Part shown: positions 1 to 62,171 of the stretch, piece by piece
How positions within the stretch are numbered: the first letter of the stretch is position 1
Layout: the number at the start of each line of letters is the position of its first letter
Origin: a virus
Reading direction: 5' to 3' (one strand)
IMG/VR virus record: IMGVR_UViG_3300044613_000656
Span: 1 to 62,171 of that record
DNA length: 62,171 nucleotides
Made by a program: the position numbers and the translations under genes
The notes under the pieces: generated by a model
Database searches by the model: none
What the model was told of the DNA's origin: nothing
What the model saw: only the letters and a program-made list of their open reading frames with translations

Positions 1-22
1 GAGCGCACGGATACCCGTTCCC
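1..22 (-). repeat. 22-bp leader element, copy 1
   Basis: This element matches positions 790-811 at 20 of 22 bases. On the minus strand it reads GGGAAC, then GGTATCC, then GTGCGCTC. If the genome is circular, it lies about 40 nt upstream of the minus-strand gene starting at 62130, just downstream of the terminator at 77-104. Copy 2 sits in the same place relative to another terminator and gene. It is probably a promoter or another transcription-start element; I cannot assign -35/-10 boxes with confidence. Confidence 0.55.
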
Positions 23-76
23 GGCGGGAAAATCGGGCCGTAGTACCTGATCGGTCACTTCGTTATTTTTGGGCGC

Positions 77-104
77 AAAAAAACCCCGGAGGGTTAGTCC
101 GGGG
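77..104 (-). terminator. Rho-independent terminator of the 125-643 gene
   Basis: On the minus strand, stem CCCCGGA/TCCGGGG (7 bp) with a 7-nt loop is followed by seven T residues. It lies 20 nt beyond the stop codon of the 125-643 gene and separates it from the next leftward unit, which begins at 62130 if the molecule is circular. Confidence 0.88.
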
Positions 105-124
105 TGTTAAGGGAGGGTTGAGGT

Positions 125-643
125 CTAGGCGTCGGCCTTGATAACCCCATCCTCGATGCAGGCCTCTTGGAAGTGATCCCAGAGGTTTTTGAGGGCATGG
201 CATTGACCCTCGGCGGTCTTGAAGAGGTGGTTTTGAAGCATCCGCGCGGCCTCCTCAACAAACTTGATCTCCTCCTTACCTGAAGATCCGGCCTTGGGTT
301 TGGCGATCCCTGCGGCCTGTTTGACCTCATCCATGAAACGCTTGAGTTTCATGTTGACATTGACCTCGCCAGCGGCCTTGGCGCGATCCTTGACTTGGGT
401 TGTTACCCAGTCATAGGCCAATTGGGCGGGTTTGTGACCCGTCCGGGTGATCTTCAGGATCCAGCGGCGCTTGACGCCATCATCCTTGTCGAAGATCTCA
501 AGCGCCATCAAGGCCGCTTTTCTGACCGCACCCTGTTCTTTCTTGGATACATCTAACCAAGTGTCGAGGGTTGTTTGAAAGGCCGTCAAGGGGACGGGCT
601 GGGTTGCGCCAATGGCGCTTGCGACTGCGGTTTGATCTGACAT
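125..643 (-). CDS. Conserved-looking hypothetical protein, 172 aa
   Basis: I do not recognise the family. The protein is mixed alpha-helical with a basic centre (KRRWILKITRTGHKPAQLAYDW) and an Ala/Lys-rich linker near residues 115-128. The reading frame continues 16 codons further upstream, but I chose the ATG at 643 because GGAGAG lies at the right distance before it. The gene stands alone between two intrinsic terminators, with a long leader that carries the 22-bp element and a TCACA/TGTGA-like dyad, so it is probably a separately regulated early gene. No catalytic motif is visible. Confidence 0.75.
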   Translation of the reverse strand: MSDQTAVASAIGATQPVPLTAFQTTLDTWLDVSKKEQGAVRKAALMALEIFDKDDGVKRRWILKITRTGHKPAQLAYDWVTTQVKDRAKAAGEVNVNMKLKRFMDEVKQAAGIAKPKAGSSGKEEIKFVEEAARMLQNHLFKTAEGQCHALKNLWDHFQEACIEDGVIKADA

Positions 644-749
644 TTTACTCTCCAGTATGTTGTCAGGTTGCCCGGTTATCCGGGATGTCATGCGGAATTG
701 CAGGACATAAGATTAAGACCGGGTTGCGGGTTGTTTGTTCCCTAAGATG

Positions 750-760
750 TCACAACGTGA
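750..760. promoter_or_regulatory. TCACA-A-CGTGA dyad (operator candidate)
   Basis: One mismatch from the dyad TCACA-N1/2-TGTGA that recurs upstream of several minus-strand genes. Here it lies 107 nt upstream of the start at 643 and about 30 nt downstream (in transcription order) of the 22-bp element. It is preceded on the minus strand by CAGACA, similar to the AGACGGGAA that precedes the sites at 59050 and 61116. Confidence 0.5.
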
Positions 761-789
761 TTGTCTGACGGCATGGAGGCTAGGCGAGA

Positions 790-811
790 GAGCGCACGTA
801 TACCAGTTCCC
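790..811 (-). repeat. 22-bp leader element, copy 2
   Basis: Second copy of the element at 1-22 (20/22 identical). On the minus strand it reads GGGAACTGGTATACGTGCGC then TC. It lies directly after the terminator at 822-847 and heads the leader of the 125-643 gene. The part TGGTATAC resembles an extended -10 box, but no good -35 lies at the proper distance. A phage-specific promoter is the simplest reading. Confidence 0.55.
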
Positions 812-821
812 TAGGGGCAAT

Positions 822-847
822 AAAAAACCCGGCGATGTTCTGCCGGG
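822..847 (-). terminator. Rho-independent terminator after the 868-1751 small-gene group
   Basis: On the minus strand, stem CCCGGC/GCCGGG with an 8-nt loop is followed by a run of T residues. It lies 20 nt past the stop of the 49-aa gene at 868-1017 and ends the leftward unit that starts at 1751. Confidence 0.85.
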
Positions 848-867
848 CCAACTTGGAAATCAGGGAA

Positions 868-1017
868 TCAGGTGAGCATGGAGTATTTTTTGTTGTGGTG
901 CCTGATCATCTGCCATGCCACGAATATTGCCCACAGGTCGTTGCCCATCCAAACACAGTACCAAAACCCGTAATTCCTTAGATCGTCTTGCAATTGCCAT
1001 ATGTTGTAGGTCTTCAT
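868..1017 (-). CDS. Small hypothetical protein, 49 aa, Trp/aromatic-rich
   Basis: The translation starts MKTYNIWQLQDD, has a hydrophobic aromatic stretch (YGFWYCVWMGNDLWAIFVAW) and ends in a basic tail. An AAAGGA ribosome site precedes the ATG, and the start is 10 nt after the stop of the upstream gene at 1028-1180. The hydrophobic segment could be a single membrane helix, but it is interrupted by Asn-Asp, so a soluble small protein is also possible. Family unknown. Confidence 0.6.
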   Translation of the reverse strand: MKTYNIWQLQDDLRNYGFWYCVWMGNDLWAIFVAWQMIRHHNKKYSMLT

Positions 1018-1027
1018 ATTGATTCCT

Positions 1028-1180
1028 TTACTCTATTGGATTTTTGGCTATAAATTCGACCATCTTTTGATACATCTCTCCGCCGGTTATCTCTCCGAAT
1101 TCCCATTTGTTATGGAATTCTTGAATCAGGGAAAGGATTTTCTCTGCTAACTCTAGGTCTTTGTCTTTCATATGTCCCAT
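1028..1180 (-). CDS. Small acidic hypothetical protein, 50 aa
   Basis: The translation MGHMKDKDLELAEKILSLIQ continues as a helical, charged protein. Two in-frame ATGs (1180 and 1171) are possible and neither has a strong ribosome site. It follows the GAAA-loop hairpin at 1189-1208 and precedes the 49-aa gene, so the small left-arm genes form one unit. Function unknown. Confidence 0.55.
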   Translation of the reverse strand: MGHMKDKDLELAEKILSLIQEFHNKWEFGEITGGEMYQKMVEFIAKNPIE

Positions 1181-1188
1181 GTTCTAAT

Positions 1189-1208
1189 CGGGCGGGTTTC
1201 CCCGCCCG
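1189..1208 (-). other. GC hairpin with GAAA tetraloop, copy 1
   Basis: On the minus strand, CGGGCGGG-GAAA-CCCGCCCG forms a perfect 8-bp stem with a GNRA loop. An identical copy lies at 1446-1465. Each copy sits immediately between two small minus-strand genes. There is no T-run, so it is more likely an RNA stabiliser, processing barrier or protein-binding hairpin than an intrinsic terminator. Confidence 0.7.
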
Positions 1209-1215
1209 TCTCCGT

Positions 1216-1437
1216 TTAGTTTAGTTTTAGAAGAACTACCATGTGCATCTTGTTGTACCGCAACATAATCTTACTGATGCCATCGCGGATTAGATCAGGC
1301 ACTTGGCTTTTGCTAACATATCCACTCAACCGTATGTCCTGAATAACGAAATCCTTGTTGGCATCCCAATCCGCCAGTGCCTTGGCTTTACTGGTGTAAT
1401 CCCTGCCGTATGCGGGACTGATAGTGATTGATCTCAT
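1216..1437 (-). CDS. Hypothetical protein, 73 aa
   Basis: Small basic mixed alpha/beta protein (MRSITISPAYGRDYTSKAKA). The segment DWDANKDFVIQDIRLSGYVS looks structured. It is flanked on both sides by identical GAAA-loop hairpins and sits in the left-arm small-gene unit. I do not recognise the family. No strong ribosome site is visible because the hairpin is directly upstream. Confidence 0.6.
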   Translation of the reverse strand: MRSITISPAYGRDYTSKAKALADWDANKDFVIQDIRLSGYVSKSQVPDLIRDGISKIMLRYNKMHMVVLLKLN

Positions 1438-1445
1438 GTATTTAC

Positions 1446-1465
1446 CGGGCGGGTTTCCCCGCCCG
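1446..1465 (-). other. GC hairpin with GAAA tetraloop, copy 2
   Basis: Identical 20-nt hairpin to 1189-1208, between the genes at 1473-1751 and 1216-1437. The flanking bases GTCTCCG are also shared, so the duplicated block is a little longer than the stem. Confidence 0.7.
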
Positions 1466-1472
1466 TCTCCGG

Positions 1473-1751
1473 TTATTGTTGGTTAAAGGCCTTGACCAAA
1501 CGGTTCAAGATTCGGATGGCGTGCTCTGCTTGCCGTTGACGGGCTTTTAACCTATCAGAGTGCATTGCGTCATGGACGATCCAGTCCATAAAGTGTTGAA
1601 CCTCTTCGGCACCGCCGCGAGCATTAGCCTCATGCAGATTCTCCACAAGGCCTTGGATATGTGAGCGAACCCTGCCCTGCTCACGCTTTAGCCCGTCAAG
1701 GGCGTAGAGTAGTTCACCGGTAGTGAACTGAGGTGTATTGCGATCATCCAT
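1473..1751 (-). CDS. Hypothetical helical protein, 92 aa
   Basis: An alpha-helical, Arg/His-rich protein (TTGELLYALDGLKREQGRVR, then a second helix ending in AEHAIRILNRLVKAF). Ribosome site GGAG lies in the loop of an inverted repeat GTTAA...TTAAC (1752-1770), so initiation may be modulated by RNA folding. Directly upstream is a triple CCTAGYA operator-like array. First gene of the left-arm unit; function unknown. Confidence 0.65.
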   Translation of the reverse strand: MDDRNTPQFTTGELLYALDGLKREQGRVRSHIQGLVENLHEANARGGAEEVQHFMDWIVHDAMHSDRLKARQRQAEHAIRILNRLVKAFNQQ

Positions 1752-1771
1752 GTTAATTCTCCAAGTTAACG

Positions 1772-1797
1772 CCTAGTAAATACTAGGTAATGCTAGG
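1772..1797. promoter_or_regulatory. Operator-like array of three CCTAGYA half-sites
   Basis: CCTAGTA-AA-TACTAGG is a perfect dyad with a 2-nt spacer (1772-1787). A third related half-site, TGCTAGG, follows at 1791-1797. The array lies about 20-45 nt upstream of the minus-strand start at 1751, where a repressor or activator would act. Candidate binders in this genome are the HTH proteins at 44145 and 52225. Confidence 0.55.
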
Positions 1798-2076
1798 ACT
1801 GGGCTAAACCCGATTTGTTCCCGGCGACCCCTACCGGTGGGGCATCCCCCCCTATGGCTGTCCGGGCGGGACTCCGCTATAACACATTAATCCGCGCACC
1901 CGATTAGCATTTTTTGAAACCAACTGTCCGTCATAGTTCCCCTTATCCAAACTTCTCTAAACATCTCAACATATCTTTTACTAACCCCCTCCCCTAACTC
2001 GCGGTTTTCCCAAGTCCTTAATTAAGTTCCCACAGACCCACCCCCCTTCTTTTTATTTACCTCCCTACCCCGGGGT

Positions 2077-2131
2077 ACTCCCCCCGGAAACTCACCATTT
2101 TTCAACTCCCCCCGGAAACTCACTATTTTTT
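2077..2131. repeat. Two tandem ~26-nt direct repeats, 28-nt period
   Basis: The unit ACTCCCCCCGGAAACTCAC followed by Y-ATTTTT occurs at 2077-2102 and 2105-2131 with one clear substitution (C/T). It sits about 45 nt upstream of the small terminase start and could be a terminase-binding (pac/cos-like) or regulator site. No third copy was seen nearby. Confidence 0.65.
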
Positions 2132-2138
2132 AAACTTC

Positions 2139-2167
2139 TTCACATTTCCCAATAATTTCTTTACACT
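2139..2167 (+). promoter_or_regulatory. Candidate sigma70-type promoter for the virion operon
   Basis: TTCACA (5/6 to TTGACA), a 17-nt spacer, then TACACT (4/6 to TATAAT). The -10 ends 8 nt before the terminase ATG at 2176, so transcription would begin at or one or two bases before the start codon. This fits the absence of any ribosome site there. The boxes are weak enough that chance cannot be excluded. Confidence 0.35.
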
Positions 2168-2175
2168 CCCCGCTC

Positions 2176-2772
2176 ATGCAACTACTCGAACCCGAGGCAA
2201 ACGTCGATATCCCTTTGAGGGACTACGACTACAAAGATGTTTACGAGAAGGCCAAAATAGCCTGTGCTACGGCGTTGCGCCTAAACGAAATGGGTATGCC
2301 TATAGAACTTGAGGAAGAGGACGATCTCTTTGCTAAACAAGTTATAACCCAAGAGGTAAAGCCCACCACGAAACAAATATTCAAACCCGGGGTGGCAATC
2401 AAGTTAGGGGCACTATTAGAAGAGTACGAAGTGCAAGTGGCAAAAGATGCCGCTCAGTTACGCACAGTCGCTACTAATAAACTAATTGAGATGCTAGACG
2501 ACCCAGATCCCAAGGTGCGTCTTAAGTCTGTGGAGTTAATTGGAAAGATTGCAGACGTTGGGCTTTTTGCCGAGCGCACTCAGATCACGATTATCAATAA
2601 GTCAACCGAAGAGTTAGAGCGAGAGTTAGTTGGCCTATTTAAAGATTACGTTGATGTAGAGGCAAGAGAAGTAACAAAGGTAGAACAGTTAATGTCTGAA
2701 GAAGTGCAAGACGTTGAAGAGATTAAGGCAGAGGAACAAGAAGTAGAAGAAGTGGATGCGGAAGATAAATAG
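2176..2772 (+). CDS. terS: Probable terminase small subunit, 198 aa
   Basis: The gene lies immediately before the large terminase, with no gap (stop at 2770-2772, next ATG at 2773). The middle of the protein is helical and HEAT-like (LIEMLDDPDPKVRLKSVELIGKIADV), a feature I associate with small terminases of aquatic phages. The C-terminal 30 residues are almost entirely Glu/Asp/Val. Small terminases bind the packaging site and regulate the large-subunit ATPase. The call rests on position and helical pattern, not on a clear motif. No ribosome site precedes the ATG. Confidence 0.65.
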   Translation: MQLLEPEANVDIPLRDYDYKDVYEKAKIACATALRLNEMGMPIELEEEDDLFAKQVITQEVKPTTKQIFKPGVAIKLGALLEEYEVQVAKDAAQLRTVATNKLIEMLDDPDPKVRLKSVELIGKIADVGLFAERTQITIINKSTEELERELVGLFKDYVDVEAREVTKVEQLMSEEVQDVEEIKAEEQEVEEVDAEDK

Positions 2773-4287
2773 ATGGGTGCATCCGAACTTAGTCCTGAAC
2801 TACTTGAGCAGGTCTTACCAAAACTACCGATAGATAAACAAGCGGTTGCTAAACAGATCTTGGAGGAACTCTCCAAGCGCAAACGCAAAAATAAAGCACA
2901 AGACAAATTTTTAGATTTTGTCAATGCAATGTGGGAGACATTTATACATGGACGGCATCACGAGATCATGGCAGAAGCCTTCGAGCGAGTGGCTCGCGGG
3001 GAACTTAAACGTCTCATCATCAACATGCCACCCCGACATACAAAATCTGAGTTCGCCTCTTACCTGCTACCCGCGTGGTTCCTTGGAAAATACCCTACAA
3101 AAAAGGTCATTCAGACAAGCCACACCGCAGAACTTGCAACAGACTTCGGACGTAAAGTGCGAAATCTCGTTGACAGTGAAAATTACAAAGCCATCTTCCC
3201 CAAGGTCTCACTACAGTCAGACAGCAAGGCTGCTGGACGATGGAACACTTCCCACGGCGGCACATACTTTGCTATTGGTGTGGGCGGCGCTGTCACAGGT
3301 AAAGGTGCAGACCTCTTGATCATTGATGATCCGCACTCAGAACAAGAAGCGATTCTTGCTGAAGTTAATCCTGACATCTACGACAAGGTATACGAGTGGT
3401 ATTCATCTGGCCCACGTCAGCGTTTGCAACCCGGTGGATCAATCGTGATGGTGATGACACGTTGGAGCAAACGTGATCTAACAGCGCAAGTAATTAAAGC
3501 AAGTGTGCAACGTGGTGGTGAAGAGTGGGAAGTAATTGAACTACCTGCGATCCTACCAAGTGGCAATCCACTGTGGCCTCAGTTTTGGAGCCTAGAAGAA
3601 TTAACTGCACTGAAAGATGAACTACCAATTCACAAATGGAACGCACAGTACATGCAAGCACCAACAGGTGCAGAAGGTGCGTTAATAAAACGTGAGTGGT
3701 GGAAGGTGTGGGAACACGATAAACCACCTAAGTGTGATTACATTATTCAGTCATGGGATACAGCGTTTAGTAAAACTAGCCGCTCTGACTTTAGTGCGTG
3801 TATAACGCTTGGCATTTTTCATCCAGAAGATTCACCGAACCCGCAGATAATTTTGCTCGATGCGTTTAAAGAGCGACTTGAGTTTCCAGAGTTAAAAGAA
3901 AAAGCGCTTGAGTTGTATAAAGACTACGAGCCAGACTGTTGCATCATTGAAGCAAAAGCAGCCGGTGCACCTCTGGTGTATGAACTGCGTTCTATGGGTA
4001 TCCCTGTGCAGGACTACATACCAAGCAGGGGTAATGACAAGATTACCCGGGTCAACTCAATTGCTGATATTTTTGCTTCGGGTCTGGTGTACGCCCCGGA
4101 TGCTCGGTGGGCAGAAGAGGTAATAGAAGAGTATGCTTCGTTTCCAGCAGGCGAGCATGATGACTTAGTGGACGCAATGACACAGGCTCTGATACGCTTT
4201 CGGCATGGCGGGCTTATTCGCCTAGAATCCGATGAGCCGGATGATCCTAGTTTTTTCAAGTCGCGGCGTTCCAAGGGGTATTACTAA
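2773..4287 (+). CDS. terL: Terminase large subunit, 504 aa
   Basis: DNA-packaging motor ATPase and headful nuclease. The ATPase domain has a deviant Walker A NMPPRHTKSE (around residues 84-93), Walker B LLIIDDPHSE (acidic pair about residues 185-186) and coupling motif MTRW. The RNase H-like nuclease domain shows QSWDTAF (Asp near 329), IIEAKAAG and a final HDDLVDAM, the expected three acidic clusters. In the phosphate loop the usual glycine of HGKS is threonine. Length is typical. It forms an operon with small terminase and portal. Confidence 0.97.
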   Translation: MGASELSPELLEQVLPKLPIDKQAVAKQILEELSKRKRKNKAQDKFLDFVNAMWETFIHGRHHEIMAEAFERVARGELKRLIINMPPRHTKSEFASYLLPAWFLGKYPTKKVIQTSHTAELATDFGRKVRNLVDSENYKAIFPKVSLQSDSKAAGRWNTSHGGTYFAIGVGGAVTGKGADLLIIDDPHSEQEAILAEVNPDIYDKVYEWYSSGPRQRLQPGGSIVMVMTRWSKRDLTAQVIKASVQRGGEEWEVIELPAILPSGNPLWPQFWSLEELTALKDELPIHKWNAQYMQAPTGAEGALIKREWWKVWEHDKPPKCDYIIQSWDTAFSKTSRSDFSACITLGIFHPEDSPNPQIILLDAFKERLEFPELKEKALELYKDYEPDCCIIEAKAAGAPLVYELRSMGIPVQDYIPSRGNDKITRVNSIADIFASGLVYAPDARWAEEVIEEYASFPAGEHDDLVDAMTQALIRFRHGGLIRLESDEPDDPSFFKSRRSKGYY

Positions 4288-4297
4288 AGGATGAGAT

Positions 4298-6748
4298 ATG
4301 GCAATCGATAAGGCTATAACGCAAGCCCCGTTGGGGTTAGATCAAGAGTTAATGTCCTCTGAGCCGGATATTGAGATCGAGATTGAAGACCCTGAATCGG
4401 TAGAAATACGGGCCGGGGGGCTAGAAATAGAGATTGCCAAGGGCGGGGGCGGCGAGGGTATTGATGAGTTCACCGCCAACCTAGCCGAGTATTTGGACGA
4501 AGGCGCCCTGTCCGACCTAGCAGGGGAAATGCTAGAAAACTTCCAAACGGACAAGGACTCCCGCAAAGATTGGGAAAAGACGTACTTTGACGGGCTAGAG
4601 TTGCTAGGCTTAAACATGCAAGAGCGCATGGAGCCTTGGGAAGGGGCATGCGGGGTGTTCCACCCGATCCTGTCTGAGGCCGTAGTTCGCTTCCAAGCCG
4701 ACTCCATCATGGAGACTTTCCCTGCCAGTGGCCCCGTGCGGACACAGATTATTGGGAAAATCACTAAAACTAAGGAAGATGCAGCCGCCCGTGTCCGTGA
4801 AGACATGAACTACCAACTCACGGTCAAGATGCCTGAGTATCGTGCAGAGCACGAAAGAATGTTGTGGAGCCTAGCCTTGGCGGGTTCGGCCTTCAAAAAG
4901 GTCTACTTTGACCCAAATCTTGATCGTCAAGTCGCTGTTTTCATCCCAGCCGAGGATTTTGTGGTGCCCTATGGGGCCTCAGATCTGCTGACCTGTGAGC
5001 GCTACACCCATGTGATGCGGAAAACAGTCAACGAAGTCAAGAAATTACAGATTGCTGGCTTTTACCGAGACATTGACTTACCCGAACCAGAGTATGGGTC
5101 GGTAGATCGTAGCGATTTAAAGGCTCAAAGTGACGAAGCAAACATTGTTCACGACGACAGATATCAGATTTTGGAGATGCACGTCGATTTGGACATTGAA
5201 GACGACCCGCTTCGGGACGAGAACGGCATCGCTATACCCTATGTAGTGTCTGTCGAGAAGCAAACCCAGACGATACTTGCCATTCGGCGCAACTGGAACC
5301 CTGACGACAAACTAAAAGCCAAGCGTTTACACTTTGTTCACTATGTTTACATTCCCGGTTTTGGGTTTTATGGGTATGGGTTAATCCACCTAATCGGTGG
5401 TCATGCCAAATCCAGCACTTCTATACTTCGTCAACTTGTCGATGCGGGCACTTTGGCGAACTTGCCGGGTGGCTTGAAGACCCGTGGACTGCGGATTAAG
5501 GGTGATGACACCCCGATCTCCCCGGGAGAGTTCCGAGATGTAGACGTTGCAAGCGGGAAAATCAGCGAAAACATCGCTTTCTTGCCTTACAAAGAGCCAA
5601 GTCAGGTGCTATTGGCTCTTATGGATAGGATCGTTGATCAGGGGCGCGGTCTTGCCGCCGTTTCTGAACTAAAGATCACTGACGTAAACAAGGAAACACC
5701 GGTGGGGACTACATTGGCCCTGCTAGAAAGATCTTTAAAGGTGATGTCAGCCGTTCAGGCTCGACTACATGCCTCGATGAAGATGGAATTTGGGCTTTTG
5801 GCGGCAATAATTGCCGAATTTGCCCCCGATGAGTACGAATATGAGCCGCAAACCGATGATGAGATGGTTCCGGCGACCCGAAGCGACTACGAAGTTACAG
5901 AAATCATCCCTGTTTCCGATCCAAATGCGGCAACAATGTCCCAGCGGGTGGTTCAGTACCAAGCAGCCCTCCAATTAGCCCAAACGGCACCCCAGTTATA
6001 CGACATGGCGCAGTTACATAGGCAGATGTTGGAGATTTTGGGGGTACGAAACGTCGCAAAACTGATTCCGACGGCTGAAGATGAGGTTCCAAAGGATCCC
6101 ATCACGGAAAACATGAACGCAATCAACCTAAAACCGCTGAAAGCCTTCATTTATCAGGATCACGAAGCCCATATCCGGGTTCATATGAACTTATTACAAG
6201 ATCCTTTGATGCAACAGATGATTGGGCAGAACCCAGCAGCCCCCCGTATCCAAGCCGCAGCACAGGCACATATTGCCGAGCACTTGGCGTTTGCCTACCG
6301 CCAGCGTATGGAGGAGGCTATGGGTGTTGCCCTGCCGCCGCCTGATATGAAGATGCCTGAGCAGTTTGAGGTTGAGTTGGCCCGTGTCGCGGCCCAAGCC
6401 TCTGACTTGGTGTTGGGTAAGAGTAAGACCGAGATTGCGGCACAGCAGGCTCAGATCGCTGCCAATGACCCGATCACACAGATCCAGAAGCAGGAGTTGG
6501 CGCTAAAAGCAGCGGAAATTGAAAGAAAGTCTAAGAAAGACGCAACGGACGCCGCCGCTAAAGCGGATCAGATCCGCATTGAGGAGGAGCGTATCAAGGC
6601 TCAAGCCGAGATTGAAGGCGCTCGGTTGGGTATAGAAGTTGCCAAGGCCAAAGAAGATATGAAAGGGCGCTTTGAGGCTGAGGGAGTACGTCTAGGGGTA
6701 GACATGGCGCGGTTACGACAAGACAAGTCAAAGCCACCTACCACCTAG
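4298..6748 (+). CDS. Portal protein, 816 aa
   Basis: Dodecameric gate for DNA entry and exit at one capsid vertex. The gene follows large terminase by 10 nt with an AAGGA ribosome site. The body contains portal-like stretches: GMWSLALAGSAFKKVYFDP-type text near residues 190-205, FIPAEDFVVPYGA, and FVHYVYIPGFGFYGYGLIHL. The last ~110 residues are an Ala/Glu/Lys/Gln-rich coiled coil (from about QKQELALKAAEIERKSKKDA), fitting a long barrel-like C-terminus of P22-type portals. An acidic N-terminal 60 residues look disordered. Confidence 0.92.
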   Translation: MAIDKAITQAPLGLDQELMSSEPDIEIEIEDPESVEIRAGGLEIEIAKGGGGEGIDEFTANLAEYLDEGALSDLAGEMLENFQTDKDSRKDWEKTYFDGLELLGLNMQERMEPWEGACGVFHPILSEAVVRFQADSIMETFPASGPVRTQIIGKITKTKEDAAARVREDMNYQLTVKMPEYRAEHERMLWSLALAGSAFKKVYFDPNLDRQVAVFIPAEDFVVPYGASDLLTCERYTHVMRKTVNEVKKLQIAGFYRDIDLPEPEYGSVDRSDLKAQSDEANIVHDDRYQILEMHVDLDIEDDPLRDENGIAIPYVVSVEKQTQTILAIRRNWNPDDKLKAKRLHFVHYVYIPGFGFYGYGLIHLIGGHAKSSTSILRQLVDAGTLANLPGGLKTRGLRIKGDDTPISPGEFRDVDVASGKISENIAFLPYKEPSQVLLALMDRIVDQGRGLAAVSELKITDVNKETPVGTTLALLERSLKVMSAVQARLHASMKMEFGLLAAIIAEFAPDEYEYEPQTDDEMVPATRSDYEVTEIIPVSDPNAATMSQRVVQYQAALQLAQTAPQLYDMAQLHRQMLEILGVRNVAKLIPTAEDEVPKDPITENMNAINLKPLKAFIYQDHEAHIRVHMNLLQDPLMQQMIGQNPAAPRIQAAAQAHIAEHLAFAYRQRMEEAMGVALPPPDMKMPEQFEVELARVAAQASDLVLGKSKTEIAAQQAQIAANDPITQIQKQELALKAAEIERKSKKDATDAAAKADQIRIEEERIKAQAEIEGARLGIEVAKAKEDMKGRFEAEGVRLGVDMARLRQDKSKPPTT

Positions 6749-6757
6749 GAGAACTAA

Positions 6758-6982
6758 ATGTCTACATACATACAAGTAGGGGAAGTTAAGTCTTTTGAGG
6801 AGCAGATTAGAAAAAGACTGCGGGATCACTTAAACAATTCAGCCGACGACCTAGCCACCGGCGGCGCAACGGATTATGCCGATTATCGATTTCGGGTCGG
6901 CGTAATACAAGGACTTGCTATGGCAGAACGGGAAATCCTTGACCTAATCGAAATCGCTAAAAAGGCTGAAGATTCACTATGA
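6758..6982 (+). CDS. Small hypothetical protein in the head operon, 74 aa
   Basis: Helical protein (FEEQIRKRLRDHLNNSADDL, then IQGLAMAEREILDLIEIAKK). AGGAG ribosome site. Its TGA overlaps the next ATG (ATGA at 6979-6982), so it is translationally coupled to the co-chaperonin gene. Possibly a head-assembly accessory; family not recognised. Confidence 0.75.
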   Translation: MSTYIQVGEVKSFEEQIRKRLRDHLNNSADDLATGGATDYADYRFRVGVIQGLAMAEREILDLIEIAKKAEDSL

Positions 6983-7368
6983 CAATAGGCGCAATTGACC
7001 GGGCGGCAACTGAAAACGCTGCTTCCCAAATAGACCCCATAAAGATGCCCGAACCATCGGGTTACAAGATCCTCATCACTCTTCCCAAAGTGGCCGAAAA
7101 CCTCGGAGACTCAGGGCTAGTGCTGGCGGAAGCCACCAAGAAAGCGGAAGAAACAGCATCCTGCTTAGGGTTTGTACTTAAATTAGGATCGCTGGCGTAC
7201 AAGGGTTCCAAGTTTGAAAGTGGCCCTTGGTGTAAAGAAGGCGACTTCATCATCATGCGTAATTATTCAGGCACTCGGTTCAAGATTGACGGACAAGAGT
7301 TTCGCCTGATTAACGACGACCAAGTTGAAGCCGTCGTGGACGATCCTCGTGGTTATACCCGTGCGTAA
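6979..7368 (+). CDS. GroES/Cpn10-like co-chaperonin, 129 aa
   Basis: The core fits the Cpn10 fold: GYKILITLPKVAE at the N-terminus, then GLVLAEATKKAEETASCLGF in place of the 'mobile loop to G-V' segment. It is followed by LGSLAYKGSKFESGPWCKEG, DFIIMRNYSGTRFKI and a final EFRLINDDQVEAVV. This matches the order of GroES strands (I-I-P-G-D-x-V-x-F then x-x-x-D-I-L-A-V). Phage versions (T4 gp31, RB49 CocO are the established examples) replace host GroES for folding the capsid protein. Its place between portal and capsid genes supports that role. Confidence 0.75.
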   Translation: MTIGAIDRAATENAASQIDPIKMPEPSGYKILITLPKVAENLGDSGLVLAEATKKAEETASCLGFVLKLGSLAYKGSKFESGPWCKEGDFIIMRNYSGTRFKIDGQEFRLINDDQVEAVVDDPRGYTRA

Positions 7369-7378
7369 GGAGAAGTAA

Positions 7379-8440
7379 ATGGCTAATGAAGAAATCGTAA
7401 CAACACTAGAAACAATCAATAACGACCTGAAAGCCAAGGCAGAAGAGTCTACCCCAGACGTTGATTTGGGGTATGAGGAAGCGTCTGCTCAAGTGGCTGA
7501 AGTCAAGGCTTCAAAGGAGACCAAGGGTAAAAAAGCCCCCGATTTTGAGATAGAGATCGTGGACGACACCCCTCCCGAGGATCAGAACCGCAAGCCTATG
7601 AAAACCGCCCCCAAGGAGACGGACGAGATAGATGCGGTCAACGATAAAGTCCAAAAACGCCTAGATGAACTAAAGCGGGCGTGGCATGACGAGCGCAGGG
7701 CAAAAGATAAAGCCTCTCGGGAGCAAGCCGAGGCTCTAGCCTATGCCAAGCAGGTTTTAGAAGAAAATAAACGCCTGAAATCAAAGTTAACAGAGGGCGA
7801 AAAGGTGCTTCTTGAACAGGCACAGGCTCGCACCGATGTTGCACTACAAGCGGCAAAACGTGGTCTCAGGGAAGCCCAAGAATCTGGCGACCCGGATAAG
7901 GTCGCTGAGGCAATGTCTGAGATTAGTCGGGCTACTATGGAGCAGGAAAACTGGAAAAGGTATCAACCCCAGTTTGCGGCCCAAAAAGAAGAGACTTTAC
8001 AACCGGAAGATAATTCAGTACCTTATCAACAGGTTGTGCAACCGCAAGTGCCGCCGCCAGACCAGAAAGCAATCAACTGGTACAACCGCAACACTTGGTT
8101 TGGTGTTGACGAGGAAATGACGGCATTGGCGTATGCACAGCACGAGAAATTAGTTAAGACTGGGTTAAGTCCTCAGTCTGACGAATACTACGAGCGTATT
8201 GATGCTCGGCTTCGGCAAGTTTTTCCCGATAGGTTCGAGGAGAATGATTCTGCAAAAGATGAAACTCCAGAGCCACAGAAGGTAGAAAAACGCCAACAGA
8301 CAACGGTGGTAGCACCGGCGACACGAACGACCTCAAGTAAAAAGATTACGCTCACCAAATCACAGGTGGCTATTGCTCGACGCTTGGGTGTCCCCTTAGA
8401 GGTATATGCGAAACAAGTTGCTATGCAGGAGAATAGATAA
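7379..8440 (+). CDS. Capsid scaffolding protein, 353 aa
   Basis: Highly charged, mostly coiled-coil protein: acidic N-terminal third, Lys/Glu/Ala-rich helix across residues ~85-185 (KVQKRLDELKRAWHDERRAK onward). After that come a short structured part INWYNRNTWFGVDEEMTALAYAQ and a basic C-terminus ending near KITLTKSQVAIARRLGVPLE. Scaffold proteins guide procapsid assembly and leave before maturation. Position (between portal and major capsid genes), size and composition fit. Strong GGAG ribosome site. Confidence 0.82.
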   Translation: MANEEIVTTLETINNDLKAKAEESTPDVDLGYEEASAQVAEVKASKETKGKKAPDFEIEIVDDTPPEDQNRKPMKTAPKETDEIDAVNDKVQKRLDELKRAWHDERRAKDKASREQAEALAYAKQVLEENKRLKSKLTEGEKVLLEQAQARTDVALQAAKRGLREAQESGDPDKVAEAMSEISRATMEQENWKRYQPQFAAQKEETLQPEDNSVPYQQVVQPQVPPPDQKAINWYNRNTWFGVDEEMTALAYAQHEKLVKTGLSPQSDEYYERIDARLRQVFPDRFEENDSAKDETPEPQKVEKRQQTTVVAPATRTTSSKKITLTKSQVAIARRLGVPLEVYAKQVAMQENR

Positions 8441-8886
8441 TGTCAAGAATTGATCGTGCTTTAGAATCTCGTGAACGCGAATCTCGCGCTCAGTCATTTA
8501 CCTATACACCTCCGCAGCAATTGCCGGATCCCGATCCACAAGATGGTTATACCTTCCGTTGGATTCGTACTCATTTCATGGGTCAGAGTGACGCTAGAAA
8601 CGTCTCTATGGCACGTCGTGATGGATATGAGCCTGTACGGATTGAGGATCATCCCGAGATGGCATTTATCGTAGACGACCCCTCTAAGTTAAGTGGAAAT
8701 GTCGAGATTGGCGGCTTGATGCTTTGTAAGCAGTTGGAAGAAAAAACAAAAGCACGACAAGCCTACTATGATGAGTTAAGCCATAGGCAGATTCAGTCTG
8801 TGGATAACAACTTCATGCGGGAAAACGATCCGAGGATGCCTCTCTTTACCGAGAAACGCTCTGAGGTAAGTTTTAACAAACGATAA
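8440..8886 (+). CDS. Head-region structural or assembly protein, 148 aa
   Basis: Start overlaps the scaffold stop (TAATG), so the two are coupled. The central part contains GYTFRWIRTHFMGQSDARNV and GYEPVRIEDHPEMAF, typical of a conserved hypothetical that I associate with capsid operons of aquatic short-tailed phages. Also NVEIGGLMLCKQLEEKTKAR. Likely a scaffold-linked or minor head component. No catalytic residues recognised. Confidence 0.7.
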   Translation: MSRIDRALESRERESRAQSFTYTPPQQLPDPDPQDGYTFRWIRTHFMGQSDARNVSMARRDGYEPVRIEDHPEMAFIVDDPSKLSGNVEIGGLMLCKQLEEKTKARQAYYDELSHRQIQSVDNNFMRENDPRMPLFTEKRSEVSFNKR

Positions 8887-8903
8887 ACTCTTAGGAGATT
8901 GAT

Positions 8904-9512
8904 ATGGCAACAGTTCAAGCCCCTTACGGGCTACGTCCAATCAATCTGATCGGCGGACAATCATTTACTGGCGGCACAATCCGCAAGTACGCGATGACCA
9001 CGAACAGTGCGACTGGCATTTTCTTTGGTGACGTAGTGAGCATTTCAGATGGACAACCTTCTGCTTTGACTTCTACCCCCACCACTTCCTCTGTTGGTGT
9101 TGTAGGTGTGTGCGTTGGTGTTCAATACACTGACCCCACCCTAAAATACTCGCAGTGGGCACAGTTTCTCCCTGCTAACGCAGTGAATTCTGGATACACC
9201 AACATTTATGTCAGCGTAATTGATGATCCTGATCAGTTGTATCAGGTTCAGGCTGATGGCCCTGTAACCGCTGCTGATATTGGTAACAACGCTGCTTTAG
9301 GCAACTTTAGCAACGGTTCTGTTACTAGCGGTAACAGTAAAGTAAATGTGTCGGCTACTACGGCTAACACTTCTACTTTGGCAGTACGCATCGTTGACCT
9401 AGTTGATGGTGCTCCTACTTTCTCAACACCCGGCGACTTGTTTACGGACTGCATCGTGAAGTTTAACTTCGGTGTACATTCGTACTATCAGTCTGCTGGT
9501 AGCGGCACTTAA
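8904..9512 (+). CDS. Probable capsid decoration/structural protein, 202 aa
   Basis: Ser/Thr/Gly/Val-rich beta protein with almost no charge, starting MATVQAPYGLRPINLIGGQS. The segment GVVGVCVGVQYTDPTLKYSQ and the whole pattern suggest a beta-sandwich exposed on the particle. It stands directly before the major capsid gene with a good ribosome site (AGGAGATTGAT). Head decoration is an inference from position and composition. Confidence 0.65.
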   Translation: MATVQAPYGLRPINLIGGQSFTGGTIRKYAMTTNSATGIFFGDVVSISDGQPSALTSTPTTSSVGVVGVCVGVQYTDPTLKYSQWAQFLPANAVNSGYTNIYVSVIDDPDQLYQVQADGPVTAADIGNNAALGNFSNGSVTSGNSKVNVSATTANTSTLAVRIVDLVDGAPTFSTPGDLFTDCIVKFNFGVHSYYQSAGSGT

Positions 9513-9523
9513 GGAGATCTTAA

Positions 9524-10441
9524 ATGGCTATTTCACGTTCGCAACTATTAAAAGAACTCCTGCCCGGACTTAATGCTCTGTTTGGTATGGAGTACGCTCG
9601 CTACGGCGAAGAGCATAAAGAAATTTATGCTTCTGAGACTTCTGAGCGTTCGTTTGAAGAAGAAACCAAACTGTCTGGCTTCTCAGCCGCCCCAGTTAAG
9701 TCTGAAGGCGCTGCGATTGCTTATGACAACGCGCAGGAAGCATTTACGGCTCGCTATACGCACGAAACCATTGCTTACGGTTTTGCGATTACTGAAGAGG
9801 CAATTGAGGACAACCTCTATGACTCACTCAGCGCTCGTTATACCAAAGCATTGGCTCGTTCGATGGCTTACACCAAGCAGACCAAGGCTGCTGCCGTTCT
9901 GAACAACGGTTTCACTAACTCCAGCCAGTATTACGGCGGTGATGGTGTGCCTCTGTTCTCAACTCAGCACCCGTTGATCTCTGGTGGTAACAACTCAAAT
10001 CGTCCCACCACTGGTGCCGACCTGAACGAAACTTCGTTGGAAAACGCTGTTATTCAGATTGCTGCTTGGACGGACGAGCGTGGTCTGCTGATTGCTGCAA
10101 AGCCACGTAAGTTGATCGTGCCGCCCGCATTGATGTTCGTTGCAACTCGTTTGCTAGACACAGAACTACGTGTTGGCACGGCTGACAATGACATCAACGC
10201 TCTGAAATTCATGGGTTCTATCCCCGAGGGTTACACAGTTAACCACTTCTTGACGGATACGAACGCATGGTTCTTGACGACAGACGTACCTAACGGAATG
10301 AAGCACTTCGTTCGTACCCCGATGGCAACATCGATGGACGGAGACTTCGACACCGGTAACGTCCGTTACAAGGCTCGTGAGCGTTATTCGTTTGGCTGGT
10401 CTGATCCGCTCGGAATGTTTGGATCACCCGGTTCGTCCTGA
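9524..10441 (+). CDS. Major capsid protein, 305 aa
   Basis: HK97-like major head protein by context and pattern: N-terminal helix SRSQLLKELLPGLNALFGME, an E-loop-like region (FSAAPVKSEGAAIAYDNAQEAFTARYTHE is split by Gly), the P-domain helix LSARYTKALARSMAYTKQTK, and an A-domain portion with PRKLIVPPALMFVATRLLDT. It is followed directly by a strong hairpin terminator, as often seen after the most highly expressed virion gene. It has a good ribosome site, AAGGAGATCTTAA. Confidence 0.93.
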   Translation: MAISRSQLLKELLPGLNALFGMEYARYGEEHKEIYASETSERSFEEETKLSGFSAAPVKSEGAAIAYDNAQEAFTARYTHETIAYGFAITEEAIEDNLYDSLSARYTKALARSMAYTKQTKAAAVLNNGFTNSSQYYGGDGVPLFSTQHPLISGGNNSNRPTTGADLNETSLENAVIQIAAWTDERGLLIAAKPRKLIVPPALMFVATRLLDTELRVGTADNDINALKFMGSIPEGYTVNHFLTDTNAWFLTTDVPNGMKHFVRTPMATSMDGDFDTGNVRYKARERYSFGWSDPLGMFGSPGSS

Positions 10442-10444
10442 TGT

Positions 10445-10470
10445 AAAAGGGGGCTTCGGCCCCCTTGTTT
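10445..10470 (+). terminator. UUCG-loop terminator after the capsid gene
   Basis: GGGGGC-TTCG-GCCCCC followed by TTGTTT. The stem is very stable (6 GC pairs closed by a UUCG loop) and starts 8 nt after the capsid stop. The T tract is interrupted, so partial read-through into the downstream virion genes is expected. Confidence 0.88.
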
Positions 10471-10486
10471 AAATCTAGGATTTTTA

Positions 10487-10529
10487 CTCTTATCGACTGA
10501 CCTAGCAGACTTAGTAGAGATGATAAGAG
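10487..10529 (+). promoter_or_regulatory. Long inverted repeat between capsid and next gene
   Basis: CTCTTATC at 10487-10494 is the exact reverse complement of GATAAGAG at 10522-10529, with 27 nt between. It sits after the capsid terminator and 27 nt before the next ATG. It may form an RNA stem or bound dyad that resets transcription or protects the 5' end of downstream mRNA. No convincing -35/-10 pair was found in the gap. Confidence 0.5.
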
Positions 10530-10556
10530 GAAGTGCTACTACACGAGAGGATTATC

Positions 10557-11297
10557 ATGGCACGTACTACTTTTTCAGGCCCAGTTCGGGCTGGTTATCA
10601 AGGCGGAAACGCAAACGCACAAAATCCGATAACTCCCACCACTATTAACGCTGGTGATGTTATTGAAGTTAATCAAGGCACTGGAGCATATGGCTTTTAT
10701 GCTCGTGTCGAACCTACTGTAGGATTTGGCTCAAGCACTTATTTGACTCCGGGTGAGTCTTATGGTGTTTTTGGGCGTAGTCAATCTGGCGCACCATTTG
10801 CAACCCTTCCCAGCACTACGTTTAACCATGTGGCTGGTGTAGTCGGTAACTTTGCGGTGATCGGTACCTATAACAACAATGGTCTGATGGCTGGTGTAAT
10901 GGGTATTATTAATACCAACACCTTATCTGGCGACGCCGCTGTTATGGCGTTTATGGCTGGTGACTCCGGTGTAACTACCGCTCGTTGTGCCTTTGGTGTT
11001 GCAATGGCTCAAACCACTGGTGGTTCAGGCTTTGACTATGGTATTGACCTGAAGATGCAAGATCCGGTCGCTGATGGTGGTGGCCCTTCCAGCGTTATTC
11101 CCTACAAAAAAGCCAACATCCGTATGGAAGATGACGTTGTAATCATGGTCGATGCGGGTGCTCCAGTTAATGGCACTACGGGTGACAACTTTGCTGGTAC
11201 GGGTTCCCTGTATGTTGATTCGTCATCTGGTGTTCTGTATATCAACACGGGTGCTATCTCCAACCCAACTTGGGTTGTTGTTGGTACTCAGACCTAA
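10557..11297 (+). CDS. Virion structural (decoration/fibre-type) protein, 246 aa
   Basis: Gly/Thr/Val-rich beta protein starting MARTTFSGPVRAGYQGG; middle part has repeated MAGVMG and FAVIGTYNNNG strands, and the C-terminus SGVLYINTGAISNPTWVVVG resembles tail-fibre/head-fibre end segments. The frame is open eight codons further upstream, but the ATG at 10557 has a proper GAGAGGA ribosome site. It is coupled by TAATG to the next gene. Probably displayed on the capsid surface. Confidence 0.68.
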   Translation: MARTTFSGPVRAGYQGGNANAQNPITPTTINAGDVIEVNQGTGAYGFYARVEPTVGFGSSTYLTPGESYGVFGRSQSGAPFATLPSTTFNHVAGVVGNFAVIGTYNNNGLMAGVMGIINTNTLSGDAAVMAFMAGDSGVTTARCAFGVAMAQTTGGSGFDYGIDLKMQDPVADGGGPSSVIPYKKANIRMEDDVVIMVDAGAPVNGTTGDNFAGTGSLYVDSSSGVLYINTGAISNPTWVVVGTQT

Positions 11298-11473
11298 TGC
11301 TGACTCATAAAGACCCAGAGGTTCAGGCAATGCTTGAACTTCTGGAATCCCAACGAGATCATGTTATGGGCCTAGTGGCTGTTCAAGCAAAGCAAATTTT
11401 GGAATTAAAGACCAAACTTGCTAAGTTAGAAACCACAAATACGGAGAACCAAAATGGCAACAATGCAATATGA
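11297..11473 (+). CDS. Small coiled-coil protein, 58 aa
   Basis: Begins MLTHKDPEVQAMLELLESQR and continues as one amphipathic helix with heptad leucines (ILELKTKLAKLETT). Start overlaps the previous stop (TAATG). The gene's 3' end overlaps the next CDS by 20 nt. Function unknown; probably a small assembly partner. Confidence 0.65.
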   Translation: MLTHKDPEVQAMLELLESQRDHVMGLVAVQAKQILELKTKLAKLETTNTENQNGNNAI

Positions 11474-11768
11474 CGTACTAGCGACAAAACCGCTGGGGCT
11501 TACGGGTAACTTTAAAGATCAAGGCAATAACGACATTCCTCGTTGCCGTGTTAAAACCATTTACTGTAAAAATGGTACTGACGCTGGGTCTGTGGTAGTC
11601 CGTGAAGGTGGTTCTGGCGGCAATGTAATTATGACTATAGAAACCTCAGCGGCTAGTAGCGCGGGTTATACGATCATTCCAATTCCCGGTGAAGGCGTTC
11701 TTGCGAAAGAAGGTGCTTTACATGGAACAGTTACTAACACCGCTTCGGTGACTTTGTTCTATGGCTAA
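11454..11768 (+). CDS. Small beta-rich structural protein, 104 aa
   Basis: Compact beta protein: GLTGNFKDQGNNDIPRCRVK, TIYCKNGTDAGSVVVREGGS, and TASVTLFYG at the end. Ribosome site GGAGAACCAAA lies inside the preceding gene. Pattern resembles small virion proteins that coat head or tail; the exact role is unknown. Confidence 0.62.
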   Translation: MATMQYDVLATKPLGLTGNFKDQGNNDIPRCRVKTIYCKNGTDAGSVVVREGGSGGNVIMTIETSAASSAGYTIIPIPGEGVLAKEGALHGTVTNTASVTLFYG

Positions 11769-12015
11769 GACTCCTGCGTGGCAACGCAAAGAGGGAAAGA
11801 ACCCAAAAGGTGGGCTAAATGCCAAGGGTAGGGCATCGTATAACGCTGCTAACCCCGGTAAGCCCGGCCTGAAGGCTCCTCAACCAGAAGGTGGCGCTCG
11901 TAAGAAATCTTTCTGTGCCCGGATGACAGGTATGAAAAAGAAACTAACCAGCGCTAAAACCGCTAACGATCCAAACAGCCGTATCAACAAGAGTCTACGG
12001 GCGTGGAAGTGTTGA
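11761..12015 (+). CDS. Small basic conserved protein, 84 aa
   Basis: Strongly basic, Gly/Ala/Lys-rich: MAKTPAWQRKEGKNPKGGLN at the start, then KSFCARMTGMKKKLTSAKTA and NDPNSRINKSLRAWKC at the end. I recall this protein as widespread in environmental phage and some giant-virus sets, as a domain of unknown function (not verified here). Two cysteines flank the conserved C-terminal half. It is the first of a run of small basic proteins and may bind packaged DNA, by composition only. Confidence 0.7.
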   Translation: MAKTPAWQRKEGKNPKGGLNAKGRASYNAANPGKPGLKAPQPEGGARKKSFCARMTGMKKKLTSAKTANDPNSRINKSLRAWKC

Positions 12016-12016
12016 T

Positions 12017-12250
12017 ATGGAGATGATGCTTTGGAATATGGTGTTGACCGTATTGTTGGGTGTCTTAGCCTATATTGGGCACGAAAAGGCATCTGAAATA
12101 CACAGACTCAACATTTTGATTAACAAAACTAGAGAAGAGGTGGCCCGTGATAACGTCACTCAAGCAGAAATGGACAAGTTTGTTGACCACATTGACCAAC
12201 GGTTTAATAAACTTGAAGCAAAAATTGATCTCCTTATGCAGAAGGGATAA
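12017..12250 (+). CDS. Membrane-anchored coiled-coil protein, 77 aa
   Basis: One N-terminal hydrophobic helix (MLWNMVLTVLLGVLAYIG, residues ~4-21) followed by a charged coiled coil (SEIHRLNILINKTREEVARD ... KLEAKIDLLMQKG). Topology resembles an inner-membrane spanin or a holin-associated coiled coil, but there is no partner lipoprotein nearby and it lies in the head region. Function undetermined. Confidence 0.6.
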   Translation: MEMMLWNMVLTVLLGVLAYIGHEKASEIHRLNILINKTREEVARDNVTQAEMDKFVDHIDQRFNKLEAKIDLLMQKG

Positions 12251-12253
12251 GAA

Positions 12254-12880
12254 ATGAAAAAGATGAAAACTAAGCGTTATCAGGAAGGGATGAGTGTAGA
12301 AGGTGATTACGAGTCCTCTGATGATTACAAAAATCTAATAAGTGCCGCAGCCCGTGAAAAGGCCGATGCAGAAAAATCAGCCACCCCTGCCGCTCCTGCA
12401 AAAGCAGCCTCTTTTGGCGAAGCATTTAAATCTGCTCGTGGTCGTGGCGATAAGACGTTTGAGTACATGGGTAAAAAGTACACAACGGAAATGGCTGGTG
12501 GTAAAAAGGCCCCTGCTGCTAAATCTTTTGCCGACACTCAGGACAGAGAAGCAGGCGCTAGAGTTACTAGAACTGAACGGCAGAACGCATTGTTTGCTGA
12601 AAATAAGCCGAAGAAATCATCTTCGTATGGTGAAGCCGCTCGTTCAGCCCGTACCCTCGGGGATGTTATGAAAGAAGATTTAGAGCGGTCAGCAGCAATA
12701 AGATCAGGCAAAGAAAAAACCCTTGGTACTCGGTTCCAAGAAGGCATGCGTAAATTTGGTCGTGCTTTAGCAACTGGACAGCCGCAAGGTGGGATGAAAA
12801 AAGGCGGAATGGTTGGTTCTGCTTCCAAGCGTGCCGATGGTTGTGCCCAGCGTGGTAAGACTAAAGGACGGATGGTCTAA
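12254..12880 (+). CDS. Basic Ala/Lys-rich virion-region protein with DGCAQRGKTKGR tail, 208 aa
   Basis: Low-complexity, positively charged protein with two internal copies of a motif SxGEAxxSARxxGD (about residues 55-70 and 117-132). It also has a segment SFADTQDREAG that reappears in the large protein at 30218. The C-terminus GGMVGSASKRADGCAQRGKT then KGRMV is shared with the next genes. Likely a disordered, nucleic-acid-binding or internal virion component. Function not known. Confidence 0.62.
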   Translation: MKKMKTKRYQEGMSVEGDYESSDDYKNLISAAAREKADAEKSATPAAPAKAASFGEAFKSARGRGDKTFEYMGKKYTTEMAGGKKAPAAKSFADTQDREAGARVTRTERQNALFAENKPKKSSSYGEAARSARTLGDVMKEDLERSAAIRSGKEKTLGTRFQEGMRKFGRALATGQPQGGMKKGGMVGSASKRADGCAQRGKTKGRMV

Positions 12881-12882
12881 TC

Positions 12883-13140
12883 ATGGCTGATAAACCACCA
12901 GTTGAGGGTCGCACCGCTTACATCAAAAAGAATATGCCGGATGGCGTGTTAAAAAGTATTTTGGTTAAGGGAAGTGAACTTGTTGATGACATGGGTTTTA
13001 CCCAACAGAAAGAGTACGAAGGGAAAACCCGAGAAGAGGTAGCCAAGAAACCCACGCCCGAGAAAAAGCGGGCTGGTGGTTACGTAAAGGCCGCTGATGG
13101 CTGTGTTCAACGGGGTAAGACCAAAGGAAGGATTGTGTAA
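12883..13140 (+). CDS. Small basic protein with DGCVQRGKTKGR tail, 85 aa
   Basis: Begins MADKPPVEGRTAYIKKNMPD, has a short beta-like stretch (GVLKSILVKGSELVDDMGFT), then a Lys/Glu linker and the tail AGGYVKAADGCVQRGKTKGR. The tail is 15 or more residues nearly identical to that of the preceding gene. Stop and next start overlap (TAATG). Function unknown. Confidence 0.65.
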   Translation: MADKPPVEGRTAYIKKNMPDGVLKSILVKGSELVDDMGFTQQKEYEGKTREEVAKKPTPEKKRAGGYVKAADGCVQRGKTKGRIV

Positions 13141-13391
13141 TGGTTCGTGACCACGATGAAATCTATGATGAACTTTTGGAAGAAGAGGAACGTAAAAGCG
13201 TTCGTGGTCAACAGAAAAAGGGCACGACAGCAAAACCTCCTGAAAAAAATCCTTCACCTAGTGAAGATATAGAGTACCCCACGCCAACGCCAAAAAAGGC
13301 TAAACCTGTAGTCAAGATTGCGGCGTTGCGTAAGGGTGGTTCGATAGATGGCTGTGCCATCAGAGGGAAAACCCGTGCCAGCCACAAGTAA
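13140..13391 (+). CDS. Small charged protein with GGSIDGCAIRGKT tail, 83 aa
   Basis: Acidic N-terminus (MVRDHDEIYDELLEEEERKS), Pro/Lys-rich disordered middle, and the C-terminal tag ALRKGGSIDGCAIRGKTRAS. Third consecutive gene to end in this tag. Its last codons overlap the start of the next gene. Function unknown; the shared tag suggests a shared binding partner. Confidence 0.65.
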   Translation: MVRDHDEIYDELLEEEERKSVRGQQKKGTTAKPPEKNPSPSEDIEYPTPTPKKAKPVVKIAALRKGGSIDGCAIRGKTRASHK

Positions 13392-13797
13392 GAAACAAGA
13401 AAGATTTATGCAAGCGGTGGCTAATAACCCAAAGTTTGCAAAAAAGGTGGGCGTACCAACGTCCGTAGGCAAAGAGTTCACTAAAAAGGAAGGTGGAGTC
13501 ATGAAAGAGTCAAAGGCAATGATGAAGAAAGAAGTTTCCTTCATGAAGAAAAAAGGCGCTCCCAAGTCCATGCTCAAGCATGAGATGAAAGAAGCCGGTA
13601 TGAAGAAGATGCGTGCTGGTGGTATGCCGATGGGGCCAGATGGCAAACCCACTTTTGTTGGTGACGGTAAAGGCAAAATGAGATCTGGTGGTCTGGCTGG
13701 TGGTCACAAGTCCGCTGACGGTGTTGCTTCCAAGGGCAAGACTAAAGGCAAGACGGTCAAAATGGCTGGCGGCGGGATGCGCGGCGGGAAGTGCTAA
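13375..13797 (+). CDS. Basic protein, 140 aa, SKKQxRFMQAVA family, probable GTG start
   Basis: The reading frame is open from an ATG at 13348, but a GTG at 13375 has a better ribosome site (AGAGGGA, 6-7 nt before). It gives the N-terminus M-PATSKKQERFMQAVANN, which matches a family of small phage proteins beginning MPxxSKxQxRFM (recalled, not searched). A second, in-frame ATG at 13501 has a strong AGGTGGAG ribosome site and would give a 98-residue product starting MKESKAMMKKEVSFMKKKG. The C-terminal half carries MKKMRAGGMP, GKMRSGGLAGG, SADGVASKGKTKG and VKMAGGGMRGGKC. Confidence 0.65.
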   Translation: MPATSKKQERFMQAVANNPKFAKKVGVPTSVGKEFTKKEGGVMKESKAMMKKEVSFMKKKGAPKSMLKHEMKEAGMKKMRAGGMPMGPDGKPTFVGDGKGKMRSGGLAGGHKSADGVASKGKTKGKTVKMAGGGMRGGKC

Positions 13798-14076
13798 ATG
13801 AGACCGAGCCGGGGCATGGGGGCCATGAACCCCTCTAAGATGCCGAAAGCCAAGACGATCAAGCGGAAAGACAAACCGCAAGACGTTGAAATGTTTGCCA
13901 AAGGTGGTGAGTCTCGGGTTAACGAGGCTGGCAATTACACCAAACCCGGCATGCGTAAGTCTATATTTGAGCGCATCAAGGCTGGCGGCAAGGGGGGTGC
14001 TCCGGGTCAATGGAGTGCCCGTAAGGCTCAAATGCTGGCTATGCAGTATAAAAAGTCTGGTGGAGGCTATAAGTAA
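13798..14076 (+). CDS. Small basic conserved protein, 92 aa
   Basis: Central and C-terminal part ESRVNEAGNYTKPGMRKSIF and KAGGKGGAPGQWSARKAQML look like a conserved compact unit that I recall from many aquatic phages. The N-terminus is basic and disordered, and FAKGG links to the GG-motif set. It directly follows the preceding stop and its own stop overlaps the next ATG. Role unknown. Confidence 0.68.
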   Translation: MRPSRGMGAMNPSKMPKAKTIKRKDKPQDVEMFAKGGESRVNEAGNYTKPGMRKSIFERIKAGGKGGAPGQWSARKAQMLAMQYKKSGGGYK

Positions 14077-14429
14077 TGGCTTGGTCAGAAAAGTACAAAC
14101 GCTCTATTGACTGCGATAGTCCCAAAGGCTTTTCGCAAAAAGCGCATTGTGCTGGTCGAAAGAAAAAAATGGCCGGTGGCGGCCTAGCCAAGCCTCAGCA
14201 AAGTCTCAAAGACTGGACTGCTCAAAAGTGGAGAACTAAGAGTGGCAAACCTTCTACGCAAGGATCGAAGGCGACAGGGGAACGGTATCTTCCCTCTGCT
14301 GCAATCAAAGCGTTATCCCCCCAAGAATATGCCGCAACAACCCGAGCCAAGCGTGCAGGGAAAGCCAAGGGAAAACAATTTGTGGCACAGCCTAAGAACG
14401 TGGCTAAAAAGACTGCTGGGTATAGGTAA
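14076..14429 (+). CDS. Small basic conserved protein, 117 aa
   Basis: N-terminal AWSEKYKRSIDCDSPKGFSQ KAHCAG with two cysteines, then KKKMAGGGLAKPQQS, then a conserved-looking unit DWTAQKWRTKSGKPSTQG ... RYLPSAAIKALSPQEYAATT ... GKQFVAQP. I recall the last unit as a domain of unknown function shared by phages and large viruses (name not verified). Possibly packaged with DNA; evidence is composition only. Confidence 0.68.
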   Translation: MAWSEKYKRSIDCDSPKGFSQKAHCAGRKKKMAGGGLAKPQQSLKDWTAQKWRTKSGKPSTQGSKATGERYLPSAAIKALSPQEYAATTRAKRAGKAKGKQFVAQPKNVAKKTAGYR

Positions 14430-14434
14430 AAATA

Positions 14435-15382
14435 ATGAGCACAACAACCGGAACCGAACTGTTTAACCTAAACCTCAATGACCTCATTGAGGAGGCGTTT
14501 GAGCGTGCCGGTTCAGAGGTGCGTTCGGGCTATAACGTCCGCACGGCTAGAAGAAGTTTAAATCTGTTGACTATCGAGTGGTCTAACCGGGGCGTAAATC
14601 TTTGGACGATTGAAGAGGGGCAGATCCCGCTCGTTCAAGGGCAGGTAACTTATCCCCTGCCGGTAGACACAATTGACTTGATAGAGCACGTAGTTCGGAC
14701 TAATAACGGGGTGCAGTCTACGCAGACGGATATTAATATCACCCGGATCTCGGTCTCAACTTATGCAACTATCCCTAACAAAATTACACAAGGCCGACCC
14801 ATTCAGGTATGGGTGGATCGTCAGTCTGGAAGTGTTGGAAAGACAGGGTTAACCCTAGCATCAAATATTGTCGCTGCCGACACAACCATTACTCTGTCTT
14901 CGACGCTTGGCTTACCAGCCACGGGTTATGTGACGATTGGTGCTGAAACAATCAACTACACGAATACGACCTCGACTCAACTGCTAAATTGTCTGCGTGG
15001 TCAAAATGGAACCACCGCAGCCTCCCATACGGCTGGGGCTACAGTTACTGCACCTGAACTGCCAAATATCAATGTGTGGCCTGCCCCAGATCAAGGTACG
15101 GCGGCTAGTCCTGTCTATACCTTTGTTTACTGGCGTTTACGCCGGATTCAGGATGCGGGTAATGGCATCAATACCCAAGATATTCCGTTCCGTCTACTGC
15201 CCTGTATGGTGGCTGGGCTGGCCTATTACATAGCCATGAAGATCCCTGAAGGGGCGGCACGGTTAGATATGCTGAAAATGGCATATGAGGAACAATGGAT
15301 GTTGGCCTCTGGTGAAGATCGTGAAAAGGCGTCTGTTAGATTTGTGCCGCGCAATATGTTTGTGACAGGTGGCGGCTATTAA
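14435..15382 (+). CDS. Head-tail adaptor, P22 gp4-like, with inserted beta domain, 315 aa
   Basis: Binds the portal after packaging to build the neck. N-terminal part LIEEAFERAGSEVRSGYNVR TARRSLNLLTIEWSNRGVNLW is typical of gp4-type adaptors, as is the C-terminal helical part PFRLLPCMVAGLAYYIAMKI. Between residues ~130 and 206 there is an inserted small beta unit (ITLSSTLGLPATGYVTIGAE, then CLRGQNGTTAASHTAGATV) of a kind seen repeatedly in phage surface proteins. Without the insert the length matches the family. Confidence 0.82.
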   Translation: MSTTTGTELFNLNLNDLIEEAFERAGSEVRSGYNVRTARRSLNLLTIEWSNRGVNLWTIEEGQIPLVQGQVTYPLPVDTIDLIEHVVRTNNGVQSTQTDINITRISVSTYATIPNKITQGRPIQVWVDRQSGSVGKTGLTLASNIVAADTTITLSSTLGLPATGYVTIGAETINYTNTTSTQLLNCLRGQNGTTAASHTAGATVTAPELPNINVWPAPDQGTAASPVYTFVYWRLRRIQDAGNGINTQDIPFRLLPCMVAGLAYYIAMKIPEGAARLDMLKMAYEEQWMLASGEDREKASVRFVPRNMFVTGGGY

Positions 15383-15810
15383 TGGGCAACAAGTTTTCCT
15401 CTGGCAAGTTTTCGATCTCCCAGTGTGATCGGTGTGGGTTTCGGTTCAAACTAAAAGATCTTAGACGGCTAGTTATAAAGACCAAAAACGTAGATATTAA
15501 GGTTTGTCATGAATGTTGGGAGCCAGATCAGCCGCAGTTACAACTTGGAATGTATCCGGTTTATGACCCACAAGCCGTTCGTGAGCCTCGTCCTGATACT
15601 ACGTACTTTCAAGCGGGTCTTAATGGTTTGGAAACAAACCCCGATGGTGGCCCAACTGAAGCGGGTTATGGCGTGCCGACACAGGGCAGTAGGATTGTCG
15701 CGTGGGGGTGGAACCCGGTAGGATTCTATAACCCTCTACTTCTCCCATTCCAACAGAATTTTCTGGTGGCAGACGGGGAGGTAGGGACTGTAACTGTAAC
15801 AACTACATAG
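15382..15810 (+). CDS. Zinc-ribbon-bearing virion protein, 142 aa
   Basis: CDRCGFRFKLKDLRRLVIKT followed by VCHECWEPDQPQLQLGMYPV: two CxxC pairs about 25 residues apart, expected to hold one zinc. The C-terminal half is Gly/Pro/aromatic-rich. It overlaps the adaptor stop (TAATG) and sits among neck genes, so a structural neck or tail component is likely; enzymatic function is not suggested. Confidence 0.72.
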   Translation: MGNKFSSGKFSISQCDRCGFRFKLKDLRRLVIKTKNVDIKVCHECWEPDQPQLQLGMYPVYDPQAVREPRPDTTYFQAGLNGLETNPDGGPTEAGYGVPTQGSRIVAWGWNPVGFYNPLLLPFQQNFLVADGEVGTVTVTTT

Positions 15811-15819
15811 GAGTTGAAG

Positions 15820-16011
15820 ATGGAAAAGACAGCAATGAAAAGGGTGGCTAGGGCCGAAGTTAAGTCACACGAGAAAAAAATGCACGGGGTAAAGAAGATG
15901 CGGGCTGGTGGTAAAACCAACGCCGACATGATGAAATATGGTCGGAACATGGCTAAAGTTATGAACCAGCGCAGCCCGATGCGTGCGCCGTCTAAAAAGA
16001 CAGGGATCTAA
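15820..16011 (+). CDS. Small very basic protein with KKMRAGG motif, 63 aa
   Basis: MEKTAMKRVARAEVKSHEKK, then MHGVKKMRAGGKTNADMMKY and a basic tail. It resembles the part of the 13375-13797 protein that starts at the internal ATG 13501 (MKxxKAM..KE....KK..KKMRAGG), suggesting duplication. Ribosome site AGGAG precedes the ATG at 15820; an in-frame TTG two codons earlier is less likely. Confidence 0.62.
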   Translation: MEKTAMKRVARAEVKSHEKKMHGVKKMRAGGKTNADMMKYGRNMAKVMNQRSPMRAPSKKTGI

Positions 16012-16013
16012 TC

Positions 16014-16223
16014 ATGGCAAAAGATGACAACAAGTACGTTAAGCCCCAAAAAGACAAGCCGGGGTCAAGCGCAGTAGCCAAGGGCAGTATTGCCGTAAAA
16101 GGTAATGAGGCGTCTTTTGGTTTTAACGGCTACCCCAATGCCATCCCAAGCACTCAGACTGTAAAGACTCGGGGTACGGGCGCGGCTACTAAAGGCACTA
16201 ACTCCAGCACAAAGTTGGGATAA
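16014..16223 (+). CDS. Small Gly/Ser/Lys-rich hypothetical protein, 69 aa
   Basis: Low-complexity small protein (MAKDDNKYVKPQKDKPGSSA ... FGFNGYPNAIPSTQTVKTRG). It lies between the KKMRAGG protein and an adaptor, with the stop adjoining the next ATG. Role unknown. Confidence 0.6.
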   Translation: MAKDDNKYVKPQKDKPGSSAVAKGSIAVKGNEASFGFNGYPNAIPSTQTVKTRGTGAATKGTNSSTKLG

Positions 16224-16901
16224 ATGAACTACTCGACGCTATTTCAGACTATTCAGGCGTATTGTGAAAACGACTTTCCAGATACGGTAGTCGCAACCAC
16301 AACGGCTTCGACGACATCTTTTCTCACTAAAGATCAGATTGACACGTTTATCCGGCAGGCTGAACAAAGGATCTTTAATAGCGTTCAACTTCCAGTTGCC
16401 CGGGAAAACGTGACAGGAAACTGTACGGCTAATAACAGATTCTTAACTACTCCCACAGACTGGCTTGCTACGTTCTCGTTGGCTCGGATTGATCCAAGTG
16501 GCTCACAGGAATACCTGCTAAACAAGGATGTTGAGTTTATTCGAGAGTCTTTTCCAAGTCCTACCGATACAGGTGCTCCCACTCACTACGCTATTTTTGA
16601 CGAGAACACATTTATCTTAGGGCCGACCCCCGATGCGGATTACAACATGGAGTTGCATTACTACGCATATCCACCGTCTATTGTCACATCTGGCACGACT
16701 TGGCTTGGCACCAACTTTGACTCTGCCCTACTGTACGGTTCCCTGCTTGAAGCGTATACCTTTATGAAGGGTGAGAAGGATGTTAACGATACTTACATAT
16801 CCCGTTACAATGAAGCACTTGCCATGTTGAAACAACTTGGTGAAGGCAAAGACCGTCAAGATATGTATAGAACTGAACAAGCGAGGTATCCAGTTAGATG
16901 A
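16224..16901 (+). CDS. Second neck/adaptor-type structural protein, 225 aa
   Basis: Sequence KDQIDTFIRQAEQRIFNSVQ LPVARENVTG, then TTPTDWLATFSLARIDPSGS and FILGPTPDADYNMELHYYAY PPSI fits the phage-adaptor/gp16-like neck proteins common in podoviruses of aquatic bacteria. It ends with a helical ALAMLKQLGEGKDRQDMYRT. It is coupled to the next gene through ATGA (16898-16901). Likely a head-completion or tail-attachment subunit. Confidence 0.75.
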   Translation: MNYSTLFQTIQAYCENDFPDTVVATTTASTTSFLTKDQIDTFIRQAEQRIFNSVQLPVARENVTGNCTANNRFLTTPTDWLATFSLARIDPSGSQEYLLNKDVEFIRESFPSPTDTGAPTHYAIFDENTFILGPTPDADYNMELHYYAYPPSIVTSGTTWLGTNFDSALLYGSLLEAYTFMKGEKDVNDTYISRYNEALAMLKQLGEGKDRQDMYRTEQARYPVR

Positions 16902-17194
16902 GCACAATGAGCGAAGTAGCCTTCCTTTTAGGAGGCTCAAATGTCAAAGTTCTTACAACGCAAGGTCGAGGGTTTACCCCCGAGGAAGTTGCAGAACGAG
17001 CGCTAGACAAAATTATTTCTGTAGGTTCTCAGACGCATCCTGCCATTCGGGATCAGGCAGAGGCGTTTAGAAATCAAATCCGTCAGGTTTTGGTGTTTTA
17101 TATGAAGGAAGCCATTAAGTCGCACCATACGACGTTGGCTATCAAGTTCAGGAAAGCAGGACATCCTGAGTTTATTAAACTTTTAGATGAGTAA
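16898..17194 (+). CDS. Hypothetical helical protein, 98 aa
   Basis: FLLGGSNVKVLTTQGRGFTP EEVAERALDKIISVGSQTHP and IRDQAEAFRNQIRQVLVFYM read as a compact helical protein. Internal ATG at 16907 (MSEVAF) is an alternative start. Conserved in my memory in neck operons of related aquatic phages; function unknown. Confidence 0.65.
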   Translation: MSTMSEVAFLLGGSNVKVLTTQGRGFTPEEVAERALDKIISVGSQTHPAIRDQAEAFRNQIRQVLVFYMKEAIKSHHTTLAIKFRKAGHPEFIKLLDE

Positions 17195-17205
17195 AGGAGC
17201 CACAA

Positions 17206-17694
17206 ATGGCGATTACCCAAGCGATGACCACCTCTTTCAAAGCAGAACTTCTGCTTGGTGTTCATGATTTCCGTCCGTCTGCTGATGCTGGTGCAGACAC
17301 GTTTAAACTCGCTCTGTATACATCCTCAGCAACTCTGGATGCAAATACAACTGCTTACACCGCTTCTAACGAAGTTGGTACTTCCGGTACTAACTATTCG
17401 GCTGGCGGTCAGGCTTTGACCAACACGGGTGTAGGCACAACCAACATTAACGCCAACACTGGTACAGGCTTTACTGACTTTTCTGATGAGACATTCACGA
17501 ACGCCAACTTCACGGCTCGTGGTGCGCTGATTTATAACAGCACTCCTTCGGCAAACAGCAACGCTAATACCACGCTGACCAATGCATCGGTCTGTGTGTT
17601 GGACTTTGGTGCAGACAAAACGGCTTCGGACGGTGACTTCACCATCATCTTCCCAACCAATGATGCATCAAATGCGATTATCCGCATCGCCTAA
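17206..17694 (+). CDS. Beta-rich virion structural protein, 162 aa
   Basis: Starts MAITQAMTTSFKAELLLGVH and is Thr/Asn/Ala-rich with many beta strands; includes FTARGALIYNSTPSANSNAN and VCVLDFGADKTASDGDFTII FP. This is a pattern I recall for conserved tail or decoration proteins that precede WG-repeat fibre proteins in such phages. Ribosome site AGGAG. Confidence 0.65.
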   Translation: MAITQAMTTSFKAELLLGVHDFRPSADAGADTFKLALYTSSATLDANTTAYTASNEVGTSGTNYSAGGQALTNTGVGTTNINANTGTGFTDFSDETFTNANFTARGALIYNSTPSANSNANTTLTNASVCVLDFGADKTASDGDFTIIFPTNDASNAIIRIA

Positions 17695-17703
17695 GAGTCT
17701 TAG

Positions 17704-19077
17704 ATGCCTGCTTGGGGCGAAGGTAGATGGGGGCACGGTGAGTGGGGCGTTGGGCAGGTTGATGTCAACGTTCTTCTCGCTAGTGTCGTCACGACTGGGC
17801 AGGTAGGCAATGTAGCAATAACGATTGGTAAGTCTGTACCTGTAACCGGTTTAGAGGCTACAGGGCAAGTTGGGACAGTTGCATTTAATCAGGTTGCAAA
17901 TGTTTATGTAGTAGGGGTAGAAGGGACTGGTGAGACTGGCACTGCCACGGTTGTAGGTAGGGTCAATGTTTATCTCAGTGGGGTAGAGGCTCATGCTGAG
18001 TTAGACCCTGTTGGAGTCGCTGCGGGTGCTGAGGTTGAGCCTGCTGGGTTCCAGCACACGGTAGATCTTGGACAGGCTTTAGTTTCTGCTGCGGCAAATG
18101 TCCCTGTTACGGGTGTTGAAGGTAGTGGTGAGGTTGGACAGTTAGCACAACGTACTGCTTATTACGTTACCGGAGTACAGGGTAACGGGCAGTTAGGGCA
18201 GGAAGAAGTAGATGCTAAGGCTAACGTATCCCCAACCGGTGTTCATGGTGATGGATTTGTTGGGACGGTAGTAGTAAGGGCTGCGGCTAACGCTCCTGTA
18301 TTTGGGTTGGAAGGTACGGGAGAAGTTGGAACTGAAGTAGTAAGCACTGCGGCTAACGTCCTTGTGTCTGGTTTGGAAGGCACAGGAGAAGTTGGGACTG
18401 TCGATGAAAGTCGTGAAGTAAATGTATTTTTAACTGGAGTTGAAGGAGATACAGCGCTTGGTCAGAGCGCCATCCAGATAATTATTTTTGTACCGGTTAC
18501 AGGAGTTGAGGGTACAGGAGAAGTTGGGACTGTTGATGAAAGCCGAGAGGCTAATGTTTATGTAACAGGCGTTGTTGGCACTGGAGCACTTGGGCAAGAA
18601 GAGGCAGAAGGTGGGGCGCTTGTAGATGTTACGGGCGTAGAAGCAACGGGTGAGGTTGGACAGGTAGCCCAACGGACTGCTTATTACGTAAATGGGGTTG
18701 AAGGTGTTGGAGAGGTTGGGCAGGCGGCGGTAGTTGGCAAGGCAAATGTTTATTTAAATGGTGTTCAAGGAGTAGGACAGACCGGGGAAGCCCGGACAGG
18801 GATTTTAATATTTTTAACTGGGGTTGAAGCCACCAGTGGACTTGGGCAAACGGAAGAAGTAACTTCGGCTAACGTCTACTTAGTAGGGCAACAGGCTACA
18901 GTTTTATTAAATAATGTAATAGCAAGTATCCCGGTATTAGTGCCTGTAACTGGGGTTCAAGCGCAAGGACGTACCGGAAAAGTTCTGATCTGGAGTAAAA
19001 TTAACCCCAACCAGAACCCGAATTGGCAGTTAGTTAATGATGTTCAAACACCAAATTGGATGCCGATAGCGGCATAG
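17704..19077 (+). CDS. Tandem 22-residue-repeat surface protein, 457 aa
   Basis: N-terminus MPAWGEGRWGHGEWG, then about 19 consecutive units of 22 residues (a few of 20-21) with consensus VxVTGVEGTGEVGxxxxxxxAN from about residue 23 to 440, then a cap INPNQNPNWQLVNDVQTPNW. The fixed period and the alternation of Val/Thr strands and Gly turns suggest a beta-solenoid rod. Nearby fibre genes make it a tail-fibre shaft or appendage candidate. Repeat number could vary between relatives by unequal recombination. Confidence 0.75.
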   Translation: MPAWGEGRWGHGEWGVGQVDVNVLLASVVTTGQVGNVAITIGKSVPVTGLEATGQVGTVAFNQVANVYVVGVEGTGETGTATVVGRVNVYLSGVEAHAELDPVGVAAGAEVEPAGFQHTVDLGQALVSAAANVPVTGVEGSGEVGQLAQRTAYYVTGVQGNGQLGQEEVDAKANVSPTGVHGDGFVGTVVVRAAANAPVFGLEGTGEVGTEVVSTAANVLVSGLEGTGEVGTVDESREVNVFLTGVEGDTALGQSAIQIIIFVPVTGVEGTGEVGTVDESREANVYVTGVVGTGALGQEEAEGGALVDVTGVEATGEVGQVAQRTAYYVNGVEGVGEVGQAAVVGKANVYLNGVQGVGQTGEARTGILIFLTGVEATSGLGQTEEVTSANVYLVGQQATVLLNNVIASIPVLVPVTGVQAQGRTGKVLIWSKINPNQNPNWQLVNDVQTPNWMPIAA

Positions 19078-19086
19078 GAGTAACAA

Positions 19087-19848
19087 ATGGCAAGTACATA
19101 TTCAGACCTTAAGATTCAGTTAATGGCAACCGGAGAAAACTCCGGGGCTTGGGGTACTGTTACTAACGTAAATCTTGGCACAGCCCTTGAAGAAGCAATT
19201 GTTGGTAGGGCTACGGCAAACTTTACCTCTGATGCCAATCTAACCCTGACTCTTACGGACACCAACGCCACTCAGGTAGCCCGTAACTTTGTACTAAACG
19301 TCACTTCCGGGGTGTCACTAACCGTTACCCGAGACCTGATCGTCCCTGCGATTGAGAAGCCATACTTAATACAGAACAACACTACGGGCGGTCAGTCAAT
19401 CCGGGTGATTATTGCTGGTAACTCAGTGACCGTCCCGAACGGCAAGACAGCGTTTGTATACAACGACGGCACGAATATCAACATGGCTTCGGATTACTTC
19501 GTAGCCCCCACATTCAGTTCGTTTACCTCTACCGGCGATGGTACGTTTTCCGGTACGGGTCAGATCAAGGTGCCAGCAGGCGCAACCGGTGACAGAAGCG
19601 GTTCCCCAGTAAACGGTATGTTCCGATACAACTCTTCATTAAATCAGTTTGAGGGGTATGCGGCGGGTGTTTGGGGAAGCATTGGTGGTGGCGGTCAGGC
19701 TGGTGGTGCGATCACTATTAATGAAACCACGGCATCGTCAAGTTACACAATCGCTAGTGGTGAGAATGGTTTGAGCGTTGGCCCAATAACTGTTGCATCT
19801 GGCGTGACTATTACGGTCTCGTCTGGTCAGCGCTGGTTAATCCTGTAA
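19087..19848 (+). CDS. Tail fibre-type protein, 253 aa
   Basis: MASTYSDLKIQLMATGENSG AWGTVTN is the typical start of a fibre protein in this type of phage. It then has long Thr/Val/Asn beta stretches and a segment GDRSGSPVNGMFRYNSSLNQ FEGY common to trimeric tail-fibre domains (short-fibre 'gsp-vnGm-RyN' motif). Good ribosome site GGAG. Probably part of the adhesin complex. Confidence 0.78.
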   Translation: MASTYSDLKIQLMATGENSGAWGTVTNVNLGTALEEAIVGRATANFTSDANLTLTLTDTNATQVARNFVLNVTSGVSLTVTRDLIVPAIEKPYLIQNNTTGGQSIRVIIAGNSVTVPNGKTAFVYNDGTNINMASDYFVAPTFSSFTSTGDGTFSGTGQIKVPAGATGDRSGSPVNGMFRYNSSLNQFEGYAAGVWGSIGGGGQAGGAITINETTASSSYTIASGENGLSVGPITVASGVTITVSSGQRWLIL

Positions 19849-19858
19849 GGAGCAGAAC

Positions 19859-20389
19859 ATGGCAATAGATATTAATGGTGATGGCCTAATTGCGGTTGGG
19901 GGCACATCTACTACGCAGGGTCGTGTACGGCTTGCAGAAGACACGGATAACGGCACTAACTATGTTGAGTTAACCGCCCCAGCCGCAGTTACGTCCAATA
20001 GAACGGTTACATTTCCTGATGAAACAGGAACAGTTTTAACTGGCGCAAGTGCAATTACAGCCTTTCCATCTACTGTTGGGTACAGAAATATACCCCCCGT
20101 CGGGACTAAAACCGGTTCATATACTTTAACTACAGCAGATGTTGGTGAGTACGTACAAGTTGGCTCTGGTGGTTCGATCACAATCCCAGACGCTACTTTT
20201 GCCGAGGGCGATGCAATATCAATTTTCAATAATACTTCTGGTGGCATTACTATTACCTGCACAATTACAACCGCTTACATTGCTGGTACAGATTCGGATA
20301 AGGCTTCTGTAACTCTAGCCACTAGGGGTGTTTGTACTATCTTGTTTATTTCTGGCACTGTTTGCGTTATTACAGGAAACGTGACATGA
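19859..20389 (+). CDS. Tail fibre domain protein, 176 aa
   Basis: Contains VTSNRTVTFPDETGTVLTGA, the beta strand motif with a 'PDETGTV' turn that is common in trimeric fibre repeats, followed by beta-rich SYTLTTADVGEYVQVGSGGS ITIPDATF. The TGA overlaps the ATG of the next gene. Likely a fibre subunit or assembly adaptor. Confidence 0.75.
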   Translation: MAIDINGDGLIAVGGTSTTQGRVRLAEDTDNGTNYVELTAPAAVTSNRTVTFPDETGTVLTGASAITAFPSTVGYRNIPPVGTKTGSYTLTTADVGEYVQVGSGGSITIPDATFAEGDAISIFNNTSGGITITCTITTAYIAGTDSDKASVTLATRGVCTILFISGTVCVITGNVT

Positions 20390-21126
20390 GTGGTATTCAG
20401 TTAATGTTTGTTGGCGGCGGTGCTGGGAAGACAGTTATTAATCTTTCCATCACATCCAATACAGCAAACTATGACGTTTACGCAAACCGTGGCCCAACCT
20501 ATGTTGCAGGAAACTCTGAAATCACGGTAACAATTGGCCCCGCAGCAATTGTTTATAGTTCGTCTACTGGAACAGCCGCATTTACAGTACCGTCCGCATT
20601 TAACCCCGCAGATACTATTACTGTAGTTAATAACGGTGTAATTCTTGGACGTGGTGGCGGTGGTGGTAACGGTGGGCCTGCTGGAACTGGATTTGCAAAC
20701 CCCGGCGGAGCAGGCACCGCTGCTGGTGGAGCATTTTTAACTCAGCGTGCTGTCACCGTAAATAATTTAAACAGAATCGCTGGTGGCGGTGGCGGCGGTG
20801 GCGGTGGTGGGGGCGCTGTAGGATTTGATCCAGATTCCGGTAATTGGTATCCCGCTCCGGGTGGTTCTGGTGGCCCCGGTATTGGCGCTACTTCATTAAC
20901 TGCACCCACTCCCGGTAGTCCGGGGTCTACAAGTGCTGTGGGAAATCTTGGTGGCCCGGGCGGTGCTGGTGGAACCTACGGGAGTAGTGGAAGTTCTGGA
21001 AGTCCGGGTTCCAACGCCCCAATGTTTGGTAGTGGTGGCGGCGGCGGTGCAGGCGGATATGCAATAAGCGGCAATCCATTTATTACCTACATAAATACTG
21101 GCACCAGAAACGGTGGAATTTCATAA
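20386..21126 (+). CDS. Glycine-rich receptor-binding (adhesin-like) protein, 246 aa
   Basis: The ATG at 20386 overlaps the previous TGA; the frame is open further upstream but that part is in the previous gene. N-terminal IQLMFVGGGAGKTVINLSIT, then FTVPSAFNPADTITVVNNGV followed by a polyglycine region with runs of up to 11 Gly and Gly-Pro-Gly/Gly-Ser repeats. Such glycine-rich C-termini fold as polyglycine-II sheets in T-even-type gp38 adhesins; here that is an analogy. No VIVEEFY end, unlike the next two adhesins. Confidence 0.72.
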   Translation: MSGIQLMFVGGGAGKTVINLSITSNTANYDVYANRGPTYVAGNSEITVTIGPAAIVYSSSTGTAAFTVPSAFNPADTITVVNNGVILGRGGGGGNGGPAGTGFANPGGAGTAAGGAFLTQRAVTVNNLNRIAGGGGGGGGGGGAVGFDPDSGNWYPAPGGSGGPGIGATSLTAPTPGSPGSTSAVGNLGGPGGAGGTYGSSGSSGSPGSNAPMFGSGGGGGAGGYAISGNPFITYINTGTRNGGIS

Positions 21127-21136
21127 GGAATTTAAA

Positions 21137-21427
21137 ATGTCTCTACAGTACAAGATTAGAAGTTTTAACGCAGCCTTTGGTCAGATCTCTATAGAGTATT
21201 ACTCTGCAAATGGTCAATATTCACAAGAGTTTGCATTAGACCTGCCTATTAAAGATGACAACACATACCCGGTTGGCGATGAGTTATCCGCTCTTATTAT
21301 GAGCACGGCCCCAACTTGGCACTATGAGAGAACACAAAAAGTTTTGGCTGGGGTGAGCAACTCTGCTGCTATCCAAAGTTTAGTCGAGCCTTACCCACAA
21401 CCAGAGCCAGTAGTTTCTGGGTCGTAA
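21137..21427 (+). CDS. Small fibre-region protein, 96 aa
   Basis: MSLQYKIRSFNAAFGQISIE YYS then ALDLPIKDDNTYPVGDELSA and PTWHYERTQKVLAGVSN. The AAGGAATTTAAA ribosome site supports the ATG at 21137. It lies between two adhesin genes; similar small proteins often act as fibre-assembly chaperones, but no motif proves this. Confidence 0.6.
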   Translation: MSLQYKIRSFNAAFGQISIEYYSANGQYSQEFALDLPIKDDNTYPVGDELSALIMSTAPTWHYERTQKVLAGVSNSAAIQSLVEPYPQPEPVVSGS

Positions 21428-21447
21428 AATTTAGATAGGAGTAAGAA

Positions 21448-22455
21448 ATGCCCACTTCAACAATAATCTCAGATAACGGCGTAACTTCGGGTACGACTGG
21501 CCTAAAGACGGCTGGCGGCGACGACGGCACGTTAGTTCTGCAAACCACGACTGCTGGTGGCACGGCTACCACGGCAGTAACAATCAACACTACGCAAGTA
21601 GTAACTCTGGCAAACGCCCTGCCTGCTGGATCAGGTGGAACAGGCGCAGCAACGCTAACCGCTGAAAACGTGGTGATTGGTAACGGCACAAGCGCAGTGA
21701 AGTTTGTAGCCCCCGGCACCACAGGTAATGTCCTCACTTCCAATGGTTCAGCGTGGTTATCCCAAGCCGCAGCGGCTGGAGGCGGCGATTATGTAATGCA
21801 AGTTTATGGCTCTCCTGCCACATGGACTAAACCCGCATCTGTTAAAGCGGTAAAAGTTACAGTAGTTGGTGGCGGTGGAGGAGGAGGTGGGGGCGGAGGT
21901 ACTTACCGTGGTGGCGGCGGTGGTGGTGGTGGAGTTTCAGTTGAATATCTCGATGCTCCAGCCCTTCCCGGCCCTGTTGCCGTAACTGTTGGCAGTGGTG
22001 GGGGTTCGGCTCAGGCTGGAGGGACTACATCTTTCGGGCCATTTTTATCAGCAACCGGAGGTGCGGCAGGGACAATCACCCCGACAGTCGGCACAGGTGG
22101 TGCAGGTGGTTCTGGTTCTGGTGGACAAATTAACCTAAGTGGTGGTTCGGGAGCAAGGGGAGGTGCCTCTTATGGCAGTGGTGGAGGTGGCGCTGCTGGC
22201 GGTGGAGATGGAGTTAGGGCGGCGGTTTCAGTTGTATGTCCCGTTGATAGCAACCTTAGCGTTGGTGGTGGCGGCGCTTTTGGAAGAGGTGCAAATGGTG
22301 TTCCTCCGGATCCCGGCCCGGGATTTGCCGGAATTCCCGCAGGTGGATATGGAAACGGTGGTGGTGGTGCGTTTGGAAACACTGGCAGTCCTGCGCAGGT
22401 AACTTCCGCTGGTTCAGGATCGGCAGGTTTAGTCATAGTCGAAGAATTTTATTAA
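21448..22455 (+). CDS. Glycine-rich receptor-binding protein A, 335 aa
   Basis: N-terminal beta-rich stem (MPTSTIISDNGVTSGTTGLK, VVIGNGTSAVKFVAPGTTGN), then a joint TSNGSAWLSQAAAAGGGDYV, a core PATWTKPASVKAVKVTVVGG with runs of 9-11 Gly, and the end GLVIVEEFY. The joint, the core start and the end are shared with the next-but-one paralogue at 22484. Probably a tail adhesin with a polyglycine sandwich head determining host range. Confidence 0.78.
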   Translation: MPTSTIISDNGVTSGTTGLKTAGGDDGTLVLQTTTAGGTATTAVTINTTQVVTLANALPAGSGGTGAATLTAENVVIGNGTSAVKFVAPGTTGNVLTSNGSAWLSQAAAAGGGDYVMQVYGSPATWTKPASVKAVKVTVVGGGGGGGGGGGTYRGGGGGGGGVSVEYLDAPALPGPVAVTVGSGGGSAQAGGTTSFGPFLSATGGAAGTITPTVGTGGAGGSGSGGQINLSGGSGARGGASYGSGGGGAAGGGDGVRAAVSVVCPVDSNLSVGGGGAFGRGANGVPPDPGPGFAGIPAGGYGNGGGGAFGNTGSPAQVTSAGSGSAGLVIVEEFY

Positions 22456-22483
22456 TTTGCTATTAAAGCAACAGGAGTAACAG

Positions 22484-23320
22484 ATGAGCAAAATAGCACT
22501 AGAAGGTAACGCAAGCGGTACAGGTACATTTACCATTGCGGGGCCGAATACCAACACTAACTACACCATCACGCTGCCACAAGAAACGGGCACGTTAGTC
22601 ACAACGGGTGTAACTACCGGTTTAAACGGATCGGCTATATCTACCGGTGTTGTTGCGGCAAGTGTGGGTGGTACTGGACTTACATCTGCTGGTACAAACG
22701 GTAACGTACTGACATCGAATGGTTCTGCTTGGGTCTCTCAAGCCGCAGCGGCTGGAGGCGGTGACTATATTATGGTTGCTTATACAAGCCCTGCAACTTG
22801 GACAAAACCCGCAGGATTAAAAGCAGTTAAGGTTACGGTGATTGGCGCTGGTGGTAATGGTGGGACAAATAATTCTGGTACTAACTTCGCTGGTAGTGGT
22901 GGCGGCGGTGGGGGTGCTATTTTATATTTAGATGCTCCCGCAGTGCCCGGGCCTGTAAGTGTAACAGTTGGAAGCGCACCATCTAAAACATCTTCTTTTG
23001 GCCCTCTTGTTTCCGCTACTGGAGGAACTAATGGCACCAATGCTCCTCCCTCTGGTAATGCCCCACAAGGCCCTTATGCTGGTGGTACAGGAAGCGGCGG
23101 AACAATTAATGTCACGGGTGGTCATGGGTATGGAATAGCCTATGAGGCTGGTGCTAGGGGTGGAGAAGCAGCACTTGGATTTGGTACCCCCGGCTCTTTT
23201 GGCGGAGCGCCTGTAATTGGAGGAAATGCTTACGGCGGTGGCGGGATGGCATCAAACAATGGTGCCGCAGTAGGTGGCAATGGTGGCGCAGGAATTGTCA
23301 TAGTCGAAGAATTTTATTAA
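22484..23320 (+). CDS. Glycine-rich receptor-binding protein B, 278 aa (paralogue)
   Basis: Stem MSKIALEGNASGTGTFTIAG with YTITLPQETGTLVTT, then TSNGSAWVSQAAAAGGGDYI, core PATWTKPAGLKAVKVTVIGA and the end GIVIVEEFY. It shares joint, core entry and C-terminus with 21448-22455 but differs in the Gly-rich loops. Tandem duplication with loop divergence is the obvious reading. Ribosome site AGGAG. Confidence 0.78.
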   Translation: MSKIALEGNASGTGTFTIAGPNTNTNYTITLPQETGTLVTTGVTTGLNGSAISTGVVAASVGGTGLTSAGTNGNVLTSNGSAWVSQAAAAGGGDYIMVAYTSPATWTKPAGLKAVKVTVIGAGGNGGTNNSGTNFAGSGGGGGGAILYLDAPAVPGPVSVTVGSAPSKTSSFGPLVSATGGTNGTNAPPSGNAPQGPYAGGTGSGGTINVTGGHGYGIAYEAGARGGEAALGFGTPGSFGGAPVIGGNAYGGGGMASNNGAAVGGNGGAGIVIVEEFY

Positions 23321-23334
23321 TAAGGAGTTTGTAA

Positions 23335-23631
23335 ATGAAAGCATTAATTTCCCCCAATGAGATTTCTAACCACTCATACATTTCTTCTTGGAATGAAGTG
23401 GGTGGTGTATGGAATCCGGTTCGTACTGAGATTCTAAATTGCCAGCGGGTTGCTCAAGTTGAGCCAGACAATCAAACTTTCCCCGTGGCTGAACCTTTGT
23501 ATTGGTTTGACTGCCCTGATAATTGTCAGGCTGATGCTTGGTACTTCAAGGATGGTCAGGTTGCTGTTAAGCCACAAGATGCACCTAATCCTAACCCACA
23601 GCCTGTATCACAAGGCACACAAACACTATGA
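23335..23631 (+). CDS. Small fibre-region protein, 98 aa
   Basis: MKALISPNEISNHSYISSWN, then RVAQVEPDNQTFPVAEPLYW FDCPDNCQADAWYFKDGQ, Pro/Gln/Asn-rich end. It has a small beta-domain look; proteins like this follow adhesin genes in aquatic phages and may be fibre-assembly factors. Its TGA overlaps the next ATG. Confidence 0.62.
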   Translation: MKALISPNEISNHSYISSWNEVGGVWNPVRTEILNCQRVAQVEPDNQTFPVAEPLYWFDCPDNCQADAWYFKDGQVAVKPQDAPNPNPQPVSQGTQTL

Positions 23632-23909
23632 CGGTATTGGTTGGCCCTAGGCACGTATTCACCTATGACGGTGCAATAATAAATATTTTTCACGCTAACA
23701 GAGGTGAGGGTTTACCACGCCATGAGCACAATTATGCCCATGCAAGTTTTTGTACTGCCGGTAGGTGCGTAGTCCGTAAAGAAAATAAAGAATTAATAAT
23801 GGACAAAACAACAACGCCAGTTAATCTTCTTGAAAATGAATGGCACGAGATTGAAGCCTTAGAAGATGAAACAGTGTTTGTAAATGTGTTTGCCGCTCAT
23901 AAACTATAG
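23628..23909 (+). CDS. Cupin-fold protein, 93 aa
   Basis: Cupin motif 1 is visible as GEGLPRHEHNYAHASFCTAG (HxH pair then further His), and motif 2 as NEWHEIEALEDETVFVNVF. Small single-domain cupins bind a metal and often act with, or as, oxygenases or sugar-modifying proteins. It is coupled by ATGA to the preceding gene and followed by a two-domain 2OG oxygenase, so it may act in the same modification step. Substrate unknown. Confidence 0.65.
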   Translation: MTVLVGPRHVFTYDGAIINIFHANRGEGLPRHEHNYAHASFCTAGRCVVRKENKELIMDKTTTPVNLLENEWHEIEALEDETVFVNVFAAHKL

Positions 23910-23918
23910 GAGAAGTTA

Positions 23919-25043
23919 ATGTGTGAATCCATGACCCAACTTCATATACAAGGGTATTCGCATCTTTCTGGTTTTCTTAGCAAAGACAGTTGTGCGGAGT
24001 TAACAACAGAACTTAAGCGAATTGTTGCTGAAGGAAAAACTACGAAAGATAATCAATGCCCTTTATCAGAAGCCGTTCATGGAGCAGTCATTTTTGATTC
24101 CTTATTAGAGCAACTTCTCCCTAACTTTGAACTTGCATCAGGCAAGAAACTCTACCCAACCTACGCTTATGCCCGTCTGTATGCCCCCGGTGAAGAGTTA
24201 AAGATCCACACAGATCGTCCATCTTGTGAGATTAGCGCCACCCTAACCCTTGGGTTTGAGGGTGATCCTTGGCCTATCTATATGGGTGATGAGGGCGGTG
24301 CCAATGCTTCCAAGATAATGATGGATGTTGGCGATGCCATCTTATACCGTGGGTGCGACAAGCACCATTGGCGTGAGCCGTATAAAGAGGGTCAATGGCA
24401 GGCTCAGGTATTTCTGCACTATGTAGATGCTAATGGCCCTCATGCTGAGTGGAAGTACGATAAACGACCCAAACTTAGCCATCATGAACAAAGTAAAATA
24501 GATTACACATATTGGTTCTTTGATGATGGGTTAACCCCTGAGTCTTGCAGAAAGATAATTGAGAGTTGTGAGTCTCAATCACAGGGTGAAGATGCTTTAG
24601 TAGGGCAAAGCCTTGGGGGTATCCTTAACAAAAACATTCGGGATGTTAAAAAAATACCTCTTCCAATTTACAGGGGTATCGGTGCAACAATGTCTGGTGC
24701 GGCACTTTCTGCCAACCAGCAGGCTTGGAAGTTTGATGTGACCCGCGCCAACCAGTGCGACTACCTTAAGTACGATGTAGACGGTCACTATCACGCCCAT
24801 GTGGATACCTTCATAAACCCAGAAGAAAAAGAGTGCAGGAAGTTAACGGTTCTTGCTTTCTTAAATGACGACTTTGAGGGAGGTCGTCTGTTCCTACAAA
24901 ACGGGCATGAAAAGATTTACCCACCACAAAAACCCGGAACAATTTTAGTTTTTCCTTCTTTTATGCTTCATGGAGTTGAACCCGTTACAAAGGGTATTAG
25001 AAGATCAATAGTGACTTGGATGGTTGGCCCTTGGTTTAAATAG
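23919..25043 (+). CDS. Two-domain 2-oxoglutarate/Fe(II) oxygenase, 374 aa
   Basis: Two oxygenase-like domains in one chain. N-terminal domain: KIHTDRP (His96, Asp98), distal CDKHHWREP (near 146-152) and QAQVFLHYVD. C-terminal domain: YHAHVDTF (His294, Asp296), GRLFLQNGHEKIYPPQKPGT, then FPSFMLHGVEPVTKGIRRSI with His351 and following Arg. The latter matches the prolyl-4-hydroxylase/PiuC type. These enzymes hydroxylate proteins or small molecules using 2OG and O2. Located between adhesin genes and lysis genes; substrate unknown. AGGAG ribosome site. Confidence 0.85.
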   Translation: MCESMTQLHIQGYSHLSGFLSKDSCAELTTELKRIVAEGKTTKDNQCPLSEAVHGAVIFDSLLEQLLPNFELASGKKLYPTYAYARLYAPGEELKIHTDRPSCEISATLTLGFEGDPWPIYMGDEGGANASKIMMDVGDAILYRGCDKHHWREPYKEGQWQAQVFLHYVDANGPHAEWKYDKRPKLSHHEQSKIDYTYWFFDDGLTPESCRKIIESCESQSQGEDALVGQSLGGILNKNIRDVKKIPLPIYRGIGATMSGAALSANQQAWKFDVTRANQCDYLKYDVDGHYHAHVDTFINPEEKECRKLTVLAFLNDDFEGGRLFLQNGHEKIYPPQKPGTILVFPSFMLHGVEPVTKGIRRSIVTWMVGPWFK

Positions 25044-25051
25044 GAGAAAAA

Positions 25052-25258
25052 ATGATAGGTATGGGTATGGGCGGTGCTATCCGCCAACACATTGCAATTA
25101 AAGGTATTCAGATGAATCTTGCCGCTGTAGAGGCATTTATGCAGGATTTGTACGCAAACGCTGGCCTGACGTTACCCCCCGGATTTGACCCCGTAGAGGA
25201 AGTCATCAGGGTTGTTAACACATTAAGGGAGCAGGGCAAAAATGAAAACAGTAATTGA
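25052..25258 (+). CDS. Small hypothetical protein, 68 aa
   Basis: Starts MIGMGMGGAIRQHIAIKGIQ and has a helical body (MNLAAVEAFMQDLYANAGLT LPPGFDPVEEVIRVVNTLRE). Last 17 nt overlap the next gene. Function unknown. Confidence 0.6.
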   Translation: MIGMGMGGAIRQHIAIKGIQMNLAAVEAFMQDLYANAGLTLPPGFDPVEEVIRVVNTLREQGKNENSN

Positions 25259-25460
25259 AGCGCATAAGGTAGACGGGGTAAAAGTATGCCGTTCAGAAGA
25301 AGTCCATGTCTGTGCCGCTTGTGGGTATGACTTAGATGAGGCTGAATTGGCGGCTGACACTTGCTCCGATTGTGGCGCACCCCTGAAGTTACGAAAGTCC
25401 GTATCGGTCTGGGCTACATCCGTACCTAAAGCCGGTGCTAAGACTTGGGGCCAACAATAA
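25242..25460 (+). CDS. Zinc-ribbon protein, 72 aa
   Basis: CAACGYDLDEAELAADTCSDCGAP is split here as CAACGYDLDEAELAAD and TCSDCGAP: two CxxC knuckles 16 residues apart, forming a single zinc ribbon. Flanks are basic. Its stop is directly followed by the ATG of the AT-rich oxygenase. Role unknown; could support a protein-protein contact in the modification cluster. Confidence 0.62.
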   Translation: MKTVIEAHKVDGVKVCRSEEVHVCAACGYDLDEAELAADTCSDCGAPLKLRKSVSVWATSVPKAGAKTWGQQ

Positions 25461-26054
25461 ATGGATGTATCTTTTATTGACATAACAAATAATTTTTCAA
25501 TACCAATCATAGACAACTTTTATTCTGAAACAGAACTTGAAAAAATAAAAGGTGAACTAAAGTTATTAAGTGCTGTAGCAGAACTAAAAATTTTTGTTAA
25601 TAAACCAGCCAAAGATGAAGAAGATAGTCCAAAACAAAAAAGTAATTCTTTCTTTTTAGATAATTTGTATGAAGGTAAAAGAAGTTTATCTAAAATTTTA
25701 AATATAAACAGAAAGTTATTTTCGTCAGAATTAAAAACAAAGTTAGTAGAAAAAAATTTATTTTACGATCATATTTTTCATTCAGATTTTGATACGACAC
25801 TATTAAATTTTTATGGGCCAACTGATTATTACAAACCGCATAGAGATACTTCTTGTTTTACAGCATTGACTTTTTTTAAGTTAGAAGAGTTTAGTGGTGG
25901 TAATTTAGTTTTTCCAGAATACGAAATAGAGATTGAACCAGTAGAGAACAGATTGGTTATTTTCCCGGGGTTTATTTTGCATGGCTCAGAAGAAGTTACA
26001 AAAGGAATACGTGTAAGCATGGCTCAGTTTATAAACTATCGTGCAGGGGATTAG
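25461..26054 (+). CDS. 2-oxoglutarate/Fe(II) oxygenase, AT-rich, 197 aa
   Basis: Iron-binding triad: YYKPHRDTS (His127, Asp129) and FPGFILHGSEEVTKGIRVSM (His174, with the 2OG-binding Arg about 9-10 residues on). GGNLVFPEYEIEIEPVENRL is the usual strand segment. It looks like the C-terminal domain of the 23919 protein (both have LHGxExVTKGIRxSx). The base composition is clearly more AT-rich than neighbours (many AAA, TTA, ATT codons), indicating recent acquisition. Confidence 0.82.
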   Translation: MDVSFIDITNNFSIPIIDNFYSETELEKIKGELKLLSAVAELKIFVNKPAKDEEDSPKQKSNSFFLDNLYEGKRSLSKILNINRKLFSSELKTKLVEKNLFYDHIFHSDFDTTLLNFYGPTDYYKPHRDTSCFTALTFFKLEEFSGGNLVFPEYEIEIEPVENRLVIFPGFILHGSEEVTKGIRVSMAQFINYRAGD

Positions 26055-26063
26055 GAGATAAAT

Positions 26064-26474
26064 ATGTTTTCGGATAAAGACTTAAAGAAAGCCAAGATTG
26101 ATGCCCAAGCCGAGTTTCGTAGGCTTGAAATTGCTGCGAGTGCAAAAGAAGTGGCTGGCAAATCAATTGGTAGATACGGCCTTTTTTATATCACGCTAAT
26201 TGTTGTCATTGGGGTTGCGGCAAGCCTGCAACTAGAAGAATCCAAGATGGCAGCGGTTATGGGTCTGTTAGGTGCATCTCTGACCGCCTTGATTTCTATG
26301 ATGAACGGAATTGCTGGGGCAACCCCAAAGCAAGAAAAGCCCGAGTTTGAAGTCATGCGCCAGTTAATTGAGCGTCTTGATCGTATGGCTGACCGTGATC
26401 CAATGTCTGTTGAGGTTGAAGGCGACAAGGTAACGGTTAAAAAAGGTGATAACGAAGTCAAGGCTGGGAGGTAA
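26064..26474 (+). CDS. Two-TM membrane protein, candidate holin/antiholin, 136 aa
   Basis: Charged helical N-terminus, two hydrophobic segments (YGLFYITLIVVIGVAASLQL near 37-56 and MAAVMGLLGASLTALISMMN near 62-81), and a charged C-terminal tail. It lies immediately before the 3-TM holin and endolysin, so a lysis-timing role is likely (established pattern: paired holin genes). Ribosome site GGAGATAAAT. Confidence 0.68.
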   Translation: MFSDKDLKKAKIDAQAEFRRLEIAASAKEVAGKSIGRYGLFYITLIVVIGVAASLQLEESKMAAVMGLLGASLTALISMMNGIAGATPKQEKPEFEVMRQLIERLDRMADRDPMSVEVEGDKVTVKKGDNEVKAGR

Positions 26475-26476
26475 TT

Positions 26477-26878
26477 ATGCTACCAATAGCCGCACTACTG
26501 TCGATTGGTGAAAAGGTTTTAGACAAGGTTCTGCCCGACCCAGAGGCTCGTGCCAAGGCGCAGGCCATGCTTATAGAGATGCAACAAAAGGGCGAACTTG
26601 CCAAACTCCAAGCGGACATGAACGAGCAAGATAACCTGACCAAGCGGGTTGAGGCTGACATGAAGTCGGACTCGTGGCTATCCAAGAACATCCGGCCTAT
26701 GACGCTGATCTATATCCTAACTGCCTATTTAGCCCTAGCCGTGATGGATGCTATGGGGCTGGATATTTCTGACAATTTCGTATCTTTGCTGGGCCAGTGG
26801 GGGATGCTGGTGATGTCATTTTATTTTGGCGGACGCACCCTTGAGAAGGTCATGGATATGAAAGCCAAGCAGAAATGA
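26477..26878 (+). CDS. Holin, 3-TM (gene-transfer-agent type), 133 aa
   Basis: Amphipathic helical N-terminal half (ALLSIGEKVLDKVLPDPEAR AKAQ), then SWLSKNIRPMTLIYILTAYL, ALAVMDAMGLDISDNFVSLL and WGMLVMSFYFGGRTLEKVMD. This is the layout of the 3-TM holin family found in gene-transfer agents and many phages, with the characteristic 'S-W-L-x-K-x-I-R-P' before the first TM. It makes holes in the inner membrane at lysis. Its TGA overlaps the endolysin ATG. Confidence 0.85.
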   Translation: MLPIAALLSIGEKVLDKVLPDPEARAKAQAMLIEMQQKGELAKLQADMNEQDNLTKRVEADMKSDSWLSKNIRPMTLIYILTAYLALAVMDAMGLDISDNFVSLLGQWGMLVMSFYFGGRTLEKVMDMKAKQK

Positions 26879-27339
26879 ACCTGACGGCTAACTTTACCCT
26901 TGAAGAACTTGTCAAGAGTGAGACGGCTTTGCGTCACGGTATGGACAACACACCCGGGGAGGCTGAGATTGAGAATCTTAAAAGATTATGTGAACAGGTT
27001 CTTCAGCCTGTTAGAGAGCATTTCAAAACGGGGGTCAAGGTTAACTCCGGTTTCCGCCACCCCGAAGTCAACGCCAAAGTCGGTGGCTCAAAAACCTCAG
27101 ACCACTGCAAAGGGCAAGCGGCGGACATCGAAATCCCCGGCATCCCGAACGCAGACCTAGCCGTATGGATCACAGAAAACCTTGACTTCACGCAAGTCAT
27201 CTTAGAGTTCTACACCCCCGGAGTGCCTGATTCGGGCTGGGTACATGTTTCTTACGATCCTGCTAACTTAAAAAAGCAAGTCTTAACGGCTACCAAGCAA
27301 AACGGTAAAACTGTGTATCTGCCGGGACTTGTAGCGTGA
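26875..27339 (+). CDS. Endolysin, M15-type peptidase, 154 aa
   Basis: Zn-dependent D-Ala-D-Ala/L-Ala-D-Glu-type peptidase. SGFRHPEVNAKVGGSKTSDH with CKGQAADIEIPG gives the Zn-binding His77 and Asp84, and SGWVHVSY gives His124, in the order expected of M15A. Length is typical for a single-domain lysin. No signal peptide, so release depends on the preceding holin. Confidence 0.93.
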   Translation: MNLTANFTLEELVKSETALRHGMDNTPGEAEIENLKRLCEQVLQPVREHFKTGVKVNSGFRHPEVNAKVGGSKTSDHCKGQAADIEIPGIPNADLAVWITENLDFTQVILEFYTPGVPDSGWVHVSYDPANLKKQVLTATKQNGKTVYLPGLVA

Positions 27340-27346
27340 GGAAAAT

Positions 27347-29230
27347 ATGCCGTTCATACCTTTAAAATTTAGACCCGGAGTCAATCGAGACACCACCAAC
27401 TATGCCGGTGAGGGCAATTGGTGGCAGATGGACAAGATCCGTTTCCTGTCGGGTTTCCCTCAAAAGATTGGTGGTTGGGTTAAATCTACGCCAAATACAT
27501 TCCTTGGCACCTGCCGGGGGTTGTGGAATTGGGTTACGACTTTCTCTGATAACTTCTTAGCAGTTGGTTCTAATCTCAAACTTTATATTGAGGCTGGTGA
27601 TTATTTTTATGACATCACGCCTCTACAGGCAACTACTGCCGCCGGAGATGTGACGTTTATTGCCGCCAACGGATCTTCTTCGGTCACGGTGGTAGATGCA
27701 AGTAACCCAGCCAAGGTCGGAAACTATGTGACTTTTAGTGGTGCAACTTCTCTTGGTGGGAACATAACGGATACTATTCTTAATACTAATCACGAGATTG
27801 CCACGCTGGTTAACTCCAATGCATACACAATCGTCGTTCCGGCTACAGCCAATGCATCTGATTCTGGTAATGGTGGCGCAGCCACTATTGGATATTACGA
27901 CATTGACATAGGTGAGGTTTTAACCATTTACGGATACGGCTGGGGTGCTGGCACTTGGGGCCGACTTGGATGGGGCCTTGGGTCAATTGTTCCGGTAATT
28001 ACTCCGGCTAGGGTGTGGTGGTATGACAACTTTGACAATGATTTAGTTGCCAATATTCAGGACGGCCCAATCTACTATTGGGAGCGGGGAGCAACAGTTA
28101 ATCCAACTACAGCGTTAGGAACTCGGGCGGCGCTAATGTCTTCTTTTGGAGGTGCTAGTAATGTACCAGTCAGGGCAGGTCAGGTTCTTGTCTCGCAGCA
28201 GGATAAACATTTGCTCGCTTTTGGGAGTGTGCCTTATGGTAGTTCTAATGTGGATGATTTTGACCCCCTTCTTATTAGGTGGACTAATCAAGACGATCCT
28301 TTCAACTGGACTCCAACCGCGACGAATACGGCAGGCTTTATCCGAGTATCTCGTGGATCAAGGATTGTCAGGGCGATCCCGACACGTCAGGAGATTTTGA
28401 CGTTTACAGATTCACATCTTTACACGCTTCAGTTTACGGGTACAACAGATGTGTTTGCGTTACAAGAGTACGCCGACAATATTTCGATTGCAGGCTCCCG
28501 TGCAGTGGCAACGGCTAATAACATTACATTCTGGATGGGGCAAGATAAGTTCTATGCCTATACTGGTCGAGTAGAAACCTTACCTACAACGCTACGTAAT
28601 CAAGTATTCGGAGATATTAACCTTGATGCTGGGTATGCAATTATTGCCGGTACAAACGAGGGCTGGCAGGAAGTCTGGTGGATGTATCCCAGTGCTTCTT
28701 CTAACTATCCTAACCGGTATGTAATTTTTAACTACAACGAGAAGATTTGGTACTACGGCACGATTGACCGGACAGGCTGGCTGGATTCGCCACTACGTAA
28801 CTTCCCAATGGCTGTTAACACACCGCTTGGTTCAAAGACCGGCACACTCTATTTCCACGAAGATGGGGTTAACGATGATACCCTCCCAATGGAGTCATAC
28901 ATTATTTCAAATGACTTTGACCTCGCTGATGGTGAGCAATTTATGCTTACTCGCCGCATACTGCCCGATATTAACTTTGATGGGTCTACAGCAGCGCAGC
29001 CAGAAGTCAAGATCCAACTCCGCCCACGTCGATTCCCCGGAACCTCGGCTACGGCTAGTCCCACGGATGAAAAACGGGTAGTAGAAGTATCTGCTAATAC
29101 CTACACTGATGAGATCTTTATCCGTGCCCGTGGTCGCCAGATGGGATTTAAAGTTAGTTCCACAGACCTTGGTGTGCAGTGGCAGTTGGGAGTACCGCGC
29201 CTTGATGCAAGACCAGACGGTAAGAGATAA
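27347..29230 (+). CDS. Tail hub/DNA-stabilisation protein, gp10-type, 627 aa
   Basis: Begins MPFIPLKFRPGVNRDTTNYA GEGNWWQMDKIRFLSGFPQK IGGW, the start I recall for a widespread virion protein of aquatic podoviruses comparable to P22 gp10 (packaged-DNA stabiliser/tail hub). It is beta-rich with many Trp/Tyr and repeated 'WGxGxWGRLGWGLG' text, perhaps a propeller. It lies downstream of the lysis cassette and upstream of internal virion proteins. Exact neck position is inferred. Confidence 0.78.
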   Translation: MPFIPLKFRPGVNRDTTNYAGEGNWWQMDKIRFLSGFPQKIGGWVKSTPNTFLGTCRGLWNWVTTFSDNFLAVGSNLKLYIEAGDYFYDITPLQATTAAGDVTFIAANGSSSVTVVDASNPAKVGNYVTFSGATSLGGNITDTILNTNHEIATLVNSNAYTIVVPATANASDSGNGGAATIGYYDIDIGEVLTIYGYGWGAGTWGRLGWGLGSIVPVITPARVWWYDNFDNDLVANIQDGPIYYWERGATVNPTTALGTRAALMSSFGGASNVPVRAGQVLVSQQDKHLLAFGSVPYGSSNVDDFDPLLIRWTNQDDPFNWTPTATNTAGFIRVSRGSRIVRAIPTRQEILTFTDSHLYTLQFTGTTDVFALQEYADNISIAGSRAVATANNITFWMGQDKFYAYTGRVETLPTTLRNQVFGDINLDAGYAIIAGTNEGWQEVWWMYPSASSNYPNRYVIFNYNEKIWYYGTIDRTGWLDSPLRNFPMAVNTPLGSKTGTLYFHEDGVNDDTLPMESYIISNDFDLADGEQFMLTRRILPDINFDGSTAAQPEVKIQLRPRRFPGTSATASPTDEKRVVEVSANTYTDEIFIRARGRQMGFKVSSTDLGVQWQLGVPRLDARPDGKR

Positions 29231-29232
29231 GC

Positions 29233-30210
29233 ATGGCGTTAGAAAAATTCCGCGCCTCTCCGTTACCTATACCCCCTTCGGAGTACAGCCCAGAGCACTT
29301 TAGGCAACTTATACGGGTGCTGGAATTATATTTTTCACAACTAGACTCGCTTACTCCTAATCAAGCAGAGTCGTACCGTGCAGATAACTTTTATGGTGGC
29401 AACTTTATCGGAGACTTAACTGGAGATGTGGTGGCAGATGTTGCCACAATAAAACTTCTTAACACGATACAAGCCTACATACAGGCCGCAACGATTAGCA
29501 CCCTATCAACTAACTATGCCCGGATCCAATCTCTACTAAATAACCGCATAGTCACCAAAGATATTATGGCTGACCATATGTACGCCGGAGATTTTGAAGG
29601 GTTTGGTGACGGAGTTATATTTCCTCACATAGCCGCATCGGACTCAACAGATCAAGTGGCTGGTGGAGACGATACACCTACAGCAGTAGAATTTAATACT
29701 CTTGATTCTGGATTTGGCTGGACGCTAAACGCACCGGGATCTGCTACGTCTACTTACGCCGGTGTGTATAAAATTACTTATAGTATTCAGTTTATAAATA
29801 CAGCAAACGCTATTCACTACGCTACCGTCTGGCTTAAAGTTAATAATAGCGACATACCTAATTCGTCCACAATTTTTACCGTGCCCGCTCGTAAAAGTGC
29901 TAGTCCGGGTGAAGAAGGTTATGTCTGTGGGTACTCTGAAATTACATTTGAAATAGATGCTGGGGATGAAATTGAGTTGTATTGGGCAACGGATTTGGCT
30001 GGCAACCCTACAACCCCAACAGACGGTGTTTATCTGTATCACGACACTGCTTGGACTACCCCAACCAATCCCTATGCCCGCCCAGCCGTTCCGTCGGTTA
30101 TAGGTTCAATCACGTTTGTTTCGGCTCTAAACAAGGTCAAAGTAGCCCCCCTCCCGGTCTATGGATACGGTCAGGTGGGGGCTGTTACAGTTACCACAAA
30201 TCTAGGATAA
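29233..30210 (+). CDS. Structural protein with C1q/TNF-like jelly roll, 325 aa
   Basis: N-terminal helical part (SEYSPEHFRQLIRVLELYFS QLDSLTPNQ) and repetitive ATIKLLNTIQAYIQAATIST. Then comes a beta domain: FPHIAASDSTDQVAGGDDTP TAVEFNTLDSGFGWTLNAPG, ending with VWLKVNNSDIPNSSTIFTVP and the Gly/Val-rich end. That order matches C1q-like trimeric heads in phage tail proteins. Likely a tail tip or fibre component. Confidence 0.72.
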   Translation: MALEKFRASPLPIPPSEYSPEHFRQLIRVLELYFSQLDSLTPNQAESYRADNFYGGNFIGDLTGDVVADVATIKLLNTIQAYIQAATISTLSTNYARIQSLLNNRIVTKDIMADHMYAGDFEGFGDGVIFPHIAASDSTDQVAGGDDTPTAVEFNTLDSGFGWTLNAPGSATSTYAGVYKITYSIQFINTANAIHYATVWLKVNNSDIPNSSTIFTVPARKSASPGEEGYVCGYSEITFEIDAGDEIELYWATDLAGNPTTPTDGVYLYHDTAWTTPTNPYARPAVPSVIGSITFVSALNKVKVAPLPVYGYGQVGAVTVTTNLG

Positions 30211-30217
30211 TCCTAAT

Positions 30218-32512
30218 ATGAACGGTATTTCTTCTCTCTACCAAATGACCCCTACAGGTGTCCCCTTTAGAACCGGGATGCGGGGGGAATCTACTACCGA
30301 GCAAAGATACTTTGTCCCCGGTTTTTCTACTGCCCCCGTTATACCCCTAACCCCCGAGCAACAAGCCAACCAAATGATGGCGGCTCAGAGAAGTAATTAC
30401 GACGGTGGTGGGGGGGATAGCACCGGCGCTCCTTCGGGGCCTACTTCTTCACCTACTATGGGTTCTAGTGGTGGTCTAGGGGGAATAGCCCAAACTCTTG
30501 GGGGTATAACTGCAAGTTTGCAAAATACTTTTGGCCCTTTTGCTCATGCTATCCCCGGTTATGGCCTAATGAACGCTGCGTCAAATATAGGTCAAGATTT
30601 AGCGATAGACGCAAACGCAAGGGCTGACGCCGCTTTAGCCAGAGCCAATGAGCAGGCTAATCAAGCCAGAGTTACATCGCCATTTTTTAGTTTTGGGCCA
30701 CAAGTTACTACTGCTGTTGATATAGCCCCTGTAGCCGGTTCAATCCCCGGAACACAGCAAGTTAGTCCTATAGCCCCTGATGTAGTCGCACCGGGGATTC
30801 CTGTAACAGATTTAGACGTAAATGTTGACCCTACAGCCGCTTTGACGGCTATGAATCAAGCGCAGAAAGCGGAAGAACAAGAGCAATCTAGTGTGCCCGC
30901 CGTAGCCGCTACTGTTGCTGAAGCCCTATCTTTTGCTGACACCCAAGATCAAGAGGCTGGTCAAAACGTAGGCACCCCCGCTGGTACTACCACAACTACC
31001 TCAGATCAAGGCGGAGGGGGTGGAAGTGAGGGTGCTCCCGGTGGCTACAGCACTGAGGCTACCATAGGTGTTGATGCAAATGATACTCCCGGTGATAGCA
31101 CACCTAGCGATGGAGCAGAAAATAGCGGGGTTTATTTTAAGGGTGGTCGGGTTATGAATTACGCACAAGGTGGTGTCGCCTCCCTAGCCAATCAGGTTCA
31201 GTCTCAAGGCCGTGGTCAAGACAAGATGCTTGTCCACATGACCCCTCGGGAAGTCCAAGGATTGCAGTACCTAGCCATGCGGCATGGTGGCTCTCTTAGT
31301 ATTAACCCTAGAACTGGTCTCGTTGAGGCAGGGTTCTTAAGTTCAATCCTCCCAATGGTCGCTGGTGCGGCCTTGGCTGCTACAGGGGTTGGTGCTCCTA
31401 TGGCGGCATTGATGGTAGGTGGTGGCTACGGTCTGGCTACAGGGAGCCTTACAAAAGGTCTTATGGCTGGTCTAGGGGCGTTTGGTGGGGCTGGTCTAGG
31501 GGCTGGGCTTTCTGCGGCTGGAGCCACGGCTTCCCCGGCTTTAACAGGAACTACAACGGGTCTAGCCGGAGCGCCTGAACTTGCGTCTCAAACACTTTCA
31601 CAGGCGGCTCCACAGGCTATTGAACTATCGGGGACTGCGGCTGATGCGTTTGGTATGTACCCAACAACACCTCTTACCTCGTCAGCGGCCTACACGCCTC
31701 AAGGATTACAAACTCTAGCGGCTCAACAACAAGCAGATGCCGCTATGAATGTTATTGCTACCCCATCAAGTACGGTTGTTTCTCCGGGTGGCTTTGGTTC
31801 AACAGTTAAACAAATGGGGACAGGTCTTTCCAACGTAGTCCAAGGCACCGAAGGCGCTCGCGGCGCATTTATGAGTTCCGTTGGTGGCCCGATGGGGTTA
31901 GCCAAATACGGCGGTGCAGCCGCCGCTCCGATACTGGCTGGTGGGTTTGGGGATCAGTCTTCTGGTCTGCCTATCCAAGAGCAGTTTATTCGCCCCTTTA
32001 GATATGGAACAGGTCGGCAAAATGTGCCGTATCGCACGGGTGAGCGTGGGGAATCTACTGCCGAACAAACATATTTTGATTCTCGTTTTACTCCTGTTGG
32101 CGTTTACAAGGCGGGTACTGAACCCGCTTATGGGACATACGCTCAAGGTGGCACAATAGATCCAGACTACAACATGGAAGTTGACCGCAATTCTGGGTTC
32201 TCTGATGACTTTTACGGTGGTGGATTAACGGCCTTGGCTGCTGGCGGTAGTCCCAATAAACCTCGGTTTTTGATGGGCAAGGGTGACGGTATGAGCGACT
32301 CCATCCCTGCCACTATTAACGATACACAACCCGCACGGCTGGCTGATGGTGAGTTTGTCATTCCGGCTGATGTGGTCTCACATCTTGGTAATGGGTCTAG
32401 TAAGGCAGGGGCTGCTAAATTACATTCCATGATGAACCGCATCCGTAAAGCACGGACAGGTAAAAACCGTCAAGCCCCTGAAGTAAGGGCGGAAAGATAT
32501 ATGCCCGCATGA
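30218..32512 (+). CDS. Large internal virion/injected protein, Gly/Ala-rich, 764 aa
   Basis: Low-complexity Gln/Thr/Gly-rich N-terminal half, a GG-motif KGGRVMNYAQGGVASLANQV, then LVHMTPREVQGLQYLAMRHG GSLSINPRTGLVEAGFLSS and a long hydrophobic Gly/Ala segment (~residues 375-425) that could enter membranes. C-terminus: GDGMSDSIPATINDTQPARL ADGEFVIPADVVSHLGNGSS and RIRKARTGKNRQAPEVRAER. These segments are ones I recall in many aquatic podoviruses. A 15-residue unit VPFRTGMRGESTTEQRYF recurs as VPYRTGERGESTAEQTYF. It may be ejected with DNA. Confidence 0.75.
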   Translation: MNGISSLYQMTPTGVPFRTGMRGESTTEQRYFVPGFSTAPVIPLTPEQQANQMMAAQRSNYDGGGGDSTGAPSGPTSSPTMGSSGGLGGIAQTLGGITASLQNTFGPFAHAIPGYGLMNAASNIGQDLAIDANARADAALARANEQANQARVTSPFFSFGPQVTTAVDIAPVAGSIPGTQQVSPIAPDVVAPGIPVTDLDVNVDPTAALTAMNQAQKAEEQEQSSVPAVAATVAEALSFADTQDQEAGQNVGTPAGTTTTTSDQGGGGGSEGAPGGYSTEATIGVDANDTPGDSTPSDGAENSGVYFKGGRVMNYAQGGVASLANQVQSQGRGQDKMLVHMTPREVQGLQYLAMRHGGSLSINPRTGLVEAGFLSSILPMVAGAALAATGVGAPMAALMVGGGYGLATGSLTKGLMAGLGAFGGAGLGAGLSAAGATASPALTGTTTGLAGAPELASQTLSQAAPQAIELSGTAADAFGMYPTTPLTSSAAYTPQGLQTLAAQQQADAAMNVIATPSSTVVSPGGFGSTVKQMGTGLSNVVQGTEGARGAFMSSVGGPMGLAKYGGAAAAPILAGGFGDQSSGLPIQEQFIRPFRYGTGRQNVPYRTGERGESTAEQTYFDSRFTPVGVYKAGTEPAYGTYAQGGTIDPDYNMEVDRNSGFSDDFYGGGLTALAAGGSPNKPRFLMGKGDGMSDSIPATINDTQPARLADGEFVIPADVVSHLGNGSSKAGAAKLHSMMNRIRKARTGKNRQAPEVRAERYMPA

Positions 32513-32934
32513 ACTTAGATTTTTCTTTGGTGCCTTATGGGGTGTTATCGACAGCCATCCCAAAAGTCATTAAGTATTTAGAAGTTTCTGAGAGTTGGAC
32601 AAGAGGTAGATCGACAACAGATGACATCTTAAAGTTTTTATTTACCGGTCAGATGCAGTTATGGGTAGTGCTAGACGACAAAGAAATCTACGGTCAAATA
32701 ATTACAGAGATTAAGCAGTATCCGCAGTGCAAGATGTTAGTAATTCAGTATTGCTCGGGTGAGAAGAATCACATGAAGTTTGTAGAAGATAAGGTATACG
32801 ACACCTTAGAGCGATACGCAAAAGATTGTGGTTGTGCTGGTATCGAGTTAATAGGTAGGCCGGGCTGGCACAAACACGTTGTAAAACGAGGCTACGAGAC
32901 AAGAAGTGTGATGTATCAAAAGTTCTTTGGATGA
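32509..32934 (+). CDS. GNAT-like acetyltransferase-fold protein, 141 aa
   Basis: Starts MNLDFSLVPYGVLSTAIPKV and shows LWVVLDDKEIYGQIITEIKQ, CKMLVIQYCSGEKNHMKFVE, then CGCAGIELIGRPGWHKHVVK RGYETRSVMYQKFFG. This is the GNAT-like protein common in podovirus internal-protein operons. The pyrophosphate-loop consensus (Q/R-x-x-G-x-G/A) is not evident, so activity is uncertain. Its start overlaps the preceding stop (ATGA). Confidence 0.7.
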   Translation: MNLDFSLVPYGVLSTAIPKVIKYLEVSESWTRGRSTTDDILKFLFTGQMQLWVVLDDKEIYGQIITEIKQYPQCKMLVIQYCSGEKNHMKFVEDKVYDTLERYAKDCGCAGIELIGRPGWHKHVVKRGYETRSVMYQKFFG

Positions 32935-32942
32935 GGCAAAAG

Positions 32943-33947
32943 ATGAGCCGAAATAATTATGCGTTACTAGAATCTGGTTGGATACCGGGACACCCTGATG
33001 CGTTTAAACCAAACGCAGTAGGCAAGATTTGCCTATACGATGGTGGTGGTGGCGGTGGTAGCCCTCAACCTTCTTCAGTTTCTCAAACCACAATCCCTGA
33101 GTATGCCAAACCATACGCCGAACGTGCTCTTGGTAAAGCCGAAGCATTAACGGATTCGCCCTATCAGACTTACGGTGGTGAACGACTTGCAGGGTCTACG
33201 CAAGAGCAATTAGCCGCTCGTCAGTCGGTGGCTGGTATGCAACTACCCGGTCAGTTTGCTGCTGGTACTGGATTGGCTGGTGCGGGAGGACTAAGTGCTC
33301 TAGGTGCTGGACAACAATATATGGGTATGGCTACTGACCCGATGGCGCAGCAAGCCTTTATGTCCCCCTATATGCAGAACGTGGTTGACCTGCAAAAGCA
33401 AGAAGCCATCCGTGATGCACAAAAAGGATTGATAGGACAAAATCTAGCAGCGGCTCGTCAGGGTACATATGGTGGTGCTCGTCAAGAATTAGCAAAGACT
33501 GAAAGAGACCGTAATCTTCAGCAAAATCTAGCCAATATTCAGGCATCTGGCACACAGAAAGCCTATGAAGACGCAATCCGTGGTATGCAGTTTGGCACTC
33601 AGATCGGATTACAAGGCGCAGGTCAAGCCGCGCAAGCCGGTGCTACATTAGGTCAGTTGGGTATCGGTCAGCAACAAACTGGACTGGACTTGGCTAAAGC
33701 ACAGGAAGCCTTTGGTGGCCTTGGTCGTGCGGAGCAACAGGCCAAACTTGACTTGGCATATCAGGACTTCTTACAGCAACAGCGCTATCCGTATGCCCAA
33801 CTTGGATTTATGTCTGACATCTTACGTGGCTCTGGCAATCTTGCCGGGACTGGCGGGCGTGCAGTTTATGAGGCTCCTCCCTCGACAACTCAGAACTTGA
33901 TGCAGTTAGGTCTAGGTGGGCTTGGTTTATACAAAGGACTTGGTTAA
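32943..33947 (+). CDS. Virion/internal structural protein, 334 aa
   Basis: The frame opens at 32931 (ATGA overlap), but the ATG at 32943 has a good GAGG ribosome site. It has Gln/Ala/Gly-rich repeats (AGLGGAGG-type, QQYMGMATDPMAQQAFMSPY), helical DLQKQEAIRDAQKGLIGQNL and YGGARQELAKTERDRNLQQN. The alanine/glutamine-rich coiled pattern resembles ejected or internal virion proteins. Function not known. Confidence 0.68.
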   Translation: MSRNNYALLESGWIPGHPDAFKPNAVGKICLYDGGGGGGSPQPSSVSQTTIPEYAKPYAERALGKAEALTDSPYQTYGGERLAGSTQEQLAARQSVAGMQLPGQFAAGTGLAGAGGLSALGAGQQYMGMATDPMAQQAFMSPYMQNVVDLQKQEAIRDAQKGLIGQNLAAARQGTYGGARQELAKTERDRNLQQNLANIQASGTQKAYEDAIRGMQFGTQIGLQGAGQAAQAGATLGQLGIGQQQTGLDLAKAQEAFGGLGRAEQQAKLDLAYQDFLQQQRYPYAQLGFMSDILRGSGNLAGTGGRAVYEAPPSTTQNLMQLGLGGLGLYKGLG

Positions 33948-33957
33948 GGGGTAAGAC

Positions 33958-35367
33958 ATGGCACAGGCTAGTCCAGCAGTAAATCCGAGTGTTGACTTTT
34001 TGGCGATGTCTCGCCGTATTCCATTTATGGATGAGCAACAGTTGGCTTCACTAACCGCAACCAAAGAGTATGGTTCTTTGGCACTTGCTGAAGTATCTCG
34101 GCGTAATAGAGAGCGGTTGATGGCAGAGGCGGCAAAACAAGCACAGGAAGCGGGTGGTAGCGGTACGGTTGCAGACCGTGAACTTGCTGCACTTGCACAA
34201 CAACAGTTTGCTGATAAGTTAGCCGCAGACGAAAGCATGGGATTAAACAATCTTGTAGCCCAAGCCGAGCAGGGTGGGCTTGAGTTTGGTGAGCCTTACG
34301 GTGAGACTGCTGAGATGGCTGGCGGTGGGATGGTTGCTTTTGACCGTGGTGGTGAAGTACCGGGATTTGCCGCTGGTGTTTTTCTTGGCCCTGCAATTCA
34401 GGGTGCTCGCGCCCTTGGCCCTCTCGCTATGCGTGGCCTTACTGGGCTTCGTGAAGTAATAAGAAGGAACCCTAAGAAAACCACAGCGCTTACGGGTATT
34501 GCCTCTGGTGTCCCATTTGGTCTTGGCATGATGGGTGAAGATGAGGAAGGAGCATTTAGCCCAGAAGAACTACAGCGGCAATACGAAGTCCAAGATATTC
34601 AGGAAGGTCGAGGTGGTAGTGATGTTGCAAGCGCTGGTCAAGGAATTGCCGGAAAGGACATAGTTGCCGCTGCCCGACGCCGTGGTTTAGGTTTAGAAGA
34701 TGACCCAAGAGCGATTTTGAGACAGATTAAAGAGTTGGAAAGAGAACAAGGTCTTGGTGAATTTGGGGCTAAAACAAAAGAATTACAGGCAAAACGCCGT
34801 GGTGATGTTGAAGCCATGTACGCAAAAGCCGGTGAGTCTGAGCCTTTCTTAAGAGCGGCTAAGGCTGTGGGTGGAAAACGCAAGAGTGGATTAGAAGCCC
34901 TAGCGGCTGCGGTGGGTGCTGGTGGTGAGTCTATGGCTGAACTGCGCCGTGAAAAGGCTGGGGCTATGGACAAGTTGGCTCAAGGTGAAGAGCGCATGGC
35001 TTTGGCAGAAGAACAATACCTGCGTGGCAATGTTAAAGACGCTACCACAATGGCAAATCAGGCTAAGAAAGACATATTTAGTGCTGACATTAAGTTGCAA
35101 GAACTTGGCATGAAGCAGTCTTATTACGACGCATTAGGTCTTGCCGCAAAAGCCAAGGCTTCAGGTGGTGCTGGGTTTAAACTTGGAGATGTAACTAGGG
35201 CAACACAAGCCATAAATGAACTACAAACTCAGTTAAGGATGCTTGATCCCAAGAAAGATAAGCAAGCAATTGCCGAAACGCAAAGACTTATTAATATTCT
35301 TAAAGGTGGCGTAGGCATGGCATACGCTCGTGGCACGGGCGCAACCTTAGAAGATACCCCAGACTAA
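33958..35367 (+). CDS. Internal virion protein, 469 aa
   Basis: N-terminal NPSVDFLAMSRRIPFMDEQQ LASLTA, helical EVSRRNRERLMAEAAKQAQE, the tag MAGGGMVAFDRGGEVPGFA, hydrophobic TTALTGIASGVPFGLGMMG, then long Ala/Lys/Glu coiled coils (around residues 240-420). It belongs to the GG-motif group. It precedes the giant proteins and is likely ejected or packaged inside the capsid. Confidence 0.68.
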   Translation: MAQASPAVNPSVDFLAMSRRIPFMDEQQLASLTATKEYGSLALAEVSRRNRERLMAEAAKQAQEAGGSGTVADRELAALAQQQFADKLAADESMGLNNLVAQAEQGGLEFGEPYGETAEMAGGGMVAFDRGGEVPGFAAGVFLGPAIQGARALGPLAMRGLTGLREVIRRNPKKTTALTGIASGVPFGLGMMGEDEEGAFSPEELQRQYEVQDIQEGRGGSDVASAGQGIAGKDIVAAARRRGLGLEDDPRAILRQIKELEREQGLGEFGAKTKELQAKRRGDVEAMYAKAGESEPFLRAAKAVGGKRKSGLEALAAAVGAGGESMAELRREKAGAMDKLAQGEERMALAEEQYLRGNVKDATTMANQAKKDIFSADIKLQELGMKQSYYDALGLAAKAKASGGAGFKLGDVTRATQAINELQTQLRMLDPKKDKQAIAETQRLINILKGGVGMAYARGTGATLEDTPD

Positions 35368-35369
35368 AA

Positions 35370-37844
35370 ATGGCTCGGGTACTTAGACACCCAGCGCTGA
35401 AAGAACCGCTGGTGTTCCCCAAAGGAACATCTGATTTTGATATGTATGCCGCCTTGGCAGACAAGTTGTTTCCTGTCGAAGAATTGCCACCACCCCCAAA
35501 GGAAGAGGCTGGGTTTACAGGTGGGTTTGGCGAGGGCATTTCAACCCTTGGGGGTTTACCCGAGTCCGTCAAATATCTATTTAGTCCTACTGCTGAACGC
35601 CGTAAGGCTGCGGCAGAGGCTGGTGAATCTGAATACGATTTTCAACGGCTAAAGGAAATTGAAGGTCTTGGTGGTCTTGGTAGGTTTGTTAAAGAACAGG
35701 CCGGTACTGCGGCTGGCTTTCTTGCCGCTCCTGTCGCTGCTTCCGTTGCCGCCTCTAGGGTTGCTCCTTTACCCCTCAAACCATTTGCCGCCACCGGTGC
35801 TTTTTTAACTGCCGCTGGTGCTCAATACTTAACCGACACCACTACCCGGCAAGCCGCCGTACAAGAAGGAAGAGTCAAAGAAGGCAAAACGGCAGAACCC
35901 CCCGAAGCCACTAAAATAGCCATGACTTCCGCAGCGCAGGCTGGATTAGATGTGGCTGGCTTCCGTCTTTTCCGTCCGTTAGGTGAAATGATTGGTTTGG
36001 CTGGTCGAGAAAACGCAGAGAAGATTGCTAAAGAAGTTGCTGAAACCGCCGCTAAAGACCCAGTAAAAGCCGCTGAGAAACTACTTGGTAAAAAGAGTAT
36101 TGCCGCCGGTGTTGCCACAGGTGCCGCATTTGAAGCCGCCCAAGAGGTCGCGCAACAAGCGCTTGAGCGTTATGGTGCTGGTTTGGACTTGGCTAGTGAC
36201 GATGCCTTAGAAGAATATTTTGAATCTGCGGTAGGCGGTGGAATACTTGGTGGCCCGATAGGTGGCGTCTCTACTTATGCTGGGAACATCCGTAAAGGTG
36301 TTTATAGCAAAGACTACGTTCAGCAAGTCGCTGATGCGGTGCAGGGTAAACAGATAAATCTAGGTCAAGAGTGGGATAACTACAGTAAACAAATACAGGT
36401 TGATGCTCCTGCATTTGATTTAACGGATGATCAAGGTAACTTTTTGCCATACACCCCTGACTTGTTAGAGCGTCTAGGGATTAACCCAGAAGCCAAAGCC
36501 ATCAATATTGGTGGCAAGCAACGTGTCACTATCCCAATGAAAGACGTTCTTGAGGCCGACACTGGTAATGAAACTATTGGCACGGCACTACTTAGTATGT
36601 TCCGTAATGACCGGTTTAAGTTAGGCGAAGAAATTAAGCGTGACTCTAAACGGATGGAGGCAGACGAGTTAGCCCAAAAGATCAAAGACTATGAAACGCT
36701 AACTGCTGCTGTAAAAACTTACGAAGCATTTTTTAATCCAAGACAGGCTGTTAACTCACCAAGTAATTTTGTGGTGCAGCAATCTCCAACAGACCCGAAA
36801 AAGTTTATAGTATTTAACCCTGTCACTGGTAAGAATGTTGCTAACCAAAACTTTGCTAGTGCTGAGAACGCTCAAAAGTATATTGACGGGAAACTAGAGC
36901 AAGAGAAAAAAGGTAAGGTTGGCCCAGAAGTGCTTGTGGCTGGGGACTTAGAGATCCAGCCTGATCCGGTTAAGGCCGGGGTGTTCACCGTCTTTAATAA
37001 AAAGACTAACAAGTACGATACTAAGAAAGAGTTTAAGAGCGAAGCAGAAGCACAAGAGTACATTAATACCAAACTTGGTATCCCTGCTAAACCGACTGCC
37101 CCAACTGCGCCTACAGAAACACCGGAAGATATTGCCGCTCGTCAGGCTAAAGAGGCTAGGGATCAACTCTACAAAGACCTTGCCGGGCGCTATCCACAGA
37201 ATCCAGATGCTGTAAAAGAAATTACACAGATGGCAGAAGATCTGGAGGCTACGATGTCTCCAGCCGAAGCCTTGGCTCAAGCAGAAACAACTTACTTACA
37301 AGACCAAGAGACTACGACAGAAGTTGCCCCTGAAGTTGCCCCTGAAGTTGCCCCTGAAGTTGCCCCTGAAGTTGCCCCTGAAGTTGCGCCAGAAGTTACT
37401 GCCGCACCCGCACCCACACCGGCCTCTCCGCCTAAAGCGCCTCGCACTCGCAAAAAGCCTACGGGTCAGCCATATGAAAAATACACGGCGCAGATGCGGG
37501 AGATGCTGGCTGGGGTAGACCCAGAGAGTGGGTTGGCTGAAGATCTGAATGAGTTTGTTAATCTGGCCGAAGAGTCCAAAGATGCAACCATAGCAAAAGA
37601 ACTTTCACAGTTAGCCCAGACTTATGCTCAGGCCACTAAGGATTCGGTCAATCCTAAGTTGTCGCAAACTGAACAAGATAATGCGACTCAGAGGGCTACT
37701 AATATTTTTAGTATGCTTGATGAACTACGAGATCGGGCTACGCCCAGCAATCCCGCTGAGATAAAGGCGGCTAAAGATGCAACAGGAAACGCTGGTACTG
37801 GTAATAAAGTAGCGGCTAAAGTTACAAAGGATGTTTGTGGCTAA
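35370..37844 (+). CDS. Large virion protein with EVAP repeats, 824 aa
   Basis: N-terminus ALKEPLVFPKGTSDFDMYAA LADKLFP; Ala-rich hydrophobic region near residues 110-150 (AGTAAGFLAAPVAASVAASR); several helical and beta segments (FVVQQSPTDPKKFIVFNPVT and DLEIQPDPVKAGVFTVFNKK are two related units). Six exact EVAP repeats (37320-37391) lead to a Pro/Ala linker. Probably the upstream part of a polyvalent internal-protein pair with the next gene, which overlaps it by 14 nt in another frame. Confidence 0.68.
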   Translation: MARVLRHPALKEPLVFPKGTSDFDMYAALADKLFPVEELPPPPKEEAGFTGGFGEGISTLGGLPESVKYLFSPTAERRKAAAEAGESEYDFQRLKEIEGLGGLGRFVKEQAGTAAGFLAAPVAASVAASRVAPLPLKPFAATGAFLTAAGAQYLTDTTTRQAAVQEGRVKEGKTAEPPEATKIAMTSAAQAGLDVAGFRLFRPLGEMIGLAGRENAEKIAKEVAETAAKDPVKAAEKLLGKKSIAAGVATGAAFEAAQEVAQQALERYGAGLDLASDDALEEYFESAVGGGILGGPIGGVSTYAGNIRKGVYSKDYVQQVADAVQGKQINLGQEWDNYSKQIQVDAPAFDLTDDQGNFLPYTPDLLERLGINPEAKAINIGGKQRVTIPMKDVLEADTGNETIGTALLSMFRNDRFKLGEEIKRDSKRMEADELAQKIKDYETLTAAVKTYEAFFNPRQAVNSPSNFVVQQSPTDPKKFIVFNPVTGKNVANQNFASAENAQKYIDGKLEQEKKGKVGPEVLVAGDLEIQPDPVKAGVFTVFNKKTNKYDTKKEFKSEAEAQEYINTKLGIPAKPTAPTAPTETPEDIAARQAKEARDQLYKDLAGRYPQNPDAVKEITQMAEDLEATMSPAEALAQAETTYLQDQETTTEVAPEVAPEVAPEVAPEVAPEVAPEVTAAPAPTPASPPKAPRTRKKPTGQPYEKYTAQMREMLAGVDPESGLAEDLNEFVNLAEESKDATIAKELSQLAQTYAQATKDSVNPKLSQTEQDNATQRATNIFSMLDELRDRATPSNPAEIKAAKDATGNAGTGNKVAAKVTKDVCG
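37320..37391 (+). repeat. 12-nt tandem repeat, six copies (EVAP)
   Basis: Unit GAAGTTGCCCCT repeated almost perfectly (the last copy has GCGCCA), encoding Glu-Val-Ala-Pro six times. In frame, so slippage would change linker length without disrupting the gene. Marks a flexible linker. Confidence 0.9.
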
Positions 37845-40800
37845 GATACCTAAATCCTACTGTGGGCTAAGTGGCTCAACTCCTAGCGTATCCCGTCCGC
37901 GTCAGGCGGTGGGAGAGTTTCTTGCTGGCCCAATCCAGACTGTTCTGGATATGTCTTCAGACACATATAACAAAATAAAGAATGAAAGCCTACAAGCCCT
38001 TAAGTTTACGTGGCACATCGTTGAAAGATTAGAGCAACTAGGTGTACCTCAAGCCGCCAAAATAAATGACTACCTAAAAAGACAGCGTGCTTACAACGAG
38101 AAAATGAAACGCTACGCCGAGACCGTAATTGGCCCGATGGTGCGTATGAACGCTGTAAGTAAAGAAGCCGCCGCTAAACTGGATGAGATAGGCGCCATCG
38201 CTACGATTGCTGAGATTAACCCGTTTAACTCTAAAAGTCGTTATGCCGCTGATAACACAGACTTAAGCGAGGATCTTCGGAAACTTAATCTGGACAAGGT
38301 TGAGATTGATGATGTCAAGATGTCTAAGACTGAGGCTTGGGACTTATTAAATGCAGAACTCAAGAAGGCTGACGATATCTTTAAGCGAGATTGGAAAGCC
38401 CAGAACGGTGCTAAACCTGTACCATCAGAGATTTTGCCGTCTTCAAATTTAAAAAGTCTTTTTGATTCTTATCAATACTTCCGCAGACAATTGTTGCGAG
38501 GCATCATTCAGTCTCTAAAAGACCGTGCCGGTGAGGGCAATCTTAGAGATTCGCAAGTCTCACCTGAGTTGTTTGAGACTATTGAGAAAACCAAGGCGGA
38601 ATTTGCTAAGGCAAATAATGATGCTTATCTCAAGTTAATGCGCTCTGGTCGCTATGTAGTCAACACCTATGAAGTTACAGGAACTGATGAAGATACAGGT
38701 GAGCCACTGCTAACCGTTGGAGAATCTCGCTTTTTTGAAAGCCGGGCTGAGGCCAGAAGATTTGCTCAAGAGCAAGAGCGGTTGCTTGGTAGGGATTTTG
38801 TTAAGGCATTTAAGAAGTCCAACATCGAACAACTCCTCTATACCCCCGGGGGTCGCGCTCCGGTCAATGCTTTCTTTGACAAGATTAAGCCTGCGCTTGC
38901 AGCAATTAAGCCCGTATCTACACCGGGAAGTGCCACTTATAGTCAAGAAATGGAGATGATTGACAGTCTGCGGGAGAAAGTTCATCAGGCGTCTCTCCTA
39001 TTGTTCCCAGAAACTTCGATTCGCCGTGACCTAGTAGCCAAACGTAAGGGTACTGAAGGCTTTATGCGGGATATGCTCAAGGTCTATAGCGCGATGGCTG
39101 ACCGTTATTCCAATCAAATTTCGCAACTAGAATACAGCGGTGCGATTAGCCGTGATTTGACTAATCTAAGCAACATCGTTGAGGAAAAAGGCGAAGAAAA
39201 CAAACAGCGTTTTCGTAGTCGGGATGAGCAGGATGAAGCCATAGAGTTGGCCTCAGAACTTACCCGGCGGGTTATGAAAGTGCAACAGGCCCCTTCGTTA
39301 GGCGATCAACTTGCCAATAGTATTAACCAAGCGGGCTTTTTATGGTATCTAGGTTTAAACCCAGCCTCGGCCTTGGTTAACTTGTTACAGGTTCCGGGGG
39401 TAGCACTTCCTTGGTTAAGTGCTCGATTTGAGGGTCAAGTAAGTAACCTAACTGAACTTACCCGTGCGTACAAAACTTTAACTAAATTTGGTAAAAGTTA
39501 CTTAACTGAAGGTACGGCTAGTGAGCGACTAGATCAACTAAAAGTTCTTGATCAAGGGCAACTAAACACTTTGTTTGGGCCAGAGGCAGTCAAAAATGGC
39601 ACAGCCCTTACGGTTGATGAAGTCCGCATGATGGTGGAACTAGACCAATTGGGTGCGTTGCGCTCTGGGATGCAGATTTATGACATCGGCAGTATTGCCA
39701 ATATAGGCGGTGCTTACCCCGGGTCGTTTTCTCATGGCATGTATCTTTTCCAAAGATGGTCAGGATTTGCTTTTCAAAAGGCTGAGTTAGTTAACCGTGA
39801 ATCCACAGCCTTAACTGCTTATCGTCTTGCCCGTTCAAAACCTATGATTGGCAAAGATAAGCCAATGTCGCACGAGGAAGCCATTAAGTTTGCCGAGCAA
39901 GCCGTAGAGAAGTCTCAAGGCGCATATGCCGCTGATCAAGCGGGTCGGATATTTATGAACCCAGCCTTGCGGGTTATCTTGATGTTTAAGAAGTTTCCGG
40001 CTCACATGGCGACCATCTATATCAGGATGTTCCAAGAGATGTTTGGCAACCTAGATCCAAACCTGACTCCTGAGCAACAAAAGAACATTAGACGTATTGC
40101 ACGGCGGCAGTTTACCGGCATGATGGGTATGACTGCGCTTATGTCTGGCGTGGTGGGCATGCCTTTCTACTACATCATCCGTGATGTGATGAACACTCTC
40201 TTTGGCGACGAAGATGAACCGTATAGTTTTGATGTGAACTTGCAAGAATTTTTGGTTGATAACTTTGGCAACACGGTTGGCAACATGATGTTCCGTGGTT
40301 CGTTAGGCGTATCCGGTGCAGATATTGGTTCTCGGGTGTCCTATGAATCATCGTTCCTCCTTGGCGGCACAGAAAAACTGCCATTCATTGGTGGTGTGCT
40401 GGGGCTACGAGATATCAAACAAGGCAAAACTTCTCAGGAAACTCTCTACAACGCCCTCGGAGAAGCCGCTGGTGCTGGCTTTGGTATCGCAGTGGGGGTC
40501 GCTAGAGGTGGGGAAAAAATGGCGCAAGGCGATGTATTTGGAGGTATAGAGACCGCCGCCCCTGCTTTTATTAGAAGCCCCATGAAAGCCTACCGATTTG
40601 CTACCGAGGGAGTATTAACTTCTCGGGGTGATCCAATCATCGAGGACATAACAACTCGGGAAATTATGTTTCAGGCACTTGGACTAACGCCGCAGCGCCT
40701 CTCCACCCAGTACAAGATTAATAACCGAATCAAGGATATGGAGCAGGAGATATTGCAGCGCCGCATGAGTTTAATGGATCAATACGCCAAAGCCGTGCGG

Positions 40801-41046
40801 GAGCGTGACCGTGAAGAAGCCTCAGAAATTATGGAAGAGATTAGGGAGTTCAACAAACGCAACCCCTACAAGGGTGTAGCAATTACTCCTAATACTATTA
40901 AACGCTCCCTAGACAAGCGGGAATCTATCTCGGAAGAAACCCAGAAAGGTATTTTTGTAGCCAAGGGGTTACGGTCTAAGTTCGCCCCCTACCAACGAAT
41001 TGAGGACTTGCTAATTGAGCAAGACTTACTTGGTGACTTAGATTAA
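37831..41046 (+). CDS. Giant internal virion protein, 1071 aa
   Basis: Last and largest virion gene. Mostly helical; contains SDTYNKIKNESLQALKFTWH, LARSMELRR-type stretches, and LNPASALVNLLQVPGVALPW, a segment I recall from PLxRFG-type large phage proteins. The C-terminal third has hydrophobic segments (TGMMGMTALMSGVVGMPFYY), suggesting ejection and membrane insertion. The ATG at 37831 has AAAGG too close to it; a GTG at 37837 with AAAGGA 5 nt before is an alternative start. Overlaps the preceding frame. Confidence 0.75.
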   Translation: MFVAKIPKSYCGLSGSTPSVSRPRQAVGEFLAGPIQTVLDMSSDTYNKIKNESLQALKFTWHIVERLEQLGVPQAAKINDYLKRQRAYNEKMKRYAETVIGPMVRMNAVSKEAAAKLDEIGAIATIAEINPFNSKSRYAADNTDLSEDLRKLNLDKVEIDDVKMSKTEAWDLLNAELKKADDIFKRDWKAQNGAKPVPSEILPSSNLKSLFDSYQYFRRQLLRGIIQSLKDRAGEGNLRDSQVSPELFETIEKTKAEFAKANNDAYLKLMRSGRYVVNTYEVTGTDEDTGEPLLTVGESRFFESRAEARRFAQEQERLLGRDFVKAFKKSNIEQLLYTPGGRAPVNAFFDKIKPALAAIKPVSTPGSATYSQEMEMIDSLREKVHQASLLLFPETSIRRDLVAKRKGTEGFMRDMLKVYSAMADRYSNQISQLEYSGAISRDLTNLSNIVEEKGEENKQRFRSRDEQDEAIELASELTRRVMKVQQAPSLGDQLANSINQAGFLWYLGLNPASALVNLLQVPGVALPWLSARFEGQVSNLTELTRAYKTLTKFGKSYLTEGTASERLDQLKVLDQGQLNTLFGPEAVKNGTALTVDEVRMMVELDQLGALRSGMQIYDIGSIANIGGAYPGSFSHGMYLFQRWSGFAFQKAELVNRESTALTAYRLARSKPMIGKDKPMSHEEAIKFAEQAVEKSQGAYAADQAGRIFMNPALRVILMFKKFPAHMATIYIRMFQEMFGNLDPNLTPEQQKNIRRIARRQFTGMMGMTALMSGVVGMPFYYIIRDVMNTLFGDEDEPYSFDVNLQEFLVDNFGNTVGNMMFRGSLGVSGADIGSRVSYESSFLLGGTEKLPFIGGVLGLRDIKQGKTSQETLYNALGEAAGAGFGIAVGVARGGEKMAQGDVFGGIETAAPAFIRSPMKAYRFATEGVLTSRGDPIIEDITTREIMFQALGLTPQRLSTQYKINNRIKDMEQEILQRRMSLMDQYAKAVRERDREEASEIMEEIREFNKRNPYKGVAITPNTIKRSLDKRESISEETQKGIFVAKGLRSKFAPYQRIEDLLIEQDLLGDLD

Positions 41047-41077
41047 AAAAAGCCCCGGCAAGGAGACTAGCCGGGGC
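41045..41077 (-). terminator. Intrinsic terminator of the leftward replication operon
   Basis: On the minus strand, stem GCCCCGGC/GCCGGGGC (8 bp) is followed by seven T residues. Only the minus strand has the T tract, so it ends leftward transcripts from the primase region. For rightward virion transcripts it is only a strong hairpin. Confidence 0.85.
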
Positions 41078-41080
41078 AAA

Positions 41081-41100
41081 AGCCCGGAGGAGTACGGGCT
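41081..41100 (-). terminator. Second, weaker hairpin at the convergent junction
   Basis: AGCCCG/CGGGCT hairpin with an 8-nt loop followed on the minus strand by TTTT. It lies right before the 41045-41077 terminator for leftward transcripts, giving a tandem arrangement. Confidence 0.55.
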
Positions 41101-41122
41101 GGAGAAGCCTCTCCATTGTGGG

Positions 41123-41317
41123 CTACGTCCTCCATACCCGCAAGCCTTGTACCCCGTTTTCCACAACAATTCTGTAGACATAAGTAACTGCTCGCTGCTC
41201 CGCCTCTTTACGAAAAGATCTTAGAGTGTCCCCCGGATTTAGACTAGGTATAAAGATAGACGTACCTAGTGTGAAGTTATCCCACGGTATGACAAATTCA
41301 ATCCTGTCTGAGCGCAT
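41123..41317 (-). CDS. Small hypothetical protein at the end of the replication operon, 64 aa
   Basis: MRSDRIEFVIPWDNFTLGTS IFIPSLNPGDTLRSFRKEAE QRAVTYVYRIVVENGVQGLR VWRT: a compact beta-alpha-beta protein. The frame extends 15 codons further (ATG at 41362), but that part lies inside the primase-helicase gene; the ATG at 41317 keeps a 20-nt overlap. Basic and small, possibly a DNA-binding or regulatory partner. Function unknown. Confidence 0.62.
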   Translation of the reverse strand: MRSDRIEFVIPWDNFTLGTSIFIPSLNPGDTLRSFRKEAEQRAVTYVYRIVVENGVQGLRVWRT

Positions 41318-44141
41318 CTTCCGAAGTATCTGTAGGAATCTCAAAGCCCATTTTCTCCGCATCTAGCACTAACGCACTTACCGGGGGTGTGCCGATAAGA
41401 GTCCCCTTAGACATACCTTTTGGCTTGATGCCAATCAGATAGCCTTTTGTTTCCAAGTCTTTTATAACTTCTTTATACGTAACCTGATTCTTAGCGCACT
41501 CGTCTTTTAACTTAGAAGCCACGATGTAGATACGCTTAGTGTCAGGCTCCATACGGATAGACAACTCATCACGCGGTGTCTGTTTGCTGACCATACCGGT
41601 TCGAGCGTCACACGCATCATCAATAATGAGGGCGTTTTGAGCCATGTATTTGAGGATGAACATCGAAATAAAGACCTCTGAATCCTGACCTTTGCTTAAG
41701 GTAGTCTCTCGGATCTCGTCGATCTGACCGCAGTAGAAGTCAAAGAGCCGTTGCAGGGGGTAGTCAATAAGCCCTAAATCTTGAGCAATTTTGCCACCCG
41801 CTAGGTTGACTGCACCAAGTGCCGAATAGAAACGATAGGAGGGAGATAGGTTTAACTTATCAGTAATAGCATCAAAGTATTTTTTTACTAAATCGATTGT
41901 CGCCGCTTTATTAGACTGAACCGCCGTAATGTACGGATACCAAGCATGCCCGTAGTTCTCCATAAGTATTTCGTCAAACAGGGTTACGCCGTCCTTAGTG
42001 GAGATAATGTTGTTTAGACCCATGTGAAACTCGACGCATCGAAAGATCTCCCCTTTGGGCAAGTCTTTAAGTAAATATAGTTTGTCATGGAATGATGAGT
42101 TACTTGTGGCTACCCCGACTGTGCGCCATGTGGTGGTGTTGACCCGCAGAGTATTGGAGTTAGAGTTCATCCGGTCACGACCTCGCCCTTGGGTAATGCC
42201 GTATAAGAAGTTAGACACCTCCTCCGGTTTGGTATTGGTCATCTCGTCAACAGTTAGCGGGATGTTATTTAGCACCCCCATGCGTAGCACCATAGATGCC
42301 TTTGTGTCATCAGCACTGCGTAATGGTTCTTCAGGATGACCCCAGATTGAGTTGATCACCCGAAGCACAGTTGTCTTACCAGAACCGGAATCTTTGTGAA
42401 TCAGGTTTAGCAAAATACCTTTATGGTTACTTGCGATCTTAAGCAGCGGGGCGCCAAACCCAGTTAGTGCCGCAAATCCCTGTGCCTCCATGCCCTCTTT
42501 GGCGTAGGCATTGAAAACTTTTTTCCATTCTTCGATGTTGCCCTTTTCGTGATACCAATCCACCATGTCTGAGGTGGTTACGGTGGGAGGAACGTAGCGT
42601 CTTTTGCCGCTTTCTAATTCCATATCCCCGACTACAAAGGAACCACGTTTTGTCCAACCAAATTGATGGTGGGCGACTTCGGCTTGTTTTTGCACTTGTA
42701 ACTCACCCGCTGATCTAATTAAATAGGCTTGAATCTCTTTCCAATTCATGGAAATCACACCACGCTTGGAGAGTTCTGTTCGCATAGTGTCAGGCCCCGA
42801 CAGGGTAGCCATAGACACTGTAAAGTTTTTAACACCGTCCCTAGGTAGGTGCAGTCGCATCCATGCACTCTCGCCCTCGTTGGGATCGTAGATTCTTTGT
42901 ACTACGTAGAGGTCATGCGGGTAGACCAGCACTTGGTCATCGTCTTTACCCCGCCTATAGATACCACCCTTGCGACCACGGAAGTAAGGATCGGGTAACT
43001 CTGGGATCTCATAGACTATTTCACTAACCGTACCAGAAGCGCTTTCTTCCTTAACGGTTACTTCGGTTTCTTTGGATTCGGCAATCTCTCGACCAAGTAC
43101 GATAGGGCTTTTAATTTTCCCGAGATGTTTACAACCATCACACCCTCCGGGGCGATATTCCGAAAACGTCGTACAAAGGAAGGGGCCTTTGCCTTCACCC
43201 CGAGTATCAGATGCCTTGTTTTCTGTTTCAGTAGGATCATAGTTTGGATGCTTTTCAGATAATTTATGTATTGCACGATCTCTATCTTCGCAGTGTTCCG
43301 CAACGGATAAAGCCGCTCTCCACATGTTGTAGTCTACCTGAGAAGAGTCATGTTGATTTTGATAGATGTGGGCTAGTTGCTGGCACCCCGTACCTTTTGC
43401 GGTACGCAACATAATGTTTTTAAAGTAACATACCTGATTGCCCATTAGCGCTTTGGTTAAAGGGCTGAGATTCTTTTTGCCACTTAGCCCTGCAAGAGGC
43501 TTAGGTGCAACTTCGGGTAAAACACTTTTTATAATGTCTACGCTATAAGTTGTGTCAGGTGGCGACAGGAGCCGAACCTGCCTTGGTGTCTCCTCCTTGA
43601 AATTGTAGGTGTTAGGAACCCTGAGAATCCGTGCCGCATCTGCCGTGCATCCAGCGTCAATTAGCAGACCTTCTTTTAGGCACAACTCTTTTAGGCCATC
43701 GGCAAGGGGTTGCCACTCCTCGCGGGATAACTCCCGATCAAGCACCCAGTACCCATGTATCCCACCGCCCGAATCAACCAAGGCAGGTTCTGGCAACTTA
43801 GTTTTGATTAGAAATTCTTCAAGCGCAAGTAAAGCGGCCTCCTTGTCGAGGTAGCCTTTTAAGGCTTTGGCCTTTTCTTCACCGCAATCAATATCAATCC
43901 ATAACGACTTTATACGTACTACGTTTTCCTGAGCGCGTGGCTTGGGTGCATTAGGATCTTTGAACGTAGCCAGCGCAAAGTAGACGTCTCTTCGCTCGGA
44001 AAGGAAAGTCTTTATGGCTTGGTCTGTATCTTCTAACTTGTCAAAAAACGACTGTATTGCTGGGTGCTGATCGTTCTTCTTCAGTCCCGTAATGCAATAG
44101 TGTCCTTCCCCGGCAAGAATGGCTCTTAAAAATTCTTGCAT
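41298..44141 (-). CDS. Primase-helicase (AEP primase + DUF927-type helicase), 947 aa
   Basis: N-terminal archaeo-eukaryotic-type primase: RIKSLWIDIDCGEEKAKALK (catalytic Asp-x-Asp), LVDSGGGIHGYWVLDRELSR, and ARILRVPNTYNFKEETP. The C-terminal half is a DUF927-like helicase: HQFGWTKRGSFVVGDMELES, Walker A HKDSGSGKTTVLRVINS (about residues 580-590), IPLTVDEMTNTKPEEVSN as Walker B, and a later TWRTVGVATSNSSFHD. It would prime and unwind phage DNA. Middle CDGC/C cluster suggests a zinc site. Confidence 0.9.
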   Translation of the reverse strand: MQEFLRAILAGEGHYCITGLKKNDQHPAIQSFFDKLEDTDQAIKTFLSERRDVYFALATFKDPNAPKPRAQENVVRIKSLWIDIDCGEEKAKALKGYLDKEAALLALEEFLIKTKLPEPALVDSGGGIHGYWVLDRELSREEWQPLADGLKELCLKEGLLIDAGCTADAARILRVPNTYNFKEETPRQVRLLSPPDTTYSVDIIKSVLPEVAPKPLAGLSGKKNLSPLTKALMGNQVCYFKNIMLRTAKGTGCQQLAHIYQNQHDSSQVDYNMWRAALSVAEHCEDRDRAIHKLSEKHPNYDPTETENKASDTRGEGKGPFLCTTFSEYRPGGCDGCKHLGKIKSPIVLGREIAESKETEVTVKEESASGTVSEIVYEIPELPDPYFRGRKGGIYRRGKDDDQVLVYPHDLYVVQRIYDPNEGESAWMRLHLPRDGVKNFTVSMATLSGPDTMRTELSKRGVISMNWKEIQAYLIRSAGELQVQKQAEVAHHQFGWTKRGSFVVGDMELESGKRRYVPPTVTTSDMVDWYHEKGNIEEWKKVFNAYAKEGMEAQGFAALTGFGAPLLKIASNHKGILLNLIHKDSGSGKTTVLRVINSIWGHPEEPLRSADDTKASMVLRMGVLNNIPLTVDEMTNTKPEEVSNFLYGITQGRGRDRMNSNSNTLRVNTTTWRTVGVATSNSSFHDKLYLLKDLPKGEIFRCVEFHMGLNNIISTKDGVTLFDEILMENYGHAWYPYITAVQSNKAATIDLVKKYFDAITDKLNLSPSYRFYSALGAVNLAGGKIAQDLGLIDYPLQRLFDFYCGQIDEIRETTLSKGQDSEVFISMFILKYMAQNALIIDDACDARTGMVSKQTPRDELSIRMEPDTKRIYIVASKLKDECAKNQVTYKEVIKDLETKGYLIGIKPKGMSKGTLIGTPPVSALVLDAEKMGFEIPTDTSEDALRQD

Positions 44142-44144
44142 TAT

Positions 44145-44441
44145 TTACTCGGCTAAATTTTTTATGAAGTCTTGGATTTCTTTTACAGAAACCTTCCTTG
44201 GCTCACGTTCTCCAGCGAACCAGTAATACACGCCTGATCTTGTCATACCAAAGTAACTTGCCACAGTTTGCACGGGCACGTTCTTCGCAATACATATTCT
44301 GCCCAACTGCACACCAATCTTAGACTGATCTGCCTCGGCGTTCTTTTTTACGATTGAAAGTGTGTAGCCGACCACGGTCATCCCCAGTAAGTAAAAGGTG
44401 TCGGGATCCACTAACCTCGCCCGACGCGAGTTGAGCCTCAC
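44145..44441 (-). CDS. HTH DNA-binding protein, 98 aa
   Basis: KNVPVQTVASYFGMTRSGVY YWFAGEREP is a clear helix-turn-helix like those of Cro/CI-type or IS-type regulators. The frame starts with GTG at 44441; a GTG at 44411 (VDPDTFYLL) or the ATG at 44381 are alternatives with better local ribosome sites. It lies between SSB and primase genes and may regulate early/late switching or bind the dyads found upstream. Effector unknown. Confidence 0.7.
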   Translation of the reverse strand: MRLNSRRARLVDPDTFYLLGMTVVGYTLSIVKKNAEADQSKIGVQLGRICIAKNVPVQTVASYFGMTRSGVYYWFAGEREPRKVSVKEIQDFIKNLAE

Positions 44442-44557
44442 CTAATGGATGGCGTTCCTAGGGGTAGGAAGGGGGAGGGGTACTAGCAGGGTGTGTCCAA
44501 CAACCGCATCTCACGCTCATAACATGAAACAGTTATTCCCCTGCTTTCCCCCATAAC

Positions 44558-45421
44558 TTAGTCGTCCCACTCGTCCACAAGAGCCGCCGCATCTTTGGCG
44601 GGAACTTCTTCTTGCTTCTTAGTAGGTCGTTTAGTTGGTTCCTCGACTGCTTCAGCGGGTTCAGCCTTAGCAACGGGGCGAGATACAGACAAACGCTTCT
44701 CCACTACGCCATCGGTTTGCGCGACGTTCATAGTGATTGCGTTTTTAGCCTCTTGAGTTTGTGCTTTCAAAGAGCAAATGTTGTGCTCGTTCTCTTCCAA
44801 CGGACGCACAGGTGAGAATGTAAGTTTGGGTGTAGCGCTGTCAGTATCAAAACGCATCTCCGTAACTACATCTTCTACGTTGACGCCATGTGCCGCCAAG
44901 TATTTAACGTAGGCTTCCAAAGGCATCTTGCTATTTTCAACCTTGCCAAAGATTGATTTAGACGGAAGCACCAACTGAAACACATCACCATTCATATCGT
45001 TAGCCAAAACTACAGCAAGACGGCGAGAGAAACGGCAAGCACGGGAATCGCCTTGACCGGAACCAGCCACGTTTTGTGGGCAGTTGGCACAGGTTTGGCA
45101 CTGTGGTTCTTTGATGCTTGCATCAGGACGCACCCCATCAGCAGACCAACAAGCCGGGGGTACTTGCTCTCCCTCCTCATACTGCCCTGCGTAGAAGGTA
45201 CGACTAACGTGTTCAGCCGCAGTCACGATAACAACTTGCATGGTGCGCTCGTCAGACTTCGCAGTTTCTTGACCACCAACCATCATGCGGAATACACCGC
45301 CACGAATGGAGATACGCTTGTTTTGAGACGTACCCATAAGCGCACGGGTGGTAGCCGAGAGGCTACGGTTCTTCAGGTAATCAGGCAAATTGCCTTTAAA
45401 AAGCGTCATTTCTCCGCTCAT
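44558..45421 (-). CDS. ssb: Single-stranded DNA-binding protein, 287 aa
   Basis: Contains a zinc-like cluster ACWSADGVRPDASIKEPQCQ TCANCPQN and a later C, resembling the Zn-containing OB-fold SSBs of T4/T7-like phages. The C-terminus is very acidic (VPAKDAAALVDEWDD), the expected flexible tail that contacts replication partners. Start overlaps the previous stop (ATGA). GGAGAAGCAA ribosome site. Location between helicase and primase agrees with a replication role. Confidence 0.83.
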   Translation of the reverse strand: MSGEMTLFKGNLPDYLKNRSLSATTRALMGTSQNKRISIRGGVFRMMVGGQETAKSDERTMQVVIVTAAEHVSRTFYAGQYEEGEQVPPACWSADGVRPDASIKEPQCQTCANCPQNVAGSGQGDSRACRFSRRLAVVLANDMNGDVFQLVLPSKSIFGKVENSKMPLEAYVKYLAAHGVNVEDVVTEMRFDTDSATPKLTFSPVRPLEENEHNICSLKAQTQEAKNAITMNVAQTDGVVEKRLSVSRPVAKAEPAEAVEEPTKRPTKKQEEVPAKDAAALVDEWDD

Positions 45422-45813
45422 TTGCTTCTCCTTACAGTTGCAGAATAACGGGACTCGTTATTGAGTCCTTCGGGCAAGAGACCGGGATTGTCTTGAATCC
45501 AAGTCTTCATGTTGGTTTGATGGATACGCCGCTCAAGAAGGTCAGGCACTTGATGGTCACGAACAAAGCGGTGCATGGACTCCCAATCGTTAGTCCAATA
45601 CCGGGTTTTGACCGACTTGATGATCGTGCCAAACTGGGTCTTGATGCTGTCTGCACCTGTGGCCTTGCAGACTTCTAGCATGGCTTTCTCTACGACTTCC
45701 ATCTTGCCTTTGAGTTCGGCCTCTTGGGTCTCAAACTCATGGCGCATCTCTTCTAGTTTGTCCCTCATCTTGAGGTAGACCTTGGCAAGTTTATCGGCTC
45801 CAATGTTATCCAT
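45418..45813 (-). CDS. Conserved replication-operon protein, 131 aa
   Basis: MDNIGADKLAKVYLKMRDKL EEMRHEFETQEAELKGKME is a coiled coil, followed by a compact part GTIIKSVKTRYWTNDWESMH RFVRDHQVPDLLERRIHQTN. The ATG at 45813 has GGAG 6 nt before it (the frame is open from 45825). Conserved in my memory next to SSB in aquatic phages; could be an SSB or helicase partner. Function unknown. Confidence 0.68.
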   Translation of the reverse strand: MDNIGADKLAKVYLKMRDKLEEMRHEFETQEAELKGKMEVVEKAMLEVCKATGADSIKTQFGTIIKSVKTRYWTNDWESMHRFVRDHQVPDLLERRIHQTNMKTWIQDNPGLLPEGLNNESRYSATVRRSK

Positions 45814-47398
45814 GATTTTCTCCATTCTCGTTACTGTTGTTTACTTTGTCAACAACATTATGGAAAAGTTCCACGACTTTTGAATGGACATCTTCTTTTC
45901 TTCTAAGCGCCCCGTAGACCTGTGCTTCTACGCCTGATCCTTGCAGATGGACAACGGTTGTTTTGTTGATCTGTCCCTGCCTGTGTACCCGTGCATTGGC
46001 TTGTAGATAGGTTTCTAGGCTCATGGTGGGGCCGAACCAAATGACGGTATCTGCGGCAGTCAGGGTCACTCCGTGAGCCACTGCTTGGGGCTGTATGACC
46101 AGCACGCGGGGGTCTGTCTCCTGTTGAAATCTCCTGAAAATATCTGCTCGTTTAGTCGCACTTACGCTTCCTGAGATGACCTCGTTTGTTATGCCTTCTT
46201 TAGTTAAGGTTTCCGATACCACCTCGATGGCGTGCCGAAATGGCACAAAAATCAAAACTTTATTAGTAGTTTCCCTAATAACTTCCAACATGACGTTTAG
46301 TCGGTTTCTGCCGTCAAAGGCAACGGCCTCGCCACTATCGGAATAGACAACGCCGCATGACAACTGAAGGAGTTTGTTCATAACGGTGGCAGCGTTGACC
46401 GCCGTGATTTGTTCATCAGCCGTCCGAACCAACATCTCGGTCTTTATCTTTTTGTAGTAGTGCGACTGTTGAGCGGTCAGGGGAACTATACGGGTGGTAT
46501 AGGTCATCTCAGGCAAGTCTAGGCATTGGTCTTTAGTAAACCGTATGGCGGGTTGCAGTGCAGCATGAACTAACGCCACGGCATCCCTTCTAGGAATCCA
46601 AGTAAATTGTGTGATCTTTACCATCACTTGGTCTTTCCAAGCCCCTCTAAACTTGGGAACACGCTCGGGGCAGATCAACTTAGCCAAGCCAAAAGCATCC
46701 TCCGGGGACTGTGCCGCCGGGGTTCCGGTCAGCATCCAAAGCCAAGTCTTGGGCATCACCAAGTTCCATAGGCTCTTCCATCTGCGGGTTGTGTTGTTCT
46801 TATAGGCATTTGCCTCGTCCACAATAATCAGGTCAAAGTCAGCCTCTTGAAGTTCTTTTTGGACGATCTCCACCCCGTCATAGTTGATGATTACGAACTC
46901 TGCGTTGCCGTTAATAACCTTCCTTCTTTTCTTGGGTTGCCCGTAGGCAATATCCACGGTGCGGTGCATGGCAAAGGTAAACAAGTCAGAACGCCACGCC
47001 GAGTCCATGATGGAAAGGGGACAGATAATTAGGACACGTTTGATCACGCCTATCGTCATTAGATAGTCAGCCGCCCAAATACAGGAGGCGGTCTTACCCG
47101 TGCCCTGCTCGTTGAAACAAAATGCCTTTTTATTTAGGGTCAGAAACGAAGAGGTCTTGATCTGATGGGCCATCGGTCTGTGGAACCCGGGCCAGTTGTA
47201 GTCCCTACGGATAGGGCTAGGTACGTTCTTTATGCGTAATTGGTTAAGTTGTTGGGACTCTTCTAACCCCCACTTGACTAGCACCTGACTGACTTCTCCA
47301 TCCTGAGAAAGCAGTTTGCTTTTGGGTATGGTGGCTAAAACGGGGTCAGGATTCTTGAGCCTTAACACTAAGGCTCGATTGTTTTGAACAAGTTGCAT
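45806..47398 (-). CDS. SNF2/DEAD-type helicase, 530 aa
   Basis: Two RecA-like domains: Walker A FNEQGTGKTASCI (residues 96-103), Walker B IIVDEANAYKN (DEAN in place of DEAH), MLTGTPAAQSPEDAFG as motif III, and the C-terminal motifs VLIFVPFRHAIEVV and YLQANARVHRQGQ (motif VI, Arg finger). SNF2-type helicases of this sort remodel or unwind DNA in phage replication/recombination. Overlaps the next gene by 8 nt. Confidence 0.92.
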   Translation of the reverse strand: MQLVQNNRALVLRLKNPDPVLATIPKSKLLSQDGEVSQVLVKWGLEESQQLNQLRIKNVPSPIRRDYNWPGFHRPMAHQIKTSSFLTLNKKAFCFNEQGTGKTASCIWAADYLMTIGVIKRVLIICPLSIMDSAWRSDLFTFAMHRTVDIAYGQPKKRRKVINGNAEFVIINYDGVEIVQKELQEADFDLIIVDEANAYKNNTTRRWKSLWNLVMPKTWLWMLTGTPAAQSPEDAFGLAKLICPERVPKFRGAWKDQVMVKITQFTWIPRRDAVALVHAALQPAIRFTKDQCLDLPEMTYTTRIVPLTAQQSHYYKKIKTEMLVRTADEQITAVNAATVMNKLLQLSCGVVYSDSGEAVAFDGRNRLNVMLEVIRETTNKVLIFVPFRHAIEVVSETLTKEGITNEVISGSVSATKRADIFRRFQQETDPRVLVIQPQAVAHGVTLTAADTVIWFGPTMSLETYLQANARVHRQGQINKTTVVHLQGSGVEAQVYGALRRKEDVHSKVVELFHNVVDKVNNSNENGENHG

Positions 47399-47437
47399 AG
47401 GCTCTCAGCATGGGCTACCCGCCCAAGAGGGGTTGAT

Positions 47438-47752
47438 TTAGCGGGACTTGCGTTCTTTCGTACTTATTTCAGACACCAACTTATGGTTAGAGTTCCGTTT
47501 AAAAGACCTGTTTGTACTAGGGGAAACCACTACTGTGCCGTCTTTATTAGAGCCACCCTTGGACAACGCTTTTTTATGGTGGACATCTTTACCTTCCCGG
47601 GCATCAGCCTTGCCGTTGCCATTGGCATCTTTGCCTTTTTTATCTAGGGCACGGCGGGCACGCTGACGCTCCATGCGTTTCTCATGCTCACCTCGGGCAA
47701 CTTGCTGTTCGTATTCTTTCTTATAGGGTCTGGCTTTATTCACATAAGGCAT
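47438..47752 (-). CDS. HNH-type nuclease-like protein, 104 aa
   Basis: Basic N-terminus with MPYVNKARPYKKEYEQQVAR, then GKDVHHKKALSKGGSNKDGT (His58-His59), SPSTNRSFKR (Asn81) and a further His90. Arrangement is like small HNH proteins of phages (DxHH...NxxxxH), though the second zinc-type cysteines are absent. Probably a small DNase or DNA-joint protein. Activity not certain. Confidence 0.68.
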   Translation of the reverse strand: MPYVNKARPYKKEYEQQVARGEHEKRMERQRARRALDKKGKDANGNGKADAREGKDVHHKKALSKGGSNKDGTVVVSPSTNRSFKRNSNHKLVSEISTKERKSR

Positions 47753-47754
47753 GG

Positions 47755-47979
47755 CTAGTCCTCGTAAATTCTATGGGGTCTTGTCCCCAAACTAAATGTC
47801 CTAATAATAGGTACGGTTGGGTTTGCTTTGTAAAACTCGTCTACCGCCATCGATGCTTTTGGTACGAAGTAGGTAAACATCGTTACCTTTTTATCCTTTT
47901 TCATGGGCGGTGTAAACACCACCACCGTGTGTAAATAAACCTCACGATACTTGTCCCCGTTAGCATCGACTTTATACAT
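47755..47979 (-). CDS. Hypothetical protein, 74 aa
   Basis: MYKVDANGDKYREVYLHTVV VFTPPMKKDKKVTMFTYFVP KASMAVDEFYKANPTVPIIR: a small beta-rich basic protein. It overlaps the preceding nuclease gene by 8 nt. Family unknown. Confidence 0.6.
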   Translation of the reverse strand: MYKVDANGDKYREVYLHTVVVFTPPMKKDKKVTMFTYFVPKASMAVDEFYKANPTVPIIRTFSLGTRPHRIYED

Positions 47980-48643
47980 TTCGCCCGTTATGTACGCAGT
48001 TTAAAACAGGGCAGTAACTACGGCAAGAGAAGTTAGGCCGTGGATTCCACACATTTTCCTGATACGTCTTGACCAACCAAGAATAGTTTGCCGTGCAGTC
48101 CCGCATTATACCTAGTACATCGTCCCTAGTATAACTTCTTTTTATAAGGTCGTGACATACTAAAAATAATAATCCACCCTTTATTTCATTGACTTGCGGG
48201 AAGTGGGCAAATGTACACAACGCCATTAAATCTAACTGTTTTGTATCGGCATATTTAGCCGACTTCCCGGTTTTATAATCAACAATCCTTGCCTTGTCCC
48301 CATCAACAATAATCAAGTCAGCCACCCCACGGAGCCAAACATTGTCCGAAAAGAACCCTGTCGGCTCACCGCGCTCAGTTATACCCATCTTGTGCTCGCA
48401 GTATTTCTCCCCGGGCACACTTGATAACTTATCTATAACCGGAGCAAACTGTTCAAACTCTGGCGGGATGGGGACACCATCTCTTACATATTTTTCTGCG
48501 GCCTCATGGACTCGTTTGCCGTAGAGTAATACCTCAGTTTCTGGCTCAACAATATCCTTGGCTACTCGGAGATGGTAATACTTCTTAGGGCACTGTTGAA
48601 AAAGGGTGATGCTGCTGTAAGACCAAGATATAGGTTTGCTCAT
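47972..48643 (-). CDS. PD-(D/E)XK nuclease, Cas4/RecB-like with Fe-S cysteines, 223 aa
   Basis: WSYSSITLFQQCPKKYYHLR at the start (Cys18), GVADLIIVDGDKARIVDYKT GKS (Asp109, Asp122, Lys124), Gln136 downstream, and three C-terminal cysteines CRSYCPVLNC (207, 211, 216). This is the Cas4/AddB/Dna2-type fold with a probable 4Fe-4S cluster. Likely a DNA-end exonuclease in replication/recombination. It begins inside the previous stop (ATGA). Confidence 0.88.
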   Translation of the reverse strand: MSKPISWSYSSITLFQQCPKKYYHLRVAKDIVEPETEVLLYGKRVHEAAEKYVRDGVPIPPEFEQFAPVIDKLSSVPGEKYCEHKMGITERGEPTGFFSDNVWLRGVADLIIVDGDKARIVDYKTGKSAKYADTKQLDLMALCTFAHFPQVNEIKGGLLFLVCHDLIKRSYTRDDVLGIMRDCTANYSWLVKTYQENVWNPRPNFSCRSYCPVLNCVHNGRNV

Positions 48644-48819
48644 TCTCGTATGTGGCTTTTGACCGCTGTTCTGTAGAGCCTCAATTCTACAATCACTGCG
48701 TCAATAGTGGAAGCAGCAGCCACAAACTCACCGTTTAGTAACAACTCATGGACTTCTTTTAGAAGTTTCTTGGCCTGTAACTCATGTGTTGCGTAATCTA
48801 ATTTTTCATCGACTTTCAT
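48640..48819 (-). CDS. Small helical protein, 59 aa
   Basis: MKVDEKLDYATHELQAKKLL KEVHELLLNGEFVAAASTID AVIVELRLYRTAVKSHIRE. Start overlaps the polymerase stop (TAATG). Possibly a polymerase- or nuclease-associated factor; family unknown. Confidence 0.65.
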   Translation of the reverse strand: MKVDEKLDYATHELQAKKLLKEVHELLLNGEFVAAASTIDAVIVELRLYRTAVKSHIRE

Positions 48820-50657
48820 TAACAATCTCCATAACTTTTGCCTGATCCAATTTCACAGCCAACTGGCAATCCTTGCGCCCAGTCTGGCACTCTAGTCATG
48901 CACCACTTGATATAAGTCTCAGCAACCTCAACTTGGGCATCGGGTACAACACACATTATTGCGTCATGCACGGTCAAGACTACCCTAAACTTCTTGGCTA
49001 TGAGTAGCATTTGCTCACCAATGATGCACCGCGCAAGAGCCTGTACCACGTTCTCCACGACCTTACCGCCATAGATGTAGATACCCTTTTCTCTGCGGGA
49101 ATCATAGGTGTAGACTTTACGACTACCCCCGTTGGGTAAGCCTTCGGTACGCACGGATAAGTTGTTATAGAGCAATTTTAAGTTGTTGGGTAGCGTGAAA
49201 CCATTCTTAATAACCTTGACGACTCCAGCACGACCAAAGTTTGTTCCGCTCGTAGACATCATAGAAGACAGGGCATCGCCACCTTGATTCCAAAGGGTGG
49301 CAATATTTGGGTAGGTAGATCTATAAATAGTGATGATCCTCTCGGCTTCCCCTTCAGGAATGTCTACGCCCTGTAGACGTAGCATCAGGTGAAACTTCTT
49401 AGCACCCATACCGTAGCCCGCGCCAAGAATCACGGTCTTGCCAAAGAACCGCTCTTCCTTAGTAACTTCTTCTACTGGTTTGTCGTATATCTTGCCAGCC
49501 ATTATTTTGTAAACGTCCTCACCGCGAGAGAAGGCATCAACTAAATCTTCCTGCTGGGCCAGCCAAGCCAGAGTTCTTGCCTCAATCTGTGAGGAGTCAG
49601 AGTCAATTAAGGTAAAGCCGGGGGGCGGAACGATTGCCTTCTTAATTAAAGATTTGCCATCACGGGCCGGTAAATTTTGCAGGTTGACCTTATCCGAGCC
49701 ACCCCACCGGCCTGTATGCGCGGCGTAATACTTCAAGGGCACAGGCAAAGTGCCACGCTTGCCGATGTCAATAAACCGTTGCGTCCGGGTCTCCTCAAGA
49801 GTTGTCTTAACACCTAGGCGGGCGGCGACCAAACTTTGCACCTCCTCTCTAGGATGTTCTAGCAAGAGTTTAAAATCCTCATCCGTCTTGGAGAACGCCC
49901 AAGTCATTTTGCCTGTACGGGGAGACTTCTTTCTTGGAGGCTCAACGCCGAGGGACATCAATGCCGTTGCAAACTTCTCATTAGACATGATGATCTCTTT
50001 GTCGGACTCTGCATCCTTTAGTAGCAGTTCTTTCCTAGCCACCACTTCTTGCAGATGTTTCTCCAGAACCGGCACATCAATTCTTAGCACTGGCTCTGAA
50101 AACATCTTAACCGTCAAGTCAATAAGTTTGAGTTCGTTTTTGGGAAAGCCATCGTTTTTAAAGAGACTAAACAGTTTGTAGGTAAGAGCCACATCGTTTT
50201 TGCAATACTCACCGTACTTAGCCAAGTCCTCTTTGCTAAATAACGCACGGCGTTTACCCAAGGCATTGACAACCTCTGTGCCTTTTTCTCCTAACTCATA
50301 CCTCTCGGCAAGTGCTTTTAGTGAGCCACCCGCATCTATCCCATCAATGGGTCGCGCCATGCTGAGAGTATCTAGCCAGCCTTTGGGTGTGATGTTAAAG
50401 ATCCAATTAAGAATCGCCGCATCAAACTGAGCATTGTGTGCCAACGCCAAGGAGTTCTGCCAATTAAACTGCAAAAGAAACTGTTGTATCTCAGAGTGTG
50501 ATCCACTAAACCACTCTGGCTGCTCGTCATTAACTTGCACGGCTACACCTATCACCTCAAACATCGGATGACGGATGTATTCCTCAGTGGTGTATTTGTT
50601 TAGACCAAAATCTTTATCGTAATAGGTTTCAAAGTCTATCGTTAGAATGTGGCTCAT
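48819..50657 (-). CDS. polA: DNA polymerase, family A, with 3'-5' exonuclease, 612 aa
   Basis: DnaQ-like exonuclease: TIDFETYYDKDFG, LALAHNAQFDAAIL and EYCKNDVALTYKLF. Polymerase: motif A LIDSDSSQIEARTLAWLA (catalytic Asp354), motif B RFFGKTVILGAGYGMG (Arg403, Lys407, Leu411 at the position equal to E. coli Phe762), motif C TVHDAIM (Asp565, Ala in place of the usual Glu). It lacks the 5'-3' nuclease domain. Replicates phage DNA with the primase-helicase. Start overlaps the previous gene's stop (ATGA). Confidence 0.95.
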   Translation of the reverse strand: MSHILTIDFETYYDKDFGLNKYTTEEYIRHPMFEVIGVAVQVNDEQPEWFSGSHSEIQQFLLQFNWQNSLALAHNAQFDAAILNWIFNITPKGWLDTLSMARPIDGIDAGGSLKALAERYELGEKGTEVVNALGKRRALFSKEDLAKYGEYCKNDVALTYKLFSLFKNDGFPKNELKLIDLTVKMFSEPVLRIDVPVLEKHLQEVVARKELLLKDAESDKEIIMSNEKFATALMSLGVEPPRKKSPRTGKMTWAFSKTDEDFKLLLEHPREEVQSLVAARLGVKTTLEETRTQRFIDIGKRGTLPVPLKYYAAHTGRWGGSDKVNLQNLPARDGKSLIKKAIVPPPGFTLIDSDSSQIEARTLAWLAQQEDLVDAFSRGEDVYKIMAGKIYDKPVEEVTKEERFFGKTVILGAGYGMGAKKFHLMLRLQGVDIPEGEAERIITIYRSTYPNIATLWNQGGDALSSMMSTSGTNFGRAGVVKVIKNGFTLPNNLKLLYNNLSVRTEGLPNGGSRKVYTYDSRREKGIYIYGGKVVENVVQALARCIIGEQMLLIAKKFRVVLTVHDAIMCVVPDAQVEVAETYIKWCMTRVPDWAQGLPVGCEIGSGKSYGDC

Positions 50658-51469
50658 CTAATGTTGCCACCTGACTTCAAGATGTCACCGTTGTAGACAT
50701 ACGTTCCAACGTGTTCTAGTTTGATGAATGGGTTGGCGTAGATCTTCCCGCCGTGCTTACGCCACAGATCACAGAAGTGATAGTCCTCAGATAGCAGGGC
50801 GCCTGTCTCATCAATACTTGTGGCAAAGAACTCACTGGTTAAGGGCTTTGTGTACTCTCCCGTTTCGGGATCTTTATTTGTTGATGTGCGGTAAGTGGGT
50901 ACGTGGGGGGCTAACTTCTCAAATACTTGACGCTTAATCATCATAAACCCTGTACCACCGTGGCGTACTTCTAGCACCCTGTCCGCATCGGTCTCTACTT
51001 TATCTAACCCATTGACCATGTTCATCACAAACGCACCGCCGTAGTTCTCAATATCTTCTTTGCCTTCTTTAGCGGCTTTCTTTACTTGCCTCCAATCAAT
51101 TTCTTTCTTGGGGTAAATGCCGCAGACAATGTCCCGGTCAGCCGCCATAAGTTGTGCTACTGCGTTGCCATCAAACGAAATGTCAGCGTCAATAAACATC
51201 AGGTAATCAAATCCTTTCTCCAAGAAAAGACGCACTAACTCGTTACGCCCACGGGTAATCAGACTCTCATTCGTAATCTGCGCCCAGTAGACGGGCACAC
51301 CGACTGACCTCATTTTATTAAGCGTACCCAACAATCCCGCTACGTAGTTACCAAAGCACTGCCCACCGTACATAGGGGTAGCAATCATAATGCTTGGTCG
51401 CTTGTTAGGGTCTGTAATTTCAATCTTCGTTGGTTCAGGGTTTATTGGTTTTTCGTCCCAAGTTGTCAT
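50654..51469 (-). CDS. GT-A type glycosyltransferase, 271 aa
   Basis: RPSIMIATPMYGGQCFGNYV AGLLGTL is a nucleotide-sugar Rossmann start. LMFIDADISFDGNAVAQLM gives the DxD-type metal motif (DAD, 94-96). Later GGTGFMMIKRQVFEKLAPH and SEDYHFCDLWRKHGGKIYAN PFIKLEHVG are typical of family-2-like transferases. It probably glycosylates a surface polysaccharide, protein or modified DNA base; the polymerase next to it and a methyltransferase after it hint at DNA or host modification. Target unknown. Confidence 0.83.
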   Translation of the reverse strand: MTTWDEKPINPEPTKIEITDPNKRPSIMIATPMYGGQCFGNYVAGLLGTLNKMRSVGVPVYWAQITNESLITRGRNELVRLFLEKGFDYLMFIDADISFDGNAVAQLMAADRDIVCGIYPKKEIDWRQVKKAAKEGKEDIENYGGAFVMNMVNGLDKVETDADRVLEVRHGGTGFMMIKRQVFEKLAPHVPTYRTSTNKDPETGEYTKPLTSEFFATSIDETGALLSEDYHFCDLWRKHGGKIYANPFIKLEHVGTYVYNGDILKSGGNIR

Positions 51470-51471
51470 AG

Positions 51472-52092
51472 TTAGTCTTTCATTTTTTGAATGATTAGTT
51501 GATAGGCTTTGTGGATTATATGTAATTTTTCTTTGTAGATTTCTGTAAAGGCATCTATAGCAATCTTGGGTTTATGTGTGGGTGGCAGGGGTTCACCCCA
51601 TCCGTAGTCGTCAAATACTAGGACACCACCAACGGCTAGAAGTTCCCACGACATACAAGCATCGGTCAGCACATGGGGTGCTTGATGCGACCCATCTATG
51701 TAGATGAAGTCAAAAGGTTTGCGGGAGTCCGGTGTTAAGGTTAACAGTGCTGCCAGAGTGTTTACTGAGGTATCTCTAAAAGAAGTTACAGAAACTTTCT
51801 TTGTATTAGCCCTACTCCTAGCCAGCGTTATGTTTTTATGAAACCGATCCTCAACCGCCCCCATATCGTGACCTTGCGTGGCGTGTTCTTCGCCACCCTC
51901 CCATGTATCTACGCAGATCAACTCACCACCGTCATCGATGGCATTTTCAATAAGCCACACGGCGCTGCGGCCTTCAAAAGAACCTATCTCTAAAAATCTT
52001 TTACGTTGTGGTAACTGCGCTATTACTTGTGTCCAAATGGGGGGAGACCAAGAAAACCAGTCTGTTGTATATTCATACTCATCGTTGGTCAT
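51472..52092 (-). CDS. Class I SAM-dependent methyltransferase, 206 aa
   Basis: Motif I FLEIGSFEGRSAVWLIEN (Glu35, Gly37, Gly41), motif II-like ELICVDTWEG, and FDFIYIDGSHQAPHVLTDA, then GGVLVFDDYGWGE. It fits the Methyltransf_24-like group (O- or N-methylation, often on sugars). Adjacent to the glycosyltransferase, with 2 nt between. Could act on the same glycan. Confidence 0.83.
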   Translation of the reverse strand: MTNDEYEYTTDWFSWSPPIWTQVIAQLPQRKRFLEIGSFEGRSAVWLIENAIDDGGELICVDTWEGGEEHATQGHDMGAVEDRFHKNITLARSRANTKKVSVTSFRDTSVNTLAALLTLTPDSRKPFDFIYIDGSHQAPHVLTDACMSWELLAVGGVLVFDDYGWGEPLPPTHKPKIAIDAFTEIYKEKLHIIHKAYQLIIQKMKD

Positions 52093-52228
52093 AAAAATCC
52101 TTATTCTTTATTCCTAAGTCAAGGGACAGCCGCTCGTTCTCGTCTTTAACCCTGTGGTATGCCTGTCTCAACTGCTCAACTTCTTTCTTTAACCGCTCAA
52201 TCTCGGCCTTGTATTCTTCGGGGGTCAT
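52079..52228 (-). CDS. Small coiled-coil protein, 49 aa
   Basis: MTPEEYKAEIERLKKEVEQL RQAYHRVKDENERLSLDLGI: a classic leucine-zipper-like heptad pattern. Start overlaps the previous stop (ATGA), and the end overlaps the methyltransferase start by 14 nt. Possibly a small oligomerisation partner; unknown. Confidence 0.65.
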   Translation of the reverse strand: MTPEEYKAEIERLKKEVEQLRQAYHRVKDENERLSLDLGIKNKDFYDQR

Positions 52229-52431
52229 TCTTTCACCCTATAAAACTTCTTGGTTCCGATGCGTACCAAGTCCGCAATACCGTTTTCAACAAACCTGTTT
52301 AGGGTTCGGGCTACCCTGTTCTCGCTTACGATCCATTCTTTTGCAATTGTTCTTGCCTGAACGGGGGTTTTCTTATGTGAGCACAAATAATCCCACACCC
52401 CCTGCTCAAAGTCAGTCATCTCAACTGCCAC
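52225..52431 (-). CDS. Winged-helix regulator, 68 aa
   Basis: TDFEQGVWDYLCSHKKTPVQ ARTIAKEWIVSENRVARTLN RFVENGIADLVRIGTKKFYR: three-helix HTH followed by a beta wing. GTG start at 52431 has GGAGAAGAATA before it; an ATG four codons later is an alternative. Possible DNA-binding repressor/activator of early genes; its site is unknown. Confidence 0.7.
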   Translation of the reverse strand: MAVEMTDFEQGVWDYLCSHKKTPVQARTIAKEWIVSENRVARTLNRFVENGIADLVRIGTKKFYRVKE

Positions 52432-52666
52432 TATTCTTCTCCTTTAGTTTGGCTTGGATGGCTCGGATAAAGTCTGCAATCAACGGCACTTCCACATGGT
52501 CCAGCCGCCCATCAAAATAAAGCAAATCAGAAAATTCTTCTTCCGTCAGCCCAACCCATTCACGCTTTTGTAGCCGTTCAACCTCACACAACAGGCACTT
52601 GCCAACATAATCCTCGTAGCCCTTGTCATGATCTTTGTGGCATACCACAGTGATCTTATCCACCAT
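52421..52666 (-). CDS. Hypothetical protein with KREWVGL motif, 81 aa
   Basis: CHKDHDKGYEDYVGKCLLCE (CxxC-like pair) then LQKREWVGLTEEEFSDLLYF DGRLDHVEVPLIADFIRAIQ. The motif KREWVGLT recurs in the next gene upstream (52656). Overlaps at both ends. Function unknown. Confidence 0.65.
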   Translation of the reverse strand: MVDKITVVCHKDHDKGYEDYVGKCLLCEVERLQKREWVGLTEEEFSDLLYFDGRLDHVEVPLIADFIRAIQAKLKEKNSGS

Positions 52667-53066
52667 TTCTCTCCCTCAATACGTCTTCGGCAAAAAGCAT
52701 TCCGTTATAAAACTCTTCGGTAACCAAACCCAAGCCGGGTATCTCGCCATCCAGCCCAACCCATTCACGTTTTTGTGGTGCGGTGTAGAGTGGATCTTTG
52801 TATTCCTCGTTTTGAAATGAAGCAACGTGCCCGTGCTTGTTCATCCAAACCAAAGGCTCATGGTCACGTTTTGCCGTTTCATCGACACGTTCTTGAGATG
52901 TGTTTACGGCATCGACAGGTTGCGCTAGTGCTTGGCGTAGTGCTGGAATAGTGGCGTTCATTTTTTCTAACCATGCCATACAGTTCTCAATGTTCTCCAA
53001 GTCTGTACCATAGTTCCACTCCAAAGCCTCCAGCGCCATCTCTGCTGCTTTGCGTAGGTCAGTCAT
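52656..53066 (-). CDS. Hypothetical protein with KREWVGL motif, 136 aa
   Basis: The frame is open to 53174, but the ATG at 53066 has an AAGGGGT ribosome site and removes overlap with 53059-53310. MTDLRKAAEMALEALEWNYG and RQALAQP are typical of phage small-gene regions; LVWMNKHGHVASFQNEEYKD and LYTAPQKREWVGLDGEIPGL follow. Shares PQKREWVGL with the next gene. Function unknown. Confidence 0.65.
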   Translation of the reverse strand: MTDLRKAAEMALEALEWNYGTDLENIENCMAWLEKMNATIPALRQALAQPVDAVNTSQERVDETAKRDHEPLVWMNKHGHVASFQNEEYKDPLYTAPQKREWVGLDGEIPGLGLVTEEFYNGMLFAEDVLRERNGG

Positions 53067-53310
53067 GCTTACCCCTTGCTCGGATTGCTTCAGCACAGGC
53101 GTTTGCGTAGCACCCCTCAAACTTATCTTTTTCTGCTTGCGCATCACAAATCTTCGCACACTCTTCACGCTCATCAGCCCGGACTAACTTATCAAACTTC
53201 TCAACGTCCAGCCCATCGACAAGGTTCATGCACTCGTTGTACATCTTTATGTGCTTCATCTTTGCCTTCATGTATTCCTTAATTCGTTTCTCGTCGTCTA
53301 GGTCTCTCAT
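53059..53310 (-). CDS. Small helical hypothetical protein, 83 aa
   Basis: MRDLDDEKRIKEYMKAKMKH IKMYNECMNLVDGLDVEKFD, then ADEREECAKICDAQAEKDKF EGCYANACAEAIRARG. Cysteine-containing helix repeat typical of small phage early proteins. Start overlaps the stop of the upstream Rap1a-like gene (ATGA). Confidence 0.65.
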   Translation of the reverse strand: MRDLDDEKRIKEYMKAKMKHIKMYNECMNLVDGLDVEKFDKLVRADEREECAKICDAQAEKDKFEGCYANACAEAIRARGKHD

Positions 53311-53633
53311 AGTCTAGTACCCCCACGATTAGCACAAGGCCATACTTGGGCTAACGCATTTACCACAAGAGAATCGGCAGAGTAATGTCGTCTCTCAGGA
53401 TTAATCTCTAGGTACTGCTTGACCACATCCCGGGCTTGCCCTGCTGTTACATTTTGTGGGGCGCATACTTTTACTCTTGCATATACATCAGCCACTCCCT
53501 GTACATAACCAAGGGCAACCATCCTTGGAACGGTTTCTGAGTCATTCATCCTCGACAACAGACCATTGCCGTCTAAAAACTCAGCACTCGCCATACATGG
53601 TACGAACAGCAAACCCACGATTAATTTTTTCAT
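53307..53633 (-). CDS. Exported Rap1a/Tai-like protein, 108 aa
   Basis: Signal peptide MKKLIVGLLFVPCMASA then GNGLLSRMNDSETVPRMVAL GYVQGVADVYARVKVCAPQN and ARDVVKQYLEINPERRHYSA DSLVVNALAQVWPC. The pattern (G-Y-V-x-G-V, C.P...T..Q, V..Y....P..R...A..L...AL...WPC) is that of the Rap1a/Tai immunity-protein fold, known from type VI secretion amidase inhibitors. In a phage it could block a periplasmic amidase or act in superinfection exclusion; that is inference. Two cysteines likely form a disulfide. Confidence 0.8.
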   Translation of the reverse strand: MKKLIVGLLFVPCMASAEFLDGNGLLSRMNDSETVPRMVALGYVQGVADVYARVKVCAPQNVTAGQARDVVKQYLEINPERRHYSADSLVVNALAQVWPCANRGGTRL

Positions 53634-53914
53634 AGCAAAGCATCTCCTAGTTCACTTAACATCTTCTGTCTTTCTTCTTTGTCGGTTGTGTTCTTCATTC
53701 GATTGAAATACTTTGCTACAAGTTGTCTTTCCTGTGGTGTTTTGAAGGGCCACTCCCACCGTTCCCACGTTAGCCCTGATGGGTGGCGGGATGTACGGGA
53801 TGTACGGGTTTGAATTGATGACACCGGATTCGATAACTTCGTCTCGCCCTGTGATGGCAAGTTTAGTTGCCCAGTGCTTAAATTCTTCTCGGTTGTGTGC
53901 ATATTTTTTAGCAT
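53630..53914 (-). CDS. Out-of-frame overlapping gene or frameshifted C-terminus, 94 aa
   Basis: Its end (WPFKTPQERQLVAKYFNRMK NTTDKEERQKMLSELGDALL) is a convincing charged helix, and its TGA overlaps the Rap1a-like ATG as in the rest of the operon. Its N-terminal part, however, lies on top of the 53652-54098 gene in the +1 frame and looks like a shadow. Either it starts at the ATG at 53914 or 53902 as a true overlapping gene, or one base was gained or lost near 53780-53800. A tandem 9-nt repeat there makes an error or slippage plausible. Confidence 0.45.
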   Translation of the reverse strand: MLKNMHTTEKNLSTGQLNLPSQGETKLSNPVSSIQTRTSRTSRHPSGLTWERWEWPFKTPQERQLVAKYFNRMKNTTDKEERQKMLSELGDALL

Positions 53915-54098
53915 CCTCGGACTTTTTCCATTGTCGCATCGCCCATTTTAAAAACATCTTTTCTATTGTGGTCAGGGGCATCTTATTAATATCTCTCATT
54001 TGAAAGGCTTCAAAAAGCCGCCCACTCACATAAAGAAGTTTTAGTTCTCTACATAAGACCCCATCTGGCAACTTCTTGAAGATTGTGTCTAGTAACAT
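53652..54098 (-). CDS. Hypothetical protein, 148 aa (C-terminus uncertain)
   Basis: The first ~108 residues look real: MLLDTIFKKLPDGVLCRELK LLYVSGRLFEAFQMRDINKM and MFLKWAMRQWKKSEDAKKYA HNREEFKHWATKLAITGRDE, then SNPYIPYIPPPIR. After that the frame (ANVGTVGVALQNTTGKTTCS) may be out of register with the real product; see 53630-53914. GAGAGAGCC ribosome site. Function unknown. Confidence 0.6.
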   Translation of the reverse strand: MLLDTIFKKLPDGVLCRELKLLYVSGRLFEAFQMRDINKMPLTTIEKMFLKWAMRQWKKSEDAKKYAHNREEFKHWATKLAITGRDEVIESGVINSNPYIPYIPPPIRANVGTVGVALQNTTGKTTCSKVFQSNEEHNRQRRKTEDVK

Positions 54099-54134
54099 GG
54101 CTCTCTCAAAAATGATCCGAATCCATATCAGATA

Positions 54135-54398
54135 CTATTTTTTTACCCTGTTTTTACTGCCTTTCGGTCTACCAACCTTCTTTGGGGCGGTAGTCACAGA
54201 TGTGACTTTCTTGGGTTGTCCCTTTTGTTTGAGTTGCTGACCTAACATCTTAATGATCTCTGCCTTTTCAGCCAGCAAATTATCGCGCCGCTTCATTTCC
54301 CAGTCCCAATAATCGCACTCATCTCTGAGTATGCTTACTTCCCGCGCCAACAAATCAATCAATATGCCCATATTTAGACTATCAATCTTGACCTTCAT
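54135..54398 (-). CDS. Small protein with C-terminal AT-hook, 87 aa
   Basis: Helical N-terminal body (LIDLLAREVSILRDECDYWD WEMKRRDNLLAEKAEIIKML) and a basic tail KVGRPKGSKNRVKK, where GRPKGSK is a canonical AT-hook core that inserts into the minor groove of AT-rich DNA. Preceded by GGAGAAATTAA. Leader contains two GC hairpins and a terminator from the preceding unit. Possible nucleoid-like regulator or replication accessory. Confidence 0.7.
   Translation of the reverse strand: MKVKIDSLNMGILIDLLAREVSILRDECDYWDWEMKRRDNLLAEKAEIIKMLGQQLKQKGQPKKVTSVTTAPKKVGRPKGSKNRVKK
54194..54205. promoter_or_regulatory. TCACA-GA-TGTGA dyad (inside a coding region)
   Basis: Exact TCACA and TGTGA arms with a 2-nt spacer, inside the AT-hook gene. 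It may be a chance occurrence or a silent extra site. Confidence 0.3.
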
Positions 54399-54415
54399 TT
54401 AATTTCTCCTGTATT

Positions 54416-54430
54416 TTCCCCTGTGGGGAA
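54416..54430 (-). other. Hairpin in the leader of the AT-hook gene
   Basis: TTCCCC-ACA-GGGGAA on the minus strand, 17 nt upstream of the ATG at 54398, just before its ribosome site. A second hairpin GGCGGG-AATA-CCCGCC lies at 54441-54456. Both follow the terminator at 54467-54495 and could stabilise or regulate the mRNA 5' end. Confidence 0.5.
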
Positions 54431-54466
54431 CGGGTTTCAAGGCGGGTATTCCCGCCCTCCTGTGGG

Positions 54467-54495
54467 TAAAAAAAAATCCCACCGCTTGGGTGGGA
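54467..54495 (-). terminator. Intrinsic terminator between the MoxR/VRR-NUC unit and the AT-hook gene
   Basis: On the minus strand, stem TCCCACC/GGTGGGA with a 5-nt loop, followed by nine or more T residues. It lies about 60 nt past the VRR-NUC stop and separates the MoxR/VWA module from the next set of genes. Confidence 0.88.
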
Positions 54496-54555
54496 CAAAC
54501 TTGGAGAGTAAAAGTTCCCTATATTTTTAGGGATGGAGTAAAAATCGGTCAGTCG

Positions 54556-54566
54556 TCACAATGTGA
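54556..54566. promoter_or_regulatory. TCACA-A-TGTGA dyad (operator candidate)
   Basis: Exact dyad with 1-nt spacer, spanning the stop codon of the VRR-NUC gene and starting the 157-nt intergenic leader of the AT-hook gene. It is preceded on the minus strand by AGATGGGAAAG, matching AGACGGGAAA at 59050 and 61116. Confidence 0.5.
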
Positions 54567-54858
54567 CTTTCCCATCTAAGAAATCTAAAACCGCAATAAG
54601 TTCCGTAAGATCCTCACGTACCACCAAAGCCAAGCCCTTACACAACCTAATACGCTCTAAGTTGTTTTCCTGTAGGGCAGTTGTTCTGCCGCTGCCAGCC
54701 TTGCACTCAATGCCAATAAACTTTCCCCTATAACAACACACGATGTCGGGGATGCCCGCTGATCCATAACCCGATGCCACCGGGTAGAACCAATAGGCTC
54801 CCCTCTCCGTAAGAAGTTTAGTTACCTTAGTCTTGACTTTCCGTTCCGGAGTTTGCAT
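54556..54858 (-). CDS. VRR-NUC nuclease, 100 aa
   Basis: Small virus-type nuclease: YGSAGIPDIVCCYRGKFIGI ECKAGSGRTTALQ gives the catalytic Asp38, Glu51 and Lys53 of the GxPD...ExK motif. N-terminal KVTKLLTERGAYWFYPVASG is the usual family start. Probably cuts branched replication or recombination intermediates. Overlaps the preceding gene by 32 nt, so the start is uncertain. Confidence 0.88.
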   Translation of the reverse strand: MQTPERKVKTKVTKLLTERGAYWFYPVASGYGSAGIPDIVCCYRGKFIGIECKAGSGRTTALQENNLERIRLCKGLALVVREDLTELIAVLDFLDGKVTL

Positions 54859-55819
54859 CTATCGTCACCTGTGGATCTTCCAAATCCTCACCGACAATAA
54901 TATACACCGGAACCTTGTTCTCGACTAGCGTCACAGTACCAACACCCTCTACGCCTTGCGAAGGTTTTTGATTCTTATAATTGCTAGGTTCTATTGACTG
55001 CTGTGCGATCTCAAGCAAACATAACTTACCGAAGATTGCTGGGTGCAAGTCCTCTTTCTTTTCATGTGTTGACATAAAATACTGTGCCACCATGTCGTTT
55101 GAGTTCTCCTTCTTGACAACTCGCCGATGCACCACCCGATAGTCACCATTGTGATTCTTGACGACCATGACTGAATACTTACGTAGTCTGTCTCGGTACT
55201 CTTTGGATTCCTCAAACTCCTTGCGTCTTTCTAAGAACTTAGTACGCAAAGTGTTGACCGCAACGGTATCTCGACCATTGAACAAATCATCGAACAACTC
55301 CAAATTACTATCGACATTGGCATAGGCCACATTACTAAACACGCTCTCAAGAGAACGCTTGTGGGCACTAAACTTTGTTGCCTCCTCGATTACTTCTTTA
55401 GCATCTTGAGCAAAATACTTATGATTGGCTGGAGTCGCAGCCTTGATCAACTTCACACAGTCTAAGATCTTAGCCGTATTGCAAGTCCGCTTGATAGACT
55501 TTGGATCTTTCTTATGCACGTTGTAATTGTATTCAAACTGCAACTGCGTGTTTGTGCGCTCCTCACCCGCAGGGTTATACAAACTAATCTTACAGACCAA
55601 TTGCTCAAAGTCATAGACATGGATGGAATCAAAACAAGCAAAAGAACTATTGTATGCACCCTCTACTTTGAGATCAAACTTCTTGTACGGATGGGTGAAC
55701 ATAAGATGTTCTATTGCATACCCATACATTCGATCAGTCTCCTTGGCCCGATCAATATAATTGATCGCTTCGGCGGGCCGACACCATTTAGTTTCTAGTG
55801 GATTAAGTGGTTGTAACAT
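54827..55819 (-). CDS. Unknown protein in the MoxR/VWA module, 330 aa
   Basis: Not recognised. Two-part protein: N-terminal beta-rich domain (HLMFTHPYKKFDLKVEGAYN SSFACFDSIHVYDFEQLVCK), helical middle (AQDAKEVIEEATKFSAHKRS, LRTKFLERRKEFEESKEYRD) and a C-terminal part NHNGDYRVVHRRVVKKENSN. Preceded by GGAGGAAATCACA, where the ribosome site and start codon overlap a TAACA-T-TGTGA dyad. Co-transcribed with the 283-aa, VWA and MoxR genes, so probably works with them. Confidence 0.7.
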   Translation of the reverse strand: MLQPLNPLETKWCRPAEAINYIDRAKETDRMYGYAIEHLMFTHPYKKFDLKVEGAYNSSFACFDSIHVYDFEQLVCKISLYNPAGEERTNTQLQFEYNYNVHKKDPKSIKRTCNTAKILDCVKLIKAATPANHKYFAQDAKEVIEEATKFSAHKRSLESVFSNVAYANVDSNLELFDDLFNGRDTVAVNTLRTKFLERRKEFEESKEYRDRLRKYSVMVVKNHNGDYRVVHRRVVKKENSNDMVAQYFMSTHEKKEDLHPAIFGKLCLLEIAQQSIEPSNYKNQKPSQGVEGVGTVTLVENKVPVYIIVGEDLEDPQVTIDANSGTESQD

Positions 55820-55824
55820 TGTGA
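55814..55824. promoter_or_regulatory. TAACA-T-TGTGA dyad over the start codon
   Basis: One mismatch from the TCACA-N-TGTGA dyad; it covers the ATG of the 330-aa gene (minus strand CACAATGTTA). Binding here would block translation or a local transcript. Confidence 0.35.
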
Positions 55825-55832
55825 TTTCCTCC

Positions 55833-56684
55833 TTAGAAATCGAATTTGTTTAGGATTTCATTGACACGACTACGCACGTCCTGACGAACAAGTACGCTAT
55901 CCCTGAGATCTTTGGCTGTGATACCCAACAACGCTTGCTCCAAGTCCTTACGGGCTTGCTCCAACTGCGGGTCATTAGTCACATTGAGATTAGTCAGCAT
56001 CCCACACAACTCGGTTGCATTACCAATCAATGAATCACGAAAGACCTTCTTGGCGCCGTCGTCAGAAGATTCAAGCCGATCAGAAAGATGTGTTAGCGTG
56101 GTATGCAAACGCTTCCAGATATCCGCCATAGCCTCTTTCAACTTGTTGTCGTAGTGACTTGTGTATTGAGTTTGCAGTTCAGCCATCGCCTCGTTGCCAA
56201 CATCAACACGAAAGTCCCCCGCCTCGGGTAGAGGGAAGTAGTTCACGTTGAAGTAAAACTTACGCTCGATCTCGTCTTGGTTCGGATACTCGTCACGGTT
56301 GAATAGACTACCCAACTGAAACGCCATCTGAGATATTAAGGTTGGGTACATAGTCACAAAGTGATTCTTCAGCGTATTAAACTCTTGCATCTTGGTGTTC
56401 ACTTCAGATGTGTAGTTTATGTACTGCTTCAACGTGAGCAAACGAATACCACTATCTGACCAAGGTATGGTCTGCTTGTAGTGCCAATTACGAAAGTTAC
56501 CCACAAAGTTCTTGATGTCCTCAAGTTCTTTGACCCCTGCCAATAAGTTCTTACGGTAGTTACCCGCCTTGACCTTAGTGCCTTTACTGAGATCCACCTC
56601 ATCAGACACCTGACGGTCTAACTTGTTTGCAGTCCAATTACCAATGTTCAACTCCACCAACATCGCTTGATTTGAGATACTCAT
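55833..56684 (-). CDS. Unknown protein in the MoxR/VWA module, 283 aa
   Basis: Mostly helical: GTKVKAGNYRKNLLAGVKEL EDIKNFVGNFRNWHYKQTIP, NTKMQEFNTLKNHFVTMYPT, MADIWKRLHTTLTHLSDRLE, and RKDLEQALLGITAKDLRDSV LVRQDVRSRVNEILNKFDF. I do not recognise it with confidence, although similar proteins accompany MoxR/VWA pairs in aquatic phages (memory). AAGGAGAGTAAAA ribosome site. Role unknown. Confidence 0.7.
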   Translation of the reverse strand: MSISNQAMLVELNIGNWTANKLDRQVSDEVDLSKGTKVKAGNYRKNLLAGVKELEDIKNFVGNFRNWHYKQTIPWSDSGIRLLTLKQYINYTSEVNTKMQEFNTLKNHFVTMYPTLISQMAFQLGSLFNRDEYPNQDEIERKFYFNVNYFPLPEAGDFRVDVGNEAMAELQTQYTSHYDNKLKEAMADIWKRLHTTLTHLSDRLESSDDGAKKVFRDSLIGNATELCGMLTNLNVTNDPQLEQARKDLEQALLGITAKDLRDSVLVRQDVRSRVNEILNKFDF

Positions 56685-56700
56685 TTTTACTCTCCTTAGA

Positions 56701-57894
56701 TTAAAGATGAATTACTTTACCAACAACATCTACTGACTTCGCACCACTTACTATCCAAACTGTCGGAGGCATGCCTGACCAATCCGTTGCACTAACCTTA
56801 CCAATGTAACCATCAGTTAAGACAATCATCACCTGAGATGTCACATTGTGATTCCTCATGTAGTTAGCCACACACGTAGGATCAGTACCACCACCACCGG
56901 AGGGCTTCGTGCTACTAGCAATCTCAAGCACTCTGTCCTGCTCATACACCTCATGCTTACACACATTAGTATCCCAATACATGAGATGCACTTTCTGTGG
57001 CATGACCGTACTACAGATATGCGCGGTCTCGGTTAGAAACTCTTGCAACTCTCTGCCACCAATCGAGCCTGATGTATCAATAGCAATCACAATACTGTCG
57101 ATAGCCTCGGCGATCTGCGTTGGCATATAGATATCTTGTGACAAGAACCTACGGCTAGGTCTGCGCCATGAAGAATCACTTCTGTTACTACAGGTCGAAA
57201 TCATGTATTCCCGCAGGAGTTCATAAGGATTGATCTTCGGATTAAGAAGTTCTGCAAAGGCACGGTCTCCACCACTACCGGCCTCACCTTTCTTCTTGAG
57301 CAACACTTCTCCTTGGCGCAGTGCCTGATCGATCTTGCGCTCAACCTCTTTGATCTTTTCCTTATCCCAACTCTTGGCCTCATCCCAGCCATGCTCATCA
57401 AAGCCATCGCCATCACCATCGCCACCTTCGGGATCACCACCCTCTTGTTTCTCCTTCATCAGAATGTTAAAGACCTGTCTTGTGTCCATGCCATCAAACC
57501 GCTCATCCATCAGACCACCTTCGGGCATAACACACACTTCGCCATGCGGGTCGTACTTCTTGATTTGCAGGTTGATCACATAATCGCAAGCCATGTTGGC
57601 AACTTTAGCGTCGATGTCATGTAAGTCACGCCAGATCAAAAGATGTTTGTAAGCCTTGTGCCAATTCTCATGCAAGACCACAAACGCCAACTCTTTCTCG
57701 GACAACTTACTGACGAACTCGCGGCCATACTTGACGTTAAGACCATCCGTATAAGCCGTTTTTGTAGGTGAATCAATAACATCAACATCACCAGACACCA
57801 ACACACCTGACATAAGAATAAACTTCTTATGCGCCATGAGAGACACATGAACTCTGTGCAGTCTCTCTTCCACGCTCAACTTTGTTATATCCAT
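56701..57894 (-). CDS. VWA-like protein with HExxH metallopeptidase-type motif, 397 aa
   Basis: N-terminal domain carries LAFVVLHENWHKAYKHLL (HENWH, residues 75-79, a zinc-type HExxH), followed by an acidic Gly/Asp-rich linker and an AAA-lid-like helical region. The C-terminal domain is von Willebrand type A with a MIDAS site AIDTSGSIGGRELQEFLTET (Asp273). This is the DUF2201-type protein paired with MoxR ATPases in cells and phages. The frame extends to 57915; ATG 57894 has GAGGAGAAG before it. Confidence 0.85.
   Translation of the reverse strand: MDITKLSVEERLHRVHVSLMAHKKFILMSGVLVSGDVDVIDSPTKTAYTDGLNVKYGREFVSKLSEKELAFVVLHENWHKAYKHLLIWRDLHDIDAKVANMACDYVINLQIKKYDPHGEVCVMPEGGLMDERFDGMDTRQVFNILMKEKQEGGDPEGGDGDGDGFDEHGWDEAKSWDKEKIKEVERKIDQALRQGEVLLKKKGEAGSGGDRAFAELLNPKINPYELLREYMISTCSNRSDSSWRRPSRRFLSQDIYMPTQIAEAIDSIVIAIDTSGSIGGRELQEFLTETAHICSTVMPQKVHLMYWDTNVCKHEVYEQDRVLEIASSTKPSGGGGTDPTCVANYMRNHNVTSQVMIVLTDGYIGKVSATDWSGMPPTVWIVSGAKSVDVVGKVIHL
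56841..56851. promoter_or_regulatory. TCACA-T-TGTGA dyad (inside a coding region)
   Basis: Exact dyad inside the VWA gene (encodes Asn-Val-Thr). With the near-match at 58470-58480, which also encodes Asn-Val-Thr in the MoxR gene, it may be coincidence or codon-driven. Confidence 0.3.
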
Positions 57895-57911
57895 AAACTT
57901 CTCCTCATAAA

Positions 57912-57922
57912 TCACATTGTGA
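57912..57922. promoter_or_regulatory. TCACA-T-TGTGA dyad upstream of the VWA gene
   Basis: Exact dyad, 18-28 nt upstream of the ATG at 57894, just before the GAGGAG ribosome site. It fits an operator or a translational control site. Confidence 0.55.
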
Positions 57923-57939
57923 CTACGCCGCTGCTGTTC

Positions 57940-59004
57940 CTACTTAGCAAAGATGTAATTGTTTTGGGTAGCCCACTCAATAAACTCTTTGCACCCTGCT
58001 GACTTGGAATTATTTGAATCAAGCAACTGACGGGCAAATAAGCCTTGGTTCTCTTTCTTCAAACGATTCATGTACGTCACCCACTTCGGCATCTGTTGAG
58101 ATGTAACATGAGCCACCGCTTTGTACACAAGAATACAAACTGCGATAGGATCATCCGGTATGGGAGCCGTATCGGGACTAGCGATCAACGATTCAAAGGT
58201 CGGCAACTTGTCATCGAGATTCACAAACGCATGCAGATCCCTAGCACCCGCTTCACCTAACAAACCAATCAAAGATGCAAGCATCGCCTCATCACCAATA
58301 GCCTTACGCTTCTTCACAATGAAAGATGCTTTCTCAAGGGAACGTGGAGAAACGAAACCTAACTGTTGTTCCTTCGGGTTGTAGACGTACTTGTTCTTGT
58401 CCTGACCGCCATCCATGTACGAATACATGACCTCGGGATACTGATCAACAAATGCCAAAACTTCTTCTGTCACATTGTTATTCATCGCCCACTTTACCCA
58501 TTGTTTAGATGTAGGCTTACGGAACACAACGGGGGCCATACGGTTTTTAGCGTGCGCCTTGAGATGATCACCTACGTTATCCGCAAACAAGTTACCCGTA
58601 GCGAATACAAGAGACCCTTCCGGCAACTTGATGTCACCAATCCTACGCTCTAAGATCAAAGGCAATAGCATGTTCTGCACCGATTGGCTGGCCTTGGTCA
58701 ACTCATCTAGCATGATGATGACGGGCTTGCCTGTATGCAATTTGAAATGCGAGTTCGGATAATACTTAGTGCAGTTCAACTCCCGATCAATAAACGGCAT
58801 CGCAATATCGCCAAGATCAAGGTTTGCACAATCGATGTACGCAACCTCATGGGAAGGGAAACGTGCGCTGAGTGGTTTTAGCATGCTCGATTTGCCAACC
58901 CCCGGCTCGCCTTGAAACAAATAGCAAACGTCACTACCTAGTTCTGCGACCATCGATACTGCTTGGTCATAATCTACTGATACTCCAAATGATACTCGGC
59001 TCAT
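57940..59004 (-). CDS. MoxR-type AAA+ ATPase, 354 aa
   Basis: Walker A QGEPGVGKSSML (residues 31-42), Walker B PVIIMLDELTKA (about residues 93-104), sensor 1 VFATGN, and NRMAPVVFRKPTSKQW near the Arg finger. FVSPRSLEKASFIVKKRK is the lid start. MoxR ATPases work with VWA proteins to remodel or insert cofactors in partner complexes (established for RavA-ViaA and similar). The gene is the first of the module and has a dyad-containing leader. Confidence 0.93.
   Translation of the reverse strand: MSRVSFGVSVDYDQAVSMVAELGSDVCYLFQGEPGVGKSSMLKPLSARFPSHEVAYIDCANLDLGDIAMPFIDRELNCTKYYPNSHFKLHTGKPVIIMLDELTKASQSVQNMLLPLILERRIGDIKLPEGSLVFATGNLFADNVGDHLKAHAKNRMAPVVFRKPTSKQWVKWAMNNNVTEEVLAFVDQYPEVMYSYMDGGQDKNKYVYNPKEQQLGFVSPRSLEKASFIVKKRKAIGDEAMLASLIGLLGEAGARDLHAFVNLDDKLPTFESLIASPDTAPIPDDPIAVCILVYKAVAHVTSQQMPKWVTYMNRLKKENQGLFARQLLDSNNSKSAGCKEFIEWATQNNYIFAK
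58470..58480. promoter_or_regulatory. TCACA-T-TGTTA near-dyad in the MoxR gene
   Basis: One mismatch from the dyad, inside the coding region (Asn-Asn-Val-Thr). Low weight as a functional site. Confidence 0.2.
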
Positions 59005-59049
59005 ATAAACTCTCCAAAAGATGTTAATGATTTAACTTCAAAATAAAAA

Positions 59050-59061
59050 TCACATATGTGA
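59050..59061. promoter_or_regulatory. TCACA-TA-TGTGA dyad upstream of MoxR
   Basis: Fully symmetric 14-mer ATCACATATGTGAT, 46-57 nt upstream of the ATG at 59004. On the minus strand it is preceded by TAGACGGGAA, shared with the site at 61116. Strongest operator candidate. Confidence 0.65.
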
Positions 59062-59069
59062 TTTCCCGT

Positions 59070-59141
59070 CTACTGCAAGACAGCAACTGCAAGATCCAAC
59101 AAATACAAAACCACAACTACCTTGATCAACAACATGCTCAT
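59070..59141 (-). CDS. Possible leader peptide, 23 aa, hydrophobic
   Basis: MSMLLIKVVVVLYLLDLAVA then VLQ; a GGGAGTAA ribosome site precedes the ATG. It lies within the MoxR leader between the TATATATGGGA element and the dyad. Could be a tiny membrane protein or a leader peptide; codon-level proof is not possible at this size. Confidence 0.4.
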   Translation of the reverse strand: MSMLLIKVVVVLYLLDLAVAVLQ

Positions 59142-59195
59142 TTACTCCCATATATATAAGACAACAAACAGGAACTTTAGTTCCCCATCAGGGGC
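59141..59195 (-). promoter_or_regulatory. Promoter-like leader of the MoxR unit
   Basis: On the minus strand: GGGGAACTAAAGTTCC (itself a dyad), then TTGTCTTATATATATGGGAG. The similar unit at 61182-61230 has AGGAACTAAG and CTGTCTAACATATATGGGA. Shared spacing and sequence suggest a phage-specific or host-like promoter for early genes; TATATAT is a plausible -10. Confidence 0.5.
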
Positions 59196-59209
59196 ATTTG
59201 GCTCGTCTT

Positions 59210-59413
59210 TTACACCTCCACTAGATTTGTTATTACCTCATTGATTGTGTCTGCCAACTCGGGCCAATCAGTCTTTAAGTGTTCCACGATTACCCGCAGT
59301 CGCTCTACGTCATCACCACCTATGATGTAATCAGAACCTGAATCATTGTCCACCATCAGGGTCTGGTTGTTGTTCTCATACATGGTTGTCCAATTCCTAT
59401 TATTTTTTGCCAT
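59210..59413 (-). CDS. Small acidic hypothetical protein, 67 aa
   Basis: MAKNNRNWTTMYENNNQTLM then VDNDSGSDYIIGGDDVERLR VIVEHLKTDWPELADTINEV: a short beta-alpha protein of early-gene type. AAGGAC ribosome site; the first ATG in frame (preceded by GTG) is at 59413. Function unknown. Confidence 0.6.
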   Translation of the reverse strand: MAKNNRNWTTMYENNNQTLMVDNDSGSDYIIGGDDVERLRVIVEHLKTDWPELADTINEVITNLVEV

Positions 59414-59543
59414 CACGTTTGTCCTTTCTGATGTCGTTCCATATCAATAAACCAATCCCTACAAAAACAATTACTACAAACCACACTAATCCTTGGGCCG
59501 CTTCTGCCGCCATGCCCGATTCGTACCACCAACTTGTTTTCAT
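59400..59543 (-). CDS. Small single-TM protein, 47 aa
   Basis: MKTSWWYESGMAAEAAQGLV WFVVIVFVGIGLLIWNDIRK then DKRDGKK: one clear membrane helix (about residues 19-35) with a basic cytoplasmic tail. GAGGAGAGTGAA ribosome site. Overlaps the next gene by 14 nt. Possible superinfection or membrane-modifying early protein; unknown. Confidence 0.62.
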   Translation of the reverse strand: MKTSWWYESGMAAEAAQGLVWFVVIVFVGIGLLIWNDIRKDKRDGKK

Positions 59544-59554
59544 TTCACTCTCCT

Positions 59555-59833
59555 CTACTGTGCATGCTCACGTTCAAAGTCATCAGGCGGTAAGTGCATC
59601 GACAACCATAAATCCATCTCGTAGGAATCCTCTACCTCTGCCCAAGATTGGTCGTCATCCATAGCCTTCACACACCGCTCTGCCCACACCTCCGCATCTT
59701 TCTGTAGACGGAAAATCCCCGTTGCTACTTTTAAGGGAATCGGAATACTCGGGTATTCTAAGTAGACGTGTGCTGAGAACTTATACTTTGCACGCCCATC
59801 CCCCGTCTGCCCAATCATTGTCTTAATCTTCAT
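59555..59833 (-). CDS. Hypothetical protein, 92 aa
   Basis: MKIKTMIGQTGDGRAKYKFS AHVYLEYPSIPIPLKVATGI FRLQKDAEVWAERCVKAMDD: small beta-alpha protein. ATG at 59833 has AAAGGAGAG before it (frame open to 59854). Acidic C-terminus. Family unknown. Confidence 0.65.
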   Translation of the reverse strand: MKIKTMIGQTGDGRAKYKFSAHVYLEYPSIPIPLKVATGIFRLQKDAEVWAERCVKAMDDDQSWAEVEDSYEMDLWLSMHLPPDDFEREHAQ

Positions 59834-60164
59834 CAGGTAACTCTCCTTTCTCACGCATCTCTTGCAGTACGTGCTTGGCTATCGCTCCGAGATTCTTCTC
59901 GTCATAGTTTTTCTCAGACACATACCGCATGCTTGCCTCGCCCAACTCCATGCGAGCCAACTGTGTCTCAGGTCTGCACAATCCATAGTGATGGATCAAT
60001 GCAGTTAAGTGCGTTACTGTTTTCTTTAACTTCTCATTGTTTGACTTCAACTGCGAGTGATTTATTGTGTCCTCAAACTCCTCCATATCCTTGCCCTCAA
60101 GGTAATGCCTGATCTCAGCGTTGAGATCCACATACGTCTTACCTGTAACACCTTTAATCTTCAT
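59823..60164 (-). CDS. Helical hypothetical protein, 113 aa
   Basis: MKIKGVTGKTYVDLNAEIRH YLEGKDMEEFEDTINHSQLK SNNEKLKKTVTHLTALIHHY. Begins MKIK like its downstream neighbour, hinting at a common origin for the 5' ends. Charged, helical; GGAGAAACTAA ribosome site. Unknown. Confidence 0.65.
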   Translation of the reverse strand: MKIKGVTGKTYVDLNAEIRHYLEGKDMEEFEDTINHSQLKSNNEKLKKTVTHLTALIHHYGLCRPETQLARMELGEASMRYVSEKNYDEKNLGAIAKHVLQEMREKGELPDED

Positions 60165-60489
60165 TTAGTTTCTCCATGTTTCTTGCACATACCAATTGTG
60201 GTTCATCGTACTGCGGAAAGATGACGTATAAACCTGTGCGCTCAAAGAACCTAGCCACGACCCCAGCACACTTAGTAACACGATCCAAGACAACTTCGCC
60301 AATTGCAAATCTCCTATTAAAATATTTTACGTGCTTATGATCATCGGCGTGCATACACTCCGTCACCACCGCCTTTTCCTCATGGGCATACTTGTGCATA
60401 TAATTTAACTCTGCCTCAGTAAATTTGTCCCACCTCTCCATCTCGGTAAAAATGTGTACTAATTGTATTGGTTCGGCTTCCTCTCTCAT
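60154..60489 (-). CDS. Hypothetical protein with SH3/KOW-like segment, 111 aa
   Basis: The segment NRRFAIGEVVLDRVTKCAGV VARFFERTGLYVIFPQYDEP is an SH3/KOW-like beta barrel pattern; the N-terminus is helical. A similar segment is found in the next gene (60486). Overlaps on both sides (ATGA). Unknown. Confidence 0.65.
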   Translation of the reverse strand: MREEAEPIQLVHIFTEMERWDKFTEAELNYMHKYAHEEKAVVTECMHADDHKHVKYFNRRFAIGEVVLDRVTKCAGVVARFFERTGLYVIFPQYDEPQLVCARNMEKLNED

Positions 60490-60761
60490 GTTGTCTCCAA
60501 CCTAGAGATCTCACTACACCAACACAACACGCTAGCCTCACTATCAAACACTATCCGAACTGCATCTAGTAAGGGGATGTGTTTTACAACCACACCCTTT
60601 TCACCATTGAACTTCCACACCACAACTTCTCCAACCTGAAAGTCACGTTTGTTATTGTCGGTCACTTCACTACTCCTCTTGATTATTGACGCATCTAAAC
60701 GACCCGCAAACCAATTGAACAACTTGGCCTCCAAGTCCTGACATAAAAACTCATCGCTCAC
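60486..60761 (-). CDS. Hypothetical protein with SH3/KOW-like segment, 91 aa
   Basis: GTG start (GTGA overlap with the TM gene stop). KRDFQVGEVVVWKFNGEKGV VVKHIPLLDAVRIVFDSEAS gives the same small barrel as its neighbour. N-terminus SDEFLCQDLEAKLFNWFAGR is helical. Possible nucleic-acid-binding protein; unknown. Confidence 0.65.
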   Translation of the reverse strand: MSDEFLCQDLEAKLFNWFAGRLDASIIKRSSEVTDNNKRDFQVGEVVVWKFNGEKGVVVKHIPLLDAVRIVFDSEASVLCWCSEISRLETT

Positions 60762-60874
60762 TCCTTATCCCCCCTCCCCATCACAATGCACGCTAAGAAG
60801 TAAACGCAAAAGGCAATCAGGATCAGTCCCAGTGCGTCGTTGAACATCCGTAGAAACTCTGCAAACTCTCTCAT
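60758..60874 (-). CDS. Small single-TM protein, 38 aa
   Basis: MREFAEFLRMFNDALGLILI AFCVYFLACIVMGRGDKE: one membrane helix (about 14-33). Start overlaps the zinc-ribbon gene stop (ATGA) and its stop overlaps the next GTG (GTGA), so it is in a fully coupled chain. Function unknown. Confidence 0.62.
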   Translation of the reverse strand: MREFAEFLRMFNDALGLILIAFCVYFLACIVMGRGDKE

Positions 60875-61095
60875 TTCACCAACCCTCCCTTGTTATTAAT
60901 CCCTCTAGCCGCCTCAAGGGCAAACTCCCTTGTGAAGAACATCGGCCCTTGCTTATGGGGGGTAAGTACGCACCACCCCTTGCGTTCTTTTACTGCCTCC
61001 TTGTCACCGCAAGCAAGACATGTTTTCTTGCCTATCTCCCACCTCCCTGCGGTTATGTATTCACCGCAAAAGATGCATTGGGTTTCTGTACTCAT
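60871..61095 (-). CDS. Zinc-ribbon early protein, 74 aa
   Basis: MSTETQCIFCGEYITAGRWE IGKKTCLACGDKEAVKERKG: CxxC...CxxC zinc ribbon, then WCVLTPHKQGPMFFTREFAL EAARGI. The frame is open to 61176; the ATG at 61095 has GGAGAG before it. Its leader carries the dyad at 61116 and the promoter-like unit. Possibly regulates transcription; unknown. Confidence 0.7.
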   Translation of the reverse strand: MSTETQCIFCGEYITAGRWEIGKKTCLACGDKEAVKERKGWCVLTPHKQGPMFFTREFALEAARGINNKGGLVK

Positions 61096-61115
61096 AGAAC
61101 TCTCCAGTCCAAAAG

Positions 61116-61127
61116 TCACATTTGTGA
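61116..61127. promoter_or_regulatory. TCACA-TT-TGTGA dyad upstream of the zinc-ribbon gene
   Basis: Exact arms with a 2-nt spacer, 21-32 nt upstream of ATG 61095. On the minus strand preceded by CAGACGGGAAA, as at 59050. The two leaders share the dyad, the preceding sequence, the promoter-like unit and the GGAGAGTT ribosome-site region. Confidence 0.65.
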
Positions 61128-61181
61128 TTTCCCGTCTGATGTAGTGCATCGGTTGACGGGGTCGTAGGGAGCGCATCTTGT

Positions 61182-61230
61182 CCCATATATGTTAGACAGT
61201 GGGCGGGGGTCTTAGTTCCTAGACGGGGGA
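61182..61230 (-). promoter_or_regulatory. Promoter-like leader of the zinc-ribbon unit
   Basis: Minus strand: AGGAACTAAGACC, then CTGTCTAACATATATGGGAC, then AAGATGCGCTCCC. It parallels the MoxR leader (59141-59195) and shares TGCGCTC with the 22-bp elements at 1-22 and 790-811. It is probably the transcription start region for the early gene chain from 61095 leftwards. Confidence 0.5.
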
Positions 61231-61290
61231 GATCTTAGGGGCGGGATTGGTTAAGTTCTCAGGGGTTGTTTGGGTGTTGGGGTGGCTCAT
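61219..61290 (-). CDS. Possible tiny ORF, 23 aa
   Basis: MSHPNTQTTPENLTNPAPKI SPV; AAGGTGAGCC precedes the ATG. It ends inside the promoter-like unit. Pro/Thr-rich and without other support, so it may be chance. Confidence 0.25.
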   Translation of the reverse strand: MSHPNTQTTPENLTNPAPKISPV

Positions 61291-61303
61291 CTGGCTCACC
61301 TTT

Positions 61304-61579
61304 TTAGCATCTGTCGTCTTTATCTTCCTCGTTCCACTTCTCTAGCACCTCCTCACGCCTAGCCCTCTCGTTGCGCTCGGCTATCTTTATGGCATCGGAC
61401 TTACTTAGCCTTGCCACCTGCATATCGGGGTGACAGTAGCCAAACTCTTTTTCTAGCGATATCTGCATCCTCACCTGCGCCTCTACATACCTTAGTCGCG
61501 CCATGAGTTCTTCTTTCCTGATCTTCTTGAGTTCGCGGCGCTCCATCTCCTCAAACATCTCGTCTTTCGCGCTACCCAT
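61304..61579 (-). CDS. Highly charged helical protein, 91 aa
   Basis: MGSAKDEMFEEMERRELKKI RKEELMARLRYVEAQVRMQI SLEKEFGYCHPDMQVARLSK: amphipathic coiled coil. Start overlaps the upstream stop (TAATG). Unknown; probably a small early factor. Confidence 0.65.
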   Translation of the reverse strand: MGSAKDEMFEEMERRELKKIRKEELMARLRYVEAQVRMQISLEKEFGYCHPDMQVARLSKSDAIKIAERNERARREEVLEKWNEEDKDDRC

Positions 61580-62130
61580 TATTTCCCCCTTATCGCCTTG
61601 GCAACCATCTCGTCGAACCGCACCCGTATCAGTTCAGCCACCACACCTTCGACTATCGTTTTCTCCACGGCGCGGATCTCTCGGGCCACACCCCTTTGGA
61701 TCTCGCCCACCACCATCTCCACAAGTCTGCCCCCCAGTAGTTCTTTGACTTCCTCAAACTGACTTTTAGATAGCAACGTGCCCCCACTTAGGGTTTCCGC
61801 AAGCCTGACTTTTGACTTGGTTCTTGGGCCGACGGCGACTCGGGAGTGTTCGGGGTTTACGCATAAGTTGTTATTGCAAGTGCGGAATATGCGGCCCGGC
61901 TGGTGGTCAGGCACTTTGTTGATGGTCTTGAAGATGTAGGTCGCGGCTGAGCCGTTCTTGTATCGGGCTACGTTGGTGTTCTTATCGACTGCGCCTTGCC
62001 AATCCCAGCAGTTGGTGACGGTGTTGGGCTTGGTGTTTTGGTGTACCCAATCTATAAAGATGTTTAGGTGTTCTTCGGTCTCGGGCTTGCCGGTGCTTGT
62101 TTGGTAGTTGGGTTCGCGGGTGGTTAGCAT
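61579..62130 (-). CDS. HNH-type protein with zinc loop, 183 aa
   Basis: CWDWQGAVDKNTNVARYKNG, then PDHQPGRIFRTCNNNLCVNP EHSRV: the CxNxxCxNPEH loop of HNH_3-type phage homing/early nucleases (His76, Cys85, Cys90, His95). The C-terminal 80 residues are a charged helical domain. It begins 40 nt from the end of the window, with a weak dyad at 62149-62159 upstream. A DNA nuclease is likely; activity not certain because a second metal-binding Cys pair is incomplete. Confidence 0.78.
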   Translation of the reverse strand: MLTTREPNYQTSTGKPETEEHLNIFIDWVHQNTKPNTVTNCWDWQGAVDKNTNVARYKNGSAATYIFKTINKVPDHQPGRIFRTCNNNLCVNPEHSRVAVGPRTKSKVRLAETLSGGTLLSKSQFEEVKELLGGRLVEMVVGEIQRGVAREIRAVEKTIVEGVVAELIRVRFDEMVAKAIRGK

Positions 62131-62148
62131 GGTTGGGTTCCTTGGTAG

Positions 62149-62159
62149 TAACGGTGTGA
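62149..62159. promoter_or_regulatory. Weak TAACG-G-TGTGA dyad
   Basis: Two mismatches in one arm from TCACA-N-TGTGA. It lies 19-29 nt upstream of the ATG at 62130, the same distance as the sites at 57912 and 61116. If the molecule is circular, the 22-bp element at 1-22 lies upstream. Confidence 0.3.
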
Positions 62160-62171
62160 CTGTTGGGGGGT

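Follow-up and report, generated by a model that had tools for sequence, protein, structure and literature searches.

A short peptide tag is carried at or near the C terminus of four consecutive small proteins encoded on a 62,171-base viral contig (the window), and the same tag recurs throughout a large, mostly uncultured freshwater group of phages, nearly always between the genes for the major capsid protein (MCP) and the head-tail adaptor. On the evidence of sequence comparison it is a portable, protein-level module borne by otherwise unrelated proteins. We hold with good confidence that the tag has a shared docking function, and consider it marginally better than an even chance that it is a docking motif by which the assembling phage head recruits accessory proteins that are hypervariable, basic and disordered.

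Results

Four consecutive genes of the window carry the tag

The core motif DG..[AV].[RK]GKT begins at positions 12836, 13096, 13347 and 13717, on the + strand of four consecutive genes, and a six-frame search found no further match in the window, where 100 dinucleotide shuffles gave an expectation of 0. A reading of the sequence alone had reported such a tag in the genes beginning at 12254, 12883, 13140 and 13375; the observation holds, with 0 expected by shuffles, and the spread of the tag is larger than was claimed. Tags 1 and 2, described as nearly identical over 15 residues, form the exact ends of their proteins (ADGCAQRGKTKGRMV and ADGCVQRGKTKGRIV) and agree at 13 of those residues. Gene 3 terminates in a variant end, SIDGCAIRGKTRASHK, and the final codons of this tag overlap the start of gene 4, whose tag, SADGVASKGKTKGK, is sub-terminal, with 16 residues beyond the 10-residue core. 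A short -TRA subtype that always overlaps the start of the next gene was considered; the rule holds in the window and at a few other loci, and not generally. The longest open reading frame of gene 4 opens at an ATG at 13348. The alignment of its family begins MPTVSKKQ.. (members MP[TS]xSKKQ), in agreement with the VPATSKKQ.. that results from GTG 13375, which is therefore the better start, and all four gene starts stand as first given.

Table 1. Features of the tagged gene cluster and its borders in the window
Feature	Coordinates	Strand	Remarks
MCP	9524..10441	+	5' border of the tag region; marks the tag-bearing lineage
DUF6321 protein, untagged	11761..12015	+	Ends in RAWKC
Tagged protein 1	12254..12880	+	208 aa; pI 10.0; mostly disordered
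Tag 1 with Gly linker	12797..12877	+	KKGGMVGSASKRADGCAQRGKTKGRMV, protein end
Tagged protein 2	12883..13140	+	85 aa; pI 9.6
Tag 2 with linker	13069..13137	+	RAGGYVKAADGCVQRGKTKGRIV, protein end
Tagged protein 3	13140..13391	+	83 aa; pI 9.3
Tag 3 with linker	13329..13388	+	RKGGSIDGCAIRGKTRASHK, variant protein end
Tagged protein 4	13375..13797	+	GTG start; 140 aa; SKKQERFM family, PHROG 16759
Tag 4, sub-terminal	13681..13794	+	RSGGLAGGHKSADGVASKGKTKGKTVKMAGGGMRGGKC, to the protein end
Small basic untagged protein	13798-14076	+	Same MCP-adaptor interval
Small basic untagged protein	14076-14429	+	Same MCP-adaptor interval
Head-tail adaptor, SU10 adaptor-like	14435..15382	+	Slightly under the Pfam cut-off; 3' border of the tag region

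All four tagged proteins are basic (pI 9.3-10.4), in keeping with their first description as small basic proteins, and order-promoting residues are clearly scarce in three of them. AlphaFold2, run on shallow alignments of 6 sequences, predicted disorder over most of proteins 1 and 4 (mean pLDDT 56 and 53); the tag scored below 50 and showed neither strand nor helix. Protein 1 contains a helix and beta-hairpin module at about residues 51-80. The body of protein 3 had no BLAST match among tagged proteins, and protein 4 weakly matched the N terminus of families annotated as virion structural protein. The two small untagged proteins that follow have KGG or GGG motifs without the RGKT tag. An HK97 fold for the MCP is inferred from matches to PHROG major head proteins; a PDB sequence search with the MCP and the adaptor gave no match.

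The tag is strongly conserved and widespread

Scanning IMG/VR with a degenerate DNA pattern, and then adding loci by their capsid protein, yielded at least 327 distinct tagged proteins from at least 159 loci, with the core placed exactly 4 residues from the C terminus in at least 204 of these proteins. Among the matches listed for the first 121 loci there were 253 tagged reading frames, 156 with the core 4 residues before the stop, and the number of tags per locus reached at least 6. The consensus is [AG][D/G]G[ICV][A/E]x[RK]GKT[RK]G[KR]M[VIC], preceded by a Gly-rich linker. A second form, GGxEx[RK]GKT, missed by the D-form pattern, was seen among C termini in the same intervals; across the loci examined there are at least 429 tags of the D form and at least 139 of the E form, with a few exceptional tags having both acids or neither. 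The acidic residue therefore occupies position 0 or position 3, and rarely both. When each position was freed in turn, G1, G6 and T8 were invariant over 326 matches, Thr never being replaced by Ser, and K7 was Lys in 322, figures that hold for tags otherwise matching and in which the fetching patterns fix some positions; His or Arg replaces Lys in some tags. Roughly one tag in three stops short of the exact terminus, many being followed by 10-30 further residues, and a few lie near the N terminus. Most combine C-terminal placement with a hydrophobic end, [MIF][VIC].

Unrelated bodies share the tag

After removal of the tag, 293 protein bodies fell into 145 BLAST clusters, including 114 singletons, and none of 68 within-genome pairs of terminally tagged proteins shared a body cluster. 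The DUF6321 family (PF19846), to which the untagged gene at 11761 belongs, illustrates this portability: 27 of 125 orthologues have a tag and GG linker appended, in either the D or the E form, whereas 96 terminate at the family's own W[KN]C, and the tag is therefore an add-on. The Pfam domain stops before the tag, and the family also occurs in other phages that lack it.

Tags are confined to the interval between MCP and adaptor

Where a locus includes both the MCP and the adaptor gene, the stretch separating the two contains 154 of 156 D tags, every one of them on the coding strand. In the enlarged set 222 D tags were inside the interval versus 4 outside, and 53 E tags versus 0. The fairest sample consists of loci fetched through the MCP alone: here 29 of 30 complete intervals contained a strict tag and the thirtieth a one-residue variant, DGCCTKGKTRGKMV, with just 2 tags in 318 kb outside the intervals (118 kb lay inside). 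Whole records of 26-87 kb show a single local cluster, and the window agrees, its tags spanning 12797-13794.

Selection acts on the peptide

Residues shared by two tags are encoded by identical codons in 47% of cases within genomes and 43% between genomes, compared with 36% expected from codon usage. At two loci (L062 and L117) identical tag peptides are encoded by codons that are just 29-32% identical. Nucleotide identity in excess of protein identity, the mark of a recently duplicated cassette or repeat, was not found except at one locus (L069), whose tags have 89-100% identical codons in near-identical DNA. From the codon differences it follows that most tags are kept as peptides and not through recent copying. 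That the tag is a DNA-level feature serving to shuffle genes, either a recombination site or a 3' cassette of recent copying, is accordingly very improbable, and copying as its origin is largely refuted by the synonymous sites: the L069 tags and the fast turnover of bodies speak for it, but elsewhere synonymous sites are little above the codon-usage expectation even for identical tag peptides, and the acidic-residue switch preserves the character of the peptide, not the DNA.

Variant tag positions agree within genomes at 4.25 of 7, against 2.94 expected, a value reached in 0 of 2000 shuffles. This agreement is consistent with co-evolution of the tags with a common partner; shared history and occasional conversion also contribute to it, as in the concerted evolution seen at L069.

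The tag ends at an MCP lineage boundary

A window-type MCP, at 74-88% identity to that of the window, was shared by 26 of 27 and 13 of 13 tag-bearing records tested. Three sister lineages were fetched independently, using as seeds the MCPs of DSL-LC04, HTVC023P and CRP-902 (about 67%, 66% and 56% identical to the window MCP, respectively). Loci with a tag numbered 36 of 39 in the window lineage, compared with 1 of 48, 0 of 36 and 0 of 53 in the sisters. Gene order is preserved in the sister phages, GroES included, in the absence of tags, and the tag is thus dispensable for gene architecture. Among cultured phages, tblastn with the tag alone matched one Planktothrix/Synechococcus phage genotype (Pag-Yong1, MinM2 and Pra-JY27; MCP 73%), which has a single tag on a 308-residue Pro/Ala-rich protein (UMO75986); other tag queries against cultured phages returned nothing, a result in which low-complexity filtering may hide matches. 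Conservation beyond close relatives, which the sequence-only reading had made part of its refuting condition, is thus borne out in part: it extends through a large IMG/VR MCP lineage and to one cultured genotype, and comes to a sharp stop at that lineage.

Searches of Pfam, PHROGs and the PDB with the tag gave no match, with sensitivity limited by the short queries. Weak matches in Providencia were judged to be chance, and pattern matches in bacterial isolate genomes were not C-terminal tags. True tags among bacterial genomes were confined to MAG contigs, which are probably misbinned phage. Nothing relevant to this motif or to a similar phage C-terminal tag was found in a literature search that left most subscription journals outside its scope, and the tag has the look of an address label, not described before, for bringing proteins into the virus particle or attaching them to it.

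Discussion

We propose that the tag, carried by a flexible Gly-rich linker, serves as a short linear docking motif. Its partner would be a single phage-encoded component of the head during assembly, with the MCP lattice or the procapsid as the most likely choice. Docking would place accessory proteins that are small, basic and disordered inside the head or on its surface, and the tag would function in capsid targeting or cargo loading from the C terminus; as a further step, the hypervariable bodies may then help to condense DNA, or enter the host with it in the manner of T4 internal proteins. Head loading of the tagged proteins we place at about even chances. The sequence-only reading had suggested a common binding partner or a targeting tag, and this is strongly supported by the unrelated bodies, the capsid-adjacent location, the portability of the tag and the coordination of variants within genomes, while the partner itself is one that we infer. 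Packaging into virions, which that reading also raised, is plausible.

Since the tag stops at the MCP lineage while sister phages retain GroES, a lineage-specific, phage-encoded partner is favoured over a general host factor. The MCP is the leading candidate, both because the tag ends at the boundary of the MCP lineage and because no other widely shared protein in the comparison is as well conserved: median identities among the loci compared, many of them selected by MCP, were 86% for the MCP, 64% for TerL, 58% for the adaptor, 56% for the portal and 41% for a putative scaffold (353 aa in the window, gene 7379-8440). Other causes can account for the conservation of the MCP. MCP residues fixed in the tagged lineage alone, among them L13, K49, N157, W182, L189, P194 and L296, are inseparable from drift.

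GxxxxGKT is the signature string of the Walker A motif, or P-loop (PROSITE pattern PS00017), and the tag fits this string. The tag differs in that it usually stands at the end of the chain and has no strand-loop-helix context. No NTPase domain was found, and a P-loop NTPase is rejected on the low model confidence of the tag (pLDDT <50), the lack of a beta-loop-alpha arrangement and a Lys that is not invariant. The tag may alternatively be a phosphate- or DNA-binding element that needs no protein partner, its basic Gly-Lys-Thr loops serving to coat the genome or to condense it. Short Gly-rich loops can bind phosphate. Both tag and bodies are rich in Lys and Arg, and lysines of T4 internal proteins touch DNA phosphates (PMC3012670). 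We nevertheless regard this as unlikely, though the least unlikely of the alternatives: conservation of the tag far exceeds a need for charge, as the invariant positions attest, an acidic residue is kept through a switch of position, and neither the within-genome coordination of variants nor the restriction to a single lineage is required by DNA binding.

It is also possible, though again unlikely, that the tag governs where proteins go or how stable they are within the infected cell, as a signal directed to a host chaperonin, a protease adaptor, a membrane site or a replication complex. The mostly C-terminal placement with its hydrophobic end would suit such a signal, and the phage encodes GroES. 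Yet the tag boundary tracks the MCP, GroES-encoding sister lineages have no tag, the core is in many cases trailed by further residues, and the tagged genes are limited to the head block. Less probable still is a role as the structural tail of exterior decoration or neck proteins, docking on portal or adaptor, and not as an interior loading signal. An adaptor gene closes the interval, and the relative DSL-LC04 has a cement-like protein annotated there; decoration proteins are folded, however, whereas the tagged bodies are basic, of low complexity and largely without order, and adaptor and portal are conserved at 56-58% only.

The docking reading has counterparts in two known systems. In phage T4 the capsid targeting sequence (CTS) is N-terminal, is cleaved, and targets the scaffolding core. 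It loads highly diverse internal proteins into the head, their diversity being tied to anti-restriction functions, and it works on foreign fusions as well (PMC3012670). Here too, small basic proteins that are otherwise unrelated have a short conserved signal in common, with the difference that the tag stands mostly at or near the C terminus; no separate protease gene was identified. The cargo-loading peptide of encapsulins is about 10 residues long, usually C-terminal and common to unrelated cargo proteins, whose genes adjoin that of the HK97-fold shell, and it is recognised by its conservation across species (PMC7355545). The tag is likewise a conserved C-terminal peptide of unrelated proteins, encoded beside a shell gene of putative HK97 fold. 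Encapsulins, in contrast, are cellular compartments, and the peptides are not known to be related. By analogy the tag would seem to do the work of a signal for capsid targeting or cargo loading. It is not known to be homologous to the encapsulin peptide or to the CTS, and we do not file it under either family because its position differs from that of the CTS and because shell binding and loading are putative.

Our results lead us to suggest, tentatively and at a little less than even confidence, that an entire lineage of abundant freshwater phages supplies its virions with rapidly changing accessory proteins by means of a dedicated, portable C-terminal capsid-loading code, and that its hypervariable cargo locus can be found by the tag alone. 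If head loading is correct, the cargo of virions would be predictable from sequence alone in many uncultured phages, and with it perhaps the early-acting proteins that are injected. The tag would then be a minimal cargo-loading peptide for a phage capsid, comparable to the CTS and to encapsulin peptides, and the hypervariable bodies would supply a ready list of candidates for counter-defence or for DNA condensation.

A helix and hairpin module and variant forms of the tag

The first of the consecutive tagged proteins carries a module that is confidently predicted, in a structural model, to fold as a helix followed by a beta-hairpin. This module is also found in other tagged proteins, with weak to moderate matches extending to crAss-like, jumbo Pseudomonas and Rhizobium phages as well as to microviruses. 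Farther along the tagged array, the start codon of gene 4 is probably a GTG lying within the final codons of gene 3, so that the end of the gene 3 tag would be translated in two frames.

Features in the window
Feature	Position	Strand	Remarks
GroES co-chaperonin	6979-7368		phage-encoded
DUF6321 protein	11761-12015	+	untagged
Module SFxEAFxxARxxGDxTFxWxGKxYTTExA	12404-12493	+	protein 1, residues about 51-80
Overlap of the end of gene 3 with gene 4 (GTG start)	13375-13391	+	probable

Among the IMG/VR loci collected for comparison, a rare third form of the tag, GEH[TS][VI]QxKGHT[KR]GK, is without the first conserved glycine (L254, L249, L090 and L274). In five others (L027, L081, L116, L276 and L312) a different small protein has a tag-like stretch close to its N-terminus, approximately M[AG][FY]K[AS]ADGIxxKGKTKGxNLGDSG, followed by about 45 residues. 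A lone tag, RRGDGIAIRGRTKGKLY*, is present at locus L417 within the major capsid protein lineage of phage DSL-LC04, which is elsewhere tag-free; it may be either a transfer or an ancestral remnant.

Neighboring genes

The GroES gene lies shortly upstream of the capsid genes, and the cultured sister phages that were compared encode GroES too. The DUF6321 protein is well conserved (median 79%). At the DNA level this stretch matches hypothetical genes of T4-like cyanophages with about 70-73% identity, which suggests that unrelated phages have exchanged it.

Follow-up and report, generated by a model that had tools for sequence, protein, structure and literature searches.

Why does a phage carry one short palindrome over and over in its early region, and what reads it? 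The stretch of viral DNA analysed here (the window; 62,171 nt, IMG/VR record IMGVR_UViG_3300044613_000656, incomplete at its ends) contains six exact copies of the dyad TCACA-N1/2-TGTGA, at 54194, 54556, 56841, 57912, 59050 and 61116. A first-pass annotation had read them as candidate operators of an early-gene regulon, with helix-turn-helix (HTH) proteins as possible binders. The regulon is well supported and broader than that annotation could see; the binders it proposed are not supported.

Dyads of the window and its relatives

The excess of exact copies over chance is real. In 100 dinucleotide shuffles 0.19 copies are expected (sd 0.46, maximum 2), and the observed count was never reached. 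All six copies lie in the early half of the window and none in the virion half, where one-mismatch copies (15418 and 24579) are at background level. Exact copies with spacers of 0 or 3–12 do not occur in the window. The CRP site, TGTGA-N6-TCACA, uses the same pentamers, but its arm order is the reverse, as first noted, and the spacer here is 1–2; with no N6 copy of the CRP form in the window, a CRP-like reading was rejected.

Three of the four near copies in the original list, at 750, 55814 and 58470, hold up with one mismatch each; the fourth, at 62149, has two and is weak. Scanning the window adds one-mismatch copies at 55143, 55979 and 56354. Seven of the ten listed copies (750, 54556, 55814, 57912, 59050, 61116 and 62149) are in leaders or cover a start codon, matching the earlier description, and three (54194, 56841 and 58470) lie within genes. 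The MoxR-like AAA+ ATPase gene (phrog_1297; 57940–59004, minus strand) has AAATCACATATGTGATTT (59050–59061) in its leader, 45 nt from the start and exact in the close relative G001, and the near dyad TCACATTGTTA (58470–58480) in its interior, exact in G002 and near in G001. The minus-strand gene of a VWA/metallopeptidase-like protein (DUF2201; phrog_1314; 56701–57894) encloses an exact dyad (56841–56851) that is exact at the orthologous site in G002; the copy in its leader (57912–57922; start at 57894) has one mismatch in G001. TCACAGATGTGA (54194–54205), inside the minus-strand gene 54135–54398, appears in G001 as TCACATCTGTGA. About 160 nt upstream of that gene, TCACAATGTGA (54556–54566) lies over the stop codon of 54556–54858 (minus) and is conserved in G001. 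The dyad at 61116–61127, in the leader of a small minus-strand gene starting at 61095, is degenerate in G001. Among the near copies, TCACAACGTGA (750–760), upstream of the first early gene, is exact in G001, TAACATTGTGA (55814–55824), over the start codon of 54827–55819 (minus), is the same near copy there, and TAACGGTGTGA (62149–62159) lies upstream of 61579–62130 (minus). The contig L126, 100% identical over window positions 1–6852, extends ~1.05 kb past position 1. This extension holds two more exact dyads, AATCACAATGTGATT and AATCACACTGTGATT, on either side of a duplicate first early gene (L126 7004–7522) beyond the window end.

Dyad sites are kept in related phages. G001, G002 and G003 have 5, 13 and 9 exact copies, and four of the five in G001 are at orthologous places (750, 54194, 54556 and 59050). 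In a first set of 90 loci, which includes overlapping copies, the arm TCACA gave 49 matches against 0–6 for each permuted arm. A de novo search found an over-represented compact dyad in 73 of 76 MoxR-centred viral loci, stronger than in any of 152 shuffles. The half-site, or word, varies by lineage: (G)TCACA, TACTGTC, TAATGTC, CTAACA, TTAAC(A), TAAACA, TGACA, GTTATCA, CTAAA and GTAAA, with spacers of 1–4 in these related loci. Relatives carry 5–21 copies per phage, next to six exact and the near copies in the window; the 65-kb near-complete record G006 has 14 exact sites. In the metagenomic relatives the dyads are confined to the early region. Among cultured relatives, Rhizobium phage RHph_TM3_14A carries 34 GTTACC-N5/6-GGTAAC sites, and KPP25 and Rollin have no dyad in the 44–46 kb examined. 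G007 has no clear dyad, and the first gene there falls in a different family, phrog_1448.

The first early gene as candidate regulator

The first early gene of the window (125–643, minus strand) encodes a 172-aa protein, our proposed dyad-binding regulator. In all loci where both could be assigned, the first-gene family matches the dyad class. The window family goes with (G)TCACA dyads, the G004/G006 family with TACTGTC or TAATGTC, the G005 family with CTAACA-N1 (N3 in G005 itself), the G009 family with TAACA-N2, and the TT family with TTAAC(A), GTTATCA or CTAAA. Most genomes have dyads of their own class upstream of the first gene. A screen of gene families between N1 and N2 phages singled out the first gene: no other family was exclusive to all seven N1 loci covering this gene, and no other exclusive family joined L191 to G009/G010. 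L188 and L191 cluster with the N1 phages in two core-gene trees; both have N2 dyads, and L191 has the N2 first-gene family. Shared ancestry by itself would produce part of this agreement between word and first gene, and the sole case independent of it is L188/L191, a single event.

First-gene products are helical proteins of 165–210 aa with no known relative. Neither a Pfam domain nor a recognised HTH occurs in their families, and some members are acidic (pI 5.3). No significant sequence similarity joins one family to another. Profile comparison linked the window family to none of the others and gave at best G005–TT (E = 5e-4 at 30% probability) and G005–G009 (E = 2e-3); with nothing convincing there, homology between the families was dropped. 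The AlphaFold2 model of the window protein is of low confidence (pLDDT 43). The TT-family model is confident (pLDDT 86.6); fold searches with it gave nothing significant in PDB or BFVD, a result that is not proof of a new fold.

The reading that we favour, tentatively and at close to even confidence, is that the dyads are dispersed sites for one phage-encoded early regulator, most likely the first-gene product, present in two copies in the window phage. This protein would be made first among the early products and would bind dyads upstream of its own gene, in many early-gene leaders and inside some early genes. Once bound it would lower early transcription, probably as a stoperator-like roadblock downstream of promoters. 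Each lineage would have its private word because protein and sites change together.

Dyad positions and alternative readings

In support of the regulator reading, own-class dyads lie within 130 nt of the start in 38 of 46 MoxR leaders. Where such leaders in the relatives have a clear sigma70-type promoter, the dyad is downstream of it, in the transcribed leader, and is therefore not a classical promoter-overlapping operator. Early genes also hold fewer sites than expected in their interiors (48 of 112 against 89, p ~1e-17; nine genomes), a further point for the regulator reading.

A dyad in the transcribed leader also suits a translational operator, in which the dyads would be RNA hairpins in mRNA leaders where a phage protein, possibly the first-gene product itself, blocks ribosome access. 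Near a start codon with a Shine-Dalgarno (SD)-like sequence lie 146 of 504 distinct exact sites, and the spacer of the TTAAC class is often AGGA (ATTAAC-AGGA-GTTAAT-ATG), so that the dyad encloses the SD sequence. The initial argument that the spacer is too short for an RNA stem proved too strict: in silico, every class can form hairpins with 3–4-nt loops, although those with 3-nt loops range by class from -0.1 to -6.6 kcal/mol, and several classes stay near 0 to -1 kcal/mol. The orientation of the centre base is biased in some classes, a point in favour of RNA sites, but classes A and B (TCACA and GTCACA) have no such preference. Among one-mismatch sites G-U pairs are not clearly favoured (GTCACA, 3 vs 7; overall, 59 vs 44). 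Against hairpins in leaders, 101 of the 504 sites (~20%) are in ORFs of at least 100 aa, away from starts, and some G002 and G003 sites directly follow terminator-like U-runs. Spacer length varies within one phage (1 and 2 in the window; 5 and 6 in RHph_TM3_14A), which is unusual for a rigid dimer and counts against the regulator reading and for the translational one. On balance we regard translational control as unlikely, yet the strongest of the alternatives.

Phages often use host factors, and these lineages may infect different hosts, so a host regulator recruited by the phage could also read the dyads. A search of bacterial genomes for a prophage or host link found only distant AAA+ relatives. 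Changes of word follow a phage gene, including in the lineage whose core genes disagree, the word differs between closely related phages, and one compact architecture is common to all words; these observations make a host regulator quite improbable.

A conserved phage protein other than the first-gene product, above all the XRE-type HTH protein (44145–44441, minus) named by the first-pass annotation, is a still poorer candidate. Its gene is present in most dyad-bearing records, and as a lead only, the window helix TRSGVYYWFAG presumably resembles helix 3 of lambda CI, whose half-site we take to be TATCAC. Unlike in XRE-type phage repressor systems, however, the recognition helix, VSRVTVYSWFRG, is identical in TACTGTC phages (L136 and L190) and TTAAC phages (L165, L166 and L169). 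No homologue is detectable in G006 despite its 14 exact sites, nor did G011 and G014, both partial records, yield the gene, whereas G007 has it and lacks a clear dyad. The identical helix with different dyads and the missing gene in G006 led us to reject this protein as the specificity determinant. The second HTH protein suggested at first, a small TrmB-like winged-HTH protein (52225–52431, minus), was rejected too, as it is not conserved with the dyad: among the three other closest phages, a single one encodes a relative. That the dyads are non-regulatory repeats or chance, for which the small numbers in the window alone might speak, is virtually negligible, being contradicted by the excess over shuffles, the positional conservation and the new words at equivalent leader positions.

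Known repeated-site systems and implications

Lambdoid phages have six CI/Cro operators at two promoters. The present dyads are likewise palindromic and private to each phage, but number up to 21 per metagenomic record and lie mostly away from promoters. A closer likeness is to the stoperators of Cluster A mycobacteriophages such as L5 and Bxb1, which are asymmetric, 13 bp long and mostly of a single orientation, and to which the monomeric immunity repressor of temperate phages binds (PMC6550527, PMC9283540). In both systems a single genome has many short sites scattered across it, at promoters and elsewhere, and a phage-specific word diverges together with a phage-encoded protein, here a candidate by co-variation. 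Copy number (six exact plus near copies in the window; 5–21 in relatives) compares with the 10–50 dispersed copies, many outside promoters, that characterise stoperators. In contrast to stoperators, the dyads are palindromic with spacers of 1–6 and an unbiased GTCACA centre base, and the proposed protein lacks a recognised DNA-binding domain. Cluster A phages are temperate, with an integrase or a partitioning system; here a search of 15 records for tyrosine integrases, the window among them, gave no Phage_integrase match. The SAS/ESAS motifs of Cluster K mycobacteriophages recur at the translation starts of some genes; SAS is one asymmetric 13-bp word, GGGATAGGAGCCC, common to the cluster, and its function is not established (PMC3203893). 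Like SAS, the dyad may contain the SD sequence (TTAAC class). Unlike SAS, which sits immediately upstream of starts, the words here are lineage-specific palindromes, start-associated at 146 of 504 sites and inside genes at about a fifth, and no word like GGGATAGGAGCCC is among the per-locus consensus words.

Searches of the open-access literature turned up no account of such a motif system. The differences in word among relatives, which go with the version of the first gene, suggest a putative fast-evolving, genome-wide gene switch. A bolder proposal, somewhat unlikely as a whole, is that in this mostly uncultivated aquatic phage clade a fast-evolving early protein with an unrecognised nucleic-acid-binding fold would form, with its 5–21 matching early-region dyads, a genome-wide brake, protein and sites being re-specified together into at least ten private specificities that act as immunity groups. 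How specificity shifts jointly in a protein and its dozen or more sites is a testable evolutionary question. Lineages with different words and first genes offer a ready-made cross-binding matrix, and the cultured Rhizobium phage with its 34 sites is a laboratory entry point. If the regulator reading is true, a large clade of aquatic phages would join the Cluster A mycobacteriophages, in which dispersed-operator control has mainly been found so far, and would do so with palindromes as sites and a protein unrelated to theirs.

Dyads in the window and its closest relatives

The window, which is the entire IMG/VR record of 62,171 bases, derives from a tailed phage with virion genes on the plus strand (terminase at 2773) and an early region on the minus strand. 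Early products include a DUF927 primase-like protein, an SNF2 helicase, a PD-(D/E)XK nuclease, DNA polymerase A, an Hjc/VRR-type nuclease, a VWA/DUF2201 protein (56701-57894) and a MoxR-like ATPase (57940-59004). The last two form, with a 283-aa unknown protein, a cassette (55833-59004) that is kept in 11 of 11 fuller records and has distant matches in N4-like (Schitoviridae-type) phages.

The first-pass annotation had proposed TCACA-N1/2-TGTGA as a phage operator; all six of its exact copies (54194, 54556, 56841, 57912, 59050 and 61116) are present, against 0.19 expected from shuffles. Exact dyads are confined to 54194-61127, with none in the virion half, none with spacers other than 1 or 2, and no CRP arrangement with N6 in the window. 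Of the near copies, those at 750, 55814 and 58470 hold up with one mismatch each; the one at 62149, with two, is weaker. The dyad finding is real and of greater interest than originally claimed.

The record is incomplete at its ends, with about 1 kb or more of the phage missing: an overlapping contig, L126, is identical over 1-6852 and then runs on for about 1.05 kb (L126:6853-7908), where the first early gene occurs again, flanked by two additional exact dyads. Upstream of the dyad before the first-gene copies lies a second conserved element like GGGAACTGGTATnCGTGCGCTCTCTCGCC (about 770-815, minus strand), with similar versions in the three closest relatives, G001, G002 and G003.

These relatives hold 5, 13 and 9 exact dyads, respectively. 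The window and G001, whose MoxR proteins are about 92% identical, share the word AA(A/G)TCACA with spacer 1 or 2; G002 and G003 use a longer word, (C/T)GTCACA-N-TGTGAC(G/A), always with spacer 1. Positions are kept: G001 has exact dyads at the places corresponding to 750, 54194, 54556 and 59050, and G002 has them at the in-gene places 56841 and 58470. The G003 record (87,451 bases) carries core genes for a primase, a 287-aa protein and a helicase in two copies each and may therefore join two phages.

Lineage-specific dyad words

TCACA dyads are absent from relatives reached via DNA polymerase and MoxR. When these were scanned for any over-represented gapped palindrome, nearly all proved to own a private one, and in 73 of 76 MoxR-centred loci the dyad was stronger than the best of 152 shuffles. 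Per-locus consensus words comprise ATACTGTC-N1, AATAATGTC-N1 and CTAACA-N1; CTAACA-N2, CTGACA-N2 and GTTATCA-N2; TAACA-N3, CTAAA-N3 and GTAAA-N3; TAAACA-N1/2; and ATTAAC-N4 (often TTAACA-N2). The cultured Rhizobium phage RHph_TM3_14A (MN988472.1; loci L236 and L238) carries 34 copies of TTACC-N5/6-GGTAA (GTTACC-N5/6-GGTAAC), 23 in the early region and 11 elsewhere; its record annotation is silent on them. No clear dyad was found in G007, a related record, and none in the stretches of KPP25 and Rollin examined.

Placement of the sites

Early genes contain 48 of the 112 exact sites counted in nine genomes, versus 89 expected, so the sites avoid genes yet are not restricted to gaps. Among 504 distinct sites, 146 lie near a start codon with a Shine-Dalgarno-like sequence and 101 within ORFs of at least 100 aa. 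In 38 of 46 phages the MoxR leader contains an own-class dyad no more than 130 nt from the start, most commonly 18-35 nt before it; equivalent positions are thus occupied by different words. Dyads sit downstream of the sigma70-type promoter in those leaders that have a recognisable one, and this placement argues for a roadblock or leader-level mechanism over promoter occlusion.

The dyads may instead act at the RNA level: small hairpins are possible for all words, and TTAAC-class dyads often enclose the Shine-Dalgarno sequence, but some dyad hairpins are very weak. At L169, L162 and other TTAAC-class loci the order is ATTAAC-AGGA-GTTAAT-start codon, with the Shine-Dalgarno sequence inside the dyad, recalling the SAS of Cluster K; start association is common to SAS (PMC3203893) and one dyad class only. 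In TTAAC-class MoxR leaders (L165, L166, L168, L169) a second inverted repeat, AACAGTGGT...ACCAACTGTTA, directly follows the -10 box and could be a hairpin at the mRNA 5' end or a further operator.

A candidate binder and known systems

We propose that the dyads are bound by the product of the first early gene (125-643, minus strand; 172 aa). This gene adjoins the divergent small-terminase gene and encodes 165-210 aa in every genome where the junction is seen. Its proteins split into families mutually unrecognisable in sequence, each pairing with its own dyad type wherever both are assigned. A gene-family screen of N1 versus N2 phages singled it out, with loci of unequal extent and other genes less well covered. 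L188 and L191 group with N1 phages in the MoxR and VWA/283-aa protein trees; both have N2 dyads, and L191 an N2-type first gene, so that word and first gene are independently coupled in one event. In the first-gene family of G004/G006, a central helical segment differs between TAATGTC and TACTGTC phages. No member of the first-gene families has a recognised DNA-binding domain; a confident model of the TT family is all-helical with no significant structural matches, and the model of the window protein is of poor quality. The XRE-HTH protein (44145), an earlier suggestion, was rejected as specificity determinant, its recognition helix being the same in phages whose dyads differ; its gene was not found in G006.

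A search of the open literature, covering some but not all journals, found no prior description of the dyad system. The nearest known system is that of the Cluster A mycobacteriophage stoperators, in which sites and repressors diverge jointly (PMC6550527) and the repressor binds asymmetric DNA as a monomer (PMC9283540). The dyads described here, in contrast, are palindromes, and their candidate protein shows no discernible relationship to the stoperator repressors; we therefore do not file the dyads as a member, and at most they would work like that system. The 15 records checked yielded no Phage_integrase-type (tyrosine) integrase; the dyads therefore need not serve immunity, and shut-off of early genes in lytic growth is as likely.
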